A DNA stretch of 64,000 nucleotides from Vulcanimicrobiota bacterium (GTDB lineage: Bacteria; Vulcanimicrobiota; Xenobia; Xenobiales; JADMJV01): positions 124,001-188,000 of the forward strand of contig JAFKGI010000002.1 of the NCBI GenBank assembly GCA_017307785.1. The letters are read 5' to 3'. Numbering within the stretch: the first letter of the stretch is position 1; each line of letters starts with the position of its first letter. The notes beneath the pieces were generated by a model. It saw only the letters and a list, made by a program, of their open reading frames with translations. It was not told the origin of the DNA and did no database searches. This document shows positions 1 to 64,000 of the stretch, piece by piece. The translations under genes were made by a program, and so were the position numbers.

Positions 1-554
1 CGGCGCACCGCCAGACTCACCAGACCCAGGCTCAGCAAGAAGATCAGCGCGATCGCGCCCCCCTGCACGGCCGCTTCGCGGAGAGCCGCCGCATAGACGA
101 TTTCCAGGTCCATGCCGACGTGAATGTAACCGCCCACCCCGGCCATCACCGGAGCGGAAATGTCCAGGCGGCGCTGATCCGGCCCCAGAGCCAGACGGGT
201 CGCCGTAATGCTCGTCGTGGAAACCGGCAGGTTGAGCACCTGCACCGGAACCTCCGGGACGAAGGTGTGGCAAACGGTCTCCCCCTGCCCATTGCTCAAA
301 AAGAGGTAGGCCACGCCTTCCAGGGCCAGCGACTCATCCAAAATCGCCTGAACGGTGGCCAGGTCTCGATTGACCAGCAGCTCATCCGAGCTGCGCGAGA
401 TACCTTGAGCGATGGCTCTTCCCTTGCTCTCGCATTCGCGCAGCAAATTGGCGTAAACACTCCAGACCGAAAGACTCACGGTGATCGTCAGCACCACCGC
501 GAACATCAAAGAAGTCAGCAAAAGAGTTTGCCAGAAAAGCCCGCTCCGTCTCAT
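1..554 (-). CDS. Two-TM membrane sensor protein, N-terminal part (cut by window edge)
   Basis: This is the first 184 residues of a membrane protein whose C-terminus lies beyond base 1. A hydrophobic segment at about residues 6-30 is followed by an extracytoplasmic stretch of about 130 residues and a second hydrophobic segment starting near residue 163. This is the usual front end of a histidine kinase, diguanylate cyclase, chemoreceptor or PP2C-type phosphatase, but the output domain is not visible. The ATG overlaps the stop of the upstream substrate-binding protein gene as ATGA, so the two are translationally coupled. I infer that the binding protein presents a ligand to this sensor. The output type cannot be decided here. 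Confidence 0.75.
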   Translation of the reverse strand, partial: MRRSGLFWQTLLLTSLMFAVVLTITVSLSVWSVYANLLRECESKGRAIAQGISRSSDELLVNRDLATVQAILDESLALEGVAYLFLSNGQGETVCHTFVPEVPVQVLNLPVSTTSITATRLALGPDQRRLDISAPVMAGVGGYIHVGMDLEIVYAAALREAAVQGGAIALIFLLSLGLVSLAVR

Positions 555-1801
555 CTGCGGGCAACTTTCTGGGCGGAGAGAACCGCCTTCCAGTTGGAGA
601 GCGGCACGAACTGGTCACCTTGAACTCGAGTAAAATAGACGGTATGCAGCCCTTGATGCTGCTGCTTGCTGAAACTGACTGGAGATTCCAGGCCCAGAGG
701 AAAATCATGAATGGATTCTGCCGCTCTGCGGATATTCGGCTGGTCATAGTCAGGAGCGCTGCGGCGCAAGATTTCCACCAGCATTTTGGCGCATAAATAG
801 CCCTCGAAGCTCACGAAACTGTAGCGCAACGGCTGATAGTCGGCACCGGCCCCCAACAAGGCCGGGTCCGGCACGGGAGCACCGGCATCCATCGCCTGGC
901 GATATTCCCGCACGGCCGGCAGGCGGATATCGTGGTAGGTGGGGACCACTTGACTGTTGACCAGGTAACGAGTGTAGTCCCGTCCGGTCTTCTTACTCTC
1001 CTTGAGCAGCAGAGCCAACATGCTCTCACTGCTGACAAAGGATACGTTGGCAATAGGAATTTTCCAACCCTGGTCACGAGCATCCCGGATGAAGCCGGCG
1101 CAGGGAGCATAGGTTCCGACGCAAATGACGTGATCCACTCCCGCATCTCGCAAAATCTTGACCTGAGCGGCGTAAGAGTCCTCATACTTCGAACCGCGTC
1201 GATAGGTCGCTTCAGCCCCGAGTTTGAGCTTGCGCTCGGTCAAAGCCCGACGCGTCCCCTCCCACCCGGAGCGCCCATAGGCATCGCATTGATAGAAAAT
1301 CCCGGTCTTATGGCAACCGGCATTGTAGAGGTGGTCGATCAAGCCGGCCGTCTCTTCTCGATAGGAAGCGCGCAGATTGAAGCACAGCTCTTCATAGGGC
1401 GGCATTCGCTGAGGCTGGGCTCCGGTCAAGGGAAACATGAGCAACTGCTGACGCGGGAAGCCGCCTTTCAGCAGAGGCAGCACTCGGGTAACCGTGGGCG
1501 TCCCGACGTAACCGAAAAGGAACAGCACCTTCTCCTGATGGACCAGATCGATGGTATTGAGAACAGCCGGCCCCGGATTGTAGCCGTCATTGCGCACCAC
1601 CAGCTGGATGGGACGTCCGTGGACGCCACCGGCCGCATTCACCTTTTGAAAATAAGCTTGAGCACCTCGGTATAATTCGATTCCCAGGGCTCGCGAGGGC
1701 CCCTGGAATGCGGCCGACATGCCGATACGCAGCGGTTCGCCCGGGCGCGACTGAGCGGCGCAATTCCAGACCAGGAGAAGAAAGAAAAGAAGCCATCGCA
1801 T
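551..1801 (-). CDS. Periplasmic substrate-binding protein, LivK/Peripla_BP_6 type
   Basis: The 416-residue product starts with a signal peptide (MRWLLFFLLLVWNCAAQ) and continues with the type I periplasmic-binding fold of the branched-chain amino acid/amide family: an opening 'RIGMSAAFQGPSRALG', then 'GAQAYFQKVNAAGGVHGR' and 'GRSGWEGTRRAL'. The start at 1801 was chosen because the signal peptide begins there; a longer in-frame extension gives no signal sequence. No ABC permease or ATPase lies beside it. Instead it overlaps a two-TM sensor gene by four bases, which suggests a sensory rather than transport role, as in TorT-like systems. The ligand is unknown. Confidence 0.85.
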   Translation of the reverse strand: MRWLLFFLLLVWNCAAQSRPGEPLRIGMSAAFQGPSRALGIELYRGAQAYFQKVNAAGGVHGRPIQLVVRNDGYNPGPAVLNTIDLVHQEKVLFLFGYVGTPTVTRVLPLLKGGFPRQQLLMFPLTGAQPQRMPPYEELCFNLRASYREETAGLIDHLYNAGCHKTGIFYQCDAYGRSGWEGTRRALTERKLKLGAEATYRRGSKYEDSYAAQVKILRDAGVDHVICVGTYAPCAGFIRDARDQGWKIPIANVSFVSSESMLALLLKESKKTGRDYTRYLVNSQVVPTYHDIRLPAVREYRQAMDAGAPVPDPALLGAGADYQPLRYSFVSFEGYLCAKMLVEILRRSAPDYDQPNIRRAAESIHDFPLGLESPVSFSKQQHQGLHTVYFTRVQGDQFVPLSNWKAVLSAQKVARR

Positions 1802-1859
1802 CGGCGCAGATTCCCTTTGAAAGCAAAGGAACCCCCCTCGGCTGCCAGAAAGAGGCCCG

Positions 1860-2192
1860 ATGGAAATCAAGGACGGTGAGCTCAGCGGCCATCTGGTCTT
1901 AGCCGTAGAGGGAAGGCTCGACGCCAATACCTCCGCGGTCTTTCAGGAACGCCTGCTCGGCGAAGTCGAAAAACGCCCTCAATCCCGCATTATCCTCGAT
2001 CTAACTCCCCTGAATTATTTGAGTTCGGCGGGCTTGCGCGTGCTGCTGGTCGCAGCCAAGAACAGCAAGAAGATCGGGACCGAGGTTGTCCTGGCCGGCA
2101 TGCGACCCCACGTGGAGGAGGTCTTCACGATTTCCGGCTTTGACGCGCTCTTTCAAATCTTTCCCACTCCTGAGGCCGCCGCGGTCGGCTGA
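1860..2192 (+). CDS. STAS-domain anti-sigma factor antagonist (anti-anti-sigma)
   Basis: This 110-residue protein is a single STAS domain. It has the SpoIIAA/RsbV-type core 'IILDLTPLNYLSSAGLRVLL', in which Ser56 (possibly Ser55) aligns with the serine phosphorylated by the anti-sigma kinase. Members of the family bind an anti-sigma factor when dephosphorylated and release the sigma factor. The gene is divergent from the binding protein/sensor pair, with 58 bp between the starts. Its stop overlaps the next start as TGATG. The location fits a partner-switching circuit whose phosphatase could be the truncated sensor at the window edge, which is inference. Confidence 0.88.
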   Translation: MEIKDGELSGHLVLAVEGRLDANTSAVFQERLLGEVEKRPQSRIILDLTPLNYLSSAGLRVLLVAAKNSKKIGTEVVLAGMRPHVEEVFTISGFDALFQIFPTPEAAAVG

Positions 2193-2908
2193 TGGGCGAC
2201 CATCTCAGGGCACTCTCCGCGCTGAAAAAGTGGCTGTGCCTGGTGTTCGCCTCCGGCTGCGTCAACTCGGGCGGCTGGATGGCGGCGGCCAAGTTCACCA
2301 CCCACGTGACCGGCTTTGCGACCCTGTTTGGAATCCATCTCAGCCGCAGCCATTGGACCGAAGCACTGGCCATCAGTTCCATCCCGGTGTATTTCATGGC
2401 GGGAGCCATGATCTCGGCGCTGCTGGTGGACCGAAGAATTCAGAAAGACCAGCCTCCACTCTACGGACTGCCCATCCTGTTGTCGGCCGGGTTGCTGGCG
2501 GTAGCCGCCCTGGGCGGCGAATCCGGCTGGTTCGGAATGTTCGGCAAAGACAGTGCCGTCAGTGAGGAATACGTGCTGCTGCTGGTCCTGGCTCTGGCCA
2601 GCGGCCTGCAGAACGCCACGGTCACCACCGCCACCGGAGCCGTGATGCGCGCCACCCATATGACGGGCTTGACCACCGATCTGGGTGTGGGCTTGATCCG
2701 CTACTTTTACGTAAGCCCACCCGAGAAGCGCATCGAAATCCGTTCCACCATGGTTCGCGTGCTGACGCTGGTCTTTTTCGTAGGCGGGTCGGTAGCCGGA
2801 GCCTACTTCTTCCTCACCCTGCAATATCAGGGTTTCCTGGTGCCGGCCGCCATTTCGTTCGTGGTCGCCCTGGCCACCACACGCACTCTCGACGACGAAA
2901 GCGTCTAG
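2192..2908 (+). CDS. DUF1275 (YoaK-like) integral membrane protein
   Basis: The 238-residue protein has about six hydrophobic segments and the DUF1275 hallmarks: an early 'SGCVNSGGW' loop, 'TTHVTGFATLFG', a central 'LASGLQNATVTTATGAVMRATHMTGLTTDLG' block split around Gln/Asn residues, and a C-terminal TM pair. The family is widespread and its function is unknown. It is coupled to the STAS gene by a one-base overlap. Its stop lies in the four bases CTAG shared with the convergent gene, so no terminator separates them. Confidence 0.85.
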   Translation: MGDHLRALSALKKWLCLVFASGCVNSGGWMAAAKFTTHVTGFATLFGIHLSRSHWTEALAISSIPVYFMAGAMISALLVDRRIQKDQPPLYGLPILLSAGLLAVAALGGESGWFGMFGKDSAVSEEYVLLLVLALASGLQNATVTTATGAVMRATHMTGLTTDLGVGLIRYFYVSPPEKRIEIRSTMVRVLTLVFFVGGSVAGAYFFLTLQYQGFLVPAAISFVVALATTRTLDDESV

Positions 2909-4002
2909 CTGGCCGCTCCGGCTTTGTTCAAGTTGGCCAGCACGTTGCCCACGGCGGGACCGGCCGGAACGTAGGTGCGCAAATACTTTTCGGCCACTTC
3001 CGCATTTTCTTTTTGCCGGATGGCCGTGCCGATCTTGTAGGCTCCTAAAGCGGCGCCCGCGCCGACGCTCACGCCCAGAGCGGGCAGCATCGGCACGCCG
3101 ACCACCGGGGCCAGCATTCCGAAAGATCCTAGAGTCAAAGCGCCCAGGGCCGCACCAGCGGCCATTTTTCCGCCCGTCCCCAGCGGATGCTTCTCGAGCC
3201 AGGGGTCCAATTTGTTGTTGATGCCGGCGACCATTTCGTCCTGCGCGTTGCGAGTGACCTGACGGAAGACGGGACCGACCACAGTGCCGGCCGGAGCGGC
3301 TACAGCGCCGGCGGTGATGCCTTCGACCAACGCCTGAGCGGCCAGCGGATGACCTGCCAGGAAGTAAGGAACTGCACTCAGGGCGCCCAGAGCGGCACCG
3401 CTGACCGTTCCCAGAGCAGCACGCCCGACCACGGTTTGGGCACGACCGCCGATGCCGGCGCCGGCCGCACCGGCCAGAGCCGCCAGTGGGTTGTGCGTGT
3501 ATTGGGAAGCCACCATGCCGGCCGTATAGCCGCCGTAAACGCTGTCGCGGGTGACCGCGCGGCGCGAGCCGCCCAAAGTTCCCACCGCGCCGGTGAGGCC
3601 GCCCATAATAGAAAAACCGGCCACGTTGGCCAAATTCAGCGGCTGCCCGGTCAGGAAACCCATGGCCACCGTAATGGCGGCGGCGCCGACCGCGCCACTG
3701 CCTGCGCCGGCGGCCAGGGCCAGCGGGAAACTTTGATACTTGAAGCCGACCTTGGTGCCCACCAGGCCGCCCACGGCTCCGGCCACCACGCCGGAGACGG
3801 CGCCATTGAGGCCGCCCAGGCGAGCTCCGGAAATCAAACCCTGGATGCCACCGGAAAGAGCGCCGCCGTTACACAGCGCGTCGACCTGAGCGCTGGTGCG
3901 GGGAACGGGAATGTCGCCGGCCGTATCCGCGCCAGGATTGACCTTGGACGGTTTGGGCTGAGTGAAGGCGATAACGGACTTAGCGGCTTGGGTGACTTTC
4001 AC
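2905..4002 (-). CDS. Glycine-zipper-rich hydrophobic protein, uncharacterised
   Basis: The 365-residue product has a polar, Pro-containing first 40 residues and then long stretches rich in Gly and Ala with repeated GxxxG spacing, such as 'GGLNGAVSGVVAGAVGGLVG' and 'LAGAAGAGIGGR'. Such patterns form helix-packing glycine zippers in membrane-inserting proteins, colicins and 17-kDa antigen-like proteins. There is no Sec signal peptide. The start is GTG at 4002 with only a weak GGGTGT upstream. I recognise no family. The basic N-terminus (MKVTQAAKS) resembles the leaders of the DHH protein just upstream and of two other proteins in the window, but only at the first few residues. Confidence 0.7.
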   Translation of the reverse strand: MKVTQAAKSVIAFTQPKPSKVNPGADTAGDIPVPRTSAQVDALCNGGALSGGIQGLISGARLGGLNGAVSGVVAGAVGGLVGTKVGFKYQSFPLALAAGAGSGAVGAAAITVAMGFLTGQPLNLANVAGFSIMGGLTGAVGTLGGSRRAVTRDSVYGGYTAGMVASQYTHNPLAALAGAAGAGIGGRAQTVVGRAALGTVSGAALGALSAVPYFLAGHPLAAQALVEGITAGAVAAPAGTVVGPVFRQVTRNAQDEMVAGINNKLDPWLEKHPLGTGGKMAAGAALGALTLGSFGMLAPVVGVPMLPALGVSVGAGAALGAYKIGTAIRQKENAEVAEKYLRTYVPAGPAVGNVLANLNKAGAAS

Positions 4003-4045
4003 ACACCCAACTTAGGCCATGACCGTGAAATTTCCATGAACGACC

Positions 4046-5182
4046 TCAGGCTTGGGGCTGAGGCTTGGGCTTGGGCGGATTGAGGTCGGTCGGTTCCGGA
4101 CCGCCCGGGTCGCGGAAGCCGGCCGCTGCCTTGTGCCCCCCGCCACCGAACTTGAAGGCCACCGCGTTCACGTCAAAGCCTCCGTCTTGGGAACGCAGAG
4201 ACCATTGCTTCTTGCCATCCTCCACGTAGCTGACGGCCGCGAAAGGAGCATCCGGGTATTTGGCCCGCAGGGCCTCGCCCACTTCCGAGCGGATTTCCGG
4301 TATACACTGAGCCATAGGCACGTGGTGTCCATCGACCGTTCCCATGACGGCCCGACCGGCGGCTCCGTCCACCAGCTGCTGCTTGTAGCGCTGGATGGCC
4401 GCGCCTTCCACCTTGAGCTCGTTGACGTCCAGATTTTCCCAGACCTTGGTGTCCATGGCGTAGGAGCCCAGGGCGGCGCTGACTTCGCGAGACTTGTCCA
4501 GGTTGAATTTCCAGAGGTCGCGGTCTTCGACGTATTTGAGAAGGTCGGGCTCTTGCTGCTCGGGGTGAAAATAAGCCCAGGAAAGTCCGGCACCGGCCCG
4601 CGACTGTTCGAAGACGACGAAGGGCAGTCCCTCCAGCTGCTGGCGGGCCTTCTCGTGATGGTCGAGCACCACCATACCGGCCACTTTGGATTGGAATTCG
4701 AGAAGGTCTTTGCGCGGATAGGAAAAGTCGACAATGGCCACTTTGGCGTCGGCCGGCAGTTGCGGCGGGTCGTCCTTATAACTGACCGGGATATACTGAG
4801 CCTTGTCGCCCAGCGCCTGTTCCGCAGCAAAGCGCGCTCCGAAGCCATCCCAGCACTCGGCGTGGTAGAGAACGTGGGTGATTTCCTCGGGCTTCACCGG
4901 CAAGGCGTCGATGCGGGCCCGCAGTTCCGGAGTCGTTTCCAGATAACCGGCGGCGGCGCCACCGGGCAGTTGCGAGGTCACCTCGATGGCCGACTTGAGA
5001 GAAGACTTGGACATACAGCATGGGCATCCACCGCCGTGCGTCTTGGCGGTCTGAGGCGGAGCGGCATCCCCGATCTGAACACTGTCGGCCACCCCTACCG
5101 GAGCCGGATTGCCGGCCACCGCCGGCTGAGCCTGGCGTGAAGGGGTCGTCGATGCACTGGGGAGCTGCGAGCTGATCTTCAT
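4046..5182 (-). CDS. DHH/DHHA1-family phosphoesterase with disordered N-terminal leader
   Basis: Residues 1-100 are low-complexity (Ser, Pro, Gln, Ala) with the motif DSVQIG at 33-38 and a CPCC cluster at 53-56. From residue 103 a DHH phosphoesterase follows: 'YHAECWDGFGARF' (Asp112), 'AIVDFSYPR' (Asp152), 'VLDHHEKAR' (DHH at 174-176), 'YVEDRDLW', and a DHHA1 substrate-binding end 'FKFGGGGHKAAAGF' near 350. The metal-binding aspartates and histidines are present, so activity on a phosphodiester (short RNA, dinucleotide or similar) is likely, but the substrate is unknown. A Pro/Lys tail ends the protein. GGAGG lies 14 bases before the ATG. The leader is discussed in the findings. Confidence 0.85.
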   Translation of the reverse strand: MKISSQLPSASTTPSRQAQPAVAGNPAPVGVADSVQIGDAAPPQTAKTHGGGCPCCMSKSSLKSAIEVTSQLPGGAAAGYLETTPELRARIDALPVKPEEITHVLYHAECWDGFGARFAAEQALGDKAQYIPVSYKDDPPQLPADAKVAIVDFSYPRKDLLEFQSKVAGMVVLDHHEKARQQLEGLPFVVFEQSRAGAGLSWAYFHPEQQEPDLLKYVEDRDLWKFNLDKSREVSAALGSYAMDTKVWENLDVNELKVEGAAIQRYKQQLVDGAAGRAVMGTVDGHHVPMAQCIPEIRSEVGEALRAKYPDAPFAAVSYVEDGKKQWSLRSQDGGFDVNAVAFKFGGGGHKAAAGFRDPGGPEPTDLNPPKPKPQPQA

Positions 5183-5487
5183 GTCTCGAGTCTAACCTCC
5201 CGAACTGAAACGCCCCTGAAACGGTCGGCGGTACTGCGCCTGGCCTGTCCAGAAAGGGGACAAGGGGATGGGGGACGTGGAGAGGGCTTCAACGTGAGCA
5301 TTGGCTTCCAGTGCCTCTGTCAGGTCTTTTCCACAACTTAATTTTCAAGCCGCTCCGGGAGTTACACTCGACTCATTCTCAGAGTGTAAGTACGCTCTAG
5401 CGGGTGTCCAAGGCGATGGCCTCTCCAGAATCCCCGAATCGCCCGGGTCTCCCCTCTCGACGGAAAGCTGGCAGAATCACCCGTTCT
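5183..5487. other. Intergenic region with an inverted repeat
   Basis: This 305-base gap separates the start of the DHH gene from the end of the next upstream minus-strand gene, so it should hold the DHH gene promoter. No credible coding frame or terminator is visible. The one distinct structure is an inverted repeat with perfect 8-base arms (TTACACTC at 5362-5369, GAGTGTAA at 5382-5389), annotated separately. Confidence 0.6.
5362..5389. promoter_or_regulatory. Inverted repeat, possible operator
   Basis: TTACACTC and GAGTGTAA are perfect reverse complements separated by 12 bases. The spacing is typical of a dimeric regulator site, and the AT content is higher than that of the surroundings. 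It lies about 180 bp upstream of the DHH gene start. There is no U-tract, so it is not an intrinsic terminator. Confidence 0.35.
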
Positions 5488-6921
5488 CTACTTGCGGGGG
5501 TCGATGTTGTCGAAGTAGCGGCGCACGGCTTCGCGGTGTTCGGCGGGGACTTTTTCTTCGGCGACGGACTGCTCGGCCAGGGCCTTGGCTTCTAAAAAAT
5601 CACCGGATTCTTCGCGCAGGCTGGGGTCGCCCAGGCGAGCGTCGCCAAGCTTTCCGTCGGCCATGCGCAACAGCTTGCCCTTGCCACCAGCCAGGGCGAC
5701 TCGCTCCCGACGGGTCTGTAGATGCTGGCGGTCCGAGCCATAGAGTTGCTTGAACTCTCCTCGCTTGTTGCGCTGCTCCTCGTTCTGGCGGTCGCCCTGA
5801 GCTTTCTGGCTGGCGGCCTCTCCCGTTTTCTTTTCTTGATTGGTGGAGCCCATCCCGAAATCACCTTTGCCGCCGCCTTTGCCCTTGCCCGGGGCGCCGG
5901 CTTTACCGGCAGCCCCCTGACCGGGCTTGTCGCCCGCCTTACCCTCCTCAGGTGAACCGCCCAGCTGCTTCATCTCGTCTTCCAGCGCCTGGCTGAGCTC
6001 AGCGTTTTCAGCCATCTGCTGACCCTCGGTCAGCTCTTTCTGAGCCTCCCGCATGGCCTTCTCGGCCTGCTCTTTCTGGCCGTTTTGGACAGCCTTCTGG
6101 GCTTGCTCCACCAGCGACCGGGCTTGCGGCTGCTGTTGCAACTGCTGGCGCAGCTTTTCCAATTGCTCGCGCTGCTGTTGAGCCGGAGAGCCGGCCATCT
6201 GGCCCAGTTGGGCGGCCTGCTGATTTTGCTTCTCCATCTGGCGTTGCAGATCGCCCAAAGCCTGACGCATCTGTCGTGCGGCCTGGGCGGGGACTTGATG
6301 CGGTAGCTTTTCGAGCATTTGACGAAGTTGCTGCTGGCGCGGCGACCGGGGCCGCTGGGCCAGACGCTTGCTCAGCCGGTCCAGACGTTGCCGGGCCGCC
6401 AGCACTTCCTGCTGCAGCGGATCGGGCGGGGGCGGAGGCATCCAGATTGGACCCAGAATCAGCGCCCCGACCAGAGCCAGAGCCGGCACCATCCAACGCA
6501 AAAAAGAGCGCTTCCAGGTGGCGGGGAAGGTTCGTGCCGGCTGGATCGGATCCAGACGTTGCAACGTCTCCTGCAGCAAAAGTTGAGAAACGACCGTATG
6601 CGGCTTCCGGGATTCCAGATGACCATAGCAAGTCAGCAAGCGATCCTGTAGTCCGTGAGTCTGATCAGCCTGATGAGCCACGCGGCGCAAACTCCAGGGG
6701 GTCAGCAGCCCGTGCACAAAGCCGATCAGGGTCCATGCCGGCCACAACCAGACGACCCGCAACTGATCCTCAAGGGGCAGGTGAAGCGCCGCAAAGACCA
6801 GCAGCAGCGGCACACACAGCCAACCTCCCCACAGCCCCCAACGAAGACCTCTCTCCACTGCCTGCACCAGGGCGTGGCGCCGGCGCAACTGAAGCAGCTT
6901 GATGAGAAGTCGGTCTTCCAC
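5488..6921 (-). CDS. Membrane-anchored Gln-rich coiled-coil protein of the MoxR/BatA neighbourhood type
   Basis: This 477-residue protein begins with two TM segments (about residues 30-48 and 53-73), has a third at about 145-162, then a long Gln/Arg/Lys-rich helical region (about 170-310), a Gly/Lys-rich linker, and the C-terminal motif 'VPAEHREAVRRYFDNI'. The ending matches the 'P-x-E-[YH]-R-[ED]-x-[VL]-[RK]-x-Y-F' tail of proteins often coded beside MoxR ATPase/vWA operons, but no MoxR or vWA gene is present here. The start is GTG, three bases after the upstream gene's stop. The function is unknown; a role in envelope assembly is only suggested by the family context. Confidence 0.7.
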   Translation of the reverse strand: MEDRLLIKLLQLRRRHALVQAVERGLRWGLWGGWLCVPLLLVFAALHLPLEDQLRVVWLWPAWTLIGFVHGLLTPWSLRRVAHQADQTHGLQDRLLTCYGHLESRKPHTVVSQLLLQETLQRLDPIQPARTFPATWKRSFLRWMVPALALVGALILGPIWMPPPPPDPLQQEVLAARQRLDRLSKRLAQRPRSPRQQQLRQMLEKLPHQVPAQAARQMRQALGDLQRQMEKQNQQAAQLGQMAGSPAQQQREQLEKLRQQLQQQPQARSLVEQAQKAVQNGQKEQAEKAMREAQKELTEGQQMAENAELSQALEDEMKQLGGSPEEGKAGDKPGQGAAGKAGAPGKGKGGGKGDFGMGSTNQEKKTGEAASQKAQGDRQNEEQRNKRGEFKQLYGSDRQHLQTRRERVALAGGKGKLLRMADGKLGDARLGDPSLREESGDFLEAKALAEQSVAEEKVPAEHREAVRRYFDNIDPRK

Positions 6922-6924
6922 GAC

Positions 6925-7527
6925 CTACCAGGGGAACTGCAGGTGGATCTGGTTTTGCATGGCGGCCTGCCAGGCCTGGGTGAGAAATTCCGAGTAGCGT
7001 TGTAGCACCCAATCGCACTGGTAAGTTTTCTGCGGAGTATCACTACCGGTCAGCCAGTGCAGGATCAACTGGGCCGGGGCCAGGATGTCTTTGCTGCCGT
7101 CCGGGTGGCGGTGCGAAAAGGCTCGCGCCACCCAGTCCACTTTTTCCAGCTCGGCCGGGCTGAGGATGGCCAGTGTGGCCACGCGCGTCAGCAGATTGGC
7201 CATTTCCGCGTCGCCGCTCTGCTTGGACATCAAGCGATAGACATAGCCCAGGCCGTAGCAAGAGAAAGCCTTATCCATTTCGTGGTGGCGCATTTTGGTG
7301 GGGCCGGCGCGTTCGACTCGGTCCCGGAAGGTACCGGCCGTGCGAGGAGACTTGGCCATCAACTCAATCAGGGTGGTGATGGTGGGGATGGCGTGCAGGT
7401 ACTGCTGGCCCATTCCGCTGGGCCCGCCCCAGCGTTGAATGATCTGCGAAGAAGTGGGCATTCGCAACATACGAGCCTCAAGCTCGACGCGGCGCTTTTC
7501 AAACTGTTGTAGAAACGGATCCGACAT
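6925..7527 (-). CDS. Conserved hypothetical protein, 200 aa
   Basis: The product starts MSDPFLQQFEK at 7527 behind a good AAGGTGG ribosome-binding site, which excludes the longer in-frame start. It looks soluble and mostly helical, without signal peptide, TM segment or recognisable catalytic motif. Notable segments are 'HHEMDKAFSCYGLGYVYRLM' and 'DWVARAFSHRHPDGS'. It is the first gene of a pair with the Gln-rich membrane protein, three bases apart, so the two probably act together. Confidence 0.65.
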   Translation of the reverse strand: MSDPFLQQFEKRRVELEARMLRMPTSSQIIQRWGGPSGMGQQYLHAIPTITTLIELMAKSPRTAGTFRDRVERAGPTKMRHHEMDKAFSCYGLGYVYRLMSKQSGDAEMANLLTRVATLAILSPAELEKVDWVARAFSHRHPDGSKDILAPAQLILHWLTGSDTPQKTYQCDWVLQRYSEFLTQAWQAAMQNQIHLQFPW

Positions 7528-7565
7528 AGGCAAGCCACCTTCGACGGTTTTCAAACCCTCCCCTA

Positions 7566-9809
7566 TTATTGGACCAGAATGCGCACACCGGGGCTGGCCA
7601 GGCTGCGACCGCCACCGTGGGCCACCGCCATAATGTAAAAGCCACCGGGTCGCAAACGCCACCAGGCGTCGAAATTACGCTCCGAACCGCGGAACTTATC
7701 CTCCCCCACCTGCCACTCCACCCACTCGACCCAGTCCGGCACGGTCGCTTTGAGATGCAGCTTTTGATAGTCACCCCGCAGATGCGGGTCCATTCGAAAA
7801 ACCGCTCCGTTGTCGGGGAAAGCCACCGCCACCTCGGAATCGGCCTGACGGCCTTGGGGCGGTTGGGCGATGCCTTGAGCCAGGGCCCAGCTGCGGTAGA
7901 GCGGCGGATAGCGGCAGAAAACTTTGTCCCCGATTCGTTCATGAAAGGTGCAGCGACGGGCCGGCAGGCGACGTTCCAAGAACCACTCCTGCAGCGAATG
8001 AGGACAGTCCGGTCCCGGTAGTTCTCCGGACTCGGCGCAGACGGCCAGTTGTCGGAGTCCGTCCGACCTGGAGAAAGGCGGTGAGCCTCCGTCGCGCTGA
8101 GCCAATCCGCTGATCACGTCGTGAAAAATGGGGGCCGCGCCGGTGATCCCGGAAACTCCATTGCGCATGGAACTGCCGTCAAAGTTACCGACCCAGCAGG
8201 CAACCACGTAGTGAGGGGTGTAGCCGACCGTCCAGTTGTCTCGATAGCCTTTGCTCGTTCCGGTCTTGGCCGCCACTTCGAAAGGGAAGTTGAGCGGGCT
8301 GGAGAGACCGAAGGCCGGGGCGCGAGCTTGCGGGTCCTTGAGAATGTCGGTCAGCAGGGCGGCCACGGCCGGTTCGAAGACGAGCTTGTCTTCGGACTCG
8401 GGCTGACCGTGCCACAGCCTTTCTTCCGCGAAACGACCTCCGCGAGCCAGCGCGCGATAGGCGCGAGCCAACTCGAGCACACTGATTTCGCCCGAACCCA
8501 AGGTCAAGCCCAGACCGTAATGCTGAGCCGACTCGGTCAGGCGGGCGAACCCCAACTCCCGCAGTCGCACCAGCAGTCGCTCCACTCCCACCCGCTCGAG
8601 CACCCGCACCACCGGCACGTTGTAGGAACAGGCCAGAGCTTCGCGCAGCCGCACCGGACCGTGGAAACGCTCGTCGTAGTTGCGTGGAATGAAGTTCTTG
8701 TCCAATTGCTTGGGGTAAAGGTTCAGGTCCGGCAAGATCGAGGCGGCCGTGTAGTCTCGCTCCAAGGCCAGTCCGAAAGTGAAAGGCTTGAGTGAAGAGC
8801 CGCCCTGACGTCCAGCCAGACAGGCATTGAACTGGCCCTCGGCATAGCCCACGGAACCAACCATGGCCAGCACTTCTCCGCTTTGAACGTCCAGCACCAC
8901 CACCGCGCCATTGCTCACACCGCGAGAGTGGAGGCGCTTCAGATGGACTTTGACGATGCCTTCCACATCGTGCTGCAAAGGCAAGTCGAGGGTGGTGCGC
9001 ACCTCTCCGGTGGTATGGGGAGGCAGACGCGTCATCAGGTAGTCGCAGAAATGACCTGCCTCCCAGGTGGAGTCGAGCGGGCGGAGCTTGAGAGGCTCGG
9101 CCAGCGCCCGTTTCTCGTCTTCCCGGGTGGCCATACCCAGATGGACCATCTGGGCCAGTAGCCGCTTTTGGAAAACGACAATCTCGTCCAGGTTCTGGTA
9201 GGGAGCGAAGGTCTCGGGAGCACGCGGCAAAACGGCCAGAAAGCTACTTTCGGCCAGCGATAACTGGCTGGCCGGCTTGTCGAAATAGAGTTGGGAAGCC
9301 GCCTCGATACCGTAGGTCTGCAGTCCGTAGGGGGCCAGGTTCAGGTAGCATTCCAGGATTTCTTGCTTGGATCGACCTCGTTCCAGACGCAAAGCCCAAT
9401 AGGTCTCGGCAAGTTTATGACGCCAACCGCGGTCTCCGGGTGGCATCAGCAAGCGGACCACCTGTTGACTGATGGTCGAGCCGCCCTCCAACACGTGACC
9501 CGCCTTCCAGTTGCTGCGCAGGGCCCGGCCCACCGCCATCGGATCAATGCCCGGATGGGAATAAAACCGATGATCTTCGGCGGCCAGCGTGGCCTGCACC
9601 AGCCAGGGACTGACCTGCCCCAGGGCCTTCCAGCTTTGCTCGGTCGCCTGATCGGAGGCCACTTCGCGCAGTAAGCGTCCCTCCCGATCCAGCAAACGCA
9701 AGTTGTAGGAGCGCCGCAGGTCACGCAAGTCCGACGGCAGCGATGGCACAAAGAAAAGGGCCGCGCCCAACAGCGACAGCCCCAAGATGCCCTTGAACCA
9801 GCGGCGCAC
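7566..9809 (-). CDS. pbpC: Penicillin-binding protein 1C (bifunctional GT51/transpeptidase)
   Basis: The 747-residue protein has an N-terminal TM anchor (about 6-24). A GT51 glycosyltransferase follows with catalytic Glu78 in 'AAEDHRFYSHPGID' and 'GGSTISQQ' at 109-116. The transpeptidase has Ser338-x-x-Lys341 ('GGSSLKPF'), Ser395-Tyr-Asn397 and Lys515-Thr-Gly. The C-terminal biPBP_C-like domain ends at residue 747. It polymerises and cross-links peptidoglycan at the outer face of the inner membrane. The GTG start directly follows the TAG stop of the alpha-2-macroglobulin gene (TAGGTG). The pairing of pbpC with a bacterial alpha-2-macroglobulin is a known conserved arrangement (pbpC-yfhM) thought to couple wall repair to protease defence. 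Confidence 0.95.
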   Translation of the reverse strand: MRRWFKGILGLSLLGAALFFVPSLPSDLRDLRRSYNLRLLDREGRLLREVASDQATEQSWKALGQVSPWLVQATLAAEDHRFYSHPGIDPMAVGRALRSNWKAGHVLEGGSTISQQVVRLLMPPGDRGWRHKLAETYWALRLERGRSKQEILECYLNLAPYGLQTYGIEAASQLYFDKPASQLSLAESSFLAVLPRAPETFAPYQNLDEIVVFQKRLLAQMVHLGMATREDEKRALAEPLKLRPLDSTWEAGHFCDYLMTRLPPHTTGEVRTTLDLPLQHDVEGIVKVHLKRLHSRGVSNGAVVVLDVQSGEVLAMVGSVGYAEGQFNACLAGRQGGSSLKPFTFGLALERDYTAASILPDLNLYPKQLDKNFIPRNYDERFHGPVRLREALACSYNVPVVRVLERVGVERLLVRLRELGFARLTESAQHYGLGLTLGSGEISVLELARAYRALARGGRFAEERLWHGQPESEDKLVFEPAVAALLTDILKDPQARAPAFGLSSPLNFPFEVAAKTGTSKGYRDNWTVGYTPHYVVACWVGNFDGSSMRNGVSGITGAAPIFHDVISGLAQRDGGSPPFSRSDGLRQLAVCAESGELPGPDCPHSLQEWFLERRLPARRCTFHERIGDKVFCRYPPLYRSWALAQGIAQPPQGRQADSEVAVAFPDNGAVFRMDPHLRGDYQKLHLKATVPDWVEWVEWQVGEDKFRGSERNFDAWWRLRPGGFYIMAVAHGGGRSLASPGVRILVQ

Positions 9810-12800
9810 CTACTTGATCTCGACCACCCGCCCGGTGGTGGTGCCGAAGATCTCCGGGTGGTAGATTTCTTCGGCTTTGGTGGCCGGCATCGCGAACTTG
9901 CCCGGCTGGTTGGCGCGCACCATGTATTGGAAGGTGTGCTCGCCGGCCTGGAGCCCGTCCGCGAACAGGGCCACCCGATCCGAGTATTTCTCGAAGTGCA
10001 CGAAGGTGGAGTTGCCCGACTTGCTTTGAGACGCGGCCAGAATGCGCTTCATCTCCTCGCTTTCGGTTTCGAACTGGGTCTGCACCACCTCACAGCCGGC
10101 CGGAAGCGGGTCGCTGACCATTACGAAACGGCGATCCTGGGGAGAGACCACCGTCAGGGTCACCATGTAGGTCTGGCCAGCGGTCAGAGCAGCCGGGAAG
10201 CTATCGCCCTTGACGGTCGAAATCTTCTTGAGCACGGCCAGACCCTCGTCGCGGGCCGGCGGCTCCTTGGCAGCCACGTAAGACAGGCGCATCTCGTAGT
10301 AAAGACGACCGGCCCCCACCTTCTTGAGTCCGACGGCCAGGCGTTCCACGGCCGTGGCAATCGGCTTGGTGGTCTGGTCGACCTTCAATTCTCGTCCCAG
10401 GAACGAGACCTTCTGCACCTGCTCCTTGCCCACGAAAGCGGTGGCTTCAAAGTTGGGCCGATCCTTCTCCTGAGTGGTGAAGTACTGGTAGAGCGTTTCC
10501 ATCACGCGGGCGTTGTCGTGGGTGTCGCCCCAATCGCCGTTCTTGGTGCGCGCTTCCATCAGCCAGGCCACCACTTTGCTGGCCTGCGGATAGCCTTTGG
10601 GCGAATCCATCAGGGCCTTGAGGGCCAGCGCGGTGAGCTTGTTGTTGGACGAGAAAGTCCAGTAGGACTGCTTTTCGTTGGCGTCTTCAAAGTAAACGGT
10701 GTTGGCCTCTACTTTGGCCGCATTGGTCAAGTCTTGCTCGAGCAAGGTCAGGTCGGCCGGACTGGCGCCCAATCTCCGTCCCGCCATCAGGAGATAGACG
10801 TGGCCCTCCAACGGAATGTCGGAGCGCGAACGCAGCAGGTTGTTGAAATAAGACAGTCCGTCGAATTCGCCCAGGCTCAGTGCGTAGAGCGCGAAGCAAC
10901 GTAGCGTGCGGGCCTCGGCCGGGCGCACCCATTTGTTGTAGTCCTGAGGACTGTTGAGGTAGTCCTTGAGGAAGGCGCGAGCAATGTCGATCTGCCCGTT
11001 GTCCACCGTCAGCCCGGCCTTGCGAGCCTGATAGAAGGTCTCGAGGGCGTAACTGGTCAGGTAGGGGTCGGCGGTGCCGCCCTCATAGTAGGTATAGCCT
11101 TTCTCTCCGACCTTGAAGCTGCTCGTATCCTGAACCCAGGTTTGCAGCGGATCTTCTTTGCGAGCCTGGTCCAGAGCACGGGCCAGATCTCTGGCCGCAA
11201 TACCCGCTCGAATCTGGCTGAGGCGTGGCTCCAGGCCATAGAAGACGGTGTTTTCCAGCTCCTTGAGCGGCCCCTCGAGGCCGACCAGCGCGCTGCTCGA
11301 GAGCATCAGGCGCAGCATTCCGGTGCCCGGACTCATCGGGGAGGGAACCACCATTTCCACGGCCGCGGATTCCGCCGTCGACCCACTGGTGCTGACGTGC
11401 TCCAACAGAACCGACTGCTGCAGCTTGAGCGGCAAGGTCAGCCCATCATTGTATTCGCCGCCCTGGGCCTGGAAATTGAACTTGGCATCGCCGAGTTTGT
11501 CGGCCTGGAAGTGGAAGAGAACCTCTTGCTCTTTCCCAGCCGCCAGCTCGACCGTTTTGCTGCTCTCTCCGTCCAACTTGATGCCCTCCGGATTGGCAGT
11601 CACCTTGACCGAGAGCTTGTTGGAAGTGTTGTTGCGCACCACTACACCGGCCTGGAAGTCATCCTTGAGGCGGGCGAAGTCCGGCACCGAAGGCTGCAGC
11701 AGCAGGGGCTTGGCCACTTCAAACTTGCTCTCGGCCGAACCGAAGCGGGAGTTGACGGTCTGGGCCAGGGCCATCACTTTGAAGGTGGTGAGGTTGTCGG
11801 GCAGCTTGAAGCGAGCCTGCGCTTTGCCCTGGGCGTCACTGGTCAAACTGGGATTCCAGTAAGCGGTGTAGCGGAAATCGTCGCGGCCCTCGGCCGCATC
11901 AAAACCGCCGCCGCCGCCGGCATTTTTGCCTTTGGCGCCATAGGAACGCAGACCGATGACGTCCATGCGAGTTTCACAGGTGGTCACGCCCAGCGGGCGC
12001 GGTCCGTAGAAAGAGCTGAACCAATCCGGCAGCGTATAACCGGTCAGCGCCAACACGCCCTGGTCGGGAACGGCCACGGTCAATTCCGACTCCACGGGAG
12101 CGCCGGCAGCATCCGTAACAACGAAGTCGGCCACCACCTCGTCGCCGGGCTGGTATTTTTCCTTATCGGTCTTGATCTTGACGGTCAGCTTCTTTTCTTC
12201 GGGAGCGACCGGCAGATTGATATAACCGAGCTTGAACCCTGGTTTGCTCAGATCCCTACCGTCAGGGCTGAACTCTTGCTTGGGGTTGCGGCCCTGCAGC
12301 AGAATCACCGAAACATAGACATTGGGCAGGTTGCGAGAAGTCAGCGGCACCTGAATAGTGGGCGCGGTCCCGGTCAGTTCCACCACCCGGCGGTCCAGAA
12401 TGTGGTCTCTTTCCAGAGTCACCAGGGCCCGCGTCTTCTCATAAGGAGACTTGATGAGAATGGTAGCGGTGTCGCCAGGCTTGTAGCTCTTCTTGTCCGA
12501 GACCAGCTGAATGGTGTCGTCTTCGGCCCGTTCCCAGGCCACGTAGTCGCTGCCCTCGGCGTAAAAGCCGCTCTCGCTAACAATGGCATTGCCACGGCTG
12601 TCCTGGGCACTGGCGCGCACGATGTAGTAGCCGGCTTTGGGAGGCGTTAATTCTTCGGTCAGGGGCTCGGTCGAGCTGCGCAAGGTCTTTTCTTCAACCT
12701 TTTCGTCTTTGACTTCGCTGACCCAGCGGTAGCCTCCGGACTCGTCCCCCTTCTGCACCGAATTCCATTCGCGCCGCAAAAGCTCGAGCTTGACGTTGAC

Positions 12801-15449
12801 TCCCTGCTGCCGGTCGCCCTCGGGCCGCACCGCCACGACCTCCACCTTGTGAGCCTTACCCGAAGGCCCGAAGGTCGATTCGTTCCGCAAGCCCAACTGA
12901 AACTCACCGCGGTACAGGGGGATCACTTTGCGGCCGGAGAGACTCTGACGGTTCGGCGACGTGGCCGTTCCCTCCACCACCAGGTTGGCGCTGCCGCGGA
13001 AAGGGATTTTCTCCAGAGCGATTTCCTGATCGAGCAGGCCTTTGGCGTCCAGGTCTCCTTTGCCGGAGGTCAACTCCTTGGACTCGTCCTGATGCTCCTC
13101 GTCCCAACTGAGGCCGAAGTCGAAGCCTTCAAAGCCGTCGGGGCGCAATTCGGAAGGCTCCAGACGGGCCGACCAGGTGACCGGGCGGTCATTCATGGGC
13201 GAGCCGAAAAGGTACCAGCCCTTCACTTCCACCTGAGCTTTGTCGCCCATCACGTAGTAAGGCTTGGCGCTGTTGACGGTCACCTCGAACTGGGCCGGCT
13301 TGAAGGCCTCGACCTGGAAGGTGACGGTGCTGAGCGCGTCCGACCACTTCAGGCTCTTTTCCAGCGCTTCAGGAAGCCGATACTCGACACGATAGAGGCC
13401 GGTCACCGAATCGCTCTTCAGGCTCAAGCTCTGGTCGAAACCCCCGAAACGGTTGACGGGAAGCTGCCCTTTGGTCACTTCCCGGTCGCGGCTGTCGAAG
13501 ACCTTGTAAAAGACCTTATCCACTCCGGCCGGCATTTTCCAGGCGCCTTCCGCCATCTCGCGCAGCGACCCCTTGAGCTGGACCGCTTCGCCGGGCTTGT
13601 AGACGCCGCGCTCCGCGAAAGCAAAGGCCTGGAAGTTGCGGGCGTGCTGGTTGCTGCTGTAGTCGAGGTTGAAAGCCCAGGGACCGACGCTGTTGTAGCC
13701 GGCGCTGTGCACATACGATTGGGAGTCGCCGCTTTTGACGAAAACCCACAGATCGGGCGGATTCCACTCGTCGGTCTTGGTCAGACCCAAGGTGCCCCAA
13801 CCCGGGGCCTGGCAGAACCCCTCGCCATCCGCGCTGCCCGACCACAGCTTCTTGCCTTCCGTACTGTACAGCTCGATCTGGGCATTGCCCACCGGCTTCG
13901 CGTCCTTCAAGCTGGTGGTGTAGATCAAGCAATTCTCGGGCGAGAACTTGGCGGTCACGCCCACATCGGTGACGGCCACCAGACTGCGCACGCTCTGACC
14001 GTCGGCGTCCGTCTGCACGTAATAGAAACCACCGCCGGGCAAAGCAACGTCGCGCTGCTGCTCTTCGTTGCGACGCGATACCCCACCTAAGTTCAAGGTC
14101 TTGGTGAAGCCGCCCGGGGGCGTGTAGGGCTCCGAACTGTAGAGAGCCTTGCCCGAGGTCGTCAGGCTGATGACCTGGTCGGGAGTGAGTTTGCTCAATT
14201 TGGCGGTGACCTTGGACATGTTGCGCACGCCATAGGGCAGCTTGCGCGGTCCGTTCAGCTCCAGGACGCCGCTGCCCTCAGGACCTTGCAGCATCTCTCG
14301 ATAGTCCGAAGTGGTCAACTTGAACTCTTTAGAGCCGTTGATCTTGGCGCCGTAGCGATCCACCAGGGCGTCTGCGAACTTCAGAGTGTAAGTGGTATTG
14401 GGCTTGAGCGAGCCTCCCAGGTAGCAGTCGGAGCTGGCATAATCATCCCCGGTCTCGAACTCCGGGAGTTCCACTGGTGGCTCGATGGTCAGATTCTTGC
14501 GCAGCAGTGCCGGCGACACGGGCGTGGTGAACTGAACGTTGATGCCGCCCTCGGGGTCGACCTGGTTCTCGTTCGCCACCAGCGCGAACGGTTTGCGCGT
14601 GGTGAAATCGAAGGAACGCTCGCTGGCGGTGCCTTCGGGGCCTCCCAGGCCCTTGAGCCCGCTGAGTAATAACACCGAGGTCGGTTCGCCAGCCGCCAGA
14701 GGCTTCTCCGGGGTGACCACCACCGCGTTCTCCAGCGGTCCCTCCACCAGACCGTTGGGCCTGGGCAGAGTGTAGGCATCCTGGGCGTCGGCCGCCTTGG
14801 ACTCCGCTTTGCGGTCCTCCTCGGTGTAAGCGCGCACGCTCACGCCCATGGTGTCGCCGCCCTGGCGTAGCTTGATCGAAGAGCGGATGTCTTCCGCCTT
14901 CACGGGCTGATTGAAGTGCAGATAGATGGGCTCATCCACTCCCTGCATCTCGGAGTTTTCCAGCGGCAGGCTGTGGTCCAGGGCGACCGTGGGGGTGACG
15001 AAACTGAAGCTAAAATCTTTGGACAATTGCTGGTCGGCCCAAGATTTCAAGCCTTTTTTTACGTTAACCTGGAAGCGAGTGCCGTAAGGAAGCTGCACTT
15101 TCGGCTCAAAAACCAGTGTAGCCGTGCCTTTCCAACGAAAACGGCCCTCGATCTTGGGCGTAATCTCGACATAATCAACATTTACGTCGGTGGAGACGGG
15201 CTTGAGCGGCACCATAGGTTGATTGAAGGCCATCACGATCGACTGACCCTGGTCCAGGGCGGCCATGTCTCCCTGAGGAGAAGCCAGCACCACTTCGACC
15301 GGTCGTTTTTCCCCCAGAGGCAGAACGTCGAGCAGCTCCTTGGGCAGCTCTTGCTCCAGGTTCCCTCCTCCTCCGGAACGGGTGCATCCCGTAATTCCCA
15401 GAGCTACCAATCCGCAACAGAGTACGGCCAACCGGCGGGGTCGATTCAC
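9810..15449 (-). CDS. Bacterial alpha-2-macroglobulin family lipoprotein (YfhM/MagD-like), thioester absent
   Basis: The protein is about 1879 residues long. It has a lipoprotein signal with lipobox ITGC within the first 22 residues, repeated macroglobulin (MG) beta domains, the A2M core 'GLRSYG...AYWNPSLTSDAQGKA' and 'FKLPDNLTTFKVMALAQT', and a helical TED-like region. The thioester motif CxEQ is missing: the corresponding site near residue 1400 reads 'FYGLEPRLSQIRAG'. It therefore cannot trap proteases covalently and belongs with the thioester-less paralogues. I chose the GTG at 15449 because AGGAG lies six bases before it; the ATG at 15473 lacks a site and would lengthen the N-terminus by eight basic residues. 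It is coupled to pbpC. Confidence 0.9.
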   Translation of the reverse strand: MNRPRRLAVLCCGLVALGITGCTRSGGGGNLEQELPKELLDVLPLGEKRPVEVVLASPQGDMAALDQGQSIVMAFNQPMVPLKPVSTDVNVDYVEITPKIEGRFRWKGTATLVFEPKVQLPYGTRFQVNVKKGLKSWADQQLSKDFSFSFVTPTVALDHSLPLENSEMQGVDEPIYLHFNQPVKAEDIRSSIKLRQGGDTMGVSVRAYTEEDRKAESKAADAQDAYTLPRPNGLVEGPLENAVVVTPEKPLAAGEPTSVLLLSGLKGLGGPEGTASERSFDFTTRKPFALVANENQVDPEGGINVQFTTPVSPALLRKNLTIEPPVELPEFETGDDYASSDCYLGGSLKPNTTYTLKFADALVDRYGAKINGSKEFKLTTSDYREMLQGPEGSGVLELNGPRKLPYGVRNMSKVTAKLSKLTPDQVISLTTSGKALYSSEPYTPPGGFTKTLNLGGVSRRNEEQQRDVALPGGGFYYVQTDADGQSVRSLVAVTDVGVTAKFSPENCLIYTTSLKDAKPVGNAQIELYSTEGKKLWSGSADGEGFCQAPGWGTLGLTKTDEWNPPDLWVFVKSGDSQSYVHSAGYNSVGPWAFNLDYSSNQHARNFQAFAFAERGVYKPGEAVQLKGSLREMAEGAWKMPAGVDKVFYKVFDSRDREVTKGQLPVNRFGGFDQSLSLKSDSVTGLYRVEYRLPEALEKSLKWSDALSTVTFQVEAFKPAQFEVTVNSAKPYYVMGDKAQVEVKGWYLFGSPMNDRPVTWSARLEPSELRPDGFEGFDFGLSWDEEHQDESKELTSGKGDLDAKGLLDQEIALEKIPFRGSANLVVEGTATSPNRQSLSGRKVIPLYRGEFQLGLRNESTFGPSGKAHKVEVVAVRPEGDRQQGVNVKLELLRREWNSVQKGDESGGYRWVSEVKDEKVEEKTLRSSTEPLTEELTPPKAGYYIVRASAQDSRGNAIVSESGFYAEGSDYVAWERAEDDTIQLVSDKKSYKPGDTATILIKSPYEKTRALVTLERDHILDRRVVELTGTAPTIQVPLTSRNLPNVYVSVILLQGRNPKQEFSPDGRDLSKPGFKLGYINLPVAPEEKKLTVKIKTDKEKYQPGDEVVADFVVTDAAGAPVESELTVAVPDQGVLALTGYTLPDWFSSFYGPRPLGVTTCETRMDVIGLRSYGAKGKNAGGGGGFDAAEGRDDFRYTAYWNPSLTSDAQGKAQARFKLPDNLTTFKVMALAQTVNSRFGSAESKFEVAKPLLLQPSVPDFARLKDDFQAGVVVRNNTSNKLSVKVTANPEGIKLDGESSKTVELAAGKEQEVLFHFQADKLGDAKFNFQAQGGEYNDGLTLPLKLQQSVLLEHVSTSGSTAESAAVEMVVPSPMSPGTGMLRLMLSSSALVGLEGPLKELENTVFYGLEPRLSQIRAGIAARDLARALDQARKEDPLQTWVQDTSSFKVGEKGYTYYEGGTADPYLTSYALETFYQARKAGLTVDNGQIDIARAFLKDYLNSPQDYNKWVRPAEARTLRCFALYALSLGEFDGLSYFNNLLRSRSDIPLEGHVYLLMAGRRLGASPADLTLLEQDLTNAAKVEANTVYFEDANEKQSYWTFSSNNKLTALALKALMDSPKGYPQASKVVAWLMEARTKNGDWGDTHDNARVMETLYQYFTTQEKDRPNFEATAFVGKEQVQKVSFLGRELKVDQTTKPIATAVERLAVGLKKVGAGRLYYEMRLSYVAAKEPPARDEGLAVLKKISTVKGDSFPAALTAGQTYMVTLTVVSPQDRRFVMVSDPLPAGCEVVQTQFETESEEMKRILAASQSKSGNSTFVHFEKYSDRVALFADGLQAGEHTFQYMVRANQPGKFAMPATKAEEIYHPEIFGTTTGRVVEIK

Positions 15450-15590
15450 GATTCTCCTCTTTCTCCAGTTCATATGAACTGTTCAACTGCGCCCATCTTA
15501 GTAGGCTCGGATCACTCAGAATAGGATCTAAGTCACAGTTCTGTCGTCTTCGAAAAGATTTGCTTTCACCCCCTCGAAAAAAGCTTCTTA

Positions 15591-17930
15591 ATGGCCGAAA
15601 ACCAATTTATGTCCAGACAACACCTGATGAACCGTTTCGAGATTTTGGATGGCCTCCTGCGCGGCACTCCGCTGAAGAAGATTTTGATGCGGGTGTGCGC
15701 GATGGTGGAAGAATCCCATCCCGACTATCGCTGCAGCATCAGCTTCGCCGAACCGCTGCAGCAGAGATTGCGCGGCTGCGTGGCGCCCAGCTTGCCCGCC
15801 GAGTTCGCCCAGGCGCTGGATCCAATGCCGATTTCGTTGGACGGCAGCTGCTGTGGTCGGGCGGCCGCTTCCAAAGAACCCGCCTTTATCGCCAATCTGC
15901 TGCAGCGACCGGAGTTGGCCGACTTTCATCCTCTGCTGAGCCGGATCGGGATGAATTCGTGCTGGTCCTACCCCGTGTTGAACGCCGAGGGTGAGCTGCT
16001 GGGTACTTTCTCGATTCTGCGCGCCCAGGAAGGTCTGCCGGACGAAGACGACCGGCAAAGGATGCTTCAGGGAGTCGAGCTGACTCTGCTGGTGCTGGAA
16101 CGCCAGGAGCGACTGGAAACGATCCTGATGCTGGACCGCTCCTACTTCAGCACGCGCACCTCCATCTGTTTTTGCGATGCCCGCCAGCCCGAGTTGCCGA
16201 TCTATCGCTCCAACCCCGCGCTTTGCGAGTTGCTGGGCGGCAATCCAGACGGACAGCCGTTGCATCAGTTCTTTCCCGAAGAAAGCGCCTTTCAGCCCCT
16301 ACCTCGCGAAGCCGGGCAACGCATCTCGACGCTGGGCCGGCGCCTGGATGGCAGTGAGTTTCACTGCGAAATCAACATCATTCCCGTGGTCGACGACTAC
16401 GGCGAGCTGGCGCGGATCTTCCTCACCCTGCACGACACCAGTGAGCGGTTCCACAACGAACAGGCGCTGGCCGAAAGCGAAGCGCGCTTTCGGCGCATGT
16501 TCGAGGAAGTTCCCCACGTCGCCGTTCGCGGCTGCGCCCCCGACGGCAAAGTTCGCTTCTGGAACAAGGCTTCGGAAAAGCTCTTCGGCTACACGGCCGA
16601 AGAAGCCATGGGCCAGGCGCTCCCACGCCACGGAGATTCCCACTATACCTCTTCCAATGAATATGAACTCTACCGCAAAGACGGCAGTCTGGTGCCGGTC
16701 TTTGGAACCAGCGTGCCCATCCATACCCCAGGTGTCGGCATGGAGGTCTACACGCTAGAGATCGACCTGACCCAGCTCAAGGAGACGGAACGAGAGCGCA
16801 TCCAGTTGCTCCAGCTGTTGCTGCAGGCTCAAAAGATGGAGGCACTGGGTCAGTTGACCGGGGGTATCGCCCACGACTTCAATAACATCCTGGCGACCAT
16901 CCTGGGCAACCTGGAACTCGCCCGACATGATCCCGATCCCAGTCTGCTGGAGGAAATTCAGGTGGCGGCCGAACGTGCCCGCGATTTGACGCAGCGCATG
17001 CTTTCCTACAGCCATCCCCATCCGGCCAGCCGCATGGCCACGCCTCTGGCCGAGCCGATCCGCGAAGTCTGCCGGATCCTTTCGGCCGTCATTCCCTCCA
17101 GCATTCAGTTGCGGCTCAATCTCAGCGAACAGGCCCCCCCCGCTCAGCTCGACCCGGTGGAACTCCACCAGATCCTGGCCAATCTCATTATCAACTCGCG
17201 CGACGAACTGCCCGAACAGGGACTGATCGAGGTGGGCCTGCGCTACGCCGAGCTGGAGACCCTGGTCTGTAGCTCCTGCCTGCGACCGGTCGAAGGTCCG
17301 CTGGTGGAAGTCTGGGTGCGCGACAGCGGCGCGGGCATTCCGCCCGAGATTCGCTCGCGTATCTTCGACCCGTTCTTCACTACCAAGGGCATCGGCAAAG
17401 GCAGCGGCCTGGGCCTGGCCGTTCTTCACCGACTGGTCCACGAACGCGGCGGCCACGTGGTCCTGGCGCCCGGTCCGGGCGCCCATTTCCGCGTGCTCTT
17501 GCAGCCCGCTCCCAACTCGCCCGCTCCCCCGCCGGTGGCTCCCGGCGGCGCCGAGCAGCCCGCCAAAATCATGGTCATCGACGACGAGCCGATGCTGGCC
17601 CGCATGCTGGGCAAGTTGTTGACCAGTCGCGGCTATCAGACGGAGGTTTTCACCGACAGCAAGCTGGCATGGGACGCCTTTGCAGCCGACCCCTCGGCTT
17701 ATGCGGCCGTGATCACCGACCAGACCATGCCCAACAAGACCGGGGACGTGATCGCTCGCGACGCCCTGGCCTTGCGGCCCGATCTGCCTATCCTGCTGTG
17801 TACCGGCTTCAGCGAACGGATTGACGCGGACACGGCCCGCGCCATCGGCATCCGCTTCTTCTTCCAGAAGCCGGTGAAGCCGGCCACCTTATTCGAGGCC
17901 CTGGCCCAGGTAGTGCCAACGCCCAAGTAG
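15591..17930 (+). CDS. Cytoplasmic hybrid histidine kinase (GAF-PAS-PAS-HisKA-HATPase-REC)
   Basis: This 779-residue protein has no TM segments. A GAF domain (about 15-170) is followed by two PAS domains (about 180-285 and 295-395), HisKA with phospho-acceptor His428 in 'GGIAHDFNN', and HATPase_c with the N box '[10 protein letters not shown]', 'DSGAGIP' and 'GSGLGLA'. The C-terminal receiver (about 659-779) has acceptor Asp710 and a lysine in 'FQKPVKP'. A cysteine pair and a further 'CSSC' at 560-563 could bind a metal or sense redox state. The chain probably ends in phosphorelay to an unlinked partner. The start is uncertain because no clear ribosome-binding site precedes 15591. Confidence 0.92.
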
Positions 17931-17942
17931 AATGTCGTCTCT

Positions 17943-18656
17943 ATGGTAGAGAAAAGTCATCATCATCATCACGACGGCGAACCGCTGACGCTCGAAGCGG
18001 AAATGAGCGAAAGCGAGCAGATGTACCTGATCACGACAGCCATGCTGATCGAAGACGGTATGGAGCAGCCGGTTCCGTTGCCGGCGCTGGCTCAGGCCCG
18101 TTCCATCATGCCCGCCTCGGTGAACCAGATGGTCCGCAAACTGGCCGATGAGGGACTGGTCACCTACATCCCCTACAAGGGCATCGTGCTGACTCCCGCC
18201 GGCACCACCATCGCCACCCGAATCCTAAGGTACCGGCGCTTGTGGGAAGTCTTCCTGGTCAAAAAACTCAAGCTGGCCCTGGCTCCGGCCGATCAACTGG
18301 CCTGCCGCCTGGAACACCTGACCACCGACGAAGTGGCGGACCGGCTCAGCGAATATCTGGGGGACCCTCAGCTATCCGCTCAAGGCAAACCGATTCCGCG
18401 TGCCCCGCGCGAAGAAGAAGCCGGGGCCGGGGTCTACATCAACCAGACCCGGGTCGGTCAGCGTAGCCGCGTTCTTCAGCTCAAGGGCGAGGGTGTGGCT
18501 CGAGCCTTTCTGCAGGGCGAGGGAATCGTCCCCGGAGCCGTCGTCACGGTGCTCGCCCTCGGCGGCGACGGTTCGGTTCTGCTGGAGATCGAGGGAAGAC
18601 ATGCGCATCTGGCTTCGGCCATTGCGGACGCGGTGCTGGTCCTCGTCCAGGACTGA
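17943..18656 (+). CDS. DtxR/MntR-family metal-dependent regulator with FeoA-like C-terminal domain
   Basis: The 237-residue protein has a winged-helix domain (about 20-90: 'YLITTAMLIEDG', 'ARSIMPASVNQMVRKLADEGLV', 'GIVLTPAG') and a dimerisation helix with 'CRLEHLTTDEVADRLSEYLG', the DtxR pattern of Cys/His/Glu metal ligands. The C-terminal FeoA/SH3-like domain is at about 165-237. Such proteins repress iron or manganese uptake genes when loaded with metal. An unusual natural run of five histidines sits at residues 6-10 and may bind metal. The gene starts 12 bases after the kinase stop and overlaps the next gene as TGATG. Confidence 0.85.
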   Translation: MVEKSHHHHHDGEPLTLEAEMSESEQMYLITTAMLIEDGMEQPVPLPALAQARSIMPASVNQMVRKLADEGLVTYIPYKGIVLTPAGTTIATRILRYRRLWEVFLVKKLKLALAPADQLACRLEHLTTDEVADRLSEYLGDPQLSAQGKPIPRAPREEEAGAGVYINQTRVGQRSRVLQLKGEGVARAFLQGEGIVPGAVVTVLALGGDGSVLLEIEGRHAHLASAIADAVLVLVQD

Positions 18657-19282
18657 TGTTCAGTTTTCATCCGGAGGAAGTGCGCGTACTCGGTTGCTTG
18701 ATCGAGAAACGCTTCAGCACTCCTGACAACTACCCGCTGAGTCTCAACTCGCTGGTCAGCGCCTGCAACCAGTCTTCCAATCGGGACCCGGTGGAAAGCT
18801 ACGAAGCCGCCGAGGTGGACAGCGCGCTCAAGTCCTTGCGGGCCCAGAGCTACGCCCTGATTTTTAGTGGCGCCGACTCCCGGGTGGCCAAATTCAAGGA
18901 AAATCTCTGCGAAAAGCTGACCCTCAGCCGTCCGCTGGCCTCGGTTCTGGCCGAACTGATGCTACGCGGACCCCAGACCGGCGGGGAGCTGCGATCGCGC
19001 ACGACCCGCATGTTCGAATTTCCTGACCTGTCCGCCGTCGAGGCCGTGCTTCAAGAGTTGGCCGAACGCGAACTGATCGTGCAATTGGCCCGCCAACCCG
19101 GCAAACGAGAAGCCCGCTGGGCCCACCAGCTGTGCGGGCCTGTGGACCCTGGCGAGGCCCCAGCTCCCGCTGAGCCACGCTCGTCGATCTCCTCGGCCCT
19201 GGAAGACCGCGTCAGTGCGCTGGAAGACCGCCTTTCCGAGGTTCTGGAGAAACTCGACAAGCTGCTGCCGCTCCTCGACTAG
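18656..19282 (+). CDS. YceH/DUF480 family protein
   Basis: The 208-residue product matches the YceH family: it begins 'EVRVLGCLIEKRFSTPDNYPLSLN' and continues with 'ACNQSSNRDPV' and 'LMLRGPQTGGELRSRT'. The fold is two winged-helix domains. The function is unknown, and a regulatory role is inferred from the fold. A C-terminal heptad segment (about 180-208) predicts self-association. It is coupled by a one-base overlap to the DtxR-like regulator. Confidence 0.9.
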   Translation: MFSFHPEEVRVLGCLIEKRFSTPDNYPLSLNSLVSACNQSSNRDPVESYEAAEVDSALKSLRAQSYALIFSGADSRVAKFKENLCEKLTLSRPLASVLAELMLRGPQTGGELRSRTTRMFEFPDLSAVEAVLQELAERELIVQLARQPGKREARWAHQLCGPVDPGEAPAPAEPRSSISSALEDRVSALEDRLSEVLEKLDKLLPLLD

Positions 19283-19320
19283 CCTCCGCCGTGCGTCGCA
19301 CGGTCAATGATCATCGAACT

Positions 19321-19350
19321 TTAGGGACTCACGGCTCCGTGGGTCCCTAA
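19321..19350. terminator. Perfect hairpin between convergent genes, likely bidirectional terminator
   Basis: TTAGGGACTCACGG pairs with CCGTGGGTCCCTAA over 14 positions (one G-T wobble) with a very short loop. It sits in the 123-base gap between the converging YceH and SGNH genes. There is no clear U-tract on either strand, so termination is inferred from position and stability. A second smaller hairpin (CCCC-TGAACA-CGGGG type) follows at about 19373-19387. Confidence 0.45.
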
Positions 19351-19405
19351 CCCGCGTTCGGTCCGCTTCGCTCCCCTGAACACGGGGTTCGAGACTAAGC
19401 CTGGC

Positions 19406-20461
19406 CTACTTGTTCCCCCAGGTCTTGGGGCACTCGCGAGCGACCAAAGCCGCGAAGGCCTGATTCCCGAGAGCGCTCAAATGGCCGTCGTGTGGCAGCA
19501 AATACTCGGGATGCCCCTGGAGTAGCTCGCGAGTTGTGTAGAAAGGCACCCGGCTGCGCGCACAAAGCCAGGCGAAATATTTAGCAATTCGCTCCTGCTC
19601 CACGCTCCAAAACGCGTCCTTGTGTTCGGCCGTATCGAGATAAACCACATCGACCGTGCATCCGGCCGCTCGGGCGCGATTCACCAGGTCCTGAAACAAA
19701 AGGGCATAGAAGTAGCCCTGTCGCTCAAAGCGCTCATTTCGCTCGGATTCATTGGCGGGCGGAACGAAACCGCCGTCTGCCTTGCCCAGACGACCCAGCA
19801 GAGCGAACAGGCGGTAGGAGAAGCTGGTCGTCAACCAGTTGCCGCGAGGAATACGCGCCTCCGGAGACTGAATGACGGAACGAACTTCCTCAACGTAGCC
19901 AGGCTGGAGTTCCATAGGCTGCAACTGCTGCTGGGGGGTGCGAGCCTGCTCGATGTCCTGAAAATCATTCGCAAAGGGACACAGAATCAGATGGCGTGGC
20001 TTGAAAGTCTCAAAGTAGAGTCGAAAAAGGGTGTACTGCTGGTAAATGCTGTCACCCTGGCGAGCCATGTTATAGACCTTCCAGCCATACTTCCGGCGCA
20101 GGATATCGACCGCCGAATCGGCCAGTTCCACACCGTGACCATAGAGAAAGGAGTCCCCAAAAACCAGCACCTCGCTCGGACAGTCGCGAGGATTCCGAAA
20201 ACCGCGTTCATCCGTGTCGTTCGTCCACTGATAGCCGTTCACCATGCATCGGGTGTGGCGGTCAGGCCACATGAACTGAATCGAGTGGAGCGGGTCCAGG
20301 AAGTAGATCCCGCCTTTCTCGATGGAATAACTGCGGTAGAGTTCCGTACTCACCCGAGGACCCAGGTAGGGAGCGCCTAAGCGGAGGGCCAATTCCAGCA
20401 AGCCCCAGGTAAAGAGCCCCGCCAGGCCCAGCCGCTTCGCCTTTCCCTTCCAACCCGCCAT
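19406..20461 (-). CDS. SGNH/GDSL-type hydrolase-like protein with N-terminal membrane anchor
   Basis: The 351-residue protein has a hydrophobic N-terminal segment (about 9-28) that looks like a signal anchor. It shows SGNH block I 'VFGDSFLYGHGV' with the catalytic Ser, an Asn in 'CPFANDF', and block V 'PHDGHLSALGN' with Asp and His. The family includes esterases and polysaccharide O-acetyl modification enzymes acting outside the membrane. The gene begins 13 bases after sufE and is probably the last member of the rhodanese-SufE operon, although no functional link is obvious. Confidence 0.75.
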   Translation of the reverse strand: MAGWKGKAKRLGLAGLFTWGLLELALRLGAPYLGPRVSTELYRSYSIEKGGIYFLDPLHSIQFMWPDRHTRCMVNGYQWTNDTDERGFRNPRDCPSEVLVFGDSFLYGHGVELADSAVDILRRKYGWKVYNMARQGDSIYQQYTLFRLYFETFKPRHLILCPFANDFQDIEQARTPQQQLQPMELQPGYVEEVRSVIQSPEARIPRGNWLTTSFSYRLFALLGRLGKADGGFVPPANESERNERFERQGYFYALLFQDLVNRARAAGCTVDVVYLDTAEHKDAFWSVEQERIAKYFAWLCARSRVPFYTTRELLQGHPEYLLPHDGHLSALGNQAFAALVARECPKTWGNK

Positions 20462-20474
20462 CGAGGAGCGTTCG

Positions 20475-20924
20475 CTAGACTCTCGAGGCCTCGAGCAGCC
20501 GCCTCGTCTGCATCCTCACCAGGTCGACCATGCCCATCAGGCCCTGACCTTTGCCCATGGACAGCTCTTTGCCGAAGATGGCGAAGACCACGTCGTGGCT
20601 CAAGTTGACGGCCAGTTCAGGGTCTTCGCCGCTGAGGCATTCGTCTAAAATGACGCCCATCGCCTTGGCCGAGATCCCCTGCGGGTTCTCGACCGCGAAG
20701 TGGTATTTGAATTTGCCGCCGTCCACCGCTTCGGTCCAGACATAGGCTTCCGAATCGCAGCGCGGAGCGCGATGGCTTTCCGGAAAGGGACGCGGCCCGC
20801 AAATCGATTCCGGCGCCTCTTGGAAACGGTCGGCAAATTCGATCAGGGCCTGGTAACGCTCCATGCGGTCCTCGAAGAAGGCGAGTTCCTCGAGCAGCTG
20901 CTCAAACTTAGGCGGAAAAGGCAT
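20475..20924 (-). CDS. sufE: SufE/CsdE-like sulfur acceptor protein
   Basis: The 149-residue product has the SufE fold: 'FFEDRMERYQALIEFADRF', the acceptor Cys56 in 'HRAPRCDSEAYVW', and 'FAVENPQGISAKAMGVILDECLSG'. SufE takes persulfide sulfur from a cysteine desulfurase and stimulates Fe-S cluster assembly. Here it overlaps a rhodanese gene (TGATG) and no SufS or SufBCD gene is present, so the sulfur donor may be the rhodanese, which is inference. The start at 20924 gives the normal SufE length. Confidence 0.88.
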   Translation of the reverse strand: MPFPPKFEQLLEELAFFEDRMERYQALIEFADRFQEAPESICGPRPFPESHRAPRCDSEAYVWTEAVDGGKFKYHFAVENPQGISAKAMGVILDECLSGEDPELAVNLSHDVVFAIFGKELSMGKGQGLMGMVDLVRMQTRRLLEASRV

Positions 20925-21808
20925 CAGGGCTTCTCGATGGGAGCGCCCACCAGGTTGCCCCATTCGGTCCAGCTGCCGTCGTAGTTCCGCACTTTCCGAT
21001 AGCCCAGCAGGTGAGTCAAGACAAACCAGGTCAGACTGCTGCGCTCGCCGATGCGGCAATAGACCACCACGTCGTCTTCGGGCTTGACGCCTTGCTCGAC
21101 CTCAAAGATCTGACGCAGCTGCTCGGCCGTTTTGAAGGTTCCGTCTTCCGGATTGATCGATTTGGCCCAGGGCACGCTCTTGGCACCGGGGATATGACCG
21201 CCGCGCAGGGCGCCTTCATTGGGATAATCTTCCATGTGCAGGCGCTCACCCGTGAATTCCAGGGGAGAGCGCACATCCACCAGCGGCAATTTGGCTTTGA
21301 CGTGCTGCATGACCACGTCACGCAGGGCGCGAATGGTCTCGTCATCGCGTTCCTGAGCGGCCTTATAGTCGGTGGCGGTAAACTTGGGAATCTCGCGAAC
21401 GACGGGGCGCTTTTCCTTTTCCCACTTGAGACGCCCACCGTCCATCAGCTTTACCTTGGTGTGTCCAAACAGCGAGAAGACCCAGAGGGCGTAAGAAGCC
21501 CACCAGTTCGACTTGTCGCCGTAGAAGACGACGGTGGTGTCGGGAGTAATGCCGATGCGGGAGCAGAGTTTCTCGAACTCGGCCTTGCCCAGGTAGTCTC
21601 GCACCACCTGATGGTTGAGGTCGCTGGTCCAGTCGACCTGGACAGCGTTCTGGATGTGACCGGACGGATAGAGCAACAGGTCTTCGTTGGACTCCACCAG
21701 ACGCACATTGGGGTCGTTCAAATGTTCAGCCACCCAATCGGTGGTGACCAAAATTTCCGGGTGTACGTAGCCGCGATCGGCCAGGCTCACTTCACTGCTG
21801 GTAGACAT
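20924..21808 (-). CDS. Thiosulfate sulfurtransferase (two-domain rhodanese)
   Basis: This 294-residue protein is a tandem rhodanese. The inactive N-terminal domain (about 18-140) includes '[18 protein letters not shown]'. The active C-terminal domain carries Cys251 in '[11 protein letters not shown]' and ends '[17 protein letters not shown]', closely resembling actinobacterial CysA2-type enzymes. It transfers the sulfane sulfur of thiosulfate to cyanide or a thiol acceptor. GAGGAG lies six bases before the ATG at 21808, which fixes the start. It is the first gene of an operon with SufE. Confidence 0.93.
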
Positions 21809-21890
21809 GTTCAACTCCTCCAAAATCCTGAACTTTCGGCTTCCGCCCTGCGCTAAAGGCTCCTGCCGACCTGAGCCGAAGGCGCGGCCC

Positions 21891-23912
21891 GTGTTGAGCA
21901 GAGTGCCCAAGTGGATTTTCCTGTGCCTGGCGGCGGTCGGCCTGTCCATGTGCATCCCCTGGACCCGGAGCTGGTGGGTCACCTATGTCGGGCTGCACGG
22001 TCTTTTCTTGGGACTGGGCTGCATCGCCCTGGCCTTGATTTTGTTCTGGCTGCCGCGCACCCAGAATTTGCGCACCTGGACGCTGACTCTGATGCTCTGG
22101 ATGATCGGGGGCAACCTCTGGAAAGTATGGCTGATTCAAGACCACCTGGATAGCCCGGTCGACCTTTCCGGCTTTAACTGGTGCTGGCAGGCCTTCAGTC
22201 TGGCGGGGCTGGTGGTGGGCTGTCAGCTGCTCAGCCGCCGCCACTGGCATCGCCTGGTCTGGTGCCTGCAGGTGATTCTCTGCAACCTGTTCTTGATCGA
22301 CCAGCTCTACGAGCGCTATTTCGACGACGTTCCCGGACTTTATCTGCTCACCCAGCTGAATCAGGCCAAGTCCGTCATCCCCTCGACCATCGAGCTGTTG
22401 AGTCGCGAAGACCTGGTCTTCCCCGGCGACCTGCTGTTGACGCTGCCCCTGCTGTTCCTGAAGGCTCCGCTGGCCCCCATCCGCAAGTTGACCGCCGCCT
22501 GGTTCTCGCTCCCGCTGGTTCTGAGCGTGATCTTTGGCGTGACCATGGATCCCGAAGATCTACGCATCCTGCGCCTGCGCTTTCGCAATGTGGCCGCGGT
22601 GCAACGCCTGGGGCTGTTTCACTACCACTTTTACGACGTGCTGCAGATGGCTTATTCGCGCTGGGAGAACCTCATCGATTCTCGCTATGACGAAAAAATG
22701 CTCTCCGAACTGGTGCGCCAAAGCCGTAAGTCGATTCGACACAAAAACGACAGTCTGGGGATGTATCGAGGCAAGAACCTGATCATCTTTCAGCTGGAAT
22801 CCTTCGAGTGGTTCGTGTTCAATCTCAAAGTGGACGGCCAGCCGGTCACTCCCTTTCTGAACGAACTCGCCAAGGAGTCCTGGACCGGAGGGCTGCAAGA
22901 CCAGTCCGGTCAAGGTCGCAGCTCCGACGGCGAATTCATCCTGATCAACAGTCTCTTGCCTCCGGGTCAACGTCCGCTGGTCTACGCCTACCCCAGCAAT
23001 TATTATGAGGGACTGCCCGCTTTGCTCAGCAAGGTCAACTACTTGACCAGCTATGCGGTCGCTTACTACGGCTCCTTCTGGAACTGCCGCTACATGGCCC
23101 GGCGCTATGGCTTTAAGCGCAACCTTTTTCGCGACGATCTGCCAGCCGACCCCAACAACTCCATCGGCTGGGGCCTGAGCGACTTCGGCCTGGTGAACCG
23201 ACTCAAAGTGCACTGGCAAAAGTTTCCTCGACCCTTTTTCGCCTACGTGGTCACCATGATGGGTCATTATCCTTACCGCGAACTCTCCAGCTCGCAAGAG
23301 CGACTCAAGCTCCCGGCCAAACTGGCGGACAAAGAGAACATGCTGGGCCGTTACCTGCAACTGTGCCGGGAACGGGACGAGGAGTGGCGACGGATCGTCG
23401 ATACACTCAAGCAGGAGGGCATCTGGCAAAGCAGCGTGATCGTCCTGGTTGGCGACCACGATGCCCGCATCGACTACGAAGACATGGCGCTGCTGCAGCC
23501 CAAGGGAACCTTCGACGAGGTCGATAAAATCGAAAGTGATCGGGTCTTCTGTTTAATTCATGGGCCCGACGGCAAACTTCGCGGGCAGGGCCCCAGCTAC
23601 GCCGCCCAGGTCGACCTGATGCCGACCTTGCTGCATTTGCTAGGCTTGACGGAAATGCCGACCGCCGGCCTGGGCATCAATCTGCTCAGTCCGGCTCAAC
23701 GAAAAATCATCGTCTCCAAAACCGGCTACAGCATCGATCCGGACTACGTAGTGGTGGACAATGGCTCAACCTGGTCGACTTACGCCCGCTCCACCCACCT
23801 GGAAGTAGCTCAGAAGAATCTGCCGGTGCAGAAGGCTTTGGAAGACTGGAACGATCTCATCCGCGATGTGCTGCGCCTGAACCTGGTACCAGCCATGCTG
23901 AAGATGCGTTAA
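21891..23912 (+). CDS. LTA synthase-family membrane sulfatase-like phosphotransferase
   Basis: The protein is about 673 residues, with five N-terminal TM helices (to about residue 220) followed by an extracytoplasmic sulfatase-like domain. LtaS landmarks are present: 'IFQLESFEW' (metal Glu), '[16 protein letters not shown]' with Ser344 where LtaS has its catalytic Thr, and '[12 protein letters not shown]' (Asp522, His523). Relatives transfer glycerol phosphate or phosphoethanolamine to lipids or glycans, so the substrate here is open. An ATG at 21807 would overlap the divergent rhodanese start by two bases and leave no promoter room, so I prefer GTG 21891 (GTG 21903 is also possible). It shares TTAA with the converging gene end. 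Confidence 0.82.
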
Positions 23913-25393
23913 CTGCTGGGGACGACTCGCTTGTAACCGAAAGCCTTCCAGTAGCTGTAGCGGCGCAGCGGCTGGCCGGCGCGCATCTCCACCAATTCCC
24001 AGGGTCCCTCGACCTTTTCGAAGCAACGGCGCAGACGGTTGATGTCAATTTCGTATTGGGGATGCCACTCGCCGTTGGCTTTGACTCGACTGTAGCCGAC
24101 GACCACCGCATCCCATCCCTCAAACTTGTAGGCCGGAGTCCAGTAGTCGTAGGCCAACGCCTTCATTCCCAGCGCGTTGACCGAGACCACCGACTCCAGA
24201 GGAACGCCGGCAAAGGCCATCTCGCTGGCGCACTGATAGCCGTATCCCAGGAAAAAGGTCTCGTTGGGACGGGGCATGGCCGCCTGCATGCGCAAAGCTT
24301 CGACCGTCATGGAACGCCACTGGGTCACGTCATCGCCACGGTTGGCCGCGGCCATGGGAAAGACCAGCGCGTAAAACGGGAGGAGCGAGAAGAGGGCGGA
24401 CGGATAGACCAGCGCCCAGCGCCAGTTGGAAACCGTTACCCAGGGGGCCAGCAACAGCAAGAAGCCCAGATAGCCGGGCAGAGGCCAGTTGATGTTGACC
24501 AGGCGCTGGCTGCTCACCCACAGCATCAGACCCAGAAAAGGAAGCGTCCAACTCAAGCCGATGACGGCCGAAGGGTGACGGCGCCGGCCCGCTCCATAGA
24601 GCACAAAGGGTCCGGCCAGGTAAACCAGAGGTCCTAGCATGACCGCGGGATAGATCAGGGAGGCCATCTTTTCTCCGCCGCCGGAAGCTTCCTGAAAACG
24701 CTCCGACCCCTGGAAGCGGAAGCTGGCAAAGTCATGCGTGAAGTTCCAGTAGACGACGGGAGAGAAAAGCGTAATGGCCAGCAAAGCTCCCGCCCACATG
24801 GACGGTCCCAGCCAGAGGGAGCGGGGCTTGCGCAGTGACCAACAGGCCACGAAAGCCGCCACCGGAATGAACACGGCCGGATATTTGGAGTCCATCCCCA
24901 GGCCCGTGGCCAGGCCAATCACCCACCACCACTCGGGGCGGTCCTCCTGAAGAAGGCGAGTGGTGGCATACATGCCCAGACACCAGAAAAACATCAACGG
25001 GGCGTCCGGCAGCAAAACCATGGAATACCAGTGGAAGGCCGGCAGCAGGGTGTGCAACAGCAGACCCGTGCGCGCCACCTTCTCGTCCCAGAGGCGACGC
25101 AGGGTGTCGAAGATCAACCAGCCGCTGCCGGCGAAAAGCAAAATGGCCGGCAAGCGCACGGCCAGAGAATTGACTCCTAAAGGGCTGAAAAGCGCGATCA
25201 GCCAGGCCACCATGGGCGGATGATCATAGTAGCTGGCCGCCAGGTGCTTGGAGTAGCACCAGTAATAGGCCTCTTCCACCTTCAAATCGGTGGAGGCCGC
25301 AATGGCGCAACGCAGGAGGGCCGTGATCACGATGAAGACCAGGGCCCAGCGTGAGGAGGACTTATCTACTCCGGAAATTCCGCACCATCCCAA
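23909..25393 (-). CDS. GT39/ArnT-like integral membrane glycosyltransferase
   Basis: The 494-residue product has about 10-11 hydrophobic segments and the GT-C (PMT/ArnT) signature near its N-terminus, 'DLKVEEAYYWCYSKHLAASYYDHPPMV', with acidic residues in the first external loop. 'GMDSKYPAVFIP' and 'WNFTHDFASFRFQ' are also typical. It probably moves a polyprenyl-phosphate-linked sugar to lipid or protein on the outer face of the membrane. The start is uncertain: a TTG at 25393 overlaps the preceding gene by 28 bases, and no strong ribosome-binding site is visible. Confidence 0.82.
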   Translation of the reverse strand: MGWCGISGVDKSSSRWALVFIVITALLRCAIAASTDLKVEEAYYWCYSKHLAASYYDHPPMVAWLIALFSPLGVNSLAVRLPAILLFAGSGWLIFDTLRRLWDEKVARTGLLLHTLLPAFHWYSMVLLPDAPLMFFWCLGMYATTRLLQEDRPEWWWVIGLATGLGMDSKYPAVFIPVAAFVACWSLRKPRSLWLGPSMWAGALLAITLFSPVVYWNFTHDFASFRFQGSERFQEASGGGEKMASLIYPAVMLGPLVYLAGPFVLYGAGRRRHPSAVIGLSWTLPFLGLMLWVSSQRLVNINWPLPGYLGFLLLLAPWVTVSNWRWALVYPSALFSLLPFYALVFPMAAANRGDDVTQWRSMTVEALRMQAAMPRPNETFFLGYGYQCASEMAFAGVPLESVVSVNALGMKALAYDYWTPAYKFEGWDAVVVGYSRVKANGEWHPQYEIDINRLRRCFEKVEGPWELVEMRAGQPLRRYSYWKAFGYKRVVPSS

Positions 25394-25923
25394 ACTTCGG
25401 CGACGGACACCTGAACTTCGACTTCAGCCTCCGCGGGGCGTTCATATCGAACCCAGGTCAATTCCGCCCCGACCTCTTCTTCCCAGTAATCCTGGGAAGC
25501 GACTAACTCGTAGCCTAACGACCCGATAAAGCGAGCCAGACCCCAAAACATCTCACGAGTGTCGGGCAGCAGACTACCCTCGATGGCCAGATGCGTCAAG
25601 TCGGCTTGTTCCAACCGCTGCACCAGATGGGACAGAAGTAGCCGCAGATCCTCGGCCTCTCCGGTAGCCAGGGCCAGGTCGTCGATCAGCACCACCGACT
25701 CGCGCAAGCCCTCCACCCGGCTTTCTTCCAACCAGGCCAGCATATAGGCCAGCAAGTTGCCGCGCTCGACCAGTCCGACGGAGAAATTCCCGCCCTCGCG
25801 AACCGCCGTCGCTAAAGCACTGGCAATATCGCCTGCTTCATAGAGCATTTCCTCGGGATAAAAATCGGCCGCGAGTTCGGCGATCTGCTCCGCGTCCTGA
25901 GGTTCGAGAGGCTGAAGGATCAT
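25366..25923 (-). CDS. GNAT-like N-acetyltransferase domain protein
   Basis: The 185-residue acidic protein has a GNAT-like order: 'EPQDAEQIAELAADFYPEEM' at the start, 'FSVGLVERGNLLAYMLAWLEES' (beta strands 2-4), 'VVLIDDLALATGEAEDLRLLLSHLVQRLE' (acetyl-CoA region) and 'ARFIGSLGYEL'. The P-loop R/Q-x-x-G-x-G/A is not well conserved, so activity is uncertain. It overlaps the upstream gene as ATGA and the downstream glycosyltransferase by 28 bases, so the three form one operon. Confidence 0.7.
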   Translation of the reverse strand: MILQPLEPQDAEQIAELAADFYPEEMLYEAGDIASALATAVREGGNFSVGLVERGNLLAYMLAWLEESRVEGLRESVVLIDDLALATGEAEDLRLLLSHLVQRLEQADLTHLAIEGSLLPDTREMFWGLARFIGSLGYELVASQDYWEEEVGAELTWVRYERPAEAEVEVQVSVAEVWDGAEFPE

Positions 25924-26534
25924 TCGGCCAGAGCGGCGCTCAAGCCGATTTGAGCCCGGCGGACCTGCGCCAAAGCCAATCTCAGAGGCTCCTTGCTGCC
26001 GTCCTTCATATGCTGGTGGATCTGCTCGAGACTTTCCCCCAGGGCTTCCAGGGCATCACTGATGGTGGGCACCGGCACAAACTGAGGAGGTCCCATAAAT
26101 TCCGGGTCGTGGGCCATGTCTACGGCCTGTTCCAGGCGCAGCAGGCCGCCCTCCAATCTGGACTCGAAAAGAGCCAGGTTGGGCAGGCGAGCTTCGCATT
26201 CTTGAAAGGAACTGGCCGCGAAGAACGTGTCCTTCACCTGACTTAAGGCATCTTGCAGCTCTCGCTGCACTTCCTCGACGGCGGTTTCGGCGGCGCGCAA
26301 CACCTCGGGCTCCAGGTTGTCGGGGAAGTTCTCCCGGGCCAACTGCAGAGAACGCGTTACGTAGGCGCTGACCGTATCGACCGAGTCGGCCACCGCCCCC
26401 TTGATATGGGCGAAGATTTCTTCCAACTTGCTGGCGCTGGCCGGCATCTGGCGATCCATCAAACGACGGGCGCTGCTGCGCAGAATCTCCAGCGGTTGGT
26501 GGATCTCCAGCTTTTCCGATTCGGTCTCTTGCAT
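25920..26534 (-). CDS. Uncharacterised helical protein
   Basis: The 204-residue product is predicted to be almost all helix, with heptad-like stretches ('LEEIFAHIKGAVADSVDTVSAYV' split by small residues, and 'ALGESLEQIHQHM'). It has no TM segment or signal. I recognise no family. I chose the ATG at 26534 over a TTG nine bases upstream because AAGG lies at a workable distance. It leads the operon with the GNAT-like and GT39 genes. Confidence 0.6.
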   Translation of the reverse strand: MQETESEKLEIHQPLEILRSSARRLMDRQMPASASKLEEIFAHIKGAVADSVDTVSAYVTRSLQLARENFPDNLEPEVLRAAETAVEEVQRELQDALSQVKDTFFAASSFQECEARLPNLALFESRLEGGLLRLEQAVDMAHDPEFMGPPQFVPVPTISDALEALGESLEQIHQHMKDGSKEPLRLALAQVRRAQIGLSAALAE

Positions 26535-26574
26535 AGTCGGCAACCTTCGGCTGCTCGGTAGAGTCTCCTTGACG

Positions 26575-26750
26575 CGTGGTTTTCACGGCAAAACAATCGC
26601 AAAAACGTTAAACGAACGGTAACAAAACGGCAATGACTCGCAACAACCTTTTTACAACTTTAACCCAAACCGGTGAAAGCGGTGGTGGATTCTGCTCATT
26701 GGAAAGCGCACTATGAATTCAACGAAGCGACACGACGGAGGACAAAGATT
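26575..26750 (+). promoter_or_regulatory. AT-rich leader/promoter region of the Gly-rich protein gene
   Basis: This stretch is clearly richer in A and T than its neighbours, with runs such as 'gcaaaaacgttaaacgaac' and 'tttttacaactttaaccc'. It lies between divergent starts and must carry the promoter for the strongly punctuated gene at 26751. TTTACA at 26651-26656 is a candidate -35 element, but no convincing -10 follows at standard spacing. Confidence 0.35.
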
Positions 26751-27317
26751 ATGGCTATCCCAGTAGGCGGCGGTATCCCCCAAATTCCCGGCGGTGCCGG
26801 CGGTCAGCAAGGCCCCAACCGACTGCAGAAAGTCCAGCAAGACCTGGCTGGCCTCCAGAAAGAAGACAAGCAGAAAATCAAGCAGCAGCTTGAGCAAGAC
26901 CTGCAGAACCCGGCCGCCGGTGGCGCCCAGCAGGCCCAGCAGGCTGAGCCCGGCAAAGAAAACGTAGCCAAAGTTCAGAACGAAGTCTCGGCCCTGACCA
27001 AAGGCGAGAAAACCGTCATTAAGAATCAGCTCGACCAGGAAGACAAAGTCACCCAGAGCCCGGAAGCCCAGCAGGCCGGCGGCGGTGGTGGCGAAGAGAA
27101 GGGCGGCGACGACAAGGGCGGCGGAATCGGCGATATGATCGGCAACATCGCCAACAGCATCGGCGGCATGATCGGCGGTGGTGACAAGGGCGGCGATGCC
27201 GGCGGCGACAAAAAGGGCGGCGGCATCGGTGATGCCATCGGCAAAATCGGCGGCGGCGACAAAGGCGGCGGAATCGGTAGCGCTCTGGGCGGACTGCTCG
27301 GCGGCGGCAAGAAATAA
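26751..27317 (+). CDS. Small Gly-rich protein with duplicated helical motif, own promoter and terminator
   Basis: The 188-residue protein contains two copies of a ~25-residue helical unit at about 28-53 and 73-98: 'QKVQQDLAGLQKEDKQKIK' and 'AKVQNEVSALTKGEKTVIK'. The C-terminal half (about 105-188) is Gly-rich with repeated 'GGGDKGGGIG'-like units. There is no signal peptide. GGAGG precedes the ATG, and a textbook terminator follows 20 bases after the stop, so this is a single-gene, probably abundant transcript. I recognise no family. The Gly-rich tail could be a flexible, surface or phase-separating region. Confidence 0.72.
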   Translation: MAIPVGGGIPQIPGGAGGQQGPNRLQKVQQDLAGLQKEDKQKIKQQLEQDLQNPAAGGAQQAQQAEPGKENVAKVQNEVSALTKGEKTVIKNQLDQEDKVTQSPEAQQAGGGGGEEKGGDDKGGGIGDMIGNIANSIGGMIGGGDKGGDAGGDKKGGGIGDAIGKIGGGDKGGGIGSALGGLLGGGKK

Positions 27318-27336
27318 GCCCCACCTCCCCCTCGTG

Positions 27337-27362
27337 AAAAGCGACCTTCGGGTCGCTTTTTT
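27337..27362 (+). terminator. Rho-independent terminator
   Basis: The stem GCGACC/GGTCGC with a TTCG tetraloop is preceded by four A and followed by six T. It lies 20 bases after the stop of the Gly-rich protein gene. Confidence 0.93.
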
Positions 27363-27404
27363 GCGTTTTGGAGGGCATCTCCCGGGGGCACAGAACGCGG
27401 CGCG

Positions 27405-29903
27405 ATGCTTTCGCGGGGGATTTTTTGCGCTTTCGCCATGGCTGCTCTGGTCCGGGCCGCTCCTCTTCCTTCGGAACTCTCTCCCCAGGCGCGTGACGCC
27501 GTGGCCCGCTTGAGCGCGGCCGGGCTCATCGAGGGGTATGCCGACGGAGTCTACAAAGGCGACCGGGCCGCCTCGCGCTGGGAAGTGGCCCTGCTGGTGG
27601 CCCGTCTGCTGGCCCGTCAACCCGGAGGTTGGGCCAGCCGGGCGGACCTCCAGGCTCTTCGACTTCTGACCGAGGAATTGCACGAGCAACTGACGGCTCT
27701 GGGCGTGCGAGTCAGCGGACTGGACGCTTCTCTGGCCACTCTGGAACGGCGCACCGCCGACCTGGAGCGCATCCGATTTTACGGTCGCATTGAGGCGCGC
27801 AGCGTAGCCCAAAGCTTTCAGAACCTGGGCTCGGGTGACAACGACAGTCTGCGCGGTGGAACAGGGGCGCGCGGGCGGGTTCCCTTTTTTGACTACAACG
27901 CGGTGGTCGGCAGCACCACGCTGGGCAATGGCCGCCCGCAGGTCCAGGGGGTGGTGCCCACCGTCGATTACCGCAACGGGCGCGCCCTGATGAGTGGCGT
28001 CGGCTTTACCGCTCTGGCCGTGCTCGGCATCAAACTGCAACCTCATCCCGACTGGGAAGCAGGCCTGGAACTGGCCGCCTTCAGCTCGCAGGGCAACAAC
28101 CCCATCGACGCCTACTGGGGGTTGTCCGCCCCCTACCTGCTCAATCCGTTCACGGCCACCGCCGAAGGTGGACCACAATCACAGAACCACTCGCCCTTTA
28201 CCTCTATGGTATTGGACCGCGCCTGGCTCGAACACACGAAGTCCAAGACCAGGCTGGTGCTGGGTAGTTTTGAGCGACTGCGTATGTCGCCGCTGGTCTA
28301 TGCCGGCCAGACCAATAACAACGTCAATCCACCCACCCGTTTCCTGGGCTACGGCTTCAACTTGAGCGGAGACCTGGAGCTATCGCCCAAATCCGCGCTG
28401 CAGTGGGAACTGCTCGGCAGCAGACTGGGAAACGGCGTCAACTATCTGGCCACCGACTACCAGACCTACGTGCTGGGGGCTGACCTCGACTATGTTTTCC
28501 CGGCCGGTCATCTGCAGGCCAACTTTGCCCGCATGACCGAGTTGCCGCCCGCTCAGCTACCGGCCGTGGCCGGTCTCACCAACGGCCTGAACGTGCCTTA
28601 CGGCATGGCCAGCACCTGGACGGTGCGCCAATGGGTGAATCCACCAGGCTATTACGTCCACCAGATGCGGCAAACCAACCAGGTGGTGGATGGCGTCTAT
28701 CAGCCCAACGTCAGCGACGGGCGCCCGATCCCTGGCTGGAACTGGGACGTCGACAATGCGGCGGGCATCACCACCGGCGCTGGAGTCTTCGGACCTCAAG
28801 GCCAGGACACGTTTGGTTTGGCCGGCAGCTATACGTTCTTTCCCGGCCTGCAAGCCAACGGCGAATGGGCCAACAGTCGCTACCAAACCAACAAGAAGTC
28901 GCCCTACACCAGCAACGGTCAGGCCGTGCGCCTGGACCTGACCGGCAAACTCTTCGACGACAGCCTCACCTTGATTCTGGCTTACACCTCGATCGACCCC
29001 ACCTTCTCGCCGGCTCTCTGGAACAACCAGCTTTTCGGCACCCGCTTCGTGCGTTACAACCGCTTCGCGGGCGCCTTCAATCTCTTCGACAATACGCGTT
29101 ATCCCCATAACCGCCAGGGCTTTCAGTTCCGCAGTCAGTGGAACTTTGACGCCAAGAACGGTAACTTCTGGACCCGCGTGGCCAAATGGCGCCAGACCCG
29201 CACTTCCATGTACGATGTCCGCTACGCCGCCGGCAGCCTGGCCCCCGACACCCCCAACTTTGGAGTGCTCGGGTATGCGCCCGGGTTCACCGACCAGGTC
29301 TTCTCCGGATTGGCCAGTCCCCTACTCTATGGGCCCGGATCGGCGAACTCGTTCTCGCCCAGCTTGCAGCCCCTGGAAGACCCGCGCGGGCGCGAGGACA
29401 CCTACACCATCGGGGTTTCCCACCGCTGGCCGGAGTCGGCCGTGAATGTCAGCCTGGAATACGAGCGCATCGACTTCAACCGGCCCACCAGCCTGGAGCC
29501 GGCCCTGGGTGGCAGCCAGAACGCGGTTCGCCTGACCACTCAATATTTCAACCTGGGGGTCGTCTGGCAGCCGCAACCCGACTGGGACCTGAGTGCCGGC
29601 TATGAATGCGTGGTCTACAAGGGGCACTTCGACCCGGCCGGACTCTACAACGGCTACGCCCTGAGCTCCGGCAGCAATACCTTTGCCAATCTAGACTCCA
29701 CTCAGCACGTGCCCTACCTGGGGTTCCAACACCGACTCAATGAGAAGAGCGAGTTCGGCGCCACTCTGCGCCATTATCACACGGTCGACGGCGTCGACCC
29801 CACCATTCAGCCGGCCGCCGGCAGCGCCAACGTGGGCTCCTCGGCCCATCCCTTTTCCTGGCAGGGTTGGCAACTGATCAGCAATTATTCCCTGAAATTC
29901 TGA
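27405..29903 (+). CDS. SLH-domain outer-membrane beta-barrel (porin-like) protein
   Basis: The 832-residue protein has a signal peptide (first ~18 residues). One SLH domain follows (about 25-70: 'DAVARLSAAGLIEGYADGVYKGDRAASRWEVALLVARLL' in parts), then a coiled coil (about 80-125) and a long C-terminal barrel of alternating aromatic/polar strands ending '...LISNYSLKF', with the C-terminal Phe typical of outer-membrane proteins. In SLH-porins the SLH domain binds pyruvylated or otherwise modified cell-wall polymer, the coil spans the periplasm and the barrel is a pore, thereby tethering the outer membrane. The last 26 bases overlap the convergent gene. Confidence 0.88.
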   Translation: MLSRGIFCAFAMAALVRAAPLPSELSPQARDAVARLSAAGLIEGYADGVYKGDRAASRWEVALLVARLLARQPGGWASRADLQALRLLTEELHEQLTALGVRVSGLDASLATLERRTADLERIRFYGRIEARSVAQSFQNLGSGDNDSLRGGTGARGRVPFFDYNAVVGSTTLGNGRPQVQGVVPTVDYRNGRALMSGVGFTALAVLGIKLQPHPDWEAGLELAAFSSQGNNPIDAYWGLSAPYLLNPFTATAEGGPQSQNHSPFTSMVLDRAWLEHTKSKTRLVLGSFERLRMSPLVYAGQTNNNVNPPTRFLGYGFNLSGDLELSPKSALQWELLGSRLGNGVNYLATDYQTYVLGADLDYVFPAGHLQANFARMTELPPAQLPAVAGLTNGLNVPYGMASTWTVRQWVNPPGYYVHQMRQTNQVVDGVYQPNVSDGRPIPGWNWDVDNAAGITTGAGVFGPQGQDTFGLAGSYTFFPGLQANGEWANSRYQTNKKSPYTSNGQAVRLDLTGKLFDDSLTLILAYTSIDPTFSPALWNNQLFGTRFVRYNRFAGAFNLFDNTRYPHNRQGFQFRSQWNFDAKNGNFWTRVAKWRQTRTSMYDVRYAAGSLAPDTPNFGVLGYAPGFTDQVFSGLASPLLYGPGSANSFSPSLQPLEDPRGREDTYTIGVSHRWPESAVNVSLEYERIDFNRPTSLEPALGGSQNAVRLTTQYFNLGVVWQPQPDWDLSAGYECVVYKGHFDPAGLYNGYALSSGSNTFANLDSTQHVPYLGFQHRLNEKSEFGATLRHYHTVDGVDPTIQPAAGSANVGSSAHPFSWQGWQLISNYSLKF

Positions 29904-30198
29904 GCTCCGCCCGCAGCGGGGGATTCAGATGAAACCAGTGATCGATTTCCGGCGGCACCAGATCAGCGGGGCCGAACCAACTGCGCCGCTTCATTCCCAG
30001 CGTTCCCTCCCAGAGCAGGTCACCATCGGGCGCGTAAATCCGCAGGTGATGCCCGGCACGAAGTTCGTGCATGCCGTCCAGTGACCAGCTCTTGCCTTCG
30101 GTGAAGCGCTCATCTTGAAAAATCAAGCGGGCGGGCTCTTCCATGCCCGTCTCCCAGTAGTTGCCTATCCAGCCTTTTAAGACCTCAGGGGCTTGCAT
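29878..30198 (-). CDS. Small hypothetical protein, 106 aa
   Basis: The product is a soluble, mostly beta-looking protein with 'ELRAGHHLRIYAPDGDLLWEGTLG' in its centre. It has no recognised domain. The ATG at 30198 is followed by a coding-like composition for the whole length. The 3' end overlaps the end of the SLH porin gene by 26 bases on the other strand. It stands alone, divergent from the FlhA-C-like gene. Confidence 0.6.
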   Translation of the reverse strand: MQAPEVLKGWIGNYWETGMEEPARLIFQDERFTEGKSWSLDGMHELRAGHHLRIYAPDGDLLWEGTLGMKRRSWFGPADLVPPEIDHWFHLNPPLRAELRISGNNC

Positions 30199-30268
30199 AA
30201 AATACGACTTTCTACTCTAGCGCGATTTGCCTCCAGGAGCTTGCCCCCGGAGGGAAAAGGTCTCTTAC

Positions 30269-31090
30269 GTGGAGCTAATCGTTCAAGCCGGTTCAGATTG
30301 GTTGAAGCTGCTTCCCGAGGCCCTCGAAAGAGTGAGCCAAGAGCTGGATCGGTCCGGCCTTTGGGACATGGATGAAGTGCAGCTGGAAATGTCGCCCCAG
30401 CCCGATCTGGTCACCTTACGCCTGCGTCGCCATGTCTGCGGCCAACTGCGCGGCACCCCCCACCTCGGCGACCTGTGCAACTTCTTACTGCAAAGTTGGA
30501 AAGAGTGCGGCTACCTCGGCTACTCGTTGGAGCACCTGCACGCAGCCCTCAACGACCTGGACCGACCGCAACTGGTGCATCTGGTGCGCAAACGGGTCGA
30601 TCCCATGATTCTCTGGCAAACTGTGCGCGGCTTGATTCAGGAATGCGTTCCCATCTGTGACCTGGAGACGATTCTCGAGACGGTTTTGGAAAACTACGCC
30701 ATCACCCAGAATCCTGAGTCGTTGGGGGAATTCGCCCGCCAGGCCCTGAGTCGGTTGTTCGTGCCCTCGCTCATGCAAAATGGCGAACTGCCGGTCATCG
30801 TGCTGGCCCCGGAGTGGCAGCGGGAGATGGAGCTTTCCACCACCGGCCGCTACCTCACCCTGCCGGCTGCCTCGGGCAGCAATTTACTGCGTTCTCTGCG
30901 CAAGTCTTTGCAAAGCTTCTCCGGATCGGAGCCGGTCTTGCTTTGCTGCGGTCAGATCCGCCCGGCGCTGCGCAAACTGGTCGCACGAATGCTGCCCCAT
31001 GTCCGAGTCATCAGCTACGCGGAACTGCCACCGCGCACCACCGTGCGTCGAGTGGCTACCGTCTCTCAGTCGGTCGGCCTCAGTCAGTAA
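30269..31090 (+). CDS. Stand-alone FlhA/SctV C-terminal (export gate cytoplasmic) domain-like protein
   Basis: This 273-residue soluble protein resembles only the cytoplasmic half of the type III export gate. A region matching 'vdpS-hhEhL...Q-LV' ('YSLEHLHAALNDLDRPQLVHLV') is followed by 'TVRGLIQECVPICDLETILE' (FlhA: LL-E-x-VSIRDLxxILE), 'LGEFARQALSR', and a C-terminal 'PVLLCCGQIRPALRKLVARM' and 'VRVISYAELPP' (FlhA: P-V-L-L-C-S-x-x-I-R, L-x-V-L-S-Y-x-E-I). The six to eight TM helices of the gate are absent and no other secretion gene is nearby. GTG 30269 has AAAAGG eight bases upstream; TTG 30227 is an alternative. Confidence 0.75.
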   Translation: MELIVQAGSDWLKLLPEALERVSQELDRSGLWDMDEVQLEMSPQPDLVTLRLRRHVCGQLRGTPHLGDLCNFLLQSWKECGYLGYSLEHLHAALNDLDRPQLVHLVRKRVDPMILWQTVRGLIQECVPICDLETILETVLENYAITQNPESLGEFARQALSRLFVPSLMQNGELPVIVLAPEWQREMELSTTGRYLTLPAASGSNLLRSLRKSLQSFSGSEPVLLCCGQIRPALRKLVARMLPHVRVISYAELPPRTTVRRVATVSQSVGLSQ

Positions 31091-32010
31091 CTTTCATACC
31101 AGTCGAGAGCCGGGTCCGGTTCTTTGAGGTTGTTCCAAAAAGGAGCCGCGCCCGCGCAGACGTCCTGGAGTTTTCGAAGTCGCTGAGGCACGACTCTCTC
31201 CAAAAACTCGGCCCGCTCGACGCCCTGCAGGCTGCAGGCTTCGCTCCACACCGCACGCCCGGCAATCACGCCCGAAGCTCCGTGGAAACAAGCCCTTTCC
31301 GCCTGACGGCAATAGCTCTCGAAATCGACCCCGCCGCTCAACAGAGCCCAGGGCACGCTGCAGACTTTGCCCAGATCGCGACAGGTTGCTTCCCATTCAC
31401 CGGCTTCGGCTGGGATCTGCAGCTTGAGCACGTCCACTCCCATGGCGCTGAACAATTGAGCCATTTCCACCGTGATCTCCCGCTGCTCCTGAGGAGTAAG
31501 CTTCTGCTCGGGAGTGGGAGCGCAGGCGATCGGCTCCAGATAAAGCGGAATATCGTGCTTCTCGCACTCCTGGACGACCTGCTCGACCAGTCGTTTTTTG
31601 GCTTCCGCGCTGGCCAGTTGAGGATGGAAGGGCAGGAGCAGCTTGATGCCGTCTCCCCCCATCCGTTTGACCTTTTCCACTCCCCAGTGGGGAATCCAGT
31701 TCAGCTCGCGCTGACTGGGGTGAATCCCGTAATCGGTGACCTCCAGGGGAGAAAGCAGGCCTCCGCTAAATCTACGTCCGGCCACGATAGCCCCCAGACC
31801 GAAAGCCGGGTCGGCCAGCACGGCCGTGACCAGAGGGGCCGCAGCCTCGACCACCTGCAGCTTGAACTCGCGAAAGGCCAGGTCATCCATGGCTCCGCTG
31901 TGCTTCTCGATGGCCTCCCGCAAGTTGGCCCGGTGATCGATGGCTACGATCACGAACTGACCGTCGTGATTGGTGCAGCGACTCAGATGCCGGTATTTTC
32001 CGATGCTCAC
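31084..32010 (-). CDS. LacD-type aldolase, probably the inositol-pathway 5-keto-2-deoxygluconate-6-P aldolase
   Basis: The 308-residue TIM-barrel protein resembles tagatose-1,6-bisphosphate aldolase (LacD): 'FVIVAIDHRANLR' at the start, 'GDGIKLLLPFHP' and 'VDVLKLQIPAEAGEW' with candidate Schiff-base lysines, and 'LLSGGVDF'. Its position as the last gene of an iol operon (ATGA overlap with iolG) argues that it performs the final step, cleavage of 2-deoxy-5-keto-gluconate-6-phosphate to DHAP and malonate semialdehyde, in place of IolJ. The specificity is inferred from context. The stop overlaps the convergent FlhA-C-like gene by seven bases. Confidence 0.82.
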   Translation of the reverse strand: MSIGKYRHLSRCTNHDGQFVIVAIDHRANLREAIEKHSGAMDDLAFREFKLQVVEAAAPLVTAVLADPAFGLGAIVAGRRFSGGLLSPLEVTDYGIHPSQRELNWIPHWGVEKVKRMGGDGIKLLLPFHPQLASAEAKKRLVEQVVQECEKHDIPLYLEPIACAPTPEQKLTPQEQREITVEMAQLFSAMGVDVLKLQIPAEAGEWEATCRDLGKVCSVPWALLSGGVDFESYCRQAERACFHGASGVIAGRAVWSEACSLQGVERAEFLERVVPQRLRKLQDVCAGAAPFWNNLKEPDPALDWYESY

Positions 32011-33011
32011 GGCTGGATCTCGGAAAGCTTGACGGGCCGATTCTCGGCCAGCGATTTCTGGGCGGCCAGGGCCATGACCACCGGCGCTCGCCCATCGTGA
32101 GCGGTCACCGGCGTGCCGCGGTCTTCGGCGATGCAGCGCACGAAAGTCTCCAGTTCGGCCTGGTACGATGCCAGATAACGGTCCATAAAGAAGTTCTTGG
32201 GCAGGCCCCGCTCCACGCTGTGGGCCGTGCTCAGCGTAACTTCATCGGGAAACACGTTTTCGCTGCGCAGCACGCCGGCGCTACCAAAGACTTCCACTCG
32301 TTGGTCGTAGCCGTAGACGGCCTGCCGACTGTTATCGATGGTTCCCAAAGAACCGTCCAGGAACTTCAGGGTGATGAGGGCGGTGTCCACGTCTCCCACC
32401 TCGCCGATACGAGGATCCACCCGCACTGCCGCGCTGGCGTAGACCTCATCCACCTCCCCCAACAAAAAGCGAGCCATGTCGAAATCGTGGATGGTCATGT
32501 CGAAAAACATCCCGCCCGAGACCTTGATGTATTCCAGCGGCGGCGGCGCGGGATCGCGACTGATGATGTGCAGCAGGTGGGGTGTGCCGATCTTGCCCTG
32601 TTCAATCGATTGCTTGATGCGCCGATGATTGGGGTCAAAGCGACGATTGAAACCGACCATCATCTTGACGCCGGTGCGTTCGACTTCGTGGATGACCGCG
32701 TCGATGCGCGCCAGGTCGGCATCAATAGGCTTCTCGCAAAAGATGTGCTTGCCGGCGTTGGCGGCGGCCAGACAGTAGTTGGCATGGGTGTTGGTGGACG
32801 AGCAAATCAGCAGACCCTGGATGTCGTAGTTGTGCAGTAGGTCTTGGACGTCGTGCGCAACTTTCGGCACGCCATAGCGTTCAGCGCAGGCGCGAGCGGC
32901 GTCCAGATTCAGGTCGGTGACCCCCACCAATTCGCCGATCTGACTCTTCAGCAAGGTCTCCACGTGCAGCTGGCCAATTCGGCCGGTGCCCACCAATCCA
33001 AGTCGAACCAT
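32007..33011 (-). CDS. iolG: myo-Inositol 2-dehydrogenase
   Basis: This 334-residue GFO/IDH/MocA oxidoreductase has the Rossmann motif 'GLVGTGRIGQLH' at 5-16, the catalytic lysine in 'FCEKPID' at about 94-98, and 'GGMFFDMTIHDFDM' with the active-site His/Asp pair at about 165-178. It oxidises myo-inositol to scyllo-inosose with NAD+. The surrounding iol genes support the substrate. It begins three bases after iolE and overlaps the aldolase gene as ATGA. Confidence 0.9.
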   Translation of the reverse strand: MVRLGLVGTGRIGQLHVETLLKSQIGELVGVTDLNLDAARACAERYGVPKVAHDVQDLLHNYDIQGLLICSSTNTHANYCLAAANAGKHIFCEKPIDADLARIDAVIHEVERTGVKMMVGFNRRFDPNHRRIKQSIEQGKIGTPHLLHIISRDPAPPPLEYIKVSGGMFFDMTIHDFDMARFLLGEVDEVYASAAVRVDPRIGEVGDVDTALITLKFLDGSLGTIDNSRQAVYGYDQRVEVFGSAGVLRSENVFPDEVTLSTAHSVERGLPKNFFMDRYLASYQAELETFVRCIAEDRGTPVTAHDGRAPVVMALAAQKSLAENRPVKLSEIQP

Positions 33012-33014
33012 AGC

Positions 33015-33905
33015 TTATCCTTTCACCAGACCGATTGACTGCAGATACTCGCGGTTTTGCTGCGAAAAACGCCGGGGCGCTTCCAGATCTTCCACCAGCA
33101 CATCTTGTTCTACTACGGCCCAACCGTCATAACCCTGCCTGGCCAACTCGGCCAGAATGCCCGGAAAGTCGACTTCTCCCTCTCCGAGAGGACAGAACAG
33201 GCCGGCCTTAACGGCCTCAAAGTAGTTCAGGTTGTGGGTGCGGCAGTGGGCGGCGATTTCCGGATGGCAGTCTTTGAAATGCAGATAACCAACTCGCGAA
33301 CCCAGGCGCTTGAGGCAGTCCACTGCATCCCCGCCGGCATAATGCCAGTGGCCGGTATCCAGACACAGTTGGACCTGGCTCCGCTCCAACAGAGCTTCCA
33401 CTTCCTCGGGGGTTTCCACGTGACCGGCGCAGTGATGATGGAAAACGGTGGTCAACCCCAGTTCGTCGGCGAGACGGCGGCGCACCAACTCGACTCCGTC
33501 GGCCAGATTCTTCCAATCTTTGAGGTAAGTGCCGCTACGCTGGCCGGCTTGTTTCACCAGTTCCGGCACACTGCCGTTGTTGTCGGCCAGCACCAGCAGC
33601 GGCGCCCCCAGCGCGGCCAACAGTCCGCCCACTTGTAGAGCCGTTTCCAGGCCGGCCTGGTGGGCCGCCGGATCGGTCAGGTCAACCGGCACGAAGGCCG
33701 ATAACATACGCAAGTTACGCCGATCCAGCTCAACCTTGAGCTGAGTCGAGTCGGTCGGCAAATAGCCATAGGGCCCCAGTTCCGTGCCCACGTAGCCGGT
33801 TTCCGCGATTTCATCCAACACTTGGGCCCACGGGAAGCGCGGCTCCAGACCCTCGAATTCAAAAATACCCCAGGACACCGGAGCGCTGGCCAGTCGAATG
33901 TTCAC
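33015..33905 (-). CDS. iolE: Inosose dehydratase
   Basis: This 296-residue xylose-isomerase-like TIM barrel starts 'IRLASAPVSWGIFEFEG', the IolE hallmark, and carries metal ligands in 'GTELGPYGYLP', 'LCLDTGHWHYAG', 'YLHFKDCHPE' and 'WAVVEQD'. It dehydrates scyllo-inosose to 3D-trihydroxycyclohexane-1,2-dione. The GTG start overlaps the iolD stop as GTGA. Confidence 0.95.
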   Translation of the reverse strand: MNIRLASAPVSWGIFEFEGLEPRFPWAQVLDEIAETGYVGTELGPYGYLPTDSTQLKVELDRRNLRMLSAFVPVDLTDPAAHQAGLETALQVGGLLAALGAPLLVLADNNGSVPELVKQAGQRSGTYLKDWKNLADGVELVRRRLADELGLTTVFHHHCAGHVETPEEVEALLERSQVQLCLDTGHWHYAGGDAVDCLKRLGSRVGYLHFKDCHPEIAAHCRTHNLNYFEAVKAGLFCPLGEGEVDFPGILAELARQGYDGWAVVEQDVLVEDLEAPRRFSQQNREYLQSIGLVKG

Positions 33906-35743
33906 GGGCGTCGCGCCTCGCGAGCTTCTTCGTAGCGCTGGCGCGCCGCCCGCACCTCGGGGTCCTCGGAGACCTCAGCCACCGGCACGTCCCACCAGGA
34001 TTCGTAACCGCCGACCCGATGGCGCCGGTCGACTTTCAGACAGATACACACCGGCTTATCCTGCACATCTCTGGCGCTCTGGAGCGCCGCTTTCAACTCC
34101 TCAGAGTCCTTGGGCGAAAAGACTTCGGCTCCCAGACTGGCGCAGTTGGCCGCGAAATCGATTTCCACCGGTTCCCCGGTGAGGCCGTCCGACGTGCGCT
34201 TGCGATACTTGGTGCCGAAGCCGTCGCTGCCCAGGCCTTTGGAAAGGCCGCCGATGCTGGCATAACCCTGATTGTCCAGCACCAGGATGTTGACTTTGAT
34301 GCCCTCGGCCACCATGGTCACGATTTCGGTGTGCATCATGAGGAACGACCCATCGCCCACCATCACGTAGACTTCCCGCTCCGGGTCAGCCTGCTTCACG
34401 CCCATGCCGGCGGCAACTTCGTAACCCATGCACGAGTAACCGTACTCCAGGTGGTAGGCGCGATGGTCGCGCGTACGCCACAATTTGTGCAGGTCGCCGG
34501 GCAGACTGCCGGCCGCGCAGATCACCACATCCTGCGGGCGGATGAACTCGTTGAGCACCCCGATCACCTCTCCCTGGCCGCCGCTCTGATAAATGCGAGC
34601 CACTTCGGCGTCCCACTCCAGATTGTAGTTCTGGGCCTGATCGCGATGATGGGCGGACACCTGAAAATCGAGGAGATGTTGGGCGAGCTCTTCCAGAGTC
34701 GCCCTGGCGTCGCCCTGTAGTGGTAAGCCTCGCAGCTTGTAGGCATCCACCTCGGCCACGTTGAGGTTGATGAACCTCACTTCTGGATTTTGGAAAGCCG
34801 TGTTGGAAGCGGTCGTGAAGTCGGAGTAACGGGTGCCCACGCCCAGCACCAGATCGGCTTCGCGAGCCACACGATTGGCGCCGTGGGTGCCGGTCGCGCC
34901 CAGCGCTCCCAGATTGAGGGGATGATCGTAGAGCAGCGAGCCCTTGCCGGCCTGGGTTTCTGCCACGGGAATGCCGGTCTGTTCCACCAGCGCCTGGAGA
35001 ACCTGATGAGCCTCGCTATAGTGCACTCCCCCACCGGCCACAATCAGCGGTTTTTTCGATGCTCGAATCCAACGCGCCGCCTCCTGGAGCTGGCTCGCGT
35101 CAGCCCGCTGGCGAGGGATGGTCCAGCTCCGCTTTTCAAAAAGATAGTCCGGGTAATCAAAGGCCTCGGTCTGCACGTCCTGGGGCAGGCACAGGGTCAC
35201 GGCCCCGGTTTCCGCCGGCGAAGTGAGCACGCGCATCGCTTCCATGAGGGAGGCGGCCAGTTGGTCCGGCCGGTTGATGCGGTCCCAGAAGCGCGATACG
35301 GGGCGGAAGCAGTCGTTGACGCTGACGTCCAGCGACTGGGGGCACTCCAATTGCTGCAGCACCGGCGCCGGATAGCGATGAGCGAAGATGTCGCCGGGTA
35401 GAAGCAGCACGGGCAGGCGGTTGATGGTGGCCAGGGCCGCTCCCGTCACCATGTTGGTCGCTCCGGGTCCGATGGAGGACGTGCAGGCCCAGGTCTGCAG
35501 GCGATTCTTGTGCTTGGTGTAGGCTACGGCGGCGTGCACCTGGGCCTGCTCGTTACGCGACAAGTAGTAGGGCAGCCGCCCCTTCATCTGCTGCACCGCC
35601 TGGCCGATGCCGGCCACATTGCCGTGCCCAAAGATGCCCCACAACCCGGCGAAGAACGGCATCTCGCGACCGTCCCGGCGCACCCACTGCACGGCGAGAA
35701 ACTCCAGTAAGGCCTGGGCCATAGTTAGACGGCGAGTTTTCAC
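33902..35743 (-). CDS. iolD: 3D-(3,5/4)-trihydroxycyclohexane-1,2-dione acylhydrolase
   Basis: The 613-residue ThDP-dependent enzyme begins 'VKTRRLTMAQALLEFLAVQW' and has the glyoxylate-carboligase-like layout: Pyr domain with 'IFGHGNVAGIGQA', a central domain near 190-350, and a PP domain with 'VGDGSFLMMHTEI...NILVLDNQGY' (Mg-ThDP site). It opens the inositol-derived ring. I chose the GTG at 35743 because GGGAGG lies five bases upstream; the longer in-frame extension is low-complexity and lacks a site. It ends in a GTGA overlap with iolE. Confidence 0.95.
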   Translation of the reverse strand: MKTRRLTMAQALLEFLAVQWVRRDGREMPFFAGLWGIFGHGNVAGIGQAVQQMKGRLPYYLSRNEQAQVHAAVAYTKHKNRLQTWACTSSIGPGATNMVTGAALATINRLPVLLLPGDIFAHRYPAPVLQQLECPQSLDVSVNDCFRPVSRFWDRINRPDQLAASLMEAMRVLTSPAETGAVTLCLPQDVQTEAFDYPDYLFEKRSWTIPRQRADASQLQEAARWIRASKKPLIVAGGGVHYSEAHQVLQALVEQTGIPVAETQAGKGSLLYDHPLNLGALGATGTHGANRVAREADLVLGVGTRYSDFTTASNTAFQNPEVRFINLNVAEVDAYKLRGLPLQGDARATLEELAQHLLDFQVSAHHRDQAQNYNLEWDAEVARIYQSGGQGEVIGVLNEFIRPQDVVICAAGSLPGDLHKLWRTRDHRAYHLEYGYSCMGYEVAAGMGVKQADPEREVYVMVGDGSFLMMHTEIVTMVAEGIKVNILVLDNQGYASIGGLSKGLGSDGFGTKYRKRTSDGLTGEPVEIDFAANCASLGAEVFSPKDSEELKAALQSARDVQDKPVCICLKVDRRHRVGGYESWWDVPVAEVSEDPEVRAARQRYEEAREARRP

Positions 35744-35816
35744 GGCGACCTCCCAAGACGTTAGACCGGCGTTCGTGTTCGGAACGAGGCAGTCCTCGGT
35801 CGGGGCCGCCGCTGCC

Positions 35817-36413
35817 CTAGAAGGCCAGTTCGATGGTCTCGACGATGGGGTTGAGTTTGCGGGCCAGGGGTTCGTTGGAGCGGAAGACGAGGCCGGCTTT
35901 CTCGACACGAATCTTTTCCTGGTCGCTCAGATCGCTGTAGCCTTCGGAATGGGCGGCGGAGGCGAAGGTGATGCGCACTTTGCGGAAGCGTGAGGCCAGG
36001 CGACCCCCCTGCCAATCGGCGATACGCCCGGCTTCCGGCTTCATGCTCATAGCGTGGAAGCGAAAGGGACGGCCGTTGAGGCGCTCAAGCTCGGCCAGAG
36101 TGGTGCCCAGACGGACGCCTTCGGCGGTATGCCATTTGCCCATGTAACCGTGCACGAACATGGAGCGCACCTGGCGCCGATGGTTGAGGAACATGGTGAT
36201 GCGCACGAAGGGATCCATGGCGAAAATCTCGGCGGTGGGCCGTCCCAGGCTTTCGCCCTCGAGATAATCGCCGGGCACCATCTTCTTTTCCATCTGGGCC
36301 AGCGTCATGCTCGGGCCGTAGGCACCGAAGCCTTTGCCCGGCACGATCACGTAAGGGTCAGGCTTGGCCAGGGCGCAAGCACTGAGCAATAAGCAAAACA
36401 AAATCGTCTTCAT
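35817..36413 (-). CDS. Exported hypothetical protein inside the inositol operon
   Basis: The 198-residue product has a short signal peptide (MKTILFCLLLSACALAKP). The rest is a small mixed alpha/beta protein with 'GKGFGAYGPSMTLAQMEKKM', 'EGVRLGTTLAELERLNGRPF' and 'RKVRITFASA'. The repeated 'G-x-[ST]-L-A-[EQ]-[LM]' element suggests two related halves. It overlaps the iolB stop as ATGA and precedes iolD by 73 bases, so it is transcribed with the pathway, although no role for an exported protein in inositol breakdown is known to me. Confidence 0.72.
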   Translation of the reverse strand: MKTILFCLLLSACALAKPDPYVIVPGKGFGAYGPSMTLAQMEKKMVPGDYLEGESLGRPTAEIFAMDPFVRITMFLNHRRQVRSMFVHGYMGKWHTAEGVRLGTTLAELERLNGRPFRFHAMSMKPEAGRIADWQGGRLASRFRKVRITFASAAHSEGYSDLSDQEKIRVEKAGLVFRSNEPLARKLNPIVETIELAF

Positions 36414-37264
36414 AACTTCACCAGTGGCAATCGGGGGTCCATTTCTTTCCAGTGCTCCTTCACCCAGCTGTGCTCGGGGTCGTCGGAATTGGCCAACGAC
36501 TGGGCCGAGCCGGCCAAAAAATTGCAGTAGTAGGTATGATAGCCGTGGCCGCTGACCACCGGATGATAACCCTCGGGCACCAGCACCACATCGTGGTTGC
36601 GGGCCAGGCAAAGTTCATCGAGCTTGCCATCTCCCGTGTAGACCCGCTGATACGCGATCCCTTGGGGCTGGCTCAGCTTGTAGAAATAGATCTCCTCCAG
36701 ATCGGCTTCCAGCAGCTGGCCCTGCTCGTCCACCCGATGCTCGTCGTGCTTGTGCGGCGGATAACTCGACCAGTTGCCCGAAGGCGTGTAGACCTCCACG
36801 CACACCAACCGGTGACAGGCGGAACCCGGTGGCAGGATCGAGTTGATCTGGCGCGAGGCGTTACCGCCGCCGCGCAATTCGACCGCGCACTGCTCGGGGC
36901 GAATGATGGAGATCGGAAAGTCCTGATCGCTGGGCACCCAGCAGCTGGCGATCTCCAACCTCTCGCTGACCGCCTCTAGCTCAAAGTGCTTACCGCGCGG
37001 CAAATAGAAAGCGTGCGGCATCCCCGAGAAAACATCGACCCGACCGCCCAATTCGAAGCGCTCGCCCTCGACCGTCAGCACACAGTTCCCGCCTAAGATC
37101 ACGCTGATGTGCTCGTGGTCCCCCACCGCGCCCCGATAGGTTTCCCCCGAGAACAAGCGCAGGGCGGCCATGTTCAAAAAATCCCAGCCGGCCCGAGCCG
37201 CGCTCACTTCGGCAAAAATCCCGCTCCCACCGGTATCCTGGGAGCGAACTAAAAGCTTAGACAT
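36410..37264 (-). CDS. iolB: 5-Deoxy-glucuronate isomerase
   Basis: The 284-residue bicupin protein has the IolB landmarks: 'SVILGGNCVLTVEG' and 'VFSGMPHAFYLPRG' in cupin 1, and 'SSYPPHKHDEHR', 'EEIYFYKL' and 'VLVPEGYHPVVSGHGYHTYYCNFLAG' in cupin 2 with the metal-binding histidines. It isomerises 5-deoxy-glucuronate to 2-deoxy-5-keto-gluconate. The ATG at 37264 has GGAG six to nine bases upstream. It overlaps the iolC stop by eight bases. Confidence 0.95.
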   Translation of the reverse strand: MSKLLVRSQDTGGSGIFAEVSAARAGWDFLNMAALRLFSGETYRGAVGDHEHISVILGGNCVLTVEGERFELGGRVDVFSGMPHAFYLPRGKHFELEAVSERLEIASCWVPSDQDFPISIIRPEQCAVELRGGGNASRQINSILPPGSACHRLVCVEVYTPSGNWSSYPPHKHDEHRVDEQGQLLEADLEEIYFYKLSQPQGIAYQRVYTGDGKLDELCLARNHDVVLVPEGYHPVVSGHGYHTYYCNFLAGSAQSLANSDDPEHSWVKEHWKEMDPRLPLVKL

Positions 37265-38273
37265 CCTTGACTCCAAACCGGCCCAGAAAATCCTGGACCT
37301 CCGACAGAGTGGGCATAAAATTGGCGCAACCGTGCTTGGTCACGACGATGGCGCCGCAAGCATTGCCCAGTCGCACCGCCCGCTTCCAGTCCCAACCCTG
37401 AGCATACCCGTAAAGGAAGCCACCGGCGAAAGCGTCGCCAGCCCCCAGAATGTTCTGCACCTCCACCGGGAAGCCGGGCACGTGCACCACCCGGCCCGTC
37501 TTAAGGTGCACTTGGGCGCCCTGCGAGCCGGTTTTCAGCACCAACGCCTGTGGACCCAGTGCCAGCACCGTCTTGATAGCGCGCGGACTGTCGCCACCGA
37601 CGCGCGTGTCCGATTCCTGGGAATGCGTCAACAACATCTGGTTCTTATCGATCAGCAGGGCGGCGTGCAATTCGTCCTCGGTCGCGATCACCACGTCCAC
37701 CAGCCGCAGCGCCGAGCGCACGGCCACACCGAAGGCGCGCACGTCGTGCCACTGACCGGGACGAAAATCCACATCCAGCACCACCCGGGCACCCGCCTGA
37801 CGAGCTCGTTCGGCGGCCAGCAGAGTGGCGCTACGACTTGGTTCCAGGCACAGATTGGTGCCGGCAAACTGAAAAACCTGGGTATCCTCCAGCGGCGCCG
37901 CCAGCACATCGTCGATGTCGAGTTGGATGTCCGCGCAATTGTCGCGGTAGAACACCAGCGGAAAGCGATCGGGAGGTTCGATGCCCAACACCACGGCGCT
38001 GCTGCGAGCGGTGGCTTTTTCGGGAATGAAGCGGGTCTCGATGCCTTCTTTGCGCAAAAACTGCAGAATAAAGTCGCCCACTGGGTCCTCGCCAACCGCC
38101 GTCAGCAGGGCTGTCTTCAGCCCCAATCGTTGGGCGCCCACGCAGACATTGGTCGGGGACCCCCCGACATAAGCTGCGAAGGAAGTAATCTCCGCGAATG
38201 GCGCGCCGATGTCGTTGGAATAGAGGTCCAGCGAACTTCGCCCCATGCACACCAATTGATAGGATTTGGACAC
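37257..38273 (-). CDS. iolC: 5-Dehydro-2-deoxygluconokinase
   Basis: The 338-residue PfkB/ribokinase-family protein begins 'CMGRSSLDLYSNDIGAPF' and has 'YVGGSPTNVCVGAQRLGL' and the catalytic 'NILGAGDAFAGGFLYG' at about 289-304. IolC-specific elements (FYRDNCADIQL, VDFRPGQW) support the assignment over generic sugar kinases. It phosphorylates 2-deoxy-5-keto-gluconate. It is the first gene of the iol operon and starts with GTG, 53 bases from the divergent LLM oxidoreductase gene; that gap should hold the operon promoter. Confidence 0.94.
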   Translation of the reverse strand: MSKSYQLVCMGRSSLDLYSNDIGAPFAEITSFAAYVGGSPTNVCVGAQRLGLKTALLTAVGEDPVGDFILQFLRKEGIETRFIPEKATARSSAVVLGIEPPDRFPLVFYRDNCADIQLDIDDVLAAPLEDTQVFQFAGTNLCLEPSRSATLLAAERARQAGARVVLDVDFRPGQWHDVRAFGVAVRSALRLVDVVIATEDELHAALLIDKNQMLLTHSQESDTRVGGDSPRAIKTVLALGPQALVLKTGSQGAQVHLKTGRVVHVPGFPVEVQNILGAGDAFAGGFLYGYAQGWDWKRAVRLGNACGAIVVTKHGCANFMPTLSEVQDFLGRFGVKDV

Positions 38274-38326
38274 CGAGCCCTGTTCGCGCCAAAAGGGCGG
38301 GTCCCTCGGCGACCGAAGGCGAGCTT

Positions 38327-39205
38327 ATGGCACTTCGATTTGGCATTCACACCGGACAGCAGAACACGACCTTTTCCGAACTCCTGGCCCTCTGGCAGCA
38401 CGCCGAGGCCATCGGCCTGGACTGGGCCTCCGTTTTCGACCACTTCATTCCCATCTTCACGGACCCCGAGGGCCCTTGCTTTGAAGGCTTCACCGTGCTT
38501 TCCGCGCTGGCCGCCGGCACCAAGAGACTGCGCTGCGGCATCATCGTCAGCGGCGTGACCTACCGCAATCCGGTGCTGCTGGCCAAAGCCGCCACCACCG
38601 TCGACCATGTCTCCAATGGCCGCATGGAGTTAGGATTGGGCGCCGCCTGGTTCGAACTCGAACACCAGCAATACAACTTCGACTTCCCCTCGGTCGGCAC
38701 GCGCATGGACATGCTGGAGGAGGCTTCTCACATCGTGCGTTCGCTCTTTCGCGAAGAGCGCACCACCTTTGAAGGCAAGCATTTTTCCGTGAAAGACGCC
38801 CTCTTCTTGCCCAAGCCGGTCCACGGCTCCATCCCGCTCTGGATCGGTGGCGGCGGGGAGAAGCGCACCTTACGAGCGGTTGCTCGCTACGCCGATGGTT
38901 GGAACTACTTCCTGACCACTCCCGAAGATTTCCAGCGCAAGCTCGGCTTCCTGGAAGAACACTGCAAAGACGCCGGGCGCAAATCCTCGGAAATCCGCAA
39001 AGCTCTGGTGGTTCGGGCCATCCTGGATCAGGATAAGGCGGCTCCGGACGAGCAGACCTTCGTGGGCTCGGCCGCTCAACTGGTGGAAAAACTCAAGCCC
39101 TTCCGCGATCTCGGGGTCGAGGACTTCCTGATGCTGGCCCGTCCTCCCAAGGATGAGCGCACTCTGGAGCTGTGGGCCGGTGAAGTTCGTTCCGCTCTCG
39201 GCTAA
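38327..39205 (+). CDS. LLM-class (bacterial luciferase-like) oxidoreductase, F420-type
   Basis: The 292-residue TIM-barrel protein starts 'LRFGIHTGQQNTTFSELLALW' and has 'WASVFDHFIPI', 'NPVLLAKAATTVDHVSNGRMELGLGAAW' and 'PLWIGGGGEKRTLRAVARYADGWN', all typical of the F420-dependent branch. FMN use cannot be excluded, because no F420 biosynthesis gene is in the window. AAGG precedes the ATG at 38327. It is divergent from iolC and converges with tonB, sharing the four bases CTAA. Confidence 0.88.
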   Translation: MALRFGIHTGQQNTTFSELLALWQHAEAIGLDWASVFDHFIPIFTDPEGPCFEGFTVLSALAAGTKRLRCGIIVSGVTYRNPVLLAKAATTVDHVSNGRMELGLGAAWFELEHQQYNFDFPSVGTRMDMLEEASHIVRSLFREERTTFEGKHFSVKDALFLPKPVHGSIPLWIGGGGEKRTLRAVARYADGWNYFLTTPEDFQRKLGFLEEHCKDAGRKSSEIRKALVVRAILDQDKAAPDEQTFVGSAAQLVEKLKPFRDLGVEDFLMLARPPKDERTLELWAGEVRSALG

Positions 39206-39981
39206 TTGACTTCAGGACGGCCGCGCTGGCTGAGAGTAAAGTTCTCGCAGCCTTTGCGGAAATCGCCGGATACGCTGATGCGAAAGGTGCTGGAAATGGG
39301 CTGACCATCTCGCAGAGCGGGTTCCCAGCGCATCTGGCGTAGTTCTTCGGTCAGCATCTGGTCCAGACCGGTGCAGCCACTGCCCTGATAGACCGCGACC
39401 TTGGGGCGCCCTTCTGCGTCTACCGTGATCTCGAAGGTGATCACGAAGTTGGGGGCTTCCTGTTTTTGCAGAAAAGTCGGCACCTGAATCGTTCGAGGCA
39501 GGCCGGTGACGTGGGCAACCTCCATGACCGGCTCGCGTCCCGGAGGACCATTCCCGCCCGGAGGAACGGCCGGGCCTCCGGGAAGACCAGGAGGTCCGTC
39601 CTCTTTACCTCCTCCTCCGTGGCCGCTCTGCGGATAGGTCGGGTAGTTGCCGGTACCGGTGCTGGGAGCGGCGGCCACCTGCCGGGTAGAACTGGGAGCG
39701 GTCAGGGCCTGGCGGCGAGCCGGGGGCGGTGGCGCCGAGCGGGAAGCGGACTTTGCCGACGACGGACTGGAGGCCGCCACGGAATGGGTTCTTTTGGGCC
39801 GAGGCGGGGCCACAGGCAAAGGGGGTGCCATGCGTGGAGCGGCCATGCGCACGCTGATGGGCGGCGGCGGAGCCTCAACCTTGGTGTTGCTGTAAAGCCA
39901 GCCCGACAGGAGCGGCAGCACGATGCCCAGATGAAAGAAAATGGACAGCGCTAGAAAAAAATACGGCGCCGGATCAAGCAT
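39202..39981 (-). CDS. tonB: TonB-family energy-transducing protein
   Basis: The 259-residue product has an N-terminal TM helix (about 8-28), a Pro/Ser/Gly-rich periplasmic linker (about 37-155) and a C-terminal TonB domain with 'APNFVITFEITVDAEGRPKVAVY', 'LDQMLTEELRQMRWEPALRDGQPI' and a final beta strand. It transmits proton-motive energy from ExbBD to outer-membrane receptors. It overlaps exbD by eight bases. No TonB-dependent receptor is present, so its client is unknown. Confidence 0.85.
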   Translation of the reverse strand: MLDPAPYFFLALSIFFHLGIVLPLLSGWLYSNTKVEAPPPPISVRMAAPRMAPPLPVAPPRPKRTHSVAASSPSSAKSASRSAPPPPARRQALTAPSSTRQVAAAPSTGTGNYPTYPQSGHGGGGKEDGPPGLPGGPAVPPGGNGPPGREPVMEVAHVTGLPRTIQVPTFLQKQEAPNFVITFEITVDAEGRPKVAVYQGSGCTGLDQMLTEELRQMRWEPALRDGQPISSTFRISVSGDFRKGCENFTLSQRGRPEVN

Positions 39982-40411
39982 GGGGACGCACCGGCTGAGT
40001 GGAGATGACGAATCTCGTCAGTCCCTCTTTGCGCAGTTCGTCCATGGCTTTCACCACGTGCTTGTGCTGCGTCTCGGAGTCGACATTGAGCACGATCTCG
40101 GTCTTGGCGGCCGACTCCAGGCCGCCGGGTTGCGTCAGCAGCCAGCGATGCAGGGCCGCCTGCAGCGCGTCGGCGCGACACTCATCTTTGTTGAGAAAGA
40201 AAGTGCCGTTCGCCTTGATACTGACCACCATCTCTTCTTTCTCGGCGGCCGCCACTCCACTCTGAGCCTGCGGCAAATCCACCGCGATACCGCGTTGCTT
40301 GTGTAGAGCCAGGCTCGACAGAATGTAGAACACCAGCAGCAAGAACATCACGTCGACCATCGGAATGATCTCCACCTTGGGGGTGCGACGCTTACCCATG
40401 GTGGGAAACAT
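39974..40411 (-). CDS. exbD: ExbD/TolR-family biopolymer transport protein
   Basis: The 145-residue protein has a single TM segment with the essential Asp in 'IPMVDVMFLLLVFYI' and a periplasmic domain ('GIAVDLPQAQSG', 'VLNVDSETQHKHVVKAMDELRKEGLTRF'), the normal ExbD layout. The ATG at 40411 has GAAGG in the end of exbB; a start four codons later is possible. It works with ExbB and TonB. Confidence 0.9.
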   Translation of the reverse strand: MFPTMGKRRTPKVEIIPMVDVMFLLLVFYILSSLALHKQRGIAVDLPQAQSGVAAAEKEEMVVSIKANGTFFLNKDECRADALQAALHRWLLTQPGGLESAAKTEIVLNVDSETQHKHVVKAMDELRKEGLTRFVISTQPVRPHA

Positions 40412-40424
40412 GTTTTTCCGCCTT

Positions 40425-41054
40425 CTAGTAGCCACGCATTTCCTCCGACATCTGCAGCAACTGATTGGCCAGCACCTGAGACTCTTCCATCTGGCGCTCG
40501 GCCAGACGCTGGAACAGGTTGTGCACGAAGAGGCAGAAGACGGCCACCAGAATGCCCGTGGCAGTGGCCACCAGCGCTTCACCGATACCGGCCAGGATGT
40601 TGGAAGTGTCCGCCTGGGGATTGGCCGAAATCTTCTCCGAAACGCTACGGAAGACGCCCATCATACCGGTAATGGTGCCCAGCAGCCCGATCAGAGGCGA
40701 GGCGGTAATGGTGGTTTCGAGCATCATCAGATAGCGGTTGAGCGCCATCGTTTCCACCTGAGCCTGGGCGGCCATAGCGTTCTCCATCGACTCGGGTCCA
40801 CGCTCCCAGTGGTTCAGGCCAGCCTGGGCCACCCCCACCACCGCTCCTTTGAGACCGGTCAACCAGAGAACGCACTCGGGCAAGCGACGCTGCCGGATGT
40901 ATTCTTGCAGACGCAGGCGAAAGTCGCGCCCTCCCCATTCCAAACTGGCGAAGAACAAAGTTCTTTCCAACACAATGGCCAGGGCGATGACGGACAGCAC
41001 GAGCAAAGGCATCATGGCCAGACCGCCCTGAGAAACCAGCTTGAGAACGTTCAC
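40425..41054 (-). CDS. exbB: ExbB/TolQ/MotA-family proton channel protein
   Basis: The 209-residue protein has three TM segments (about 12-33, 108-140 and 155-180) and the family core 'TTITASPLIGLLGTITGMMGVFRSV...GIGEALVATATGILVAVFCLF'. It forms the proton channel with ExbD. It is the first gene of exbB-exbD-tonB. The 71-base gap upstream should carry the promoter. Confidence 0.93.
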   Translation of the reverse strand: MNVLKLVSQGGLAMMPLLVLSVIALAIVLERTLFFASLEWGGRDFRLRLQEYIRQRRLPECVLWLTGLKGAVVGVAQAGLNHWERGPESMENAMAAQAQVETMALNRYLMMLETTITASPLIGLLGTITGMMGVFRSVSEKISANPQADTSNILAGIGEALVATATGILVAVFCLFVHNLFQRLAERQMEESQVLANQLLQMSEEMRGY

Positions 41055-41125
41055 GGGGCCTCCTTGAGGGTGTTGCTTCAGGATGGTCAGAATAGCCCAT
41101 GAACTTTTAGAACCCTCAAGACTTT

Positions 41126-41719
41126 TTAAAGCTTTTGTAAAAGCCGCTGATCCAACCAGTCGCTCAGGAAAGCAGCCGACTGGCGCAGCACGTCCCGGTT
41201 GCGCTGCACCCGGGAAATCATCAATCCGCCTTCCAGGCTGCCGATCAAGAAGGTCGCGATCTCCCTCGGGTCACAGGGCCGAAACTCGCCGCAGGCGATG
41301 CCGGCCTCTACGTGAGCCGCCAACCGGTCGATCCAACCACTCAGTTCTTTTTGCACAGCCTGCAACAGCAGTTCGTTGCCGTCATCGGCGTCCACCGCCG
41401 TGTTGAGAATCGGGCAACCTCCAGGAACGAGAGGGCCGTTGGGCTCCACCCAGCGATGCAGGAAGCCCTTGAGAGCCTGAAGGTGGGTCTCGCCGGGCAC
41501 CGGCTCGTGGATACGCGCCTCGCGGGCCTTGCGAAAGGCGTACTGAAAGGCCTCCAGAGCCAACTGCTCCTTGCTCTCGAAGTGCCGATAGAGTCCACCC
41601 TTTTGTATCTGGGTAGCCTCGGTCAAGTCGGACATCGAGCTACCCTCATAGCCCTTGCGGTTAAATACTTCGGCCGCCTGCTCCAGGATCAGCTGGCGGG
41701 TTCGCTCGCCTTTTCTCAC
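41126..41719 (-). CDS. TetR-family repressor of the adjacent efflux operon
   Basis: The 197-residue protein has an N-terminal HTH: 'TRQLILEQAAEVFNRKGYEGSSMSDLTEATQIQKGGLYRHFESKEQL' in its parts at about 7-55. The C-terminal ligand domain resembles that of AcrR/YcdC-like regulators that begin with 'GLYRHFESKE' and contain 'GCPILNTAVDADD' (conserved Cys near 100). The GTG start has AGGAG nine bases upstream. It is divergent from the TolC-HlyD-MFS operon, and two matching palindromes lie between them, which strongly implies autorepression and operon control. Confidence 0.9.
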   Translation of the reverse strand: MRKGERTRQLILEQAAEVFNRKGYEGSSMSDLTEATQIQKGGLYRHFESKEQLALEAFQYAFRKAREARIHEPVPGETHLQALKGFLHRWVEPNGPLVPGGCPILNTAVDADDGNELLLQAVQKELSGWIDRLAAHVEAGIACGEFRPCDPREIATFLIGSLEGGLMISRVQRNRDVLRQSAAFLSDWLDQRLLQKL

Positions 41720-41741
41720 GTTGCACTCTCCTGAAAAAATC

Positions 41742-41757
41742 GTAACCGATCGGTATC
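41742..41757. promoter_or_regulatory. TetR operator, copy 1
   Basis: GTAACCGATCGGTATC is an imperfect palindrome with the half-site GGTATC. It is related to copy 2 at 41790-41805 and lies 22 bases upstream of the tetR start. Confidence 0.65.
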
Positions 41758-41789
41758 TTTTTTAAAAGAGCTGTGCTAGAGTCGCAAAA

Positions 41790-41805
41790 GATACCAACCG
41801 GTATC
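41790..41805. promoter_or_regulatory. TetR operator, copy 2
   Basis: GATACCAACCGGTATC has perfect 6-base arms (GATACC/GGTATC) around four bases. It sits 21 bases upstream of the tolC-like start, where repressor binding would block the efflux promoter. Confidence 0.72.
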
Positions 41806-41826
41806 ATTTCAACCAAGGAGTTCCTC

Positions 41827-43059
41827 GTGAAGACGATGGTTCTTTTCCTGCTTCTATACACAGCCGCCGGCGCCCAAGAATTAACCCTGGACGAAGCGCT
41901 ACAAAAGGCTTTCGAGCATCAGCCAGCGCTGCAACGCGCCCAGGGAAAAATACTGGAAAGCCAGGGCACTCTGGAGCTGGCCGACACCTTGGGCCAGCCA
42001 ACCCTGGGATTGCAGACCTCTTATACCTTCAACGACCCGCCGCTGCGGCTACTGGTCGGCACGACTCCGGTGGACGCCGTGGTCAGCAACAACTGGGCCA
42101 GTACTCTGAGCTTTCGCCAGGTGATCGCCACCTTCGGCCGACTGCACTGGGCCCACGAAGAAGCCGAGCTCCAGAAGAAAGCCCGCGAAGCCGAACTGCA
42201 ATACACCCGCAGCCGCCTGCGCGAGGAAGTGAAGGTCAGCTTTTACCAGCTACTCCATAGCCAGGCCCTGATTCAGGTGCGAGAGGACGCGCTCAAGGCT
42301 CGCCAGGCCCAGCTGGACATCGCCCGCAAACTGGTGGGCCATGGCGCCGCTCCCGGCTACGATGCCCGGCGCGACCAGGCCGGCGTGGCTCAAGCGCAGC
42401 AAGACTTGAGCGACGGGCTACGCGACGAAACCATCGCTCGAGCTCGACTGACCCGTCTGCTCGGAGAACCCGTCGCCCGGCTGCACACCGACCTGGAGCC
42501 CCTCGAGCCGCCACCGGCCAAGGCTTCGGGTGAGAATCGGCCGGATCTGGCCGCGGTTCGTTGGGCTCTGGCGGCCAGCCAGGCTCATCTGGAGCTGATG
42601 CAAGTTCAAGATGCTCCTACTCTCAGCTTTCAGTCGGACTATGGGCGTCGCAACGCCCTGGGTTTGCAGCCCGGTCAATTGTGGAGCACTGGCCTGGTGC
42701 TCAACATCCCGCTCTTCGATGGGGGCGTGGCCGAGGCCAAAAGCCAGCAGGCCCAAGGCGCCCTTCAGCAACTGCAGGCAGACGTAGAACAAACCGAACG
42801 CGACATCGCTCTGGAAGTCGAGACGGGCCAGGCCAACCTGCAGAGCAGCTGGCGCAACCTCGACACCAGCCGGAGCGCCCTGGGGGCCGCCGAGGAAGCC
42901 GCCCGCATCGCCCGACTGCGCTATCAGAACGGCTTTTCCACCAACCTGGAATTGCTCGATGCCGAGGCCGCCCTGACGCAGGCTCAACAGAATCAGCTCT
43001 CGGCTCGCTACCACTACCTGCAGGCCCGGGCTCACTGGGAAAGGATTGTATCGCCGTGA
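41827..43059 (+). CDS. TolC-family outer-membrane efflux protein
   Basis: The 410-residue protein has a short signal peptide ('VKTMVLFLLLYTAAGAQ') and two OEP repeats: 'LTLDEALQKAFEHQPALQRAQG' early, long helices, 'GLVLNIPLFDGGVAEAKSQQA' in the middle, and 'ARLRYQNGFSTNLELLDAEAALTQAQQNQL' at the end. It forms the outer-membrane channel of a tripartite pump. The GTG at 41827 has AAGGAG six bases upstream. Its stop overlaps the next start as GTGA. Confidence 0.93.
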   Translation: MKTMVLFLLLYTAAGAQELTLDEALQKAFEHQPALQRAQGKILESQGTLELADTLGQPTLGLQTSYTFNDPPLRLLVGTTPVDAVVSNNWASTLSFRQVIATFGRLHWAHEEAELQKKAREAELQYTRSRLREEVKVSFYQLLHSQALIQVREDALKARQAQLDIARKLVGHGAAPGYDARRDQAGVAQAQQDLSDGLRDETIARARLTRLLGEPVARLHTDLEPLEPPPAKASGENRPDLAAVRWALAASQAHLELMQVQDAPTLSFQSDYGRRNALGLQPGQLWSTGLVLNIPLFDGGVAEAKSQQAQGALQQLQADVEQTERDIALEVETGQANLQSSWRNLDTSRSALGAAEEAARIARLRYQNGFSTNLELLDAEAALTQAQQNQLSARYHYLQARAHWERIVSP

Positions 43060-44375
43060 AGAAACACCGCAAACTCATCGTCGTCTTCTTAGTGCTGGCA
43101 GGTCTATCGTACGCCGCCCGCGCTCTCTATCGCAGCGGACATTACGTCTTCACCGACGATGCCACGGTAGAAAGCCAGGTGGTGGAACTGGCTCCGCGCA
43201 TCGCCGGAACCGTCGAACAGGTTCTGGTCAGCGAGCATCAACGAGTGCGGCGCGGCCAATTGTTGCTCCGTCTGGACGATCGCGACCTGGTCACGGCCGT
43301 TCAGCAGGCGCGCGCCCACCTGGCCAGTTTGCAGGCCGGCTGGAGGTCGCAAAACTTGAAGGTCGAGTGGGCCGCCCAGCAGACCGAATCCCAGATGCAA
43401 CGCTGGCGGGCGCGGATTCAGGCTGCCCAGGCGCGGCTGCAAGAGGTCCAGCAGGCCAGCCTGGCCACCCGCCATCGTGTGGCCGCCTCGCAACGCAACG
43501 CCGAACAGACGGGCCAGGGTGTGGAGACGGCCCGGCGCCGCTGGCAGGCCTCGCGCCAGCAGGAGCGGGCCATGCAGGCCCAGGCGCACCGAGCCGAACT
43601 GGACTGGCAGCGCTATCAACGGCTCTATCATCAGGAAGCGATTTCCAAGCAGCAGTTAGACCAGGCTCAGGCGGAGTGGCTCAACCTGCGCGACCGCAGG
43701 CTGGCCGAGAGACAGCAGGCGGCGGCTCTGGAAAATGAAATCCGGGTGCAGTCCACCAGCTATCAAGGCGGTCTGCAGACGGCTCGGGCCCAGCAAGCCA
43801 ATCAAGCCGAAGCCGAAGCCGCCGAGCTGCGCAGCCAGGCCGAGATCGTGGAAGCGCAGGCTCAGCTGCGTCAAGCAGAGAGCGGGTTGACCCAGGTAGC
43901 CGTGGAGAAGCAGGCTCTCAAAGAGTTTGAAGCGCGTATCGCCGAAGCCCGCCAACAGCTGCACCAGGCCGAACTAAATCTCAGCTACAGCAAGCTCTAC
44001 GCTCCCTGGGATGGTCAAGTAGGCCAACGGCCCCGCGAGGTCGGGTCTTATCTCAAGGCAGGCGAAAGCGGCCTGCAGCTGGTGTCCACCAGCCCCTGGA
44101 TCGTGGCCAATTTCAAAGAGACCCAGCTGCGTCGCATCCGTCCCGGTCAAACGGCCACCATCCGGGTGGACGTGAACAGCGGGCAAGAACTGCGGGCCCG
44201 AGTGGACAGCCTGCAACCGGCCACCGGTTCGCGCTTTGCCCTCATCCCGCCCGAGAATGCCAGCGGCAACTGGGTGAAAATCGTGCAACGCGTGCCGGTG
44301 AAACTGGTGCTGGAGCCATCCTCGCTCGAGTTGCTGCCCGGGATGTCGGCCTCGGTCGAAGTCCAGGTGCGCTAA
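43056..44375 (+). CDS. HlyD/EmrA-family periplasmic adaptor
   Basis: The 439-residue protein has one TM helix (about 6-22), 'YVFTDDATVESQVVELAPRIAGTVEQVLV' split around the lipoyl half-motif, a very long Gln/Ala-rich coiled-coil hairpin (about 85-300), the second lipoyl half 'LNLSYSKLYAPWDGQVGQR', and a beta barrel with 'WIVANFKETQLRRIRPGQTATI'. It bridges the MFS pump and the TolC channel. The hairpin is longer than that of typical EmrA. The GTG start is coupled to the TolC stop. Confidence 0.92.
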   Translation: MKKHRKLIVVFLVLAGLSYAARALYRSGHYVFTDDATVESQVVELAPRIAGTVEQVLVSEHQRVRRGQLLLRLDDRDLVTAVQQARAHLASLQAGWRSQNLKVEWAAQQTESQMQRWRARIQAAQARLQEVQQASLATRHRVAASQRNAEQTGQGVETARRRWQASRQQERAMQAQAHRAELDWQRYQRLYHQEAISKQQLDQAQAEWLNLRDRRLAERQQAAALENEIRVQSTSYQGGLQTARAQQANQAEAEAAELRSQAEIVEAQAQLRQAESGLTQVAVEKQALKEFEARIAEARQQLHQAELNLSYSKLYAPWDGQVGQRPREVGSYLKAGESGLQLVSTSPWIVANFKETQLRRIRPGQTATIRVDVNSGQELRARVDSLQPATGSRFALIPPENASGNWVKIVQRVPVKLVLEPSSLELLPGMSASVEVQVR

Positions 44376-44376
44376 G

Positions 44377-45849
44377 ATGTCGGAACGACTGAAGCTCTTT
44401 GTCTTCGCCATCATGGCCATAGGCATGTTCATGGCGTTGCTGGACATCCAGATCGTAGCCGCCTCGCTGCCGGAAATTACCTCAGGACTGGCGGCCGGGG
44501 CCGATCAGGGCAGCTGGATTCAAACATCCTACTTAATTGCCGAGATCGTGATGATCCCGCTCTCCGGACTGCTCAGCCAGGCTTTCTCGACGCGCTGGGT
44601 TTTCACCGCCTCGGCCGCGGCCTTCACCGTAGCCAGCGTCGCCTGCGGTTTTGCCAACAGCCTGGAAACGGCCATCTTCTTCCGAGCCGTGCAAGGCTTT
44701 GTGGGCGGAGCCATGATTCCGACGGTCTTCGCCACCGGCTACGCTCTCTTCAAAGGTCCTAAACAGGCGCTCATCCCCGCCATCCTGGGCATGACTTCGA
44801 CGCTGGCACCGGTCATCGGCCCCTCGCTGGGCGGCTGGATCACCGATCTGGCTTCCTGGCGCTGGCTGTTCTTCATCAACGTGGTGCCGGGCATTGCCAT
44901 TACCATCCTGGTGCCTTTGTACGGCAAAATCGACGAGCCGGATCCCGACGCCCTGCGCGGAGTGGACTGGTGGGCCATTCCTTTGATGGCCCTGTTCCTG
45001 GGCGGCTTGATTTACGTGCTCGAGGAAGGCCCCCGCTACGACTGGTTCAACGATCCTACCAACTACCAGGTGGCCTGGGCCTCCGCGCTCAGCGGTGTGG
45101 CCTTTCTTTATCGCAGCCTCACCCATCCACGACCGGTGGTGAACCTGTCGATCTTCAAGAAACGTCGCTTTGCGCTAGGTTCGGTTTTCCTCTGGGTCAC
45201 CGGCGCCGGCATCTTCACGGCCATCTACCTGATTCCCCAGTTTCTCGCATCCATCCGCCACTTCCGCAGTCTGGAAATCGGCAAAGCGGTGGCCGTGACC
45301 GGCTTCGCTCAGTTCTTTGCCACCCCCATCGCGGCCCGCATGTCGCAAAAGCTGGATGCTCGCGCCATGTTGGTCTTCGGTTTCCTGCTGTTCGCCAGCT
45401 CGACTTACGTCAGCGTGGGCATCACCTCCGAGTGGGGCGGCCCCGAATTCCTCTGGCCCCAAGTGCTGCGAGGATTCTCGCTGATGTTCTGCATCGTGCC
45501 GGCCACCAACATGTGCCTGGGCTCGGTCCCACCCGAACAACTCAAAGCCGCCAGCGGACTGTCGAATCTGATGCGCAACCTGGGCGGAGCGGTAGGCATC
45601 GCGGTCGCCAACACCGTTCTCAACGACCGCTACCGACTGCATTTCGCGCGCCTGAGCGAACACCTGACCCATCAGGTTCTCGACCGCTATGGTTTCTCGC
45701 GGGTCATGTCCTTGCTCAACCGCGAGGCGCACACGCTGGCCTTTGCCGACAGCTTTCTACTGCTGGGCGCGCTCTTTGTGGGTTCGTTGGTCTTACTGCC
45801 GCTCTCTCCGCCCATCCCGCCCACCGCCGTAAAGACGGCTGAACACTAG
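44377..45849 (+). CDS. DHA2/EmrB-type MFS drug efflux transporter
   Basis: The 490-residue protein has about 14 TM segments and the family motifs 'FMALLDIQIVAASLPEI' (motif D1), 'SYLIAEIVMIPLSGLLSQAF', 'FFRAVQGFVGGAMIPT' (motif B) and 'GPSLGGWITDLASWRWLFFINV' (motif C). It exports drugs or detergents with the adaptor and TolC protein encoded just upstream. It starts one base after the adaptor stop. Its stop lies in CTAG shared with the convergent GST gene. Confidence 0.94.
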   Translation: MSERLKLFVFAIMAIGMFMALLDIQIVAASLPEITSGLAAGADQGSWIQTSYLIAEIVMIPLSGLLSQAFSTRWVFTASAAAFTVASVACGFANSLETAIFFRAVQGFVGGAMIPTVFATGYALFKGPKQALIPAILGMTSTLAPVIGPSLGGWITDLASWRWLFFINVVPGIAITILVPLYGKIDEPDPDALRGVDWWAIPLMALFLGGLIYVLEEGPRYDWFNDPTNYQVAWASALSGVAFLYRSLTHPRPVVNLSIFKKRRFALGSVFLWVTGAGIFTAIYLIPQFLASIRHFRSLEIGKAVAVTGFAQFFATPIAARMSQKLDARAMLVFGFLLFASSTYVSVGITSEWGGPEFLWPQVLRGFSLMFCIVPATNMCLGSVPPEQLKAASGLSNLMRNLGGAVGIAVANTVLNDRYRLHFARLSEHLTHQVLDRYGFSRVMSLLNREAHTLAFADSFLLLGALFVGSLVLLPLSPPIPPTAVKTAEH

Positions 45850-46514
45850 CTGAATCGGGTATTGGGACCGCCTTTGGCGATCGCTCGTTGGTAGGCCGGT
45901 CGCCCCTCCATGCGCTTGAGCAGGGCGCCGAGGCGCGGGCAACTTTCCTGCAGACGCAAGCTGTTGTAGCCGGCCTCCAGCGGAAAGCTCATCTGAATGT
46001 CGGCGGCCGTCAATTGCTCGCCGGCCAGCCAGCTGCTCTGAGCCAGTTCGGCCTCGATATAGGCGAAGGCCCGCTGCAGGTCAGCATCCGCGATGCGCTG
46101 GCGCAGCTTGTGAAACAGCGGTTTGAACAGCCACTTCAGGAAAAAGGGAGCGCGCCGCGGCACCATGTTGAAAATCAATGAAATCAACAGCGGCGGCATG
46201 AGCGATCCCTCGGCATAGTGGAGCCAAAAATTATAGCGAATGCGTTCGGGAGTTCCAGGAGCGGGCCGAAAACGGCCTTCTCCATAGGTGTCGAGCAAAT
46301 ACTCCAGGATGGCTCCTGACTCGGCCAGCACCAGTTCGCCATCGGTCAACACCGGCGATTTTCCCAACGGATGCACCTGCTTGAGAGTATCCGGAGCTCG
46401 CAAAGTCTGAGGATGCCGCTTGTAGTGGCGAATCTCATAAGGCAGCTCGAGCTCCTCCAGCAGCCAGAGAATGCGATGGGAGCGGGAGTTGTTGAGGTGG
46501 TGGACGATCAACAT
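45846..46514 (-). CDS. Glutathione S-transferase-family protein
   Basis: The 222-residue product has an N-terminal thioredoxin-like domain ('LNNSRSHRILWLLEELELPYEI', cis-Pro in 'GKSPVLTDG', 'LAESGAILEYLLDTY') and a helical C-terminal domain ('QSSWLAGEQLTAADIQMSFPLE'). It resembles the bacterial GSTs that begin with an Asn/Ser catalytic loop. Whether the organism makes glutathione is unknown. It lies two bases downstream of the PD40 lipoprotein gene's stop on the other side of the pair and converges with the efflux operon. Confidence 0.9.
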   Translation of the reverse strand: MLIVHHLNNSRSHRILWLLEELELPYEIRHYKRHPQTLRAPDTLKQVHPLGKSPVLTDGELVLAESGAILEYLLDTYGEGRFRPAPGTPERIRYNFWLHYAEGSLMPPLLISLIFNMVPRRAPFFLKWLFKPLFHKLRQRIADADLQRAFAYIEAELAQSSWLAGEQLTAADIQMSFPLEAGYNSLRLQESCPRLGALLKRMEGRPAYQRAIAKGGPNTRFS

Positions 46515-46515
46515 T

Positions 46516-47568
46516 TCATAAGTTCTGAAGAGCGCTGGCCAATTCCAGCATCAAAATGCCGCGAGGCGACCCGGAACTGCTGCTCTGCAGAGCAGTCAAA
46601 ACGACCCGCGTTCCACCGTGAGAAAACTCGGCGTGCTGGCCATCCAGTGCATCCGGAGTCAGCTGGAGCAACGACCCACCGAGGTCGGAAGCCTGTCCAC
46701 TGAAGCGCTTGGCAAAGATGGCATACTGACCGCTGGCGCTGGCGCGATTGGACTCGAATAGAATCACGCTTCCATCCGGCGACCAGGCCGGCGCTCTCCC
46801 CTGGCCACCGTCGAACAGAATCGGAGCGGTATTCTTGGTGGCCTGCAAATCGATCACGAAGATGTTGTTGGTGTCCTGATTGTAGGGAGCATTGACGTCC
46901 GCTTGGGCCGCCAACACCAGCCAGCGGCCGTCCGGGGAGACCGAAGAGTCACCGGCCAGCAGGACAGACGGATCGGTCAGGTTGGTGCTGCTCTTCTGGT
47001 CGACGTTGACTTTGCGCACGATCCCCTTGGAAGCCGTCAAACCGCCGTTCCCGTAATCCGTGGCGGCCACGCTGATCCCGTCCGGAAACCAGTGCGGATA
47101 GTCGACCTGCTTGCTGAAGGCGGAGTTGGTCACCTGAAAAACATTGCTGCCGTCCGGGTTGCACACCCAAAGAGTGCCACCCGCGGAATTCTCGGCGGTG
47201 AAAGCGATGCGATTGGTGGCCACCGACCAGTCCGGCCGGGTGCTGTTCTGCCCAAAGCCGCTGAGCAAGAAGCTCACCGTGCCACCACTGGAATTCACTT
47301 TGTGCAACCGAACCTGAGCGTTGCCCACCGTGTTGCGCTCGAACACGATGGTCCCATCATCCGGCGAGAAGGTAGGGCGATAGTCGTTGAACTGCGGGTC
47401 ATTGGTGACCCAGCGCGTCGTGATCAAGCCACTGGGTGGCTGGACGATTCGGCTCAGTTGGGTGGTGGGACTTCCAGAAGGCCCGGCCGGGTTACCGCCC
47501 AGGAACTCATCGTTGCTTTCACCACATCCGATGAACAACAGGGCTAAAGCCCAAACAAACTTACGCAA
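46516..47568 (-). CDS. TolB-like PD40 beta-propeller lipoprotein
   Basis: The 350-residue product has a lipoprotein signal (lipobox FIGC at about 12-15) followed by PD40/WD40-like repeats: 'RPTFSPDDGTIVFER', 'RPDWSVATNRIAFTA', 'SSVSPDGRWLVLAA', 'APAWSPDGSVILFES'. Such propellers are periplasmic binding platforms. There is no TolB N-terminal domain and no Pal nearby, so it is TolB-like only. The start is TTG, with GGGAGGG in the end of the upstream gene. Confidence 0.8.
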   Translation of the reverse strand: MRKFVWALALLFIGCGESNDEFLGGNPAGPSGSPTTQLSRIVQPPSGLITTRWVTNDPQFNDYRPTFSPDDGTIVFERNTVGNAQVRLHKVNSSGGTVSFLLSGFGQNSTRPDWSVATNRIAFTAENSAGGTLWVCNPDGSNVFQVTNSAFSKQVDYPHWFPDGISVAATDYGNGGLTASKGIVRKVNVDQKSSTNLTDPSVLLAGDSSVSPDGRWLVLAAQADVNAPYNQDTNNIFVIDLQATKNTAPILFDGGQGRAPAWSPDGSVILFESNRASASGQYAIFAKRFSGQASDLGGSLLQLTPDALDGQHAEFSHGGTRVVLTALQSSSSGSPRGILMLELASALQNL

Positions 47569-47569
47569 A

Positions 47570-49315
47570 CTACGATTCCCTCCCGTATATCAAAGCCATC
47601 GAGTCGATGGTGTCACCCAGGCTCACTGTGCCCCCGGTGCGATCGTGAATCCCGCGGCTGGGCACGAAATAGACGGTGGAGCCTCGGCCATCGTCGAAAT
47701 ACCAATCCTTGGCCACCTGGTCTCGCTGGGTGTCACTCAACTGATAGCGTCCTTGGACGGCGTCAGCGAATTTCTGCACCGAGGCCAAACAGGCCCCTTC
47801 GACAACCGGAAGCACCGGCCAGAGTTCCTGGTCAGCCTTCTTGATTTCGCCGCTCGGGTTGGTCGCCTTCATCGCCGCCACCTGGCGAGCGCGCATCAGG
47901 GCCAGAACGTTTCGCTCCGGGTCTTTGGGCGTGGGGCAGACCAGCAGGTCGCCGTGCAGACCGTGGAAGTGAAGACGCTTCAATCCCATCGCTTCTTTCA
48001 GCTCCAGAGCATTTTCCAGCAGATGCGGCGGATGTTCCATGACTTCGCGGCTGGCGGTCGAGGCGGGTCCGCAATAGTTCGGATTCAGGCGCTCCAGCAG
48101 GGCCGGAACCTCCACGCTGTTGAGCGAGAGCGAGTCGACCTGACTCTTCAGACGATTCATGACTTCGGCCTCATGGGCGGGGTCCTTGGGGGCGACGTAT
48201 TGCAGATGGAAAGTGGCCTTCGGGTTGGCGAACTTCATAATGGCCAGTTGATTGGCCAGGTCGGTGGCGCGCGCGGGATCGCCCTTGGTGAGGTAGTGAC
48301 TGCCGGCGAAAAACAGCAGGTCTTTGCCCTCGATGGTTTTGGCCAGCACCTCGGCGCTGGCCTTACCAAATCCGATCTCCTGGCCTCCAGGAGTGCTGAG
48401 AATGACGCGCCCACTGGCGGGGGCCACGGAATCGCCAATCTGCGTGCCCTTGCGATACTCGGCGATATAGTTGACCCGGTCTTTCTGGGCGGGGTCGACC
48501 GCCTCATCGGCCCGGCGTTGCCGACCTTGATCATCGTAGATGACGACCTCGGGATTCAATCCGGCCGAAACCTTGGGCGGTAGGCCCCCCAAATTCCAAA
48601 AAGACGACTGAACGTTCTCGATGGCGGCCGCCGCGTTGGCGCAAAATCCACCGGCACCTCCCATGGCCTCTTTGACGTCCGCTCCCATGCTCTGCAGCGA
48701 TTGGGCCAGCCAGGGTCCACTGTGGTCATCCAGGTTGATCTGCAGCGAGGCCCCGTCCCCGTGAGCCAGATGCTGGCGTAGCTTGTCGACCAGCTGCCCG
48801 CAGGACTTCTCTGGATCGGCCCGTCGCTGCAACTGTTCGAGCATGTCGCCCTGAATCTCCAACTTGGCGTCGGTCAGACGGGTAAAGCCGAAAAGTCCGG
48901 CCTGGGGAACGGCCTGCATTTCTTGGGCAGCCTGGGAACGATCAATGGCCCGGACCATATCGGCTGCAGTAACACGCGGGTCGTCCTGCTGAGCCAGCTC
49001 CAATTCGCGAGCGGCCAGCCCTCCCAGCGGAGTATCCTCGTGCAGACCCCGATCGCTGAGATGGCGGGCCACCTCCCGACTGGGGGCGTCGTCCCAGCCC
49101 AGTTGGGAAAGGGTCAGTGAAACGGGCGTGCCGCCCAGCGGAATCCGGGTGGTCAATCCCTGCTTCATCAGGCTTTTGAGACAAGGCTTCGGGGCGGAGA
49201 CCGAACCGAGCTGGCAGGCATCTTGAGGCTCAGAAGAGTGAGGAGCGTCGGCGGCTGGTCGAGCGGCAGGTTGGCGAATCAGCGGTTTGCTGGGGGAGAA
49301 TCCTTGAATCTGCAT
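47570..49315 (-). CDS. ADP-dependent phosphofructokinase/glucokinase-like protein with disordered leader
   Basis: The 581-residue protein has a Pro/Ala/Ser-rich first 45 residues with DACQLG at 32-37. The body shows ADP-PFK/GK family landmarks in order: 'MGGAGGFCANAA' at 218-229 (family GG-A-x-x-x-A-N), 'VNYIAEYRKGT' at 281-291, 'DLLFFAGSHYLT', 'SLSLNSVEVPALL' with the NxxE metal motif Asn399/Glu402, 'LKRLHFHGLHGDLLV', and C-terminal 'GTVSLGDTIDS' with the catalytic Asp568. The usual G-x-G-D reads S-L-G-D. ADP-dependent kinases are common in archaea and rare in bacteria. The substrate is unknown, and loss of activity is possible. Confidence 0.68.
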   Translation of the reverse strand: MQIQGFSPSKPLIRQPAARPAADAPHSSEPQDACQLGSVSAPKPCLKSLMKQGLTTRIPLGGTPVSLTLSQLGWDDAPSREVARHLSDRGLHEDTPLGGLAARELELAQQDDPRVTAADMVRAIDRSQAAQEMQAVPQAGLFGFTRLTDAKLEIQGDMLEQLQRRADPEKSCGQLVDKLRQHLAHGDGASLQINLDDHSGPWLAQSLQSMGADVKEAMGGAGGFCANAAAAIENVQSSFWNLGGLPPKVSAGLNPEVVIYDDQGRQRRADEAVDPAQKDRVNYIAEYRKGTQIGDSVAPASGRVILSTPGGQEIGFGKASAEVLAKTIEGKDLLFFAGSHYLTKGDPARATDLANQLAIMKFANPKATFHLQYVAPKDPAHEAEVMNRLKSQVDSLSLNSVEVPALLERLNPNYCGPASTASREVMEHPPHLLENALELKEAMGLKRLHFHGLHGDLLVCPTPKDPERNVLALMRARQVAAMKATNPSGEIKKADQELWPVLPVVEGACLASVQKFADAVQGRYQLSDTQRDQVAKDWYFDDGRGSTVYFVPSRGIHDRTGGTVSLGDTIDSMALIYGRES

Positions 49316-49395
49316 GAGCCGAAGAAGTTCGCAGTTCGGGCAGGGCCGGCCTGCGAATTTTGGATGTTTTTTAGGACCTCAGGATAGTCTGGGGT

Positions 49396-50472
49396 ATGTT
49401 GATTCGGAGCACACCTCAACGCCCCCGTCTCGACGACCCGGCCGAAAACAGAGCCGGGCGTTCGAAGGGAATCTCCTGGGGAACCGTCGGCCTTGGAGTC
49501 GTCGGGATTGCCGGTGCCTGCGGGCCGGCCGCCGCCCAGGTTCAAGTCACCCCGCAACCCGAGGAGCCGATCCGGCTCAACCTGGTCGACCAGGTTCGTT
49601 TGAGCCACCAGGAGCCCGCTCAGTGGAGCGTCTCCGCCTCTCAGCAGAACGACAGTATGCCGGGCTGGTTGGAGTGGGTGCCCACCAACGACGCCAACCG
49701 CATTCCCGGGAAACGCCAGTTTGACGACAATGGTTGGACGGCCGAGGTGCGTTTGCAAGCCACCCGCACGCAGGGAGATGAACAGTGGACGGGCGGCGTC
49801 CGCTACTCGATGCTGACCCAGCGCGGCTCCTGGGCCCCGGCCGCTCCCGAGTATCGGGGATACCGCACGGATCTGGGAGAAGTCGTGGTTCAACACAACC
49901 AGCGAGTCGAGTTGGGCAATGGCTCCACTCTTTACTACGGCGTAGGCGGTGGCGTGCAGGCCATCGGCGACCTGGGCGGGCACAGGGTGCAGGAGCAGTT
50001 TCACATTCACGGTGGATTTGGCGGACGCACCGGCTCCGCTTTGCAGACCAACAATACCACTCCCGGAACGGCCACCGTCACCCCCCTGGTGACGGCGGGA
50101 GTGCGCCTGGACCAGCCACTGCAGTTGCGTGACTGGAGCCTGCGCAGCTCTCTTTACAGTTCCGTAGCCCTGGGCCAGGGCATGTCCTCGCTCCAGGGGC
50201 AAATGGGCTTGAATTATCAGGCCTCCTCGCGGCTCAACGTGGAAGGCGGCGTGATGGCGGCCGGAGTCTACTCCAACCACCCGGCCATGGATTTTCTGCA
50301 TCAGAACGGTGTGCGTCCCGGCGCCTATGTGGAAAGCAACTATCAGGTGAGCAAGCACGTGCGCGCTTTCGGACGGGTTCAGACGGGTGGAATTCAGGGC
50401 GAACCGGTCTACACCATAGGCTTTGCGATCGGCGGCGGCCCGGGTCCGTGGATTAGTCCGGGGTTCAATTAA
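49396..50472 (+). CDS. Exported outer-membrane beta-barrel protein, possibly LpxR-like
   Basis: The 358-residue product has an unusually long basic N-terminal region before a hydrophobic signal (about 28-48, cleavage after AAA-Q). A barrel of about 12 alternating strands follows. 'WSVSASQQNDSMPGW' places an Asn-Asp pair near the mature N-terminus, as in the lipid A deacylase LpxR, and 'VVVQHNQRVELG' supplies a His. The similarity is weak, so I only suggest it. It is divergent from the ADP-kinase-like gene. Confidence 0.62.
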   Translation: MLIRSTPQRPRLDDPAENRAGRSKGISWGTVGLGVVGIAGACGPAAAQVQVTPQPEEPIRLNLVDQVRLSHQEPAQWSVSASQQNDSMPGWLEWVPTNDANRIPGKRQFDDNGWTAEVRLQATRTQGDEQWTGGVRYSMLTQRGSWAPAAPEYRGYRTDLGEVVVQHNQRVELGNGSTLYYGVGGGVQAIGDLGGHRVQEQFHIHGGFGGRTGSALQTNNTTPGTATVTPLVTAGVRLDQPLQLRDWSLRSSLYSSVALGQGMSSLQGQMGLNYQASSRLNVEGGVMAAGVYSNHPAMDFLHQNGVRPGAYVESNYQVSKHVRAFGRVQTGGIQGEPVYTIGFAIGGGPGPWISPGFN

Positions 50473-50536
50473 TCTTCCTCGCAGGTTAGCGGAGGGTCTC
50501 TCTACAAAGTAGCGGGATGCATTTGGCGCCGGGTAG

Positions 50537-53500
50537 ATGAGTCAGCTGGAATCGGAAGCTGTACAGGCGTTGCGGAAGCGTTTGCAGCAGTTGGTGGACA
50601 AGTTGGCCCAGGTGGACCGGCGTCTGGAGGGCTGCGAGGACTCGATCCGGCCCAAATTGCTCGATTTGCGTGCCCAGGTCACGGCCGCCATCGAGCAGAC
50701 GGAAGCCAGAATTGGAGCCGAAACTCCTCAGGAGGACACCCGCGACCAGCAGATCGCGGCCCTCCAGGCCGAACTGGCGGAGGCCCAGGGGCAGCTCGAA
50801 ACATCCCGCAAAGAGCTGAGTGCCAAGACGGTGGAACTGCGCATCCTCAAAAAGCGCGATACCGGAAAAGTGGAATCCGCCGAAGACCCGGAGCTCAAGG
50901 GGCAGTTGGAGGCGGCTCGCAAAGAGCTGGAAGATACGCAAGAACAGTTGAAAGGCGCTCTCGACAAGCTCTCCATTAGCCGGGAAGAGAACCTGGAGTT
51001 GGGCGAGGTGCTGGCCGGCAAGGACGATGAGCTGGAGCAGGAGCAACAGGCGCTCCGAGAGCTGCAGGTCCGACTGAGCGAAGAACTGGCGCGAAAATCG
51101 GAGGATTGGGAGCAACAGCACCAGTCCCTCAAGCGCACAATCGAAAATCTGACCAAAAGCCTCGATACCAGTCAGGATGAAATTCGCGAACTGGAAGAAG
51201 CCCACGCGCTCAAGGACGAGGAGCATCAGGAAGCTCTGACCGAATTGGAATCTCGGTTGGCGAGCGGCGAGGCGGCTCGGGAAGAAAAATCGGCCGCCCA
51301 CCTGGAGCAAAAGCAAAGCGAGATCGCCGAAAAAGAACTGGCTCTCGAGCAAAGCCAGGCCAGAGTGCGGGAGTTGGAAGAAGCCCAGGCCCTGCAAGAG
51401 CAGTCCCTGGCCCGAGCTCGTGAATCGGAGTCCGAGCAAGGCCAGGCGCTGGAGCAAAGCCAGGCCAGGGTCCGCGAACTCGAAGAGTCCCAGTCCGAAC
51501 AAGGAGCGGCCCTGGAGCAAAGTCAGGCCAGGGTCCGCGAACTCGAGGAGTCCCAGTCGGAACAAGGCACGACTCTGGAGCAAAGCCAGGCCCGCTTCCG
51601 TGAACTCGAGGAGTCTCAGGCGGAACAAGGAGCGGCTCTGGAGCAAAGTCAGGCCCGCGTCCGCGAACTCGTGGAGTCCCAGTCGGAAAAAGAAGCGGCT
51701 CTGGAGCAAAGCCAGGCCCGCGTCCGCGAACTCGAGGAGTCCCAGTCGGAACAAGGAGCGGCTCTGGAGCAAAGCCAGGCCCGCGTCCGCGAACTCGAGG
51801 AGTCCCAGTCGGAACAGGCCCAGGCCCTGGAGCAAAGCCAGGCCCGCGTCCGCGAACTCGAGGAGTCCCAATCGGAACAAGGAGCGGCTCTGGAGCAAAG
51901 CCAGGCCCGCGTCCGCGAACTCGAGGAGTCTCACTCGGAACAGACCCAGGCCCTGGAGCAAAGCCAGGCCCGCGTCCGCGAACTCGAAGAGTCTCAGGCG
52001 GAACAGGGCGGAGCTCTGGAGCAAAGTAAGGCCCTGGTCCGCGAACTCGAGCAGCAGGTGAGCGACAGCCTGGCGGAGCACGAGCAATCGGCGGCCGAGA
52101 AAGGGCAGCGACTCGACGAACTCTCCGCCGTCCTTGCCCAAAAAGACGACGAGCTCCAGCAGCAGCATTCGCGCGTAACCGCCCTGGAAGAAGAACTGGC
52201 CTCCAAAACGCAAGAACTGGCCGATTTGAGCGAGGCCAACGCACTGCAAGACCAGCAATTGCTGCAGGTGACTCAGCAGACCAGCGACAGCCAACAGGCA
52301 CTCGAGCGGGAGCGCCAGAGCGTAGCCGAACTGCAACAACGCACAGAGCTGCAAGAGCAGCAGTTGAGCGACCTGGAAGCGACTCTCTCCAGCCAACAGG
52401 ACGAGCGGCTCGAACTGGACCAGCAGCTGGCCTTTGCCAACGACCAGCGCGAGCAGCTCATCGAGAGCGAGCAGGCGCTGGCCTCCGCCATTCTGGCTCG
52501 AGACCGGCAGGTCGAGGAAATGCGCCTGGAGGTCGAGTCCCGCCAACAGAAGCTGCTGGAAAAAACTCGCCAACTCGAAGACCTGAGCGCCATTCTGGAA
52601 AGCACTCAGCAAAGCGGAGAGGAGCTGGCTCAGACCCTGACCGAGCGCGAGAGCCAGCTGGCGGAAGCGCGCCTGGAAATCGAAGCGAGCCAGCAACAAC
52701 TGACGGAAAACCTCCAGCGACTGGAAGACCTCGGCGCCACCTTGGAAAGCAGTCAGCAAGGCGCGGACGACCTGGCTCAGGCCCTGACCGAGCGGGAGAG
52801 CCAGTTGGTGGAAGTGCAATCCGATCTCGAGACCGCCCGCCAACAGCTTTCCGACGCACATCGCCAGCTGGACGAAGTCGGACAGACTCTGGAAGGCGCC
52901 CAGCAGGGGGCCGCCGAGCTAGCTGAGGCCCTGACCGACCGGGAAAGTCAGCTGGTCGAGCTCCAGGCGCAGTTGGCAGAGCGCTCCCAGCAACTGGAAG
53001 AAGCGCAACGCGGCCTGGATTCGGCTCAAGAACAGGGGCTGGAGTTGGCCGAAGCCATCGAGCGCAAAGAAGCGACGGCGGCCGAATTGCATCAACGAAT
53101 CCAGGGACTGCAGGCACGCCTGGATACGGAACAGGCTCAGGTTTTTCAGCTGTCTGAGCAAGTTTCCATTCAGGAAGAAGGCCTGGTGGATATCCAACTG
53201 CGCCTGGTGACCTCCCAGGACGAAGTCACCGAGCTACAGGAAAACGTGATTGCCACCACCGAGAAACTGGGCCGAAGCGAAAAACACGCCCAGGCTCTCG
53301 AGCAAGAACTGGCTTCCACTCAGGCTGAGTTGCGCATCCAAATTCAGGGCCGCCAAGAAGAAGTGGCCCAAACTCAGAAAGCGATCGCCGAGCTGCACGC
53401 CCAGGCCAACTCCGCCCTCAACGACCGGCGCGTACTGGCCGAGACCATGGAACAAAAGGAAAAAGAAATCCAGCACTGGCAGAAAGAGCACGAAGAACTC

Positions 53501-53569
53501 AATCAGGCCGTGCGTCGCCTGGAAAAGGCCAATCAGCAGCTGCGCCTGTCCAAACGCACCGGCAAATAA
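50537..53569 (+). CDS. Giant coiled-coil protein with two classes of internal repeats
   Basis: The 1010-residue protein is coiled coil almost throughout, dominated by Glu, Gln, Leu, Ser and Ala with few aromatics or prolines. Residues about 304-492 are nine tandem 21-residue units (three heptads), and about 652-840 are 49-residue units (seven heptads). There is no signal peptide or TM helix. An N-terminal ~60 residues ('VQALRKRLQQLVDKLAQVDRRLEGCED' in parts) could be an independent helical domain. Length-changing heptad arrays suggest a ruler, spacer or filament. I recognise no SMC or other ATPase head. Confidence 0.8.
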   Translation: MSQLESEAVQALRKRLQQLVDKLAQVDRRLEGCEDSIRPKLLDLRAQVTAAIEQTEARIGAETPQEDTRDQQIAALQAELAEAQGQLETSRKELSAKTVELRILKKRDTGKVESAEDPELKGQLEAARKELEDTQEQLKGALDKLSISREENLELGEVLAGKDDELEQEQQALRELQVRLSEELARKSEDWEQQHQSLKRTIENLTKSLDTSQDEIRELEEAHALKDEEHQEALTELESRLASGEAAREEKSAAHLEQKQSEIAEKELALEQSQARVRELEEAQALQEQSLARARESESEQGQALEQSQARVRELEESQSEQGAALEQSQARVRELEESQSEQGTTLEQSQARFRELEESQAEQGAALEQSQARVRELVESQSEKEAALEQSQARVRELEESQSEQGAALEQSQARVRELEESQSEQAQALEQSQARVRELEESQSEQGAALEQSQARVRELEESHSEQTQALEQSQARVRELEESQAEQGGALEQSKALVRELEQQVSDSLAEHEQSAAEKGQRLDELSAVLAQKDDELQQQHSRVTALEEELASKTQELADLSEANALQDQQLLQVTQQTSDSQQALERERQSVAELQQRTELQEQQLSDLEATLSSQQDERLELDQQLAFANDQREQLIESEQALASAILARDRQVEEMRLEVESRQQKLLEKTRQLEDLSAILESTQQSGEELAQTLTERESQLAEARLEIEASQQQLTENLQRLEDLGATLESSQQGADDLAQALTERESQLVEVQSDLETARQQLSDAHRQLDEVGQTLEGAQQGAAELAEALTDRESQLVELQAQLAERSQQLEEAQRGLDSAQEQGLELAEAIERKEATAAELHQRIQGLQARLDTEQAQVFQLSEQVSIQEEGLVDIQLRLVTSQDEVTELQENVIATTEKLGRSEKHAQALEQELASTQAELRIQIQGRQEEVAQTQKAIAELHAQANSALNDRRVLAETMEQKEKEIQHWQKEHEELNQAVRRLEKANQQLRLSKRTGK
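51446..52012 (+). repeat. Nine tandem 63-bp repeats encoding 21-residue coiled-coil units
   Basis: Nine units of exactly 63 bases, each coding for a variant of 'ALEQSQARVRELEESQSEQGA', are in register (51446 to 51950 in 63-base steps). A degenerate unit follows at 52013 and a related, longer one precedes near 51344. The close match at third codon positions suggests recent expansion. Confidence 0.95.
52490..53056 (+). repeat. Four 147-bp repeats encoding 49-residue coiled-coil units
   Basis: The segment 'LTERESQL' and its relatives recur at 52490 (diverged), 52637, 52784 and 52931, exactly 147 bases apart. The last unit is 126 bases, shorter by one heptad. The copies are more diverged than the 63-bp array, so this duplication is older. 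Confidence 0.85.
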
Positions 53570-53617
53570 CTTTCAGGTACGATTCAGCCCGCATGGATAT
53601 CCTCAGAAGGTAGGGAC

Positions 53618-53650
53618 CCTCCGCGAGAGAGGTCTCAGCAACTTCGGAGG
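53618..53650 (+). promoter_or_regulatory. Hairpin that can pair with the ribosome-binding site of the next gene
   Basis: CCTCCG at 53618-53623 is complementary to CGGAGG at 53645-53650, the Shine-Dalgarno sequence for the GTG at 53659. An inner GAGA/TCTC stem (53625-53636 region) would stack inside. Folding would hide the ribosome-binding site. Confidence 0.4.
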
Positions 53651-53658
53651 CAGCAACC

Positions 53659-54252
53659 GTGAAAATCCAGCAGAGCGCTTCACCCCTTTATCAGGTCAGC
53701 TACAGACGCAACGGCCAGGTCTATGAAAACAAAGAAGCCCTTTTCGCCTCCTGGACTCCGGACACGCTCGACAAGTCATTGGGTCAAAAAGATGCCACCG
53801 TCGACGTGAACTTCACCAAATTGCGCAACCACACCGTGGGAGAAGCCCTGAAAGACACCGCTTCAGACGTCGCCCCCGGACTTTTCGTGCTGGTTCCCTT
53901 GATGGGAGCCGTGGGCACACTCTTCGGGGTCGGCGCGGAAATGTTCGGGCACGCCGGTGCAGCTCTGACCGGAGGCCTGATCGGAGCGGGGTCCGCCGTC
54001 GGCTTGTTAGGCCTGGCGGGGGTGGCCGAGTATCGGGGCATGCGCAGCGATGCAGGTCAGACCACCTGTGAATTCTCCGGGACCGCCTACCGGGAGCGAC
54101 CGGACCAGCAAGAAGTCAAACTGGTTCGAGGCGACTCTCTGAGCTATGCTCGGGACGCCTACGGCACCATCACCGCCGGAGCAGCCCCCACCGCGACCGG
54201 TTACTGCGAGACGTATTCGCTGGGCCTGATGTCCCCGGTCAATCGCAAATAA
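53659..54252 (+). CDS. Hypothetical membrane protein with Gly-rich TM hairpin
   Basis: The 197-residue protein begins MKIQQSASPLYQVSYRRNG, has a polar first 70 residues, two Gly-rich hydrophobic segments (about 73-97 and 98-122, 'GAALTGGLIGAGSAVGLLGLAG'), and a polar C-terminal 70 residues with two cysteines. I recognise no family. The start is GTG with GGAGG nine bases upstream. The leader hairpin at 53618-53650 may control its translation. Its end overlaps the convergent gene by 14 bases. Confidence 0.7.
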   Translation: MKIQQSASPLYQVSYRRNGQVYENKEALFASWTPDTLDKSLGQKDATVDVNFTKLRNHTVGEALKDTASDVAPGLFVLVPLMGAVGTLFGVGAEMFGHAGAALTGGLIGAGSAVGLLGLAGVAEYRGMRSDAGQTTCEFSGTAYRERPDQQEVKLVRGDSLSYARDAYGTITAGAAPTATGYCETYSLGLMSPVNRK

Positions 54253-54520
54253 AGAGCACGCCGTCGCAGTCCGCCGGCGTGTTCTCGTAGTGGGGAAGAA
54301 AGTCCACACTTAGATTGGGTGGATCAGGGTGGCCGGCTTCGATCTGCACGATTTCGTGATGCAGTAACCGCAGTTCATGCAAATCCGCGATCTCGATCAG
54401 CCAGGTGCTGAGCACGTCCGGCATCTGCACGGCGCGATCTTCCCAAGCGGTTCCCCGCAGGGGGTTCTGCCGACCCCGGGCATTTTCAAACTCGGATTCT
54501 CGAGCGATTCGAAACTTCAT
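54239..54520 (-). CDS. Small hypothetical protein, 93 aa
   Basis: This acidic, soluble 93-residue product begins MKFRIARESEF behind GGAG at a good distance. The central 'LSTWLIEIADLHELRLLHHEIVQIEAG' looks helical with several histidines. It begins two bases after the stop of the Ig-like exported protein and so belongs to its operon. No family is recognised. Confidence 0.62.
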   Translation of the reverse strand: MKFRIARESEFENARGRQNPLRGTAWEDRAVQMPDVLSTWLIEIADLHELRLLHHEIVQIEAGHPDPPNLSVDFLPHYENTPADCDGVLFICD

Positions 54521-54522
54521 AC

Positions 54523-55605
54523 TTACTCCAGTGTGAATTGAATGGCCGGCGAGCGCACGATTTGCCCGCTGGTATAGGTGACCTCCGCCTCGAGGCGGTG
54601 ACTTCCCTCCTTCGTGTTGTCCGCATTCCACTCGATTCGCTGGGCCGACCCCTTCTGAATCTTGATGACCTGATCGTCAAGATAGATACGCACGTAGGCG
54701 TTGTCATCGGCCGGTTCGATCTGGACGCTGAGGAGGACCTTATCGGACTTCTCGATTCGGGCGCCTTCCTTGGGCGAAAGAACGGAAACGGTGCGGGGAA
54801 TTTTGAGGGCGTTGGCATCCAGGCGGGAAGCCTGCGGTTTGCTGACGGGGGTGGTTTTGTCGACAAAAGCCGTGAAGGCGGTGTTGGCCGGAATCTCCAC
54901 GTTGGGGCCATTGAAAAGCAGCACCAGCGGAGTGATGAGCACGGCGCCCACGATCACCGGCGCCATGATGCTGTCGCCTTCGGCGTTCTTGAGAGCACGT
55001 AAGGGAACGCTGGTGCCGTCGACCGCCTGGAGCGACCGAATGGCAAAATTCAGCTCGCCGGCCTGGCCGAAAAGGCCGTGAGGTTCCGACTTGATGACCT
55101 CGCCAGAAGCCTGAGCCCCGGCGGCCACCAGCACTCGACCGTCGGGCAGTAGCACGTCTCGGTCAACCCGAAACCGAATGGTGGAGCCGGTCTGAGTCTC
55201 TCCCGACTTCATGAACTGCTCGGTCAGAAGAATGACGGGTTGCCCTTCCTGGAGGACGCTGCCGGTTTGGGCGGCCTTCACGACCACGCGAACGGGGTTG
55301 GACGAAATCTGAGAGCCATCGGCCTGAAAAAGGTTGGCCTGCAATTGATGAGGGCCCGGCTCCAGCCCGGTGGTGTCCCACCAGACCGAATACGGACCCT
55401 TGTCGAGTAGACCGATGCCTTTGCCGTCCGCTAAAATTTGCAGACTGGCGCCGGCTGGTGCGGCTTGCAGCAGCACCTGGACCTGCACCTTTTCGCCCGA
55501 CGCCACCTGGGCGTCGGGCTGAGGAGCGATGATGCGCACGACCGGCGGCTTGCCCGTGGCCGACCAGGGAGCCAGCAGCAAAGCCATGAGCATCATCTTC
55601 CTCAT
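54523..55605 (-). CDS. Exported protein with two Ig-like domains
   Basis: The 360-residue product has a signal peptide ('MRKMMLMALLLAPWSATG'). An N-terminal Ig-like domain (about 22-112: 'VRIIAPQPDAQVASGEKVQVQVLL', 'VWWDTTGLEPGPHQLQA') and a similar C-terminal one (about 275-360: 'VSVLSPKEGARIEKSDKVLLSVQI', 'RIEWNADNTKEGSHRLEAEV') flank a middle region with 'FRVDRDVLLPDGRVLVAAGAQASGEV' and a hydrophobic 'IMAPVIVGAVLITPLVLLF'. The Ig pair is of the type seen on surface or polysaccharide-binding proteins. It overlaps the preceding gene as ATGA. Confidence 0.75.
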   Translation of the reverse strand: MRKMMLMALLLAPWSATGKPPVVRIIAPQPDAQVASGEKVQVQVLLQAAPAGASLQILADGKGIGLLDKGPYSVWWDTTGLEPGPHQLQANLFQADGSQISSNPVRVVVKAAQTGSVLQEGQPVILLTEQFMKSGETQTGSTIRFRVDRDVLLPDGRVLVAAGAQASGEVIKSEPHGLFGQAGELNFAIRSLQAVDGTSVPLRALKNAEGDSIMAPVIVGAVLITPLVLLFNGPNVEIPANTAFTAFVDKTTPVSKPQASRLDANALKIPRTVSVLSPKEGARIEKSDKVLLSVQIEPADDNAYVRIYLDDQVIKIQKGSAQRIEWNADNTKEGSHRLEAEVTYTSGQIVRSPAIQFTLE

Positions 55606-57125
55606 GGAGCGACGGTGACGGGCTTGGTGCCATCCAATGCAGCCAAAATGGCCGGCGTGTAGAGGGACTTCACCGCCGCAATGCGCTCGCGCAGAACGAC
55701 GAAGTTCTCCAGGCGCTTCACCTGACCGGCGTGATACTCGAAGTACTGCTGCACGGGGAAGGTTTCCCAAAGGTTTTCGCTGTGTTCGTAGAGGGCCAGC
55801 ACGTGTTCGGTGGTCAGTTCCTTGACGTTGTGCTTGACGGCCAGGGCCAGCACCGACTGGCGGCGGGCATGCACGTCCTTGTCGGTCTCCATGACCTGCA
55901 CCAGGAATTCCTCGGCCTTAGCGTCGACTTCCGGAGTCAGGTGGGCGCTGGCCACCACCGCGCCCAGGAAGGCCACGGCTTCTTTGCGCGGCAAGGTGGA
56001 GTAGTTGGTCATGATTTCCACGGCCACTTTGTTGAGCTTGTCGTGAGAGATGCCCAGAGCGCAAAAGATGCTGCCGCAGGCGTCGTCGCTGAAACGAGCG
56101 ATGTTCTTGTCGTCGATGCCGCGCACGTAGGAAACGCCCTCACGGTTGGGACCGAGCACCTTGACGATGCCAGCCTGGTTGCCGATCATCAGGCGCTTCA
56201 GTTCCGTCTTGGCCTGCGGAAACTCCAGGTTCTCGGTCAGCAGCGGGGCCGCTGCCGGTTTGGTCTGGACCACCGGTTTGGTTCCCGGGGCCGGCTTGGC
56301 GGCAGCCGCTCCCGGTTTGGCGGCGGGGACCTCGGTCACCTTAGCCGGTGCCGGAGTGGCGGCGGCCGGCCTGGCCACCGGGGCGTCGGTGATCTTGCTG
56401 GCGGCGGGGGTGGCCGCGGCCGGCTTAACGGCGGGAGCTTCCGTCACCTTGACGGGCGCCGGGGTGGCGGTCACTGGCTTGGCGACCGGAACTTCGGTCA
56501 CCTTAGCAGGCACCGGGGTGGCGGTCACTGGCTTGGCCACCGGAGCTTCGGTGATCTTGCTGGCGGCGGGGGTAGCCGCGGCCGGCTTAACGGCGGGAGC
56601 CTCGGTGATCTTGCTGGGTGCAGGCGTGGCCGCGGCTGGTTTGGCAACCGGGGCTTCGGTGATCTTGCTGGGTGCCGGCGTGGCCGCGGCCGGCTTGGCG
56701 GCCGGGACTTCGGTCACCTTGGCGGGTGTCGGAGTGGCCGCAGCCGGTTTGGCAACCGGGTCTTCGGTGATCTTGCTGGGCGCGGGGGTGGCTGCAGCAG
56801 GCTTGGCGACAGGGGCTTCGGTGACCTTGGCGGGCGCGGGAGTGGCCGCGGCCGGCTTGGCGGCGGGCTTGTCGGTCAACTTGACTTCACTGGGAAGCAC
56901 CGCATCCGCGGAACCTTTCTGGTTCACCAGAGGCGGGGCGGCGGGTTTCACGGGCGCGGGGGCGGCCGGTTTCTTGATGGGTTCGTCGTCGTTGGAAGTA
57001 ATTCGGTCGGCGACGGGCGCCTTCTTGACCGTTTGGGCAGGCTGGGCAACGGGGGCGGGCTCGGCCACTGCACTCAGGGCCAACAGAGCGGCCAGGCCGC
57101 AGCTACGCAAAAAATTAGCGTTCAT
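55602..57125 (-). CDS. Exported protein with ten Pro/Ala-rich 18-residue repeats and helical C-terminal domain
   Basis: The 507-residue product has a signal peptide (to about residue 21) and a disordered Pro/Ala/Lys region (about 22-300) that includes ten 18-residue repeats. The folded C-terminal domain (about 305-507) is helical and HEAT-like: 'NKVAVEIMTNYSTLPRKEAVAFLGAVVASAH', 'AKAEEFLVQVMETDKDVHARRQSVLALAV'. The repeats could span the wall like a TonB linker. No catalytic motif is visible. It is first in a three-gene operon. Confidence 0.78.
   Translation of the reverse strand: MNANFLRSCGLAALLALSAVAEPAPVAQPAQTVKKAPVADRITSNDDEPIKKPAAPAPVKPAAPPLVNQKGSADAVLPSEVKLTDKPAAKPAAATPAPAKVTEAPVAKPAAATPAPSKITEDPVAKPAAATPTPAKVTEVPAAKPAAATPAPSKITEAPVAKPAAATPAPSKITEAPAVKPAAATPAASKITEAPVAKPVTATPVPAKVTEVPVAKPVTATPAPVKVTEAPAVKPAAATPAASKITDAPVARPAAATPAPAKVTEVPAAKPGAAAAKPAPGTKPVVQTKPAAAPLLTENLEFPQAKTELKRLMIGNQAGIVKVLGPNREGVSYVRGIDDKNIARFSDDACGSIFCALGISHDKLNKVAVEIMTNYSTLPRKEAVAFLGAVVASAHLTPEVDAKAEEFLVQVMETDKDVHARRQSVLALAVKHNVKELTTEHVLALYEHSENLWETFPVQQYFEYHAGQVKRLENFVVLRERIAAVKSLYTPAILAALDGTKPVTVAP
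56319..56858 (-). repeat. Ten tandem 54-bp repeats encoding 18-residue Pro/Ala units
   Basis: Ten units of 54 bases encode variants of 'KPAAATPAPSKITEAPVA'. Substitutions fall mainly at A/S, K-V/I and the last three positions, with two KPVTATP variants adjacent. The array lies wholly inside the coding region. Confidence 0.93.
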
Positions 57126-57327
57126 TCGACACTCCTAACTAAGCGGAAATCTGGTTCCAAGGGGGCGGACTCCGGCGCCGTCTCTACCATGCGGAGCTCG
57201 ATCCGATCCCGTTCCCATGTTTGTTCGATGGTTGAATTCTCTTTCTCTGAAACGTGAACTTTTTTCATCCGATAGCAGTCGTGGCAAGGCGCGGGGGTAC
57301 CGCCGGGCTTCGTCGAAATGAGCCGAC
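57126..57327. promoter_or_regulatory. Divergent promoter region of the sugar ABC transporter
   Basis: This 202-base gap lies between divergent genes and must carry promoters for both the repeat protein operon and the ABC transporter. An AT-richer patch at about 57225-57275 ('gaattctctttctctgaaac') is the likeliest promoter site. I could not pick matching -35/-10 elements with confidence. Confidence 0.3.
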
Positions 57328-58815
57328 TTGCAGCCCATCCTACGCCTCACGGACATCACGCGCAGCTTCCCCGGGGTGAAAGCCCTGGCCGGTGTCACGC
57401 TGGATCTGCAGCCCGGCGAAGTGCACGCCCTGATGGGCGAGAATGGCGCCGGCAAGTCCACCCTGATGCGCGTCATCGGCGGCATACTCGCTCCCGACTC
57501 GGGACAGATGACACTGCGAGGCCAACCCTATCGACCGCGCTCCCCGCGCGACTCCAAAGCGGCCGGCATCGCCTTCATCCAGCAGGAGCTCACCCTGGTA
57601 CCGGAGCTCAGCGTGGCCGAGAATCTGCAGTTGGGCCGGATGCCGCATCGCCTGGGCTGGCTGAACCGAAGCGAGCTGAAACGCCGAGCTCGGGCCGCTC
57701 TCGATTTTCTAGAAATCGAACTGCCTCTCGATCAGCCGGCCCGCACCCTCAACGTGGGTCAGGGCCAAATGCTGGAAATCGCTCGAGCCCTGCAAGATCA
57801 GGCCGATGTGCTGATTATGGACGAACCGACCGCCGCTCTCTCCCAAAAAGAGGCGGAGCATCTCTTCTCCGCCATTCGCCGTCTGCGCGCTCAGGGCTCG
57901 GCCATCATCTACATCTCTCATCGGATGGAAGAGGTCTACGAACTTTCCGACCGCCTCAGCGTGCTGCGCGACGGTGCCACCACCGGCACCTGGAGTATGG
58001 GCGAGATCACTCCCACGCAGGTGGTGGCTCAGATGGTCGGACGCGAAATCCAAGAGCAGGCGAGCGCCCCTCGAGGGAAGCGCGGAGAGACCGTGCTGGC
58101 GGTCCGAAACCTGACTCGGGGGCCGCTGGTGCAGAATGTCAGCTTCGAGGTGAAGGCGGGGGAAGTGGTCGGCCTGGCCGGCCTGGTGGGAGCCGGTCGC
58201 ACCGAAATCGCCCGCCTCCTGGCGGGCGCCGACCGTCTGCAGTCTGGAGAAATTCAGATGCTGGGCCGGGCCGTGCATCTGACCTCTCCGGCCGCGGCCA
58301 TCGCCCATGGAGTCGGCCTGGTGCCCGAGGACCGCAAGCACCAGGGTCTGGTATTGGGCATGAGCGTGCAGGACAATGTCAGCTTCACCGTCCTCAAAGA
58401 GCTGGCTCAGCTGGGCTGGCTTTCCCGAGAAAAATGCCGGAGTCTGGCCGACCGCTATATTCAGGAAATGCGCATCCGCACGCCTTCCCGAGAGCAAGCA
58501 GTGGGCACTCTCTCCGGCGGCAATCAACAAAAAGTGGTGATAGGGAAATGGCTGGCACGCGACTGTCGCCTGCTGCTCCTGGATGAACCGACGCGGGGGG
58601 TGGATGTGGGGGCCAAAGCCGAAATTTATCGTCTGATTGAGCAACAGGTGGCGGCGGGCAAAGCCGTGTTGCTGATCTCCTCGGAACTGCCGGAGCTTCT
58701 GCGCCTTTCGTGTCGCGTGCTGGTGATCTCGGGTGGCCGCCTGGTCGCCGAGTATTCCCGGGAAGAGGCAACGCAGGAGAAAATTCTGGCCAGCGCGCTG
58801 GCGGGGTTGGCGTGA
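57328..58815 (+). CDS. Sugar ABC transporter ATP-binding protein (RbsA/CUT2 type)
   Basis: The 495-residue protein has two ABC domains. The first has Walker A 'GENGAGKST' (about 38-46), signature 'LNVGQGQMLEIARAL' and Walker B 'VLIMDEPTAAL'. The second has the degenerate 'GLVGAGRTE' typical of RbsA, a full signature 'LSGGNQQKVVIGKWLA' and 'LLLLDEPTRGVDVG'. It energises uptake of a pentose or cyclitol such as ribose, xylose or myo-inositol. The start is a TTG at 57328. Its stop overlaps the permease fusion as GTGA. Confidence 0.93.
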   Translation: MQPILRLTDITRSFPGVKALAGVTLDLQPGEVHALMGENGAGKSTLMRVIGGILAPDSGQMTLRGQPYRPRSPRDSKAAGIAFIQQELTLVPELSVAENLQLGRMPHRLGWLNRSELKRRARAALDFLEIELPLDQPARTLNVGQGQMLEIARALQDQADVLIMDEPTAALSQKEAEHLFSAIRRLRAQGSAIIYISHRMEEVYELSDRLSVLRDGATTGTWSMGEITPTQVVAQMVGREIQEQASAPRGKRGETVLAVRNLTRGPLVQNVSFEVKAGEVVGLAGLVGAGRTEIARLLAGADRLQSGEIQMLGRAVHLTSPAAAIAHGVGLVPEDRKHQGLVLGMSVQDNVSFTVLKELAQLGWLSREKCRSLADRYIQEMRIRTPSREQAVGTLSGGNQQKVVIGKWLARDCRLLLLDEPTRGVDVGAKAEIYRLIEQQVAAGKAVLLISSELPELLRLSCRVLVISGGRLVAEYSREEATQEKILASALAGLA

Positions 58816-60671
58816 AGGGTCCGGCCATCGCCTTCCTCTGCTTGAGCGCCCTGCTCAGCCTGCTCACGCCCGACTTCCTGCAGACCACCAACCTGACCAA
58901 TGTGCTGCTTCAGTCCGCCATTAACGGCGTGTTGGCGGCCGGCATGACCTTCGTCATTCTCACTGGCGGCATCGACCTGGCGGTAGGCTCGGTGCTGGCC
59001 CTCTCGGGCATGGTGCTGGGCAAGTTGCTGCTGGGCGGGCTGGCGGTTCCGCTGACGATCCTGGCCTCGCTGCTGGTAGCCTCCTTCCTAGGACTGCTCA
59101 GCGGTCTGATGGTGACGCGCGGAAAACTGCCTCCTTTCATCGCCACTCTGGGCATGATGAGCGCGGCGCGAGGCCTGGCGCTGGTCTATTCAGGGGGACG
59201 ACCGGCCAGCGGATTCTCCCCAGGATTTCTCAGTCTGGCCGAGGGGCCTGTGCTGGTGGGCCTGATGGCTCTGGTCTACCTGATGGCGGGACTGGCGCTG
59301 CAACGCACGGTTTATGGACGCTCTATCTATGCGCTGGGCGGCAACGAACAGGCTGCCTGGCTTTCGGGTTTACCCACCGAACGCCTCAAGTGCAGCGTCT
59401 ACGTGCTCTCCGGCTTCCTGGCGGGAGTGGCCGCCATCATGCTCACGGCCCGCCTCAATTCGGCCCAGCCCATTGCCGGCGTGATGTATGAACTGGATGC
59501 CATCGCGGCCGTGGTCATGGGAGGCACCTCTCTGACGGGCGGTCAGGGCGGAGTGATGGGCACGCTTTTCGGGGCCCTGATTATGGGCGTGCTGCGCAAC
59601 GGCCTGAATCTGCTGGAAGTCTCCGCCGACATGCAGCAAGTGGTCATCGGAGTGGTGATCGTGCTGGCCGTGCTGGTGGACCGCTCCCGGGAACAGATCT
59701 CTCGCTCCCTCAACCTCCAACTGCGCCAACACCCTCGGAGATCGGGAACGCTGGCCACCGCCACGGTGGTGCTGATCATCCTGGGCGCCACTTCGTACCG
59801 CACCTCCCACCAGAAATCCGGGCCGGTCGTGGCCTTTGTCATGAAAACCAAGAACAACCCGTTCTGGGTCGACATGGAAGAAGCCGCTCAGAAATCGGCC
59901 CGGGCGGCTGGAGTGCGCCTGATCGTGCAGGCCCCCGAACGCGAAACCGACGTGGAAAAGCAGATGCAGATCGTGGAGAATCTGATTCAAAAGCGGGTCA
60001 GCGCACTAGTTCTGGCTCCTTGCGGGTCCAAAGAAATCGTGCCGGCCATTCTCAAAGCCAATCAAGCCGGCATTCCGGTGCTGATCGTGGATACTCGGGT
60101 GGACGAAAAGACCCTCAAGCAGGCCGGCGCCCGCACAGAAACCTTCATCGGGTCCGATAATTATCACGGCGGCGAACTGGCCGGAGAATTCATGAGCCAG
60201 ACCCTCAAGGACCACGGCCGGGTCATCATCCTGGAGGGAATCGCAGGTCACGAAACCGTGGACGCGCGCCGCCGAGGTTTTGTGGAGGCGCTCAAGACTC
60301 ACCCCGGCGTTCAGGTAGCCGCTTCTCAGACAGCCAATGCCGAGCAAGAGAAAGCTTTCAACGTCACCCAGAATCTATTGCAGTCCAATCCGGACATTCA
60401 GGGCATCTTCGGTTGCAACGACGTGATGGCGTTGGGGGCCATGGCGGCCTGCAAGTCCATGAACCGCAAAGACATCGTCATCGTGGGCTTCGACGCCTCC
60501 GCTCCCGGTCGCCAGGCCATTCAAGAGGGGTCGATGGCCGGCTCGGTAGCACAATATCCCGGCGAAATGGGACGTCTGGGAGTCGAGAAAGCGCTGGCCG
60601 TGCTGAAGGGCGAAAAACTGCCTGATTATCTGCCCACCAAGGTAGACGTTGTCTCCGCTTCAGTCCGTTAG
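58812..60671 (+). CDS. Sugar ABC permease fused to its substrate-binding protein (RbsC-RbsB fusion)
   Basis: The 619-residue protein joins two normally separate CUT2 components. Residues 1-305 are the permease, with about 9-10 TM helices and 'ILTGGIDLAVGSVLALSGM', 'YGRSIYALGGNEQAA' and 'DAIAAVVMGGTSLTGGQGG'. A further hydrophobic segment (about 316-333) carries the chain outside. Residues about 340-619 are a type I sugar-binding protein: 'VVAFVMKTKNNPFWVDMEEAA', 'IPVLIVDTRVD', 'FGCNDVMALGAM', 'IVGFDA'. There is no stop or frameshift at the junction. The binding domain would stay tethered to the pore. The end overlaps the convergent gene by 12 bases. Confidence 0.92.
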   Translation: MKGPAIAFLCLSALLSLLTPDFLQTTNLTNVLLQSAINGVLAAGMTFVILTGGIDLAVGSVLALSGMVLGKLLLGGLAVPLTILASLLVASFLGLLSGLMVTRGKLPPFIATLGMMSAARGLALVYSGGRPASGFSPGFLSLAEGPVLVGLMALVYLMAGLALQRTVYGRSIYALGGNEQAAWLSGLPTERLKCSVYVLSGFLAGVAAIMLTARLNSAQPIAGVMYELDAIAAVVMGGTSLTGGQGGVMGTLFGALIMGVLRNGLNLLEVSADMQQVVIGVVIVLAVLVDRSREQISRSLNLQLRQHPRRSGTLATATVVLIILGATSYRTSHQKSGPVVAFVMKTKNNPFWVDMEEAAQKSARAAGVRLIVQAPERETDVEKQMQIVENLIQKRVSALVLAPCGSKEIVPAILKANQAGIPVLIVDTRVDEKTLKQAGARTETFIGSDNYHGGELAGEFMSQTLKDHGRVIILEGIAGHETVDARRRGFVEALKTHPGVQVAASQTANAEQEKAFNVTQNLLQSNPDIQGIFGCNDVMALGAMAACKSMNRKDIVIVGFDASAPGRQAIQEGSMAGSVAQYPGEMGRLGVEKALAVLKGEKLPDYLPTKVDVVSASVR

Positions 60672-61958
60672 GAAACCGATGCCGACCGCCTCATAGTGCT
60701 TCAAGGGCAACTTGGTGTCGGGACGCAGATGAGCGTAGAGGCCGTGTTTGGCCATTTCCTCCAGCACCGACTCGGGCGGGTTCACGCCCAGGTCCACGAT
60801 CTGGCAGTGCCCCTCCAGCTGCGCCATGCGGGCCGGGGTCATCTCCCCGGTGAGCACCACCTCGAAGGGAACGGGCCCCAGCAGGCGCCGGGCTCTTTCC
60901 AGGTCCTCCACCGTCAGATTGTCTCCGAGTCTGAGCGAGCCCATCTTCTGGCCAACCGGCAGCACGCGCGCCAGACTGGCGAAAACGTTGATCTGATTCG
61001 GGTCGGTGAATTCCAGGCAGACCAGTTCCCCGGTTATCAGCACCTCGGCCAGGCGGCGTAGGGTCGGCTCCGGATCCTTGAGATCCATTTTCAGACGACT
61101 GCGAACGACCACTCCCCGGCCGGCGTTGAGGCCAATCTGGACCGGATTGGGCGCTCCCGGCACCCCCCAGGTTAGTTGGGAAGTTTCACTGTGGCCGGGC
61201 AGCGGATAGTTGGCCAAGAAACTGGCCTGGAGCGCATGGTCTGGAACCAACGCCGGGCTCAGCTGGAAACGCTTGCTGTGCTGGAGCGCTTCTTCGGCAC
61301 TGACGCCCAGGGAACGCTCATAGAGCCCGGCCATAATCCCGGTTCGCCCCACACCGGCGGAACAGTGAAAGTAAACCGGCGCCTGGGCCTGGTTCAGCTT
61401 CTCCAGAAACTGGGAGATCTGCTCGGGAGTGGGCACGGTGTGGTCGCGAATAGTGAATTCGACCGGATTCATGCCGAGCTCCTGAATAGCCTTGAGATAG
61501 TCCTGGCGCGACCAGTTCGGATAGTTCGTTTCCTCCACGCCCGGTTCACGCAAGACGATAACGGTCCCCACACCCTGGTCCTTCAACCAGCGCAGCGCCT
61601 CAGGGGATGGCTGCCCGCCTCGATAGACCTTGCCCGGAATCACCTCGCCGAAGTTGCTGACGGGAGAATCCAGACGTTCGCGCTCGACCGCTCCGTCCGG
61701 TTGCACTCGGGCCCGGTCGATTTTGGAAAGCGAAGCCTGCAGAGTGTCATGCTCTTTGTGCTGGCTGAGTTGGCCCATGGCCAGCCCGTCCAGCACGATC
61801 TGCTCCAGCGCCTGGCGGACCTTTTCGGGTTGACTCCGGGCGTAGCGCCGGATTTCTTCCACCCATTTGGCGTTCTCTCGCTCCTCGCGCTGAGCGACGC
61901 TTTCGCAGAGCACGGGGGAAAGCAAAGACAGAGCCAGCAGCAGAGAAGTCCATTTCAT
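60660..61958 (-). CDS. Secreted dual-specificity/tyrosine phosphatase with extra C-terminal domain
   Basis: The 432-residue protein has a signal peptide ('MKWTSLLLALSLLSPVLC') and a helical N-terminal 80 residues. The PTP domain (about 100-260) has 'VYRGGQPSPEALRWLKDQGV', general acid Asp172 and the P-loop 'HCSAGVGRTG' with Cys199 and Arg205. The C-terminal region (about 280-432) is a repeated alpha/beta unit I do not recognise. The substrate could be phosphoprotein, phospholipid or an inositol phosphate; the loop lacks the HCEAGVGR signature of PTP-like phytases. ATG 61958 gives the clean signal peptide. Confidence 0.82.
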   Translation of the reverse strand: MKWTSLLLALSLLSPVLCESVAQREERENAKWVEEIRRYARSQPEKVRQALEQIVLDGLAMGQLSQHKEHDTLQASLSKIDRARVQPDGAVERERLDSPVSNFGEVIPGKVYRGGQPSPEALRWLKDQGVGTVIVLREPGVEETNYPNWSRQDYLKAIQELGMNPVEFTIRDHTVPTPEQISQFLEKLNQAQAPVYFHCSAGVGRTGIMAGLYERSLGVSAEEALQHSKRFQLSPALVPDHALQASFLANYPLPGHSETSQLTWGVPGAPNPVQIGLNAGRGVVVRSRLKMDLKDPEPTLRRLAEVLITGELVCLEFTDPNQINVFASLARVLPVGQKMGSLRLGDNLTVEDLERARRLLGPVPFEVVLTGEMTPARMAQLEGHCQIVDLGVNPPESVLEEMAKHGLYAHLRPDTKLPLKHYEAVGIGFLTD

Positions 61959-62008
61959 AAGGCCCCATCTTAGCCCATGGAGGCTAAAGTCGCAAAGCCG
62001 ACGAGGAC

Positions 62009-62034
62009 CCGGGTACCTCCCTCGAGGTACCCGG
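62009..62034. promoter_or_regulatory. Perfect 11-bp inverted repeat between divergent genes
   Basis: CCGGGTACCTC (62009-62019) and GAGGTACCCGG (62024-62034) are exact complements separated by four bases. The element sits between the divergent phosphatase and DoxX genes, 70 bases before DoxX. There is no U-tract. It could be an operator for either gene or a transcript hairpin. Confidence 0.45.
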
Positions 62035-62104
62035 AACAATTCTGGCGGTCAGCCGCTCTGCGCTAACCTGGGTTCAGAAATTCTGACAGTCCAGGGAGGT
62101 CCCG

Positions 62105-62548
62105 ATGTTCTTCATGCACCGATTCCAGCCACAGGTTCACGCTCTCTTTAGAGTCGTGCTGGGCTTCCTGTTTGCCTGTCACGGAGCCCAGAAGCTGTTC
62201 GGCCTCCCCCACCCCCCGGCCAACGGCACCGTGGAATGGATGTCTTTCATGGGCTTCGCGGGGATGCTCGAGTTCTTCGGCGGCCTGATGATCCTCCTGG
62301 GATTCTTCACCCGCCCGGTCGCCTTCTTGCTCTCGGGCATGATGGCGGTGGCCTACTTTATGGCTCACCAGCCCCAGGGCGCTCTGCCGATCACCAACAA
62401 GGGTGAACCGGCCGTGCTCTACTGCTTCGCCTTTTTCTTCCTGTCCGCCGCCGGTGCCGGTCTCTACAGTCTGGACGCCTACATGGCGCAACGCCGACTG
62501 GAGAGCGGGCACGTGAGCGCGGACGAGCGCCTGCGCAGGGCCAGCTAA
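62105..62548 (+). CDS. DoxX-family membrane protein
   Basis: The 147-residue protein has four TM helices and the DoxX pattern: 'RVVLGFLFACHGAQKLFG', 'GFAGMLEFFGGLMILLGFFTRPVAF', 'MMAVAYFMAHQPQG' and 'GEPAVLYCFAFFFLSAAGAG'. Relatives work in thiosulfate:quinone oxidation or detoxification, and many have no known role. GGGAGG precedes the ATG. It is a single-gene unit with its own terminator. Confidence 0.92.
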   Translation: MFFMHRFQPQVHALFRVVLGFLFACHGAQKLFGLPHPPANGTVEWMSFMGFAGMLEFFGGLMILLGFFTRPVAFLLSGMMAVAYFMAHQPQGALPITNKGEPAVLYCFAFFFLSAAGAGLYSLDAYMAQRRLESGHVSADERLRRAS

Positions 62549-62583
62549 AAAACTTCCGTCCGCTCAACGCGGTCACAATCCTT

Positions 62584-62620
62584 GAGGTCGGGCTTCCTGG
62601 ACGAGCCCGGCCTCTTTTTT
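62584..62620 (+). terminator. Rho-independent terminator after doxX
   Basis: An 11-bp stem (GAGGTCGGGCT/AGCCCGGCCTC, one G-T pair) is followed by six T. The T-tract overlaps the stop codon of the converging phosphorylase gene. Confidence 0.93.
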
Positions 62621-63416
62621 AGGTCCGGGGGTGGGCTCGGGGAATCGACATTTTCGTGGCGCCCAGGAAGTCAACGGCACCGACGCAGCCACAGCCGGGC
62701 CCATCTTCGAAGCCTTGCAGCGCCTGCTGAAGAATCGACAGCATAGCGGCGCGCTGAGCGCTCAGGTCGCGCACCACCGCCAGCTCTTCTTCCAGACCGA
62801 CTGCCAGGTTCATGGAAAGGCCGACTCCGGCAAAGTGCATGCCCAGTTCGCGGGCTAACGCCACCTCGGGAACGCCGGTCATACCCACCACGTCCCCACC
62901 CCAGGCCGTCAGCAGACGCACTTCCGCGGGCGATTCGAAGCGCGGCCCGTTGGTGGCGGCATAGGTGGCTTTGGGCACGATTTCCACCCCCTGGGCGGCC
63001 GCCTGCTCCAAAATCACCTTGCCCAGACGGGGACAGTAGGGCCGGCTCATATCAGCGTGGCCCACGCCCCAGTCACCGCCCGTGTAAAAGGTGTCGGCGC
63101 GGCCGTTGGTGCGATCGATGAAGTCCGTCATCAAAGCCAGGCCGCGCAGCGGGATCGAACGATGCAGCGACCCCACCGCGTAGGCGGCCACCACCGACTC
63201 GACTCCCAGGCTGTGCAGAGCCCAGAAGTTCGCGCGGTAGTTGATGGCGTGGGGCGGCGTGTCGTGATGCAGGCCGTGACGGGGCAGAAAAACCAGGTCT
63301 CCCTGGCAACGGTTATAGGCAGCGGGTCCAAAGGGAGTCTCGACCACAACCGGAGTCGGATCGAACCCGGGCAGATCGTAGATTCCCGTGCCCGCAATGA
63401 TAGCGTGCTTAGGCAT
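62619..63416 (-). CDS. mtnP: 5'-Methylthioadenosine/methylthioinosine phosphorylase family protein
   Basis: The 265-residue purine nucleoside phosphorylase has 'IIAGTGIYDLPGF' at the start, the phosphate-binding 'RHGLHHDTPPHAINYRANFWAL', 'TYAATNGPRFESPAEVRLL' and 'DVVGMTGVPEVALARELGMHF'. The 'Y-R-A-N' and 'M-T-G-x-P-E' motifs are those of the MTAP/MTIP group. It splits methylthio-purine nucleosides for methionine and purine salvage; whether it prefers adenosine or inosine cannot be read off. The ATG overlaps the upstream hydrolase stop (TAATG). Confidence 0.88.
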   Translation of the reverse strand: MPKHAIIAGTGIYDLPGFDPTPVVVETPFGPAAYNRCQGDLVFLPRHGLHHDTPPHAINYRANFWALHSLGVESVVAAYAVGSLHRSIPLRGLALMTDFIDRTNGRADTFYTGGDWGVGHADMSRPYCPRLGKVILEQAAAQGVEIVPKATYAATNGPRFESPAEVRLLTAWGGDVVGMTGVPEVALARELGMHFAGVGLSMNLAVGLEEELAVVRDLSAQRAAMLSILQQALQGFEDGPGCGCVGAVDFLGATKMSIPRAHPRT

Positions 63417-64000
63417 TACCCTTTCAGCGTGCGGCGGAAGAAATCAAAAACCTGCTGACGCAGCTTCGGCTGAGAAGGCTCGGCCGTGCCCTCCACGTTG
63501 CGGAAGTCGTGGCCGGCGTGCTGGACCGGCACCAGCTTGGCCGAGACTTCGGCAGCACGGAGGCTACCGTAGAGTTGCTCCGATTGACTGAAGGGCACCA
63601 GTTTGTCCTGCAGTCCGTGCATGATCAGAAACGGCGGCGCTCCTCGATGCACCAGAAACAGCGGGCTGGCCTGACGCCAGAGCAGTGAATCGTCCCCAAA
63701 AGCCTGCTTGACGGTATTCTTGGCGCTCTCGGAGGCGTTTTCCAGACCCTGAAAGCTGGTCGGACCGAACCAGTCCACCACCGCCTGCACGTTGCTGGGA
63801 ACCTCCAGGTTCTCACCCACATCCCAAGGGCCGGGCTTGTCAGAGAGTCCCGCCAGCACGGCCAGATGAGCGCCCGCCGAGGAACCCCAGAGCCCGACCT
63901 TGTCAGGGTTCAGCTGATATTGAGCCGCATGGCTCCGCAGAAAGCGAATGGCCGCTTTGACGTCCTGGATGTAGGCCGGGAACTTGAATTCCGGCGCCAG
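63416..64000 (-). CDS. Alpha/beta hydrolase (lipase/esterase, BD-FAE-like), C-terminal part
   Basis: The N-terminus lies past the window end. The visible ~194 residues contain 'KAAIRFLRSHAAQYQLNP', the nucleophile elbow 'GLWGSSAGAHLAVLAGLSD' (Gly-Ser-Ser-Ala-Gly), the acid in 'HGLQDKLVPFSQSEQL' and the catalytic His in 'HAGHDF'. This is the layout of alpha/beta hydrolase-3 and acylamidase-like carboxylesterases. It probably is the first gene of a pair with the phosphorylase. The substrate is unknown. Confidence 0.88.
   Translation of the reverse strand: MAPEFKFPAYIQDVKAAIRFLRSHAAQYQLNPDKVGLWGSSAGAHLAVLAGLSDKPGPWDVGENLEVPSNVQAVVDWFGPTSFQGLENASESAKNTVKQAFGDDSLLWRQASPLFLVHRGAPPFLIMHGLQDKLVPFSQSEQLYGSLRAAEVSAKLVPVQHAGHDFRNVEGTAEPSQPKLRQQVFDFFRRTLKG

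Follow-up and report, generated by a model that had tools for sequence, protein, structure and literature searches.

Two acceptors have been described for the ADP-dependent sugar kinases, namely glucose and fructose 6-phosphate (F6P), and in the known enzymes the acceptor hydroxyl is activated by Asp471, the transferred phosphate is contacted by Arg206, and Mg is held through water by the Glu residues of the HXE and NXXE motifs (passages of PMC7948494). Both Glu residues are called essential for ADP-Mg binding in the available text of PMC6028617, and replacement of Arg206 with Ala lowered specific activity about 600-thousand-fold (PMC7948494, same passages). For the acceptor, Asn181 and Lys179 are conserved in phosphofructokinases and bifunctional enzymes, and a Glu is conserved in glucokinases and bifunctional enzymes (as excerpted from PMC7948494). 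ADP-dependent kinases have also been reported in bacteria (PMC7948494, in the portion consulted), so that bacterial family members as such are not new, and the available text of PMC7304191 states that no evidence of PF04587 was found in candidate-phyla-radiation bacteria. Among the literature matches listed, we recognized none on the lineage described here or on its altered motifs.

The window, a stretch of 64,000 nucleotides, lies on a contig of 373.5 kb in a bacterial genome of 7.65 Mb that is 97.5% complete and 6.1% contaminated. Reading of its open reading frames gave a 581-amino-acid frame on the minus strand with an ATG start, the product of which we call P0001 (Table 1). A promoter scan of positions 45700 to 49600 found no sigma-70-like promoter and is uninformative, as 0.6 sites were expected by chance.

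Table 1. Features of the P0001 reading frame, in window positions
Feature	Positions	Strand	Size or basis
ORF, protein P0001, PF04587 (ADP_PFK_GK)	47570..49315	-	581 aa
Residues 1-45, leader, low conservation, probably disordered	49181..49315	-	Identity, dN/dS
Residues 46-141, N-terminal extension, conserved, beyond PF04587 match	48893..49180	-	No Pfam match (E up to 1)
Residues 142-151, FGFTRLTDAK, vs family AYNxNxDAI sugar-binding motif	48863..48892	-	L-INS-i only
Residues 218-227, MGGAGGFCAN; family MGGQAGI, Gln -> Ala221	48635..48664	-	Alignment
Residues 280-288, RVNYIAEYR; Arg280 and Asn282 at F6P-phosphate positions K179 and N181	48452..48478	-	Alignment
Arg303, counterpart of catalytic Arg206	48407..48409	-	Alignment; role per PMC7948494 (passages)
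Residues 370-372, HLQ in place of Mg-binding HXE	48200..48208	-	Alignment
Residues 399-402, NSVE, NXXE motif	48110..48121	-	Alignment
Residues 565-568, SLGD in place of GXGD; D568 at catalytic-base position	47612..47623	-	Alignment

Family membership and distribution

P0001 was originally predicted, from the window alone, to be a relative of the ADP-dependent phosphofructokinases and glucokinases, and a search with the PF04587 model bore this out: the protein scored 86.1 bits (E 2.6e-24) against a curated cut-off of 27. PF04587 was the sole Pfam family to match up to an E value of 1, and because it did so far above its cut-off, there is no better family match, the finding that would have spoken against the prediction. 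Open frames for orthologs were present in two other genomes at 83% and 57% identity, and both products also exceeded the cut-off (96.0 and 56.2 bits). Profile comparison by hhalign of the ortholog trio against seven known enzymes gave a probability of 98.6 and an E value of 9.7e-16 over residues 156 to 580, and among NCBIfam models an ADP-specific glucokinase model matched weakly (40.1 bits; cut-off 554). The best solved structures found by phmmer were the Pyrococcus furiosus ADP-glucokinase 1ua4, at 1e-7, and 6c8z, an ancestral ADP-phosphofructokinase, at 1.2e-7, near-equal scores that favor neither the glucokinase nor the phosphofructokinase branch. An AlphaFold model built from two input sequences (P0001 and the 83% ortholog, L004) reached a mean pLDDT of 36.4 and a pTM of 0.28, too low for a usable structure. 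Of the 66 columns without variation among the known enzymes (six or more of the seven having a letter), P0001 retains just 30, which might suggest an unrelated ribokinase-like or other protein wrongly assigned to PF04587, an explanation that we consider highly improbable and that the Pfam result, shared by both orthologs, brings close to refuted. We conclude that P0001 is, as judged by sequence, a far-diverged bacterial relative of archaeal ADP-using sugar-phosphorylating enzymes.

A 10-row tree of the kinase core, from which eukaryotic ADPGK was left out, separated the bacterial trio from the seven known enzymes by a fully supported branch. Changes per column on either side of the root were 3.11 and 1.42, with a midpoint root placed for drawing and with the trio and ancMT unlike in composition. 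The distance to the archaeal enzymes compared bears on whether bacteria acquired the gene from archaea or retain an old branch of the family.

The original prediction also held such kinases to be rare in bacteria, which was true of the one phylum to which our search extends: PF04587 matched 3 of 149 genomes, that of the window included. The same three were found when P0001 was used as the query against 58 genomes, the other two being G002 (83% identity) and G006 (57%), the latter from another family of the same order. PF04587 had no match in G001 (82% complete), G003, or G004, all within the genus, or in G005. A scan of genome contigs with patterns made from one sequence, and so able to pick up only close relatives, recovered L004, probably the same record as the G002 match and counted with it once. 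No relatives were found among viral contigs, searched with two degenerate patterns, or among plasmids and phages.

Catalytic, metal, and acceptor positions

Much of the predicted catalytic apparatus was present in the alignment. Asn399 and Glu402 align with the NXXE motif, the VSLGD of residues 564 to 568 aligns with GXGD and supplies Asp568 at the position of the catalytic base, and the catalytic Arg has its counterpart in Arg303. Within GXGD the Asp and the second Gly are retained; at the first position, where every one of the seven known enzymes has Gly, the three orthologs all have Ser. The HXE motif reads His370-Leu-Gln372, again in all three orthologs, at a position that is Glu in all seven known enzymes, eukaryotic ADPGK being outside the comparison. 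The statement that the family's blocks are kept was thus correct for NXXE, the catalytic Asp, and the SLGD variant, and it passed over the change of HXE to HLQ and the alteration of much of the sugar pocket. An earlier study reportedly addressed, to go by its title, the NXXE and HXE motifs of the Thermococcus litoralis glucokinase. The Gln of HXQ could still hold a Mg-bound water, and weak or altered metal use is therefore as plausible as none.

To place the acceptor site, the contacts listed for AncMsPFK (6c8z, 6xio), a reconstructed Methanosarcinales ancestor, in the available text of PMC7948494 were mapped to P0001 through an L-INS-i alignment, with seven archaeal or ancestral enzymes as the comparison set. 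P0001 and AncMsPFK share the core alignment, the catalytic Asp and Arg, the NXXE Glu, the GG of the lid loop (Gly219-Gly220), a ribose-contact His (His451, for His360), and the counterpart of Asn181 (Asn282); Gly567, Val564, Ala484, Glu286, and Thr563 are among the other residues kept. In contrast to the ancestor, P0001 has HXQ for HXE, SXGD for GXGD, Arg280 for Lys179, Ala221 for Gln116, Thr145 and Leu147 for Asn32 and Asn34, and about 140 extra N-terminal residues, and Arg212, the thirty-fifth position, falls in a gap. The Asn32, Asn34, and Asp36 positions were mapped via the P. horikoshii phosphofructokinase by L-INS-i only: that alignment sets TRLTD against NxNxD with the Asp kept (Asp149 for Asp36), E-INS-i aligns the region elsewhere, and hhalign does not cover it. 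Together with Ser190 for Glu90 and with Phe224, Thr308, Tyr341, Tyr373, Val374, Gly452, and His557, these substitutions bring to 14 of 34 the mapped contact positions at which P0001 has a residue seen in none of the seven.

The bifunctional ADP-phosphofructokinase/glucokinase of Methanocaldococcus jannaschii (5od2) has the family and core motifs in common with P0001, which shows relative to it the identical list of changes. The P. furiosus glucokinase, about as close by phmmer as the phosphofructokinase, shares NXXE with its Asn, and the P. horikoshii glucokinase (1l2l, 5o0i) has, like P0001 and unlike AncMsPFK, a His at the Gln244 position (His340 in P0001). In both glucokinases, however, the His at the Asn181 position and the Glu at the Glu90 position correspond to Asn282 and Ser190 of P0001, so neither glucokinase determinant was found. 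Of the phosphofructokinase set Lys179, Asn181, and Arg212, the Asn alone is kept, with Arg in place of the Lys. With Asn and Arg where the F6P phosphate would be contacted, and with neither the Glu nor the His of glucokinases present, P0001 may use an anionic acceptor rather than glucose. Moreover, a canonical ADP-glucokinase or ADP-phosphofructokinase is less likely than the original prediction implied, because the HXE Glu, the first GXGD Gly, the GGQ Gln, and, if L-INS-i is right, two NxNxD Asn residues have changed. We conclude that the P0001 pocket is, by alignment, only partly phosphofructokinase-like.

The altered pocket was conserved among the orthologs. All but one of the 34 mapped positions (the exception being Leu453) are invariant in the three orthologs, against a background of 248 of 436 positions over residues 142 to 577 (hypergeometric 5e-8), a test that, given the closeness of two of these orthologs to each other, amounts to effectively one comparison at 55% identity. 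An earlier, hand-picked list of 26 positions, all 26 of them invariant, is superseded by the list of 34. Contact positions tend to be conserved in any enzyme. The pocket looks maintained, not decaying, and the conservation test speaks for upkeep, not for catalysis.

Selection, the N-terminal extension, and candidate functions

The ORF is under purifying selection. Comparison with L004 gave an overall dN/dS of 0.074 (pS 0.67, with dS near saturation), made up of 0.053 for residues 142 to 581, 0.08 for residues 46 to 141, and 0.38 for residues 1 to 45, and comparison with the distant ortholog, L003, gave 0.294 with dS saturated. Residues 1 to 45 are 22% identical to L003 and 49% to L004, and residues 46 to 141 are 44% and 78% identical. 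The ATG starts of the orthologs were chosen by us, the ORF list placing them at upstream TTG codons, and with these starts all three orthologs begin Met-Gln. The dN/dS pattern and the shared Met-Gln starts indicate a short leader and, after it, an extension in which about 95 residues form a conserved stretch. The disordered leader of the original prediction is therefore apt for about residues 1 to 45, which look like one, and not for residues 46 to 141, which are conserved. The extension matched no Pfam family up to an E value of 1, and a search of seven genomes for a second copy found none that was convincing, the best match besides the three orthologs having an E value of 0.05.

Such an extension could serve for output or partner contact if P0001 were a noncatalytic pseudokinase, a sensor or regulator with a nucleotide or sugar phosphate as its ligand. 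All three orthologs have lost the HXE Glu and the first GXGD Gly, which is in keeping with a sensor, as are the additional conserved N-terminal region and the patchy presence of the gene (3 of 149 genomes). A pure sensor, however, need not keep the catalytic base Asp568 and the catalytic Arg303, and P0001 retains both. We regard the sensor as rather unlikely, although it is the main rival of the explanation that we prefer, an altered phosphotransferase.

By the preferred explanation, to which we give about an even chance, P0001 would be a deep-branching bacterial member of the family, an altered Mg-nucleotide phosphotransferase whose acceptor would differ from the known ones and would likely be anionic. 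The Mg-nucleotide, ADP by family descent, would be bound in the cleft between the large and lid domains, and its terminal phosphate would be passed to an acceptor other than glucose, with Asp568 serving as the base and Arg303 stabilizing the transferred group. The acceptor would probably be negatively charged and read by Arg280, Asn282, and His340. We count for a phosphotransferase the retention of Asp568, Arg303, and NXXE, the near invariance of the mapped contacts, and the low dN/dS of residues 142 to 581, and we count against it Gln372, Ser565, the 14 contact positions with residues unseen in the comparison set, and the lack of a conserved gene partner. We infer the fold details, nucleotide, acceptor, and activity of P0001 from its sequence.

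A broader and more tentative proposal, which we put at somewhat below an even chance, is that the trio may represent a bacterial lineage apart from the known archaeal enzymes, with a rebuilt Mg site (HXQ, SXGD) and sugar pocket, an acceptor new to the family, and a family-specific N-terminal domain. A maintained bacterial branch with a substitution at one "essential" Glu would show how strongly the chemistry relies on that residue and whether the ADP-kinase family has a third acceptor.

Genomic surroundings and glycolytic genes

Downstream of the kinase gene in the window lie a PD40 propeller gene, whose product begins like a lipoprotein as judged by eye, and then a glutathione S-transferase (GST) gene. 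In L004, GST directly follows the kinase gene, and in G006 the neighboring genes encode a protein kinase, a nucleotidyltransferase-like protein, and, in a large ORF judged by eye, a xanthine dehydrogenase-like protein. We rejected an operon logic, as the window order of kinase, PD40, and GST is not kept in L004, G003, or G006, and because gene order is not kept, the pathway cannot be read from the neighbors. Separately, in G003 (L021, 10041 to 11757) the PD40 propeller and GST genes are adjacent as in the window with no kinase gene found beside them, so that members of a single genus differ in whether the kinase gene stands at a comparable place.

A PF02685 glucokinase and a ROK kinase were sought and not found in the genome of the window, G002, and G006; of the 18 genomes of the class, none has PF02685 and 7 have ROK. 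Together with PF04587 membership, this could indicate that P0001 has the ordinary specificity of an ADP-dependent glucokinase or phosphofructokinase, acts in glycolysis, and fills the missing glucokinase step. PF02685 and ROK were likewise not found, however, in G001 (82% complete), G003, or G005, all of which lack an ADP-kinase relative, and so the absence of glucokinase is not tied to the P0001 gene. Complementation of a missing glucokinase is thereby weakened, hexokinase and other such enzymes lying outside the search. Moreover, the genome of the window already has two genes of the PF00365 phosphofructokinase family, P0001 has neither the His nor the Glu of the glucose site, and Gln116, Arg212, and the two NxNxD Asn residues (by L-INS-i) are not kept. 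We consider an enzyme of ordinary specificity improbable.

Several other features of the window were observed. A divergently transcribed ORF of 358 amino acids at 49396 to 50472 had no Pfam match up to an E value of 1 and is kept in G002, G004, and G005 at 77, 49, and 36% identity, the latter two genomes being without the kinase relative. A coiled-coil-like ORF of 1010 amino acids (50537 to 53569, plus strand) contains a tandem array at 51445 to 52051 with a 63-base unit in 9.6 copies and 88% matches, and a second array, of period 147 and 2.7 copies, lies at 52562 to 52956. A single ORF at 58710 to 60671 combines an ABC permease domain (PF02653) with a sugar-type periplasmic binding domain (PF13407). 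At 7566 to 15473, a bacterial alpha-2-macroglobulin gene (1887 amino acids) adjoins a transglycosylase/transpeptidase gene (747 amino acids), the usual pairing of these two genes.
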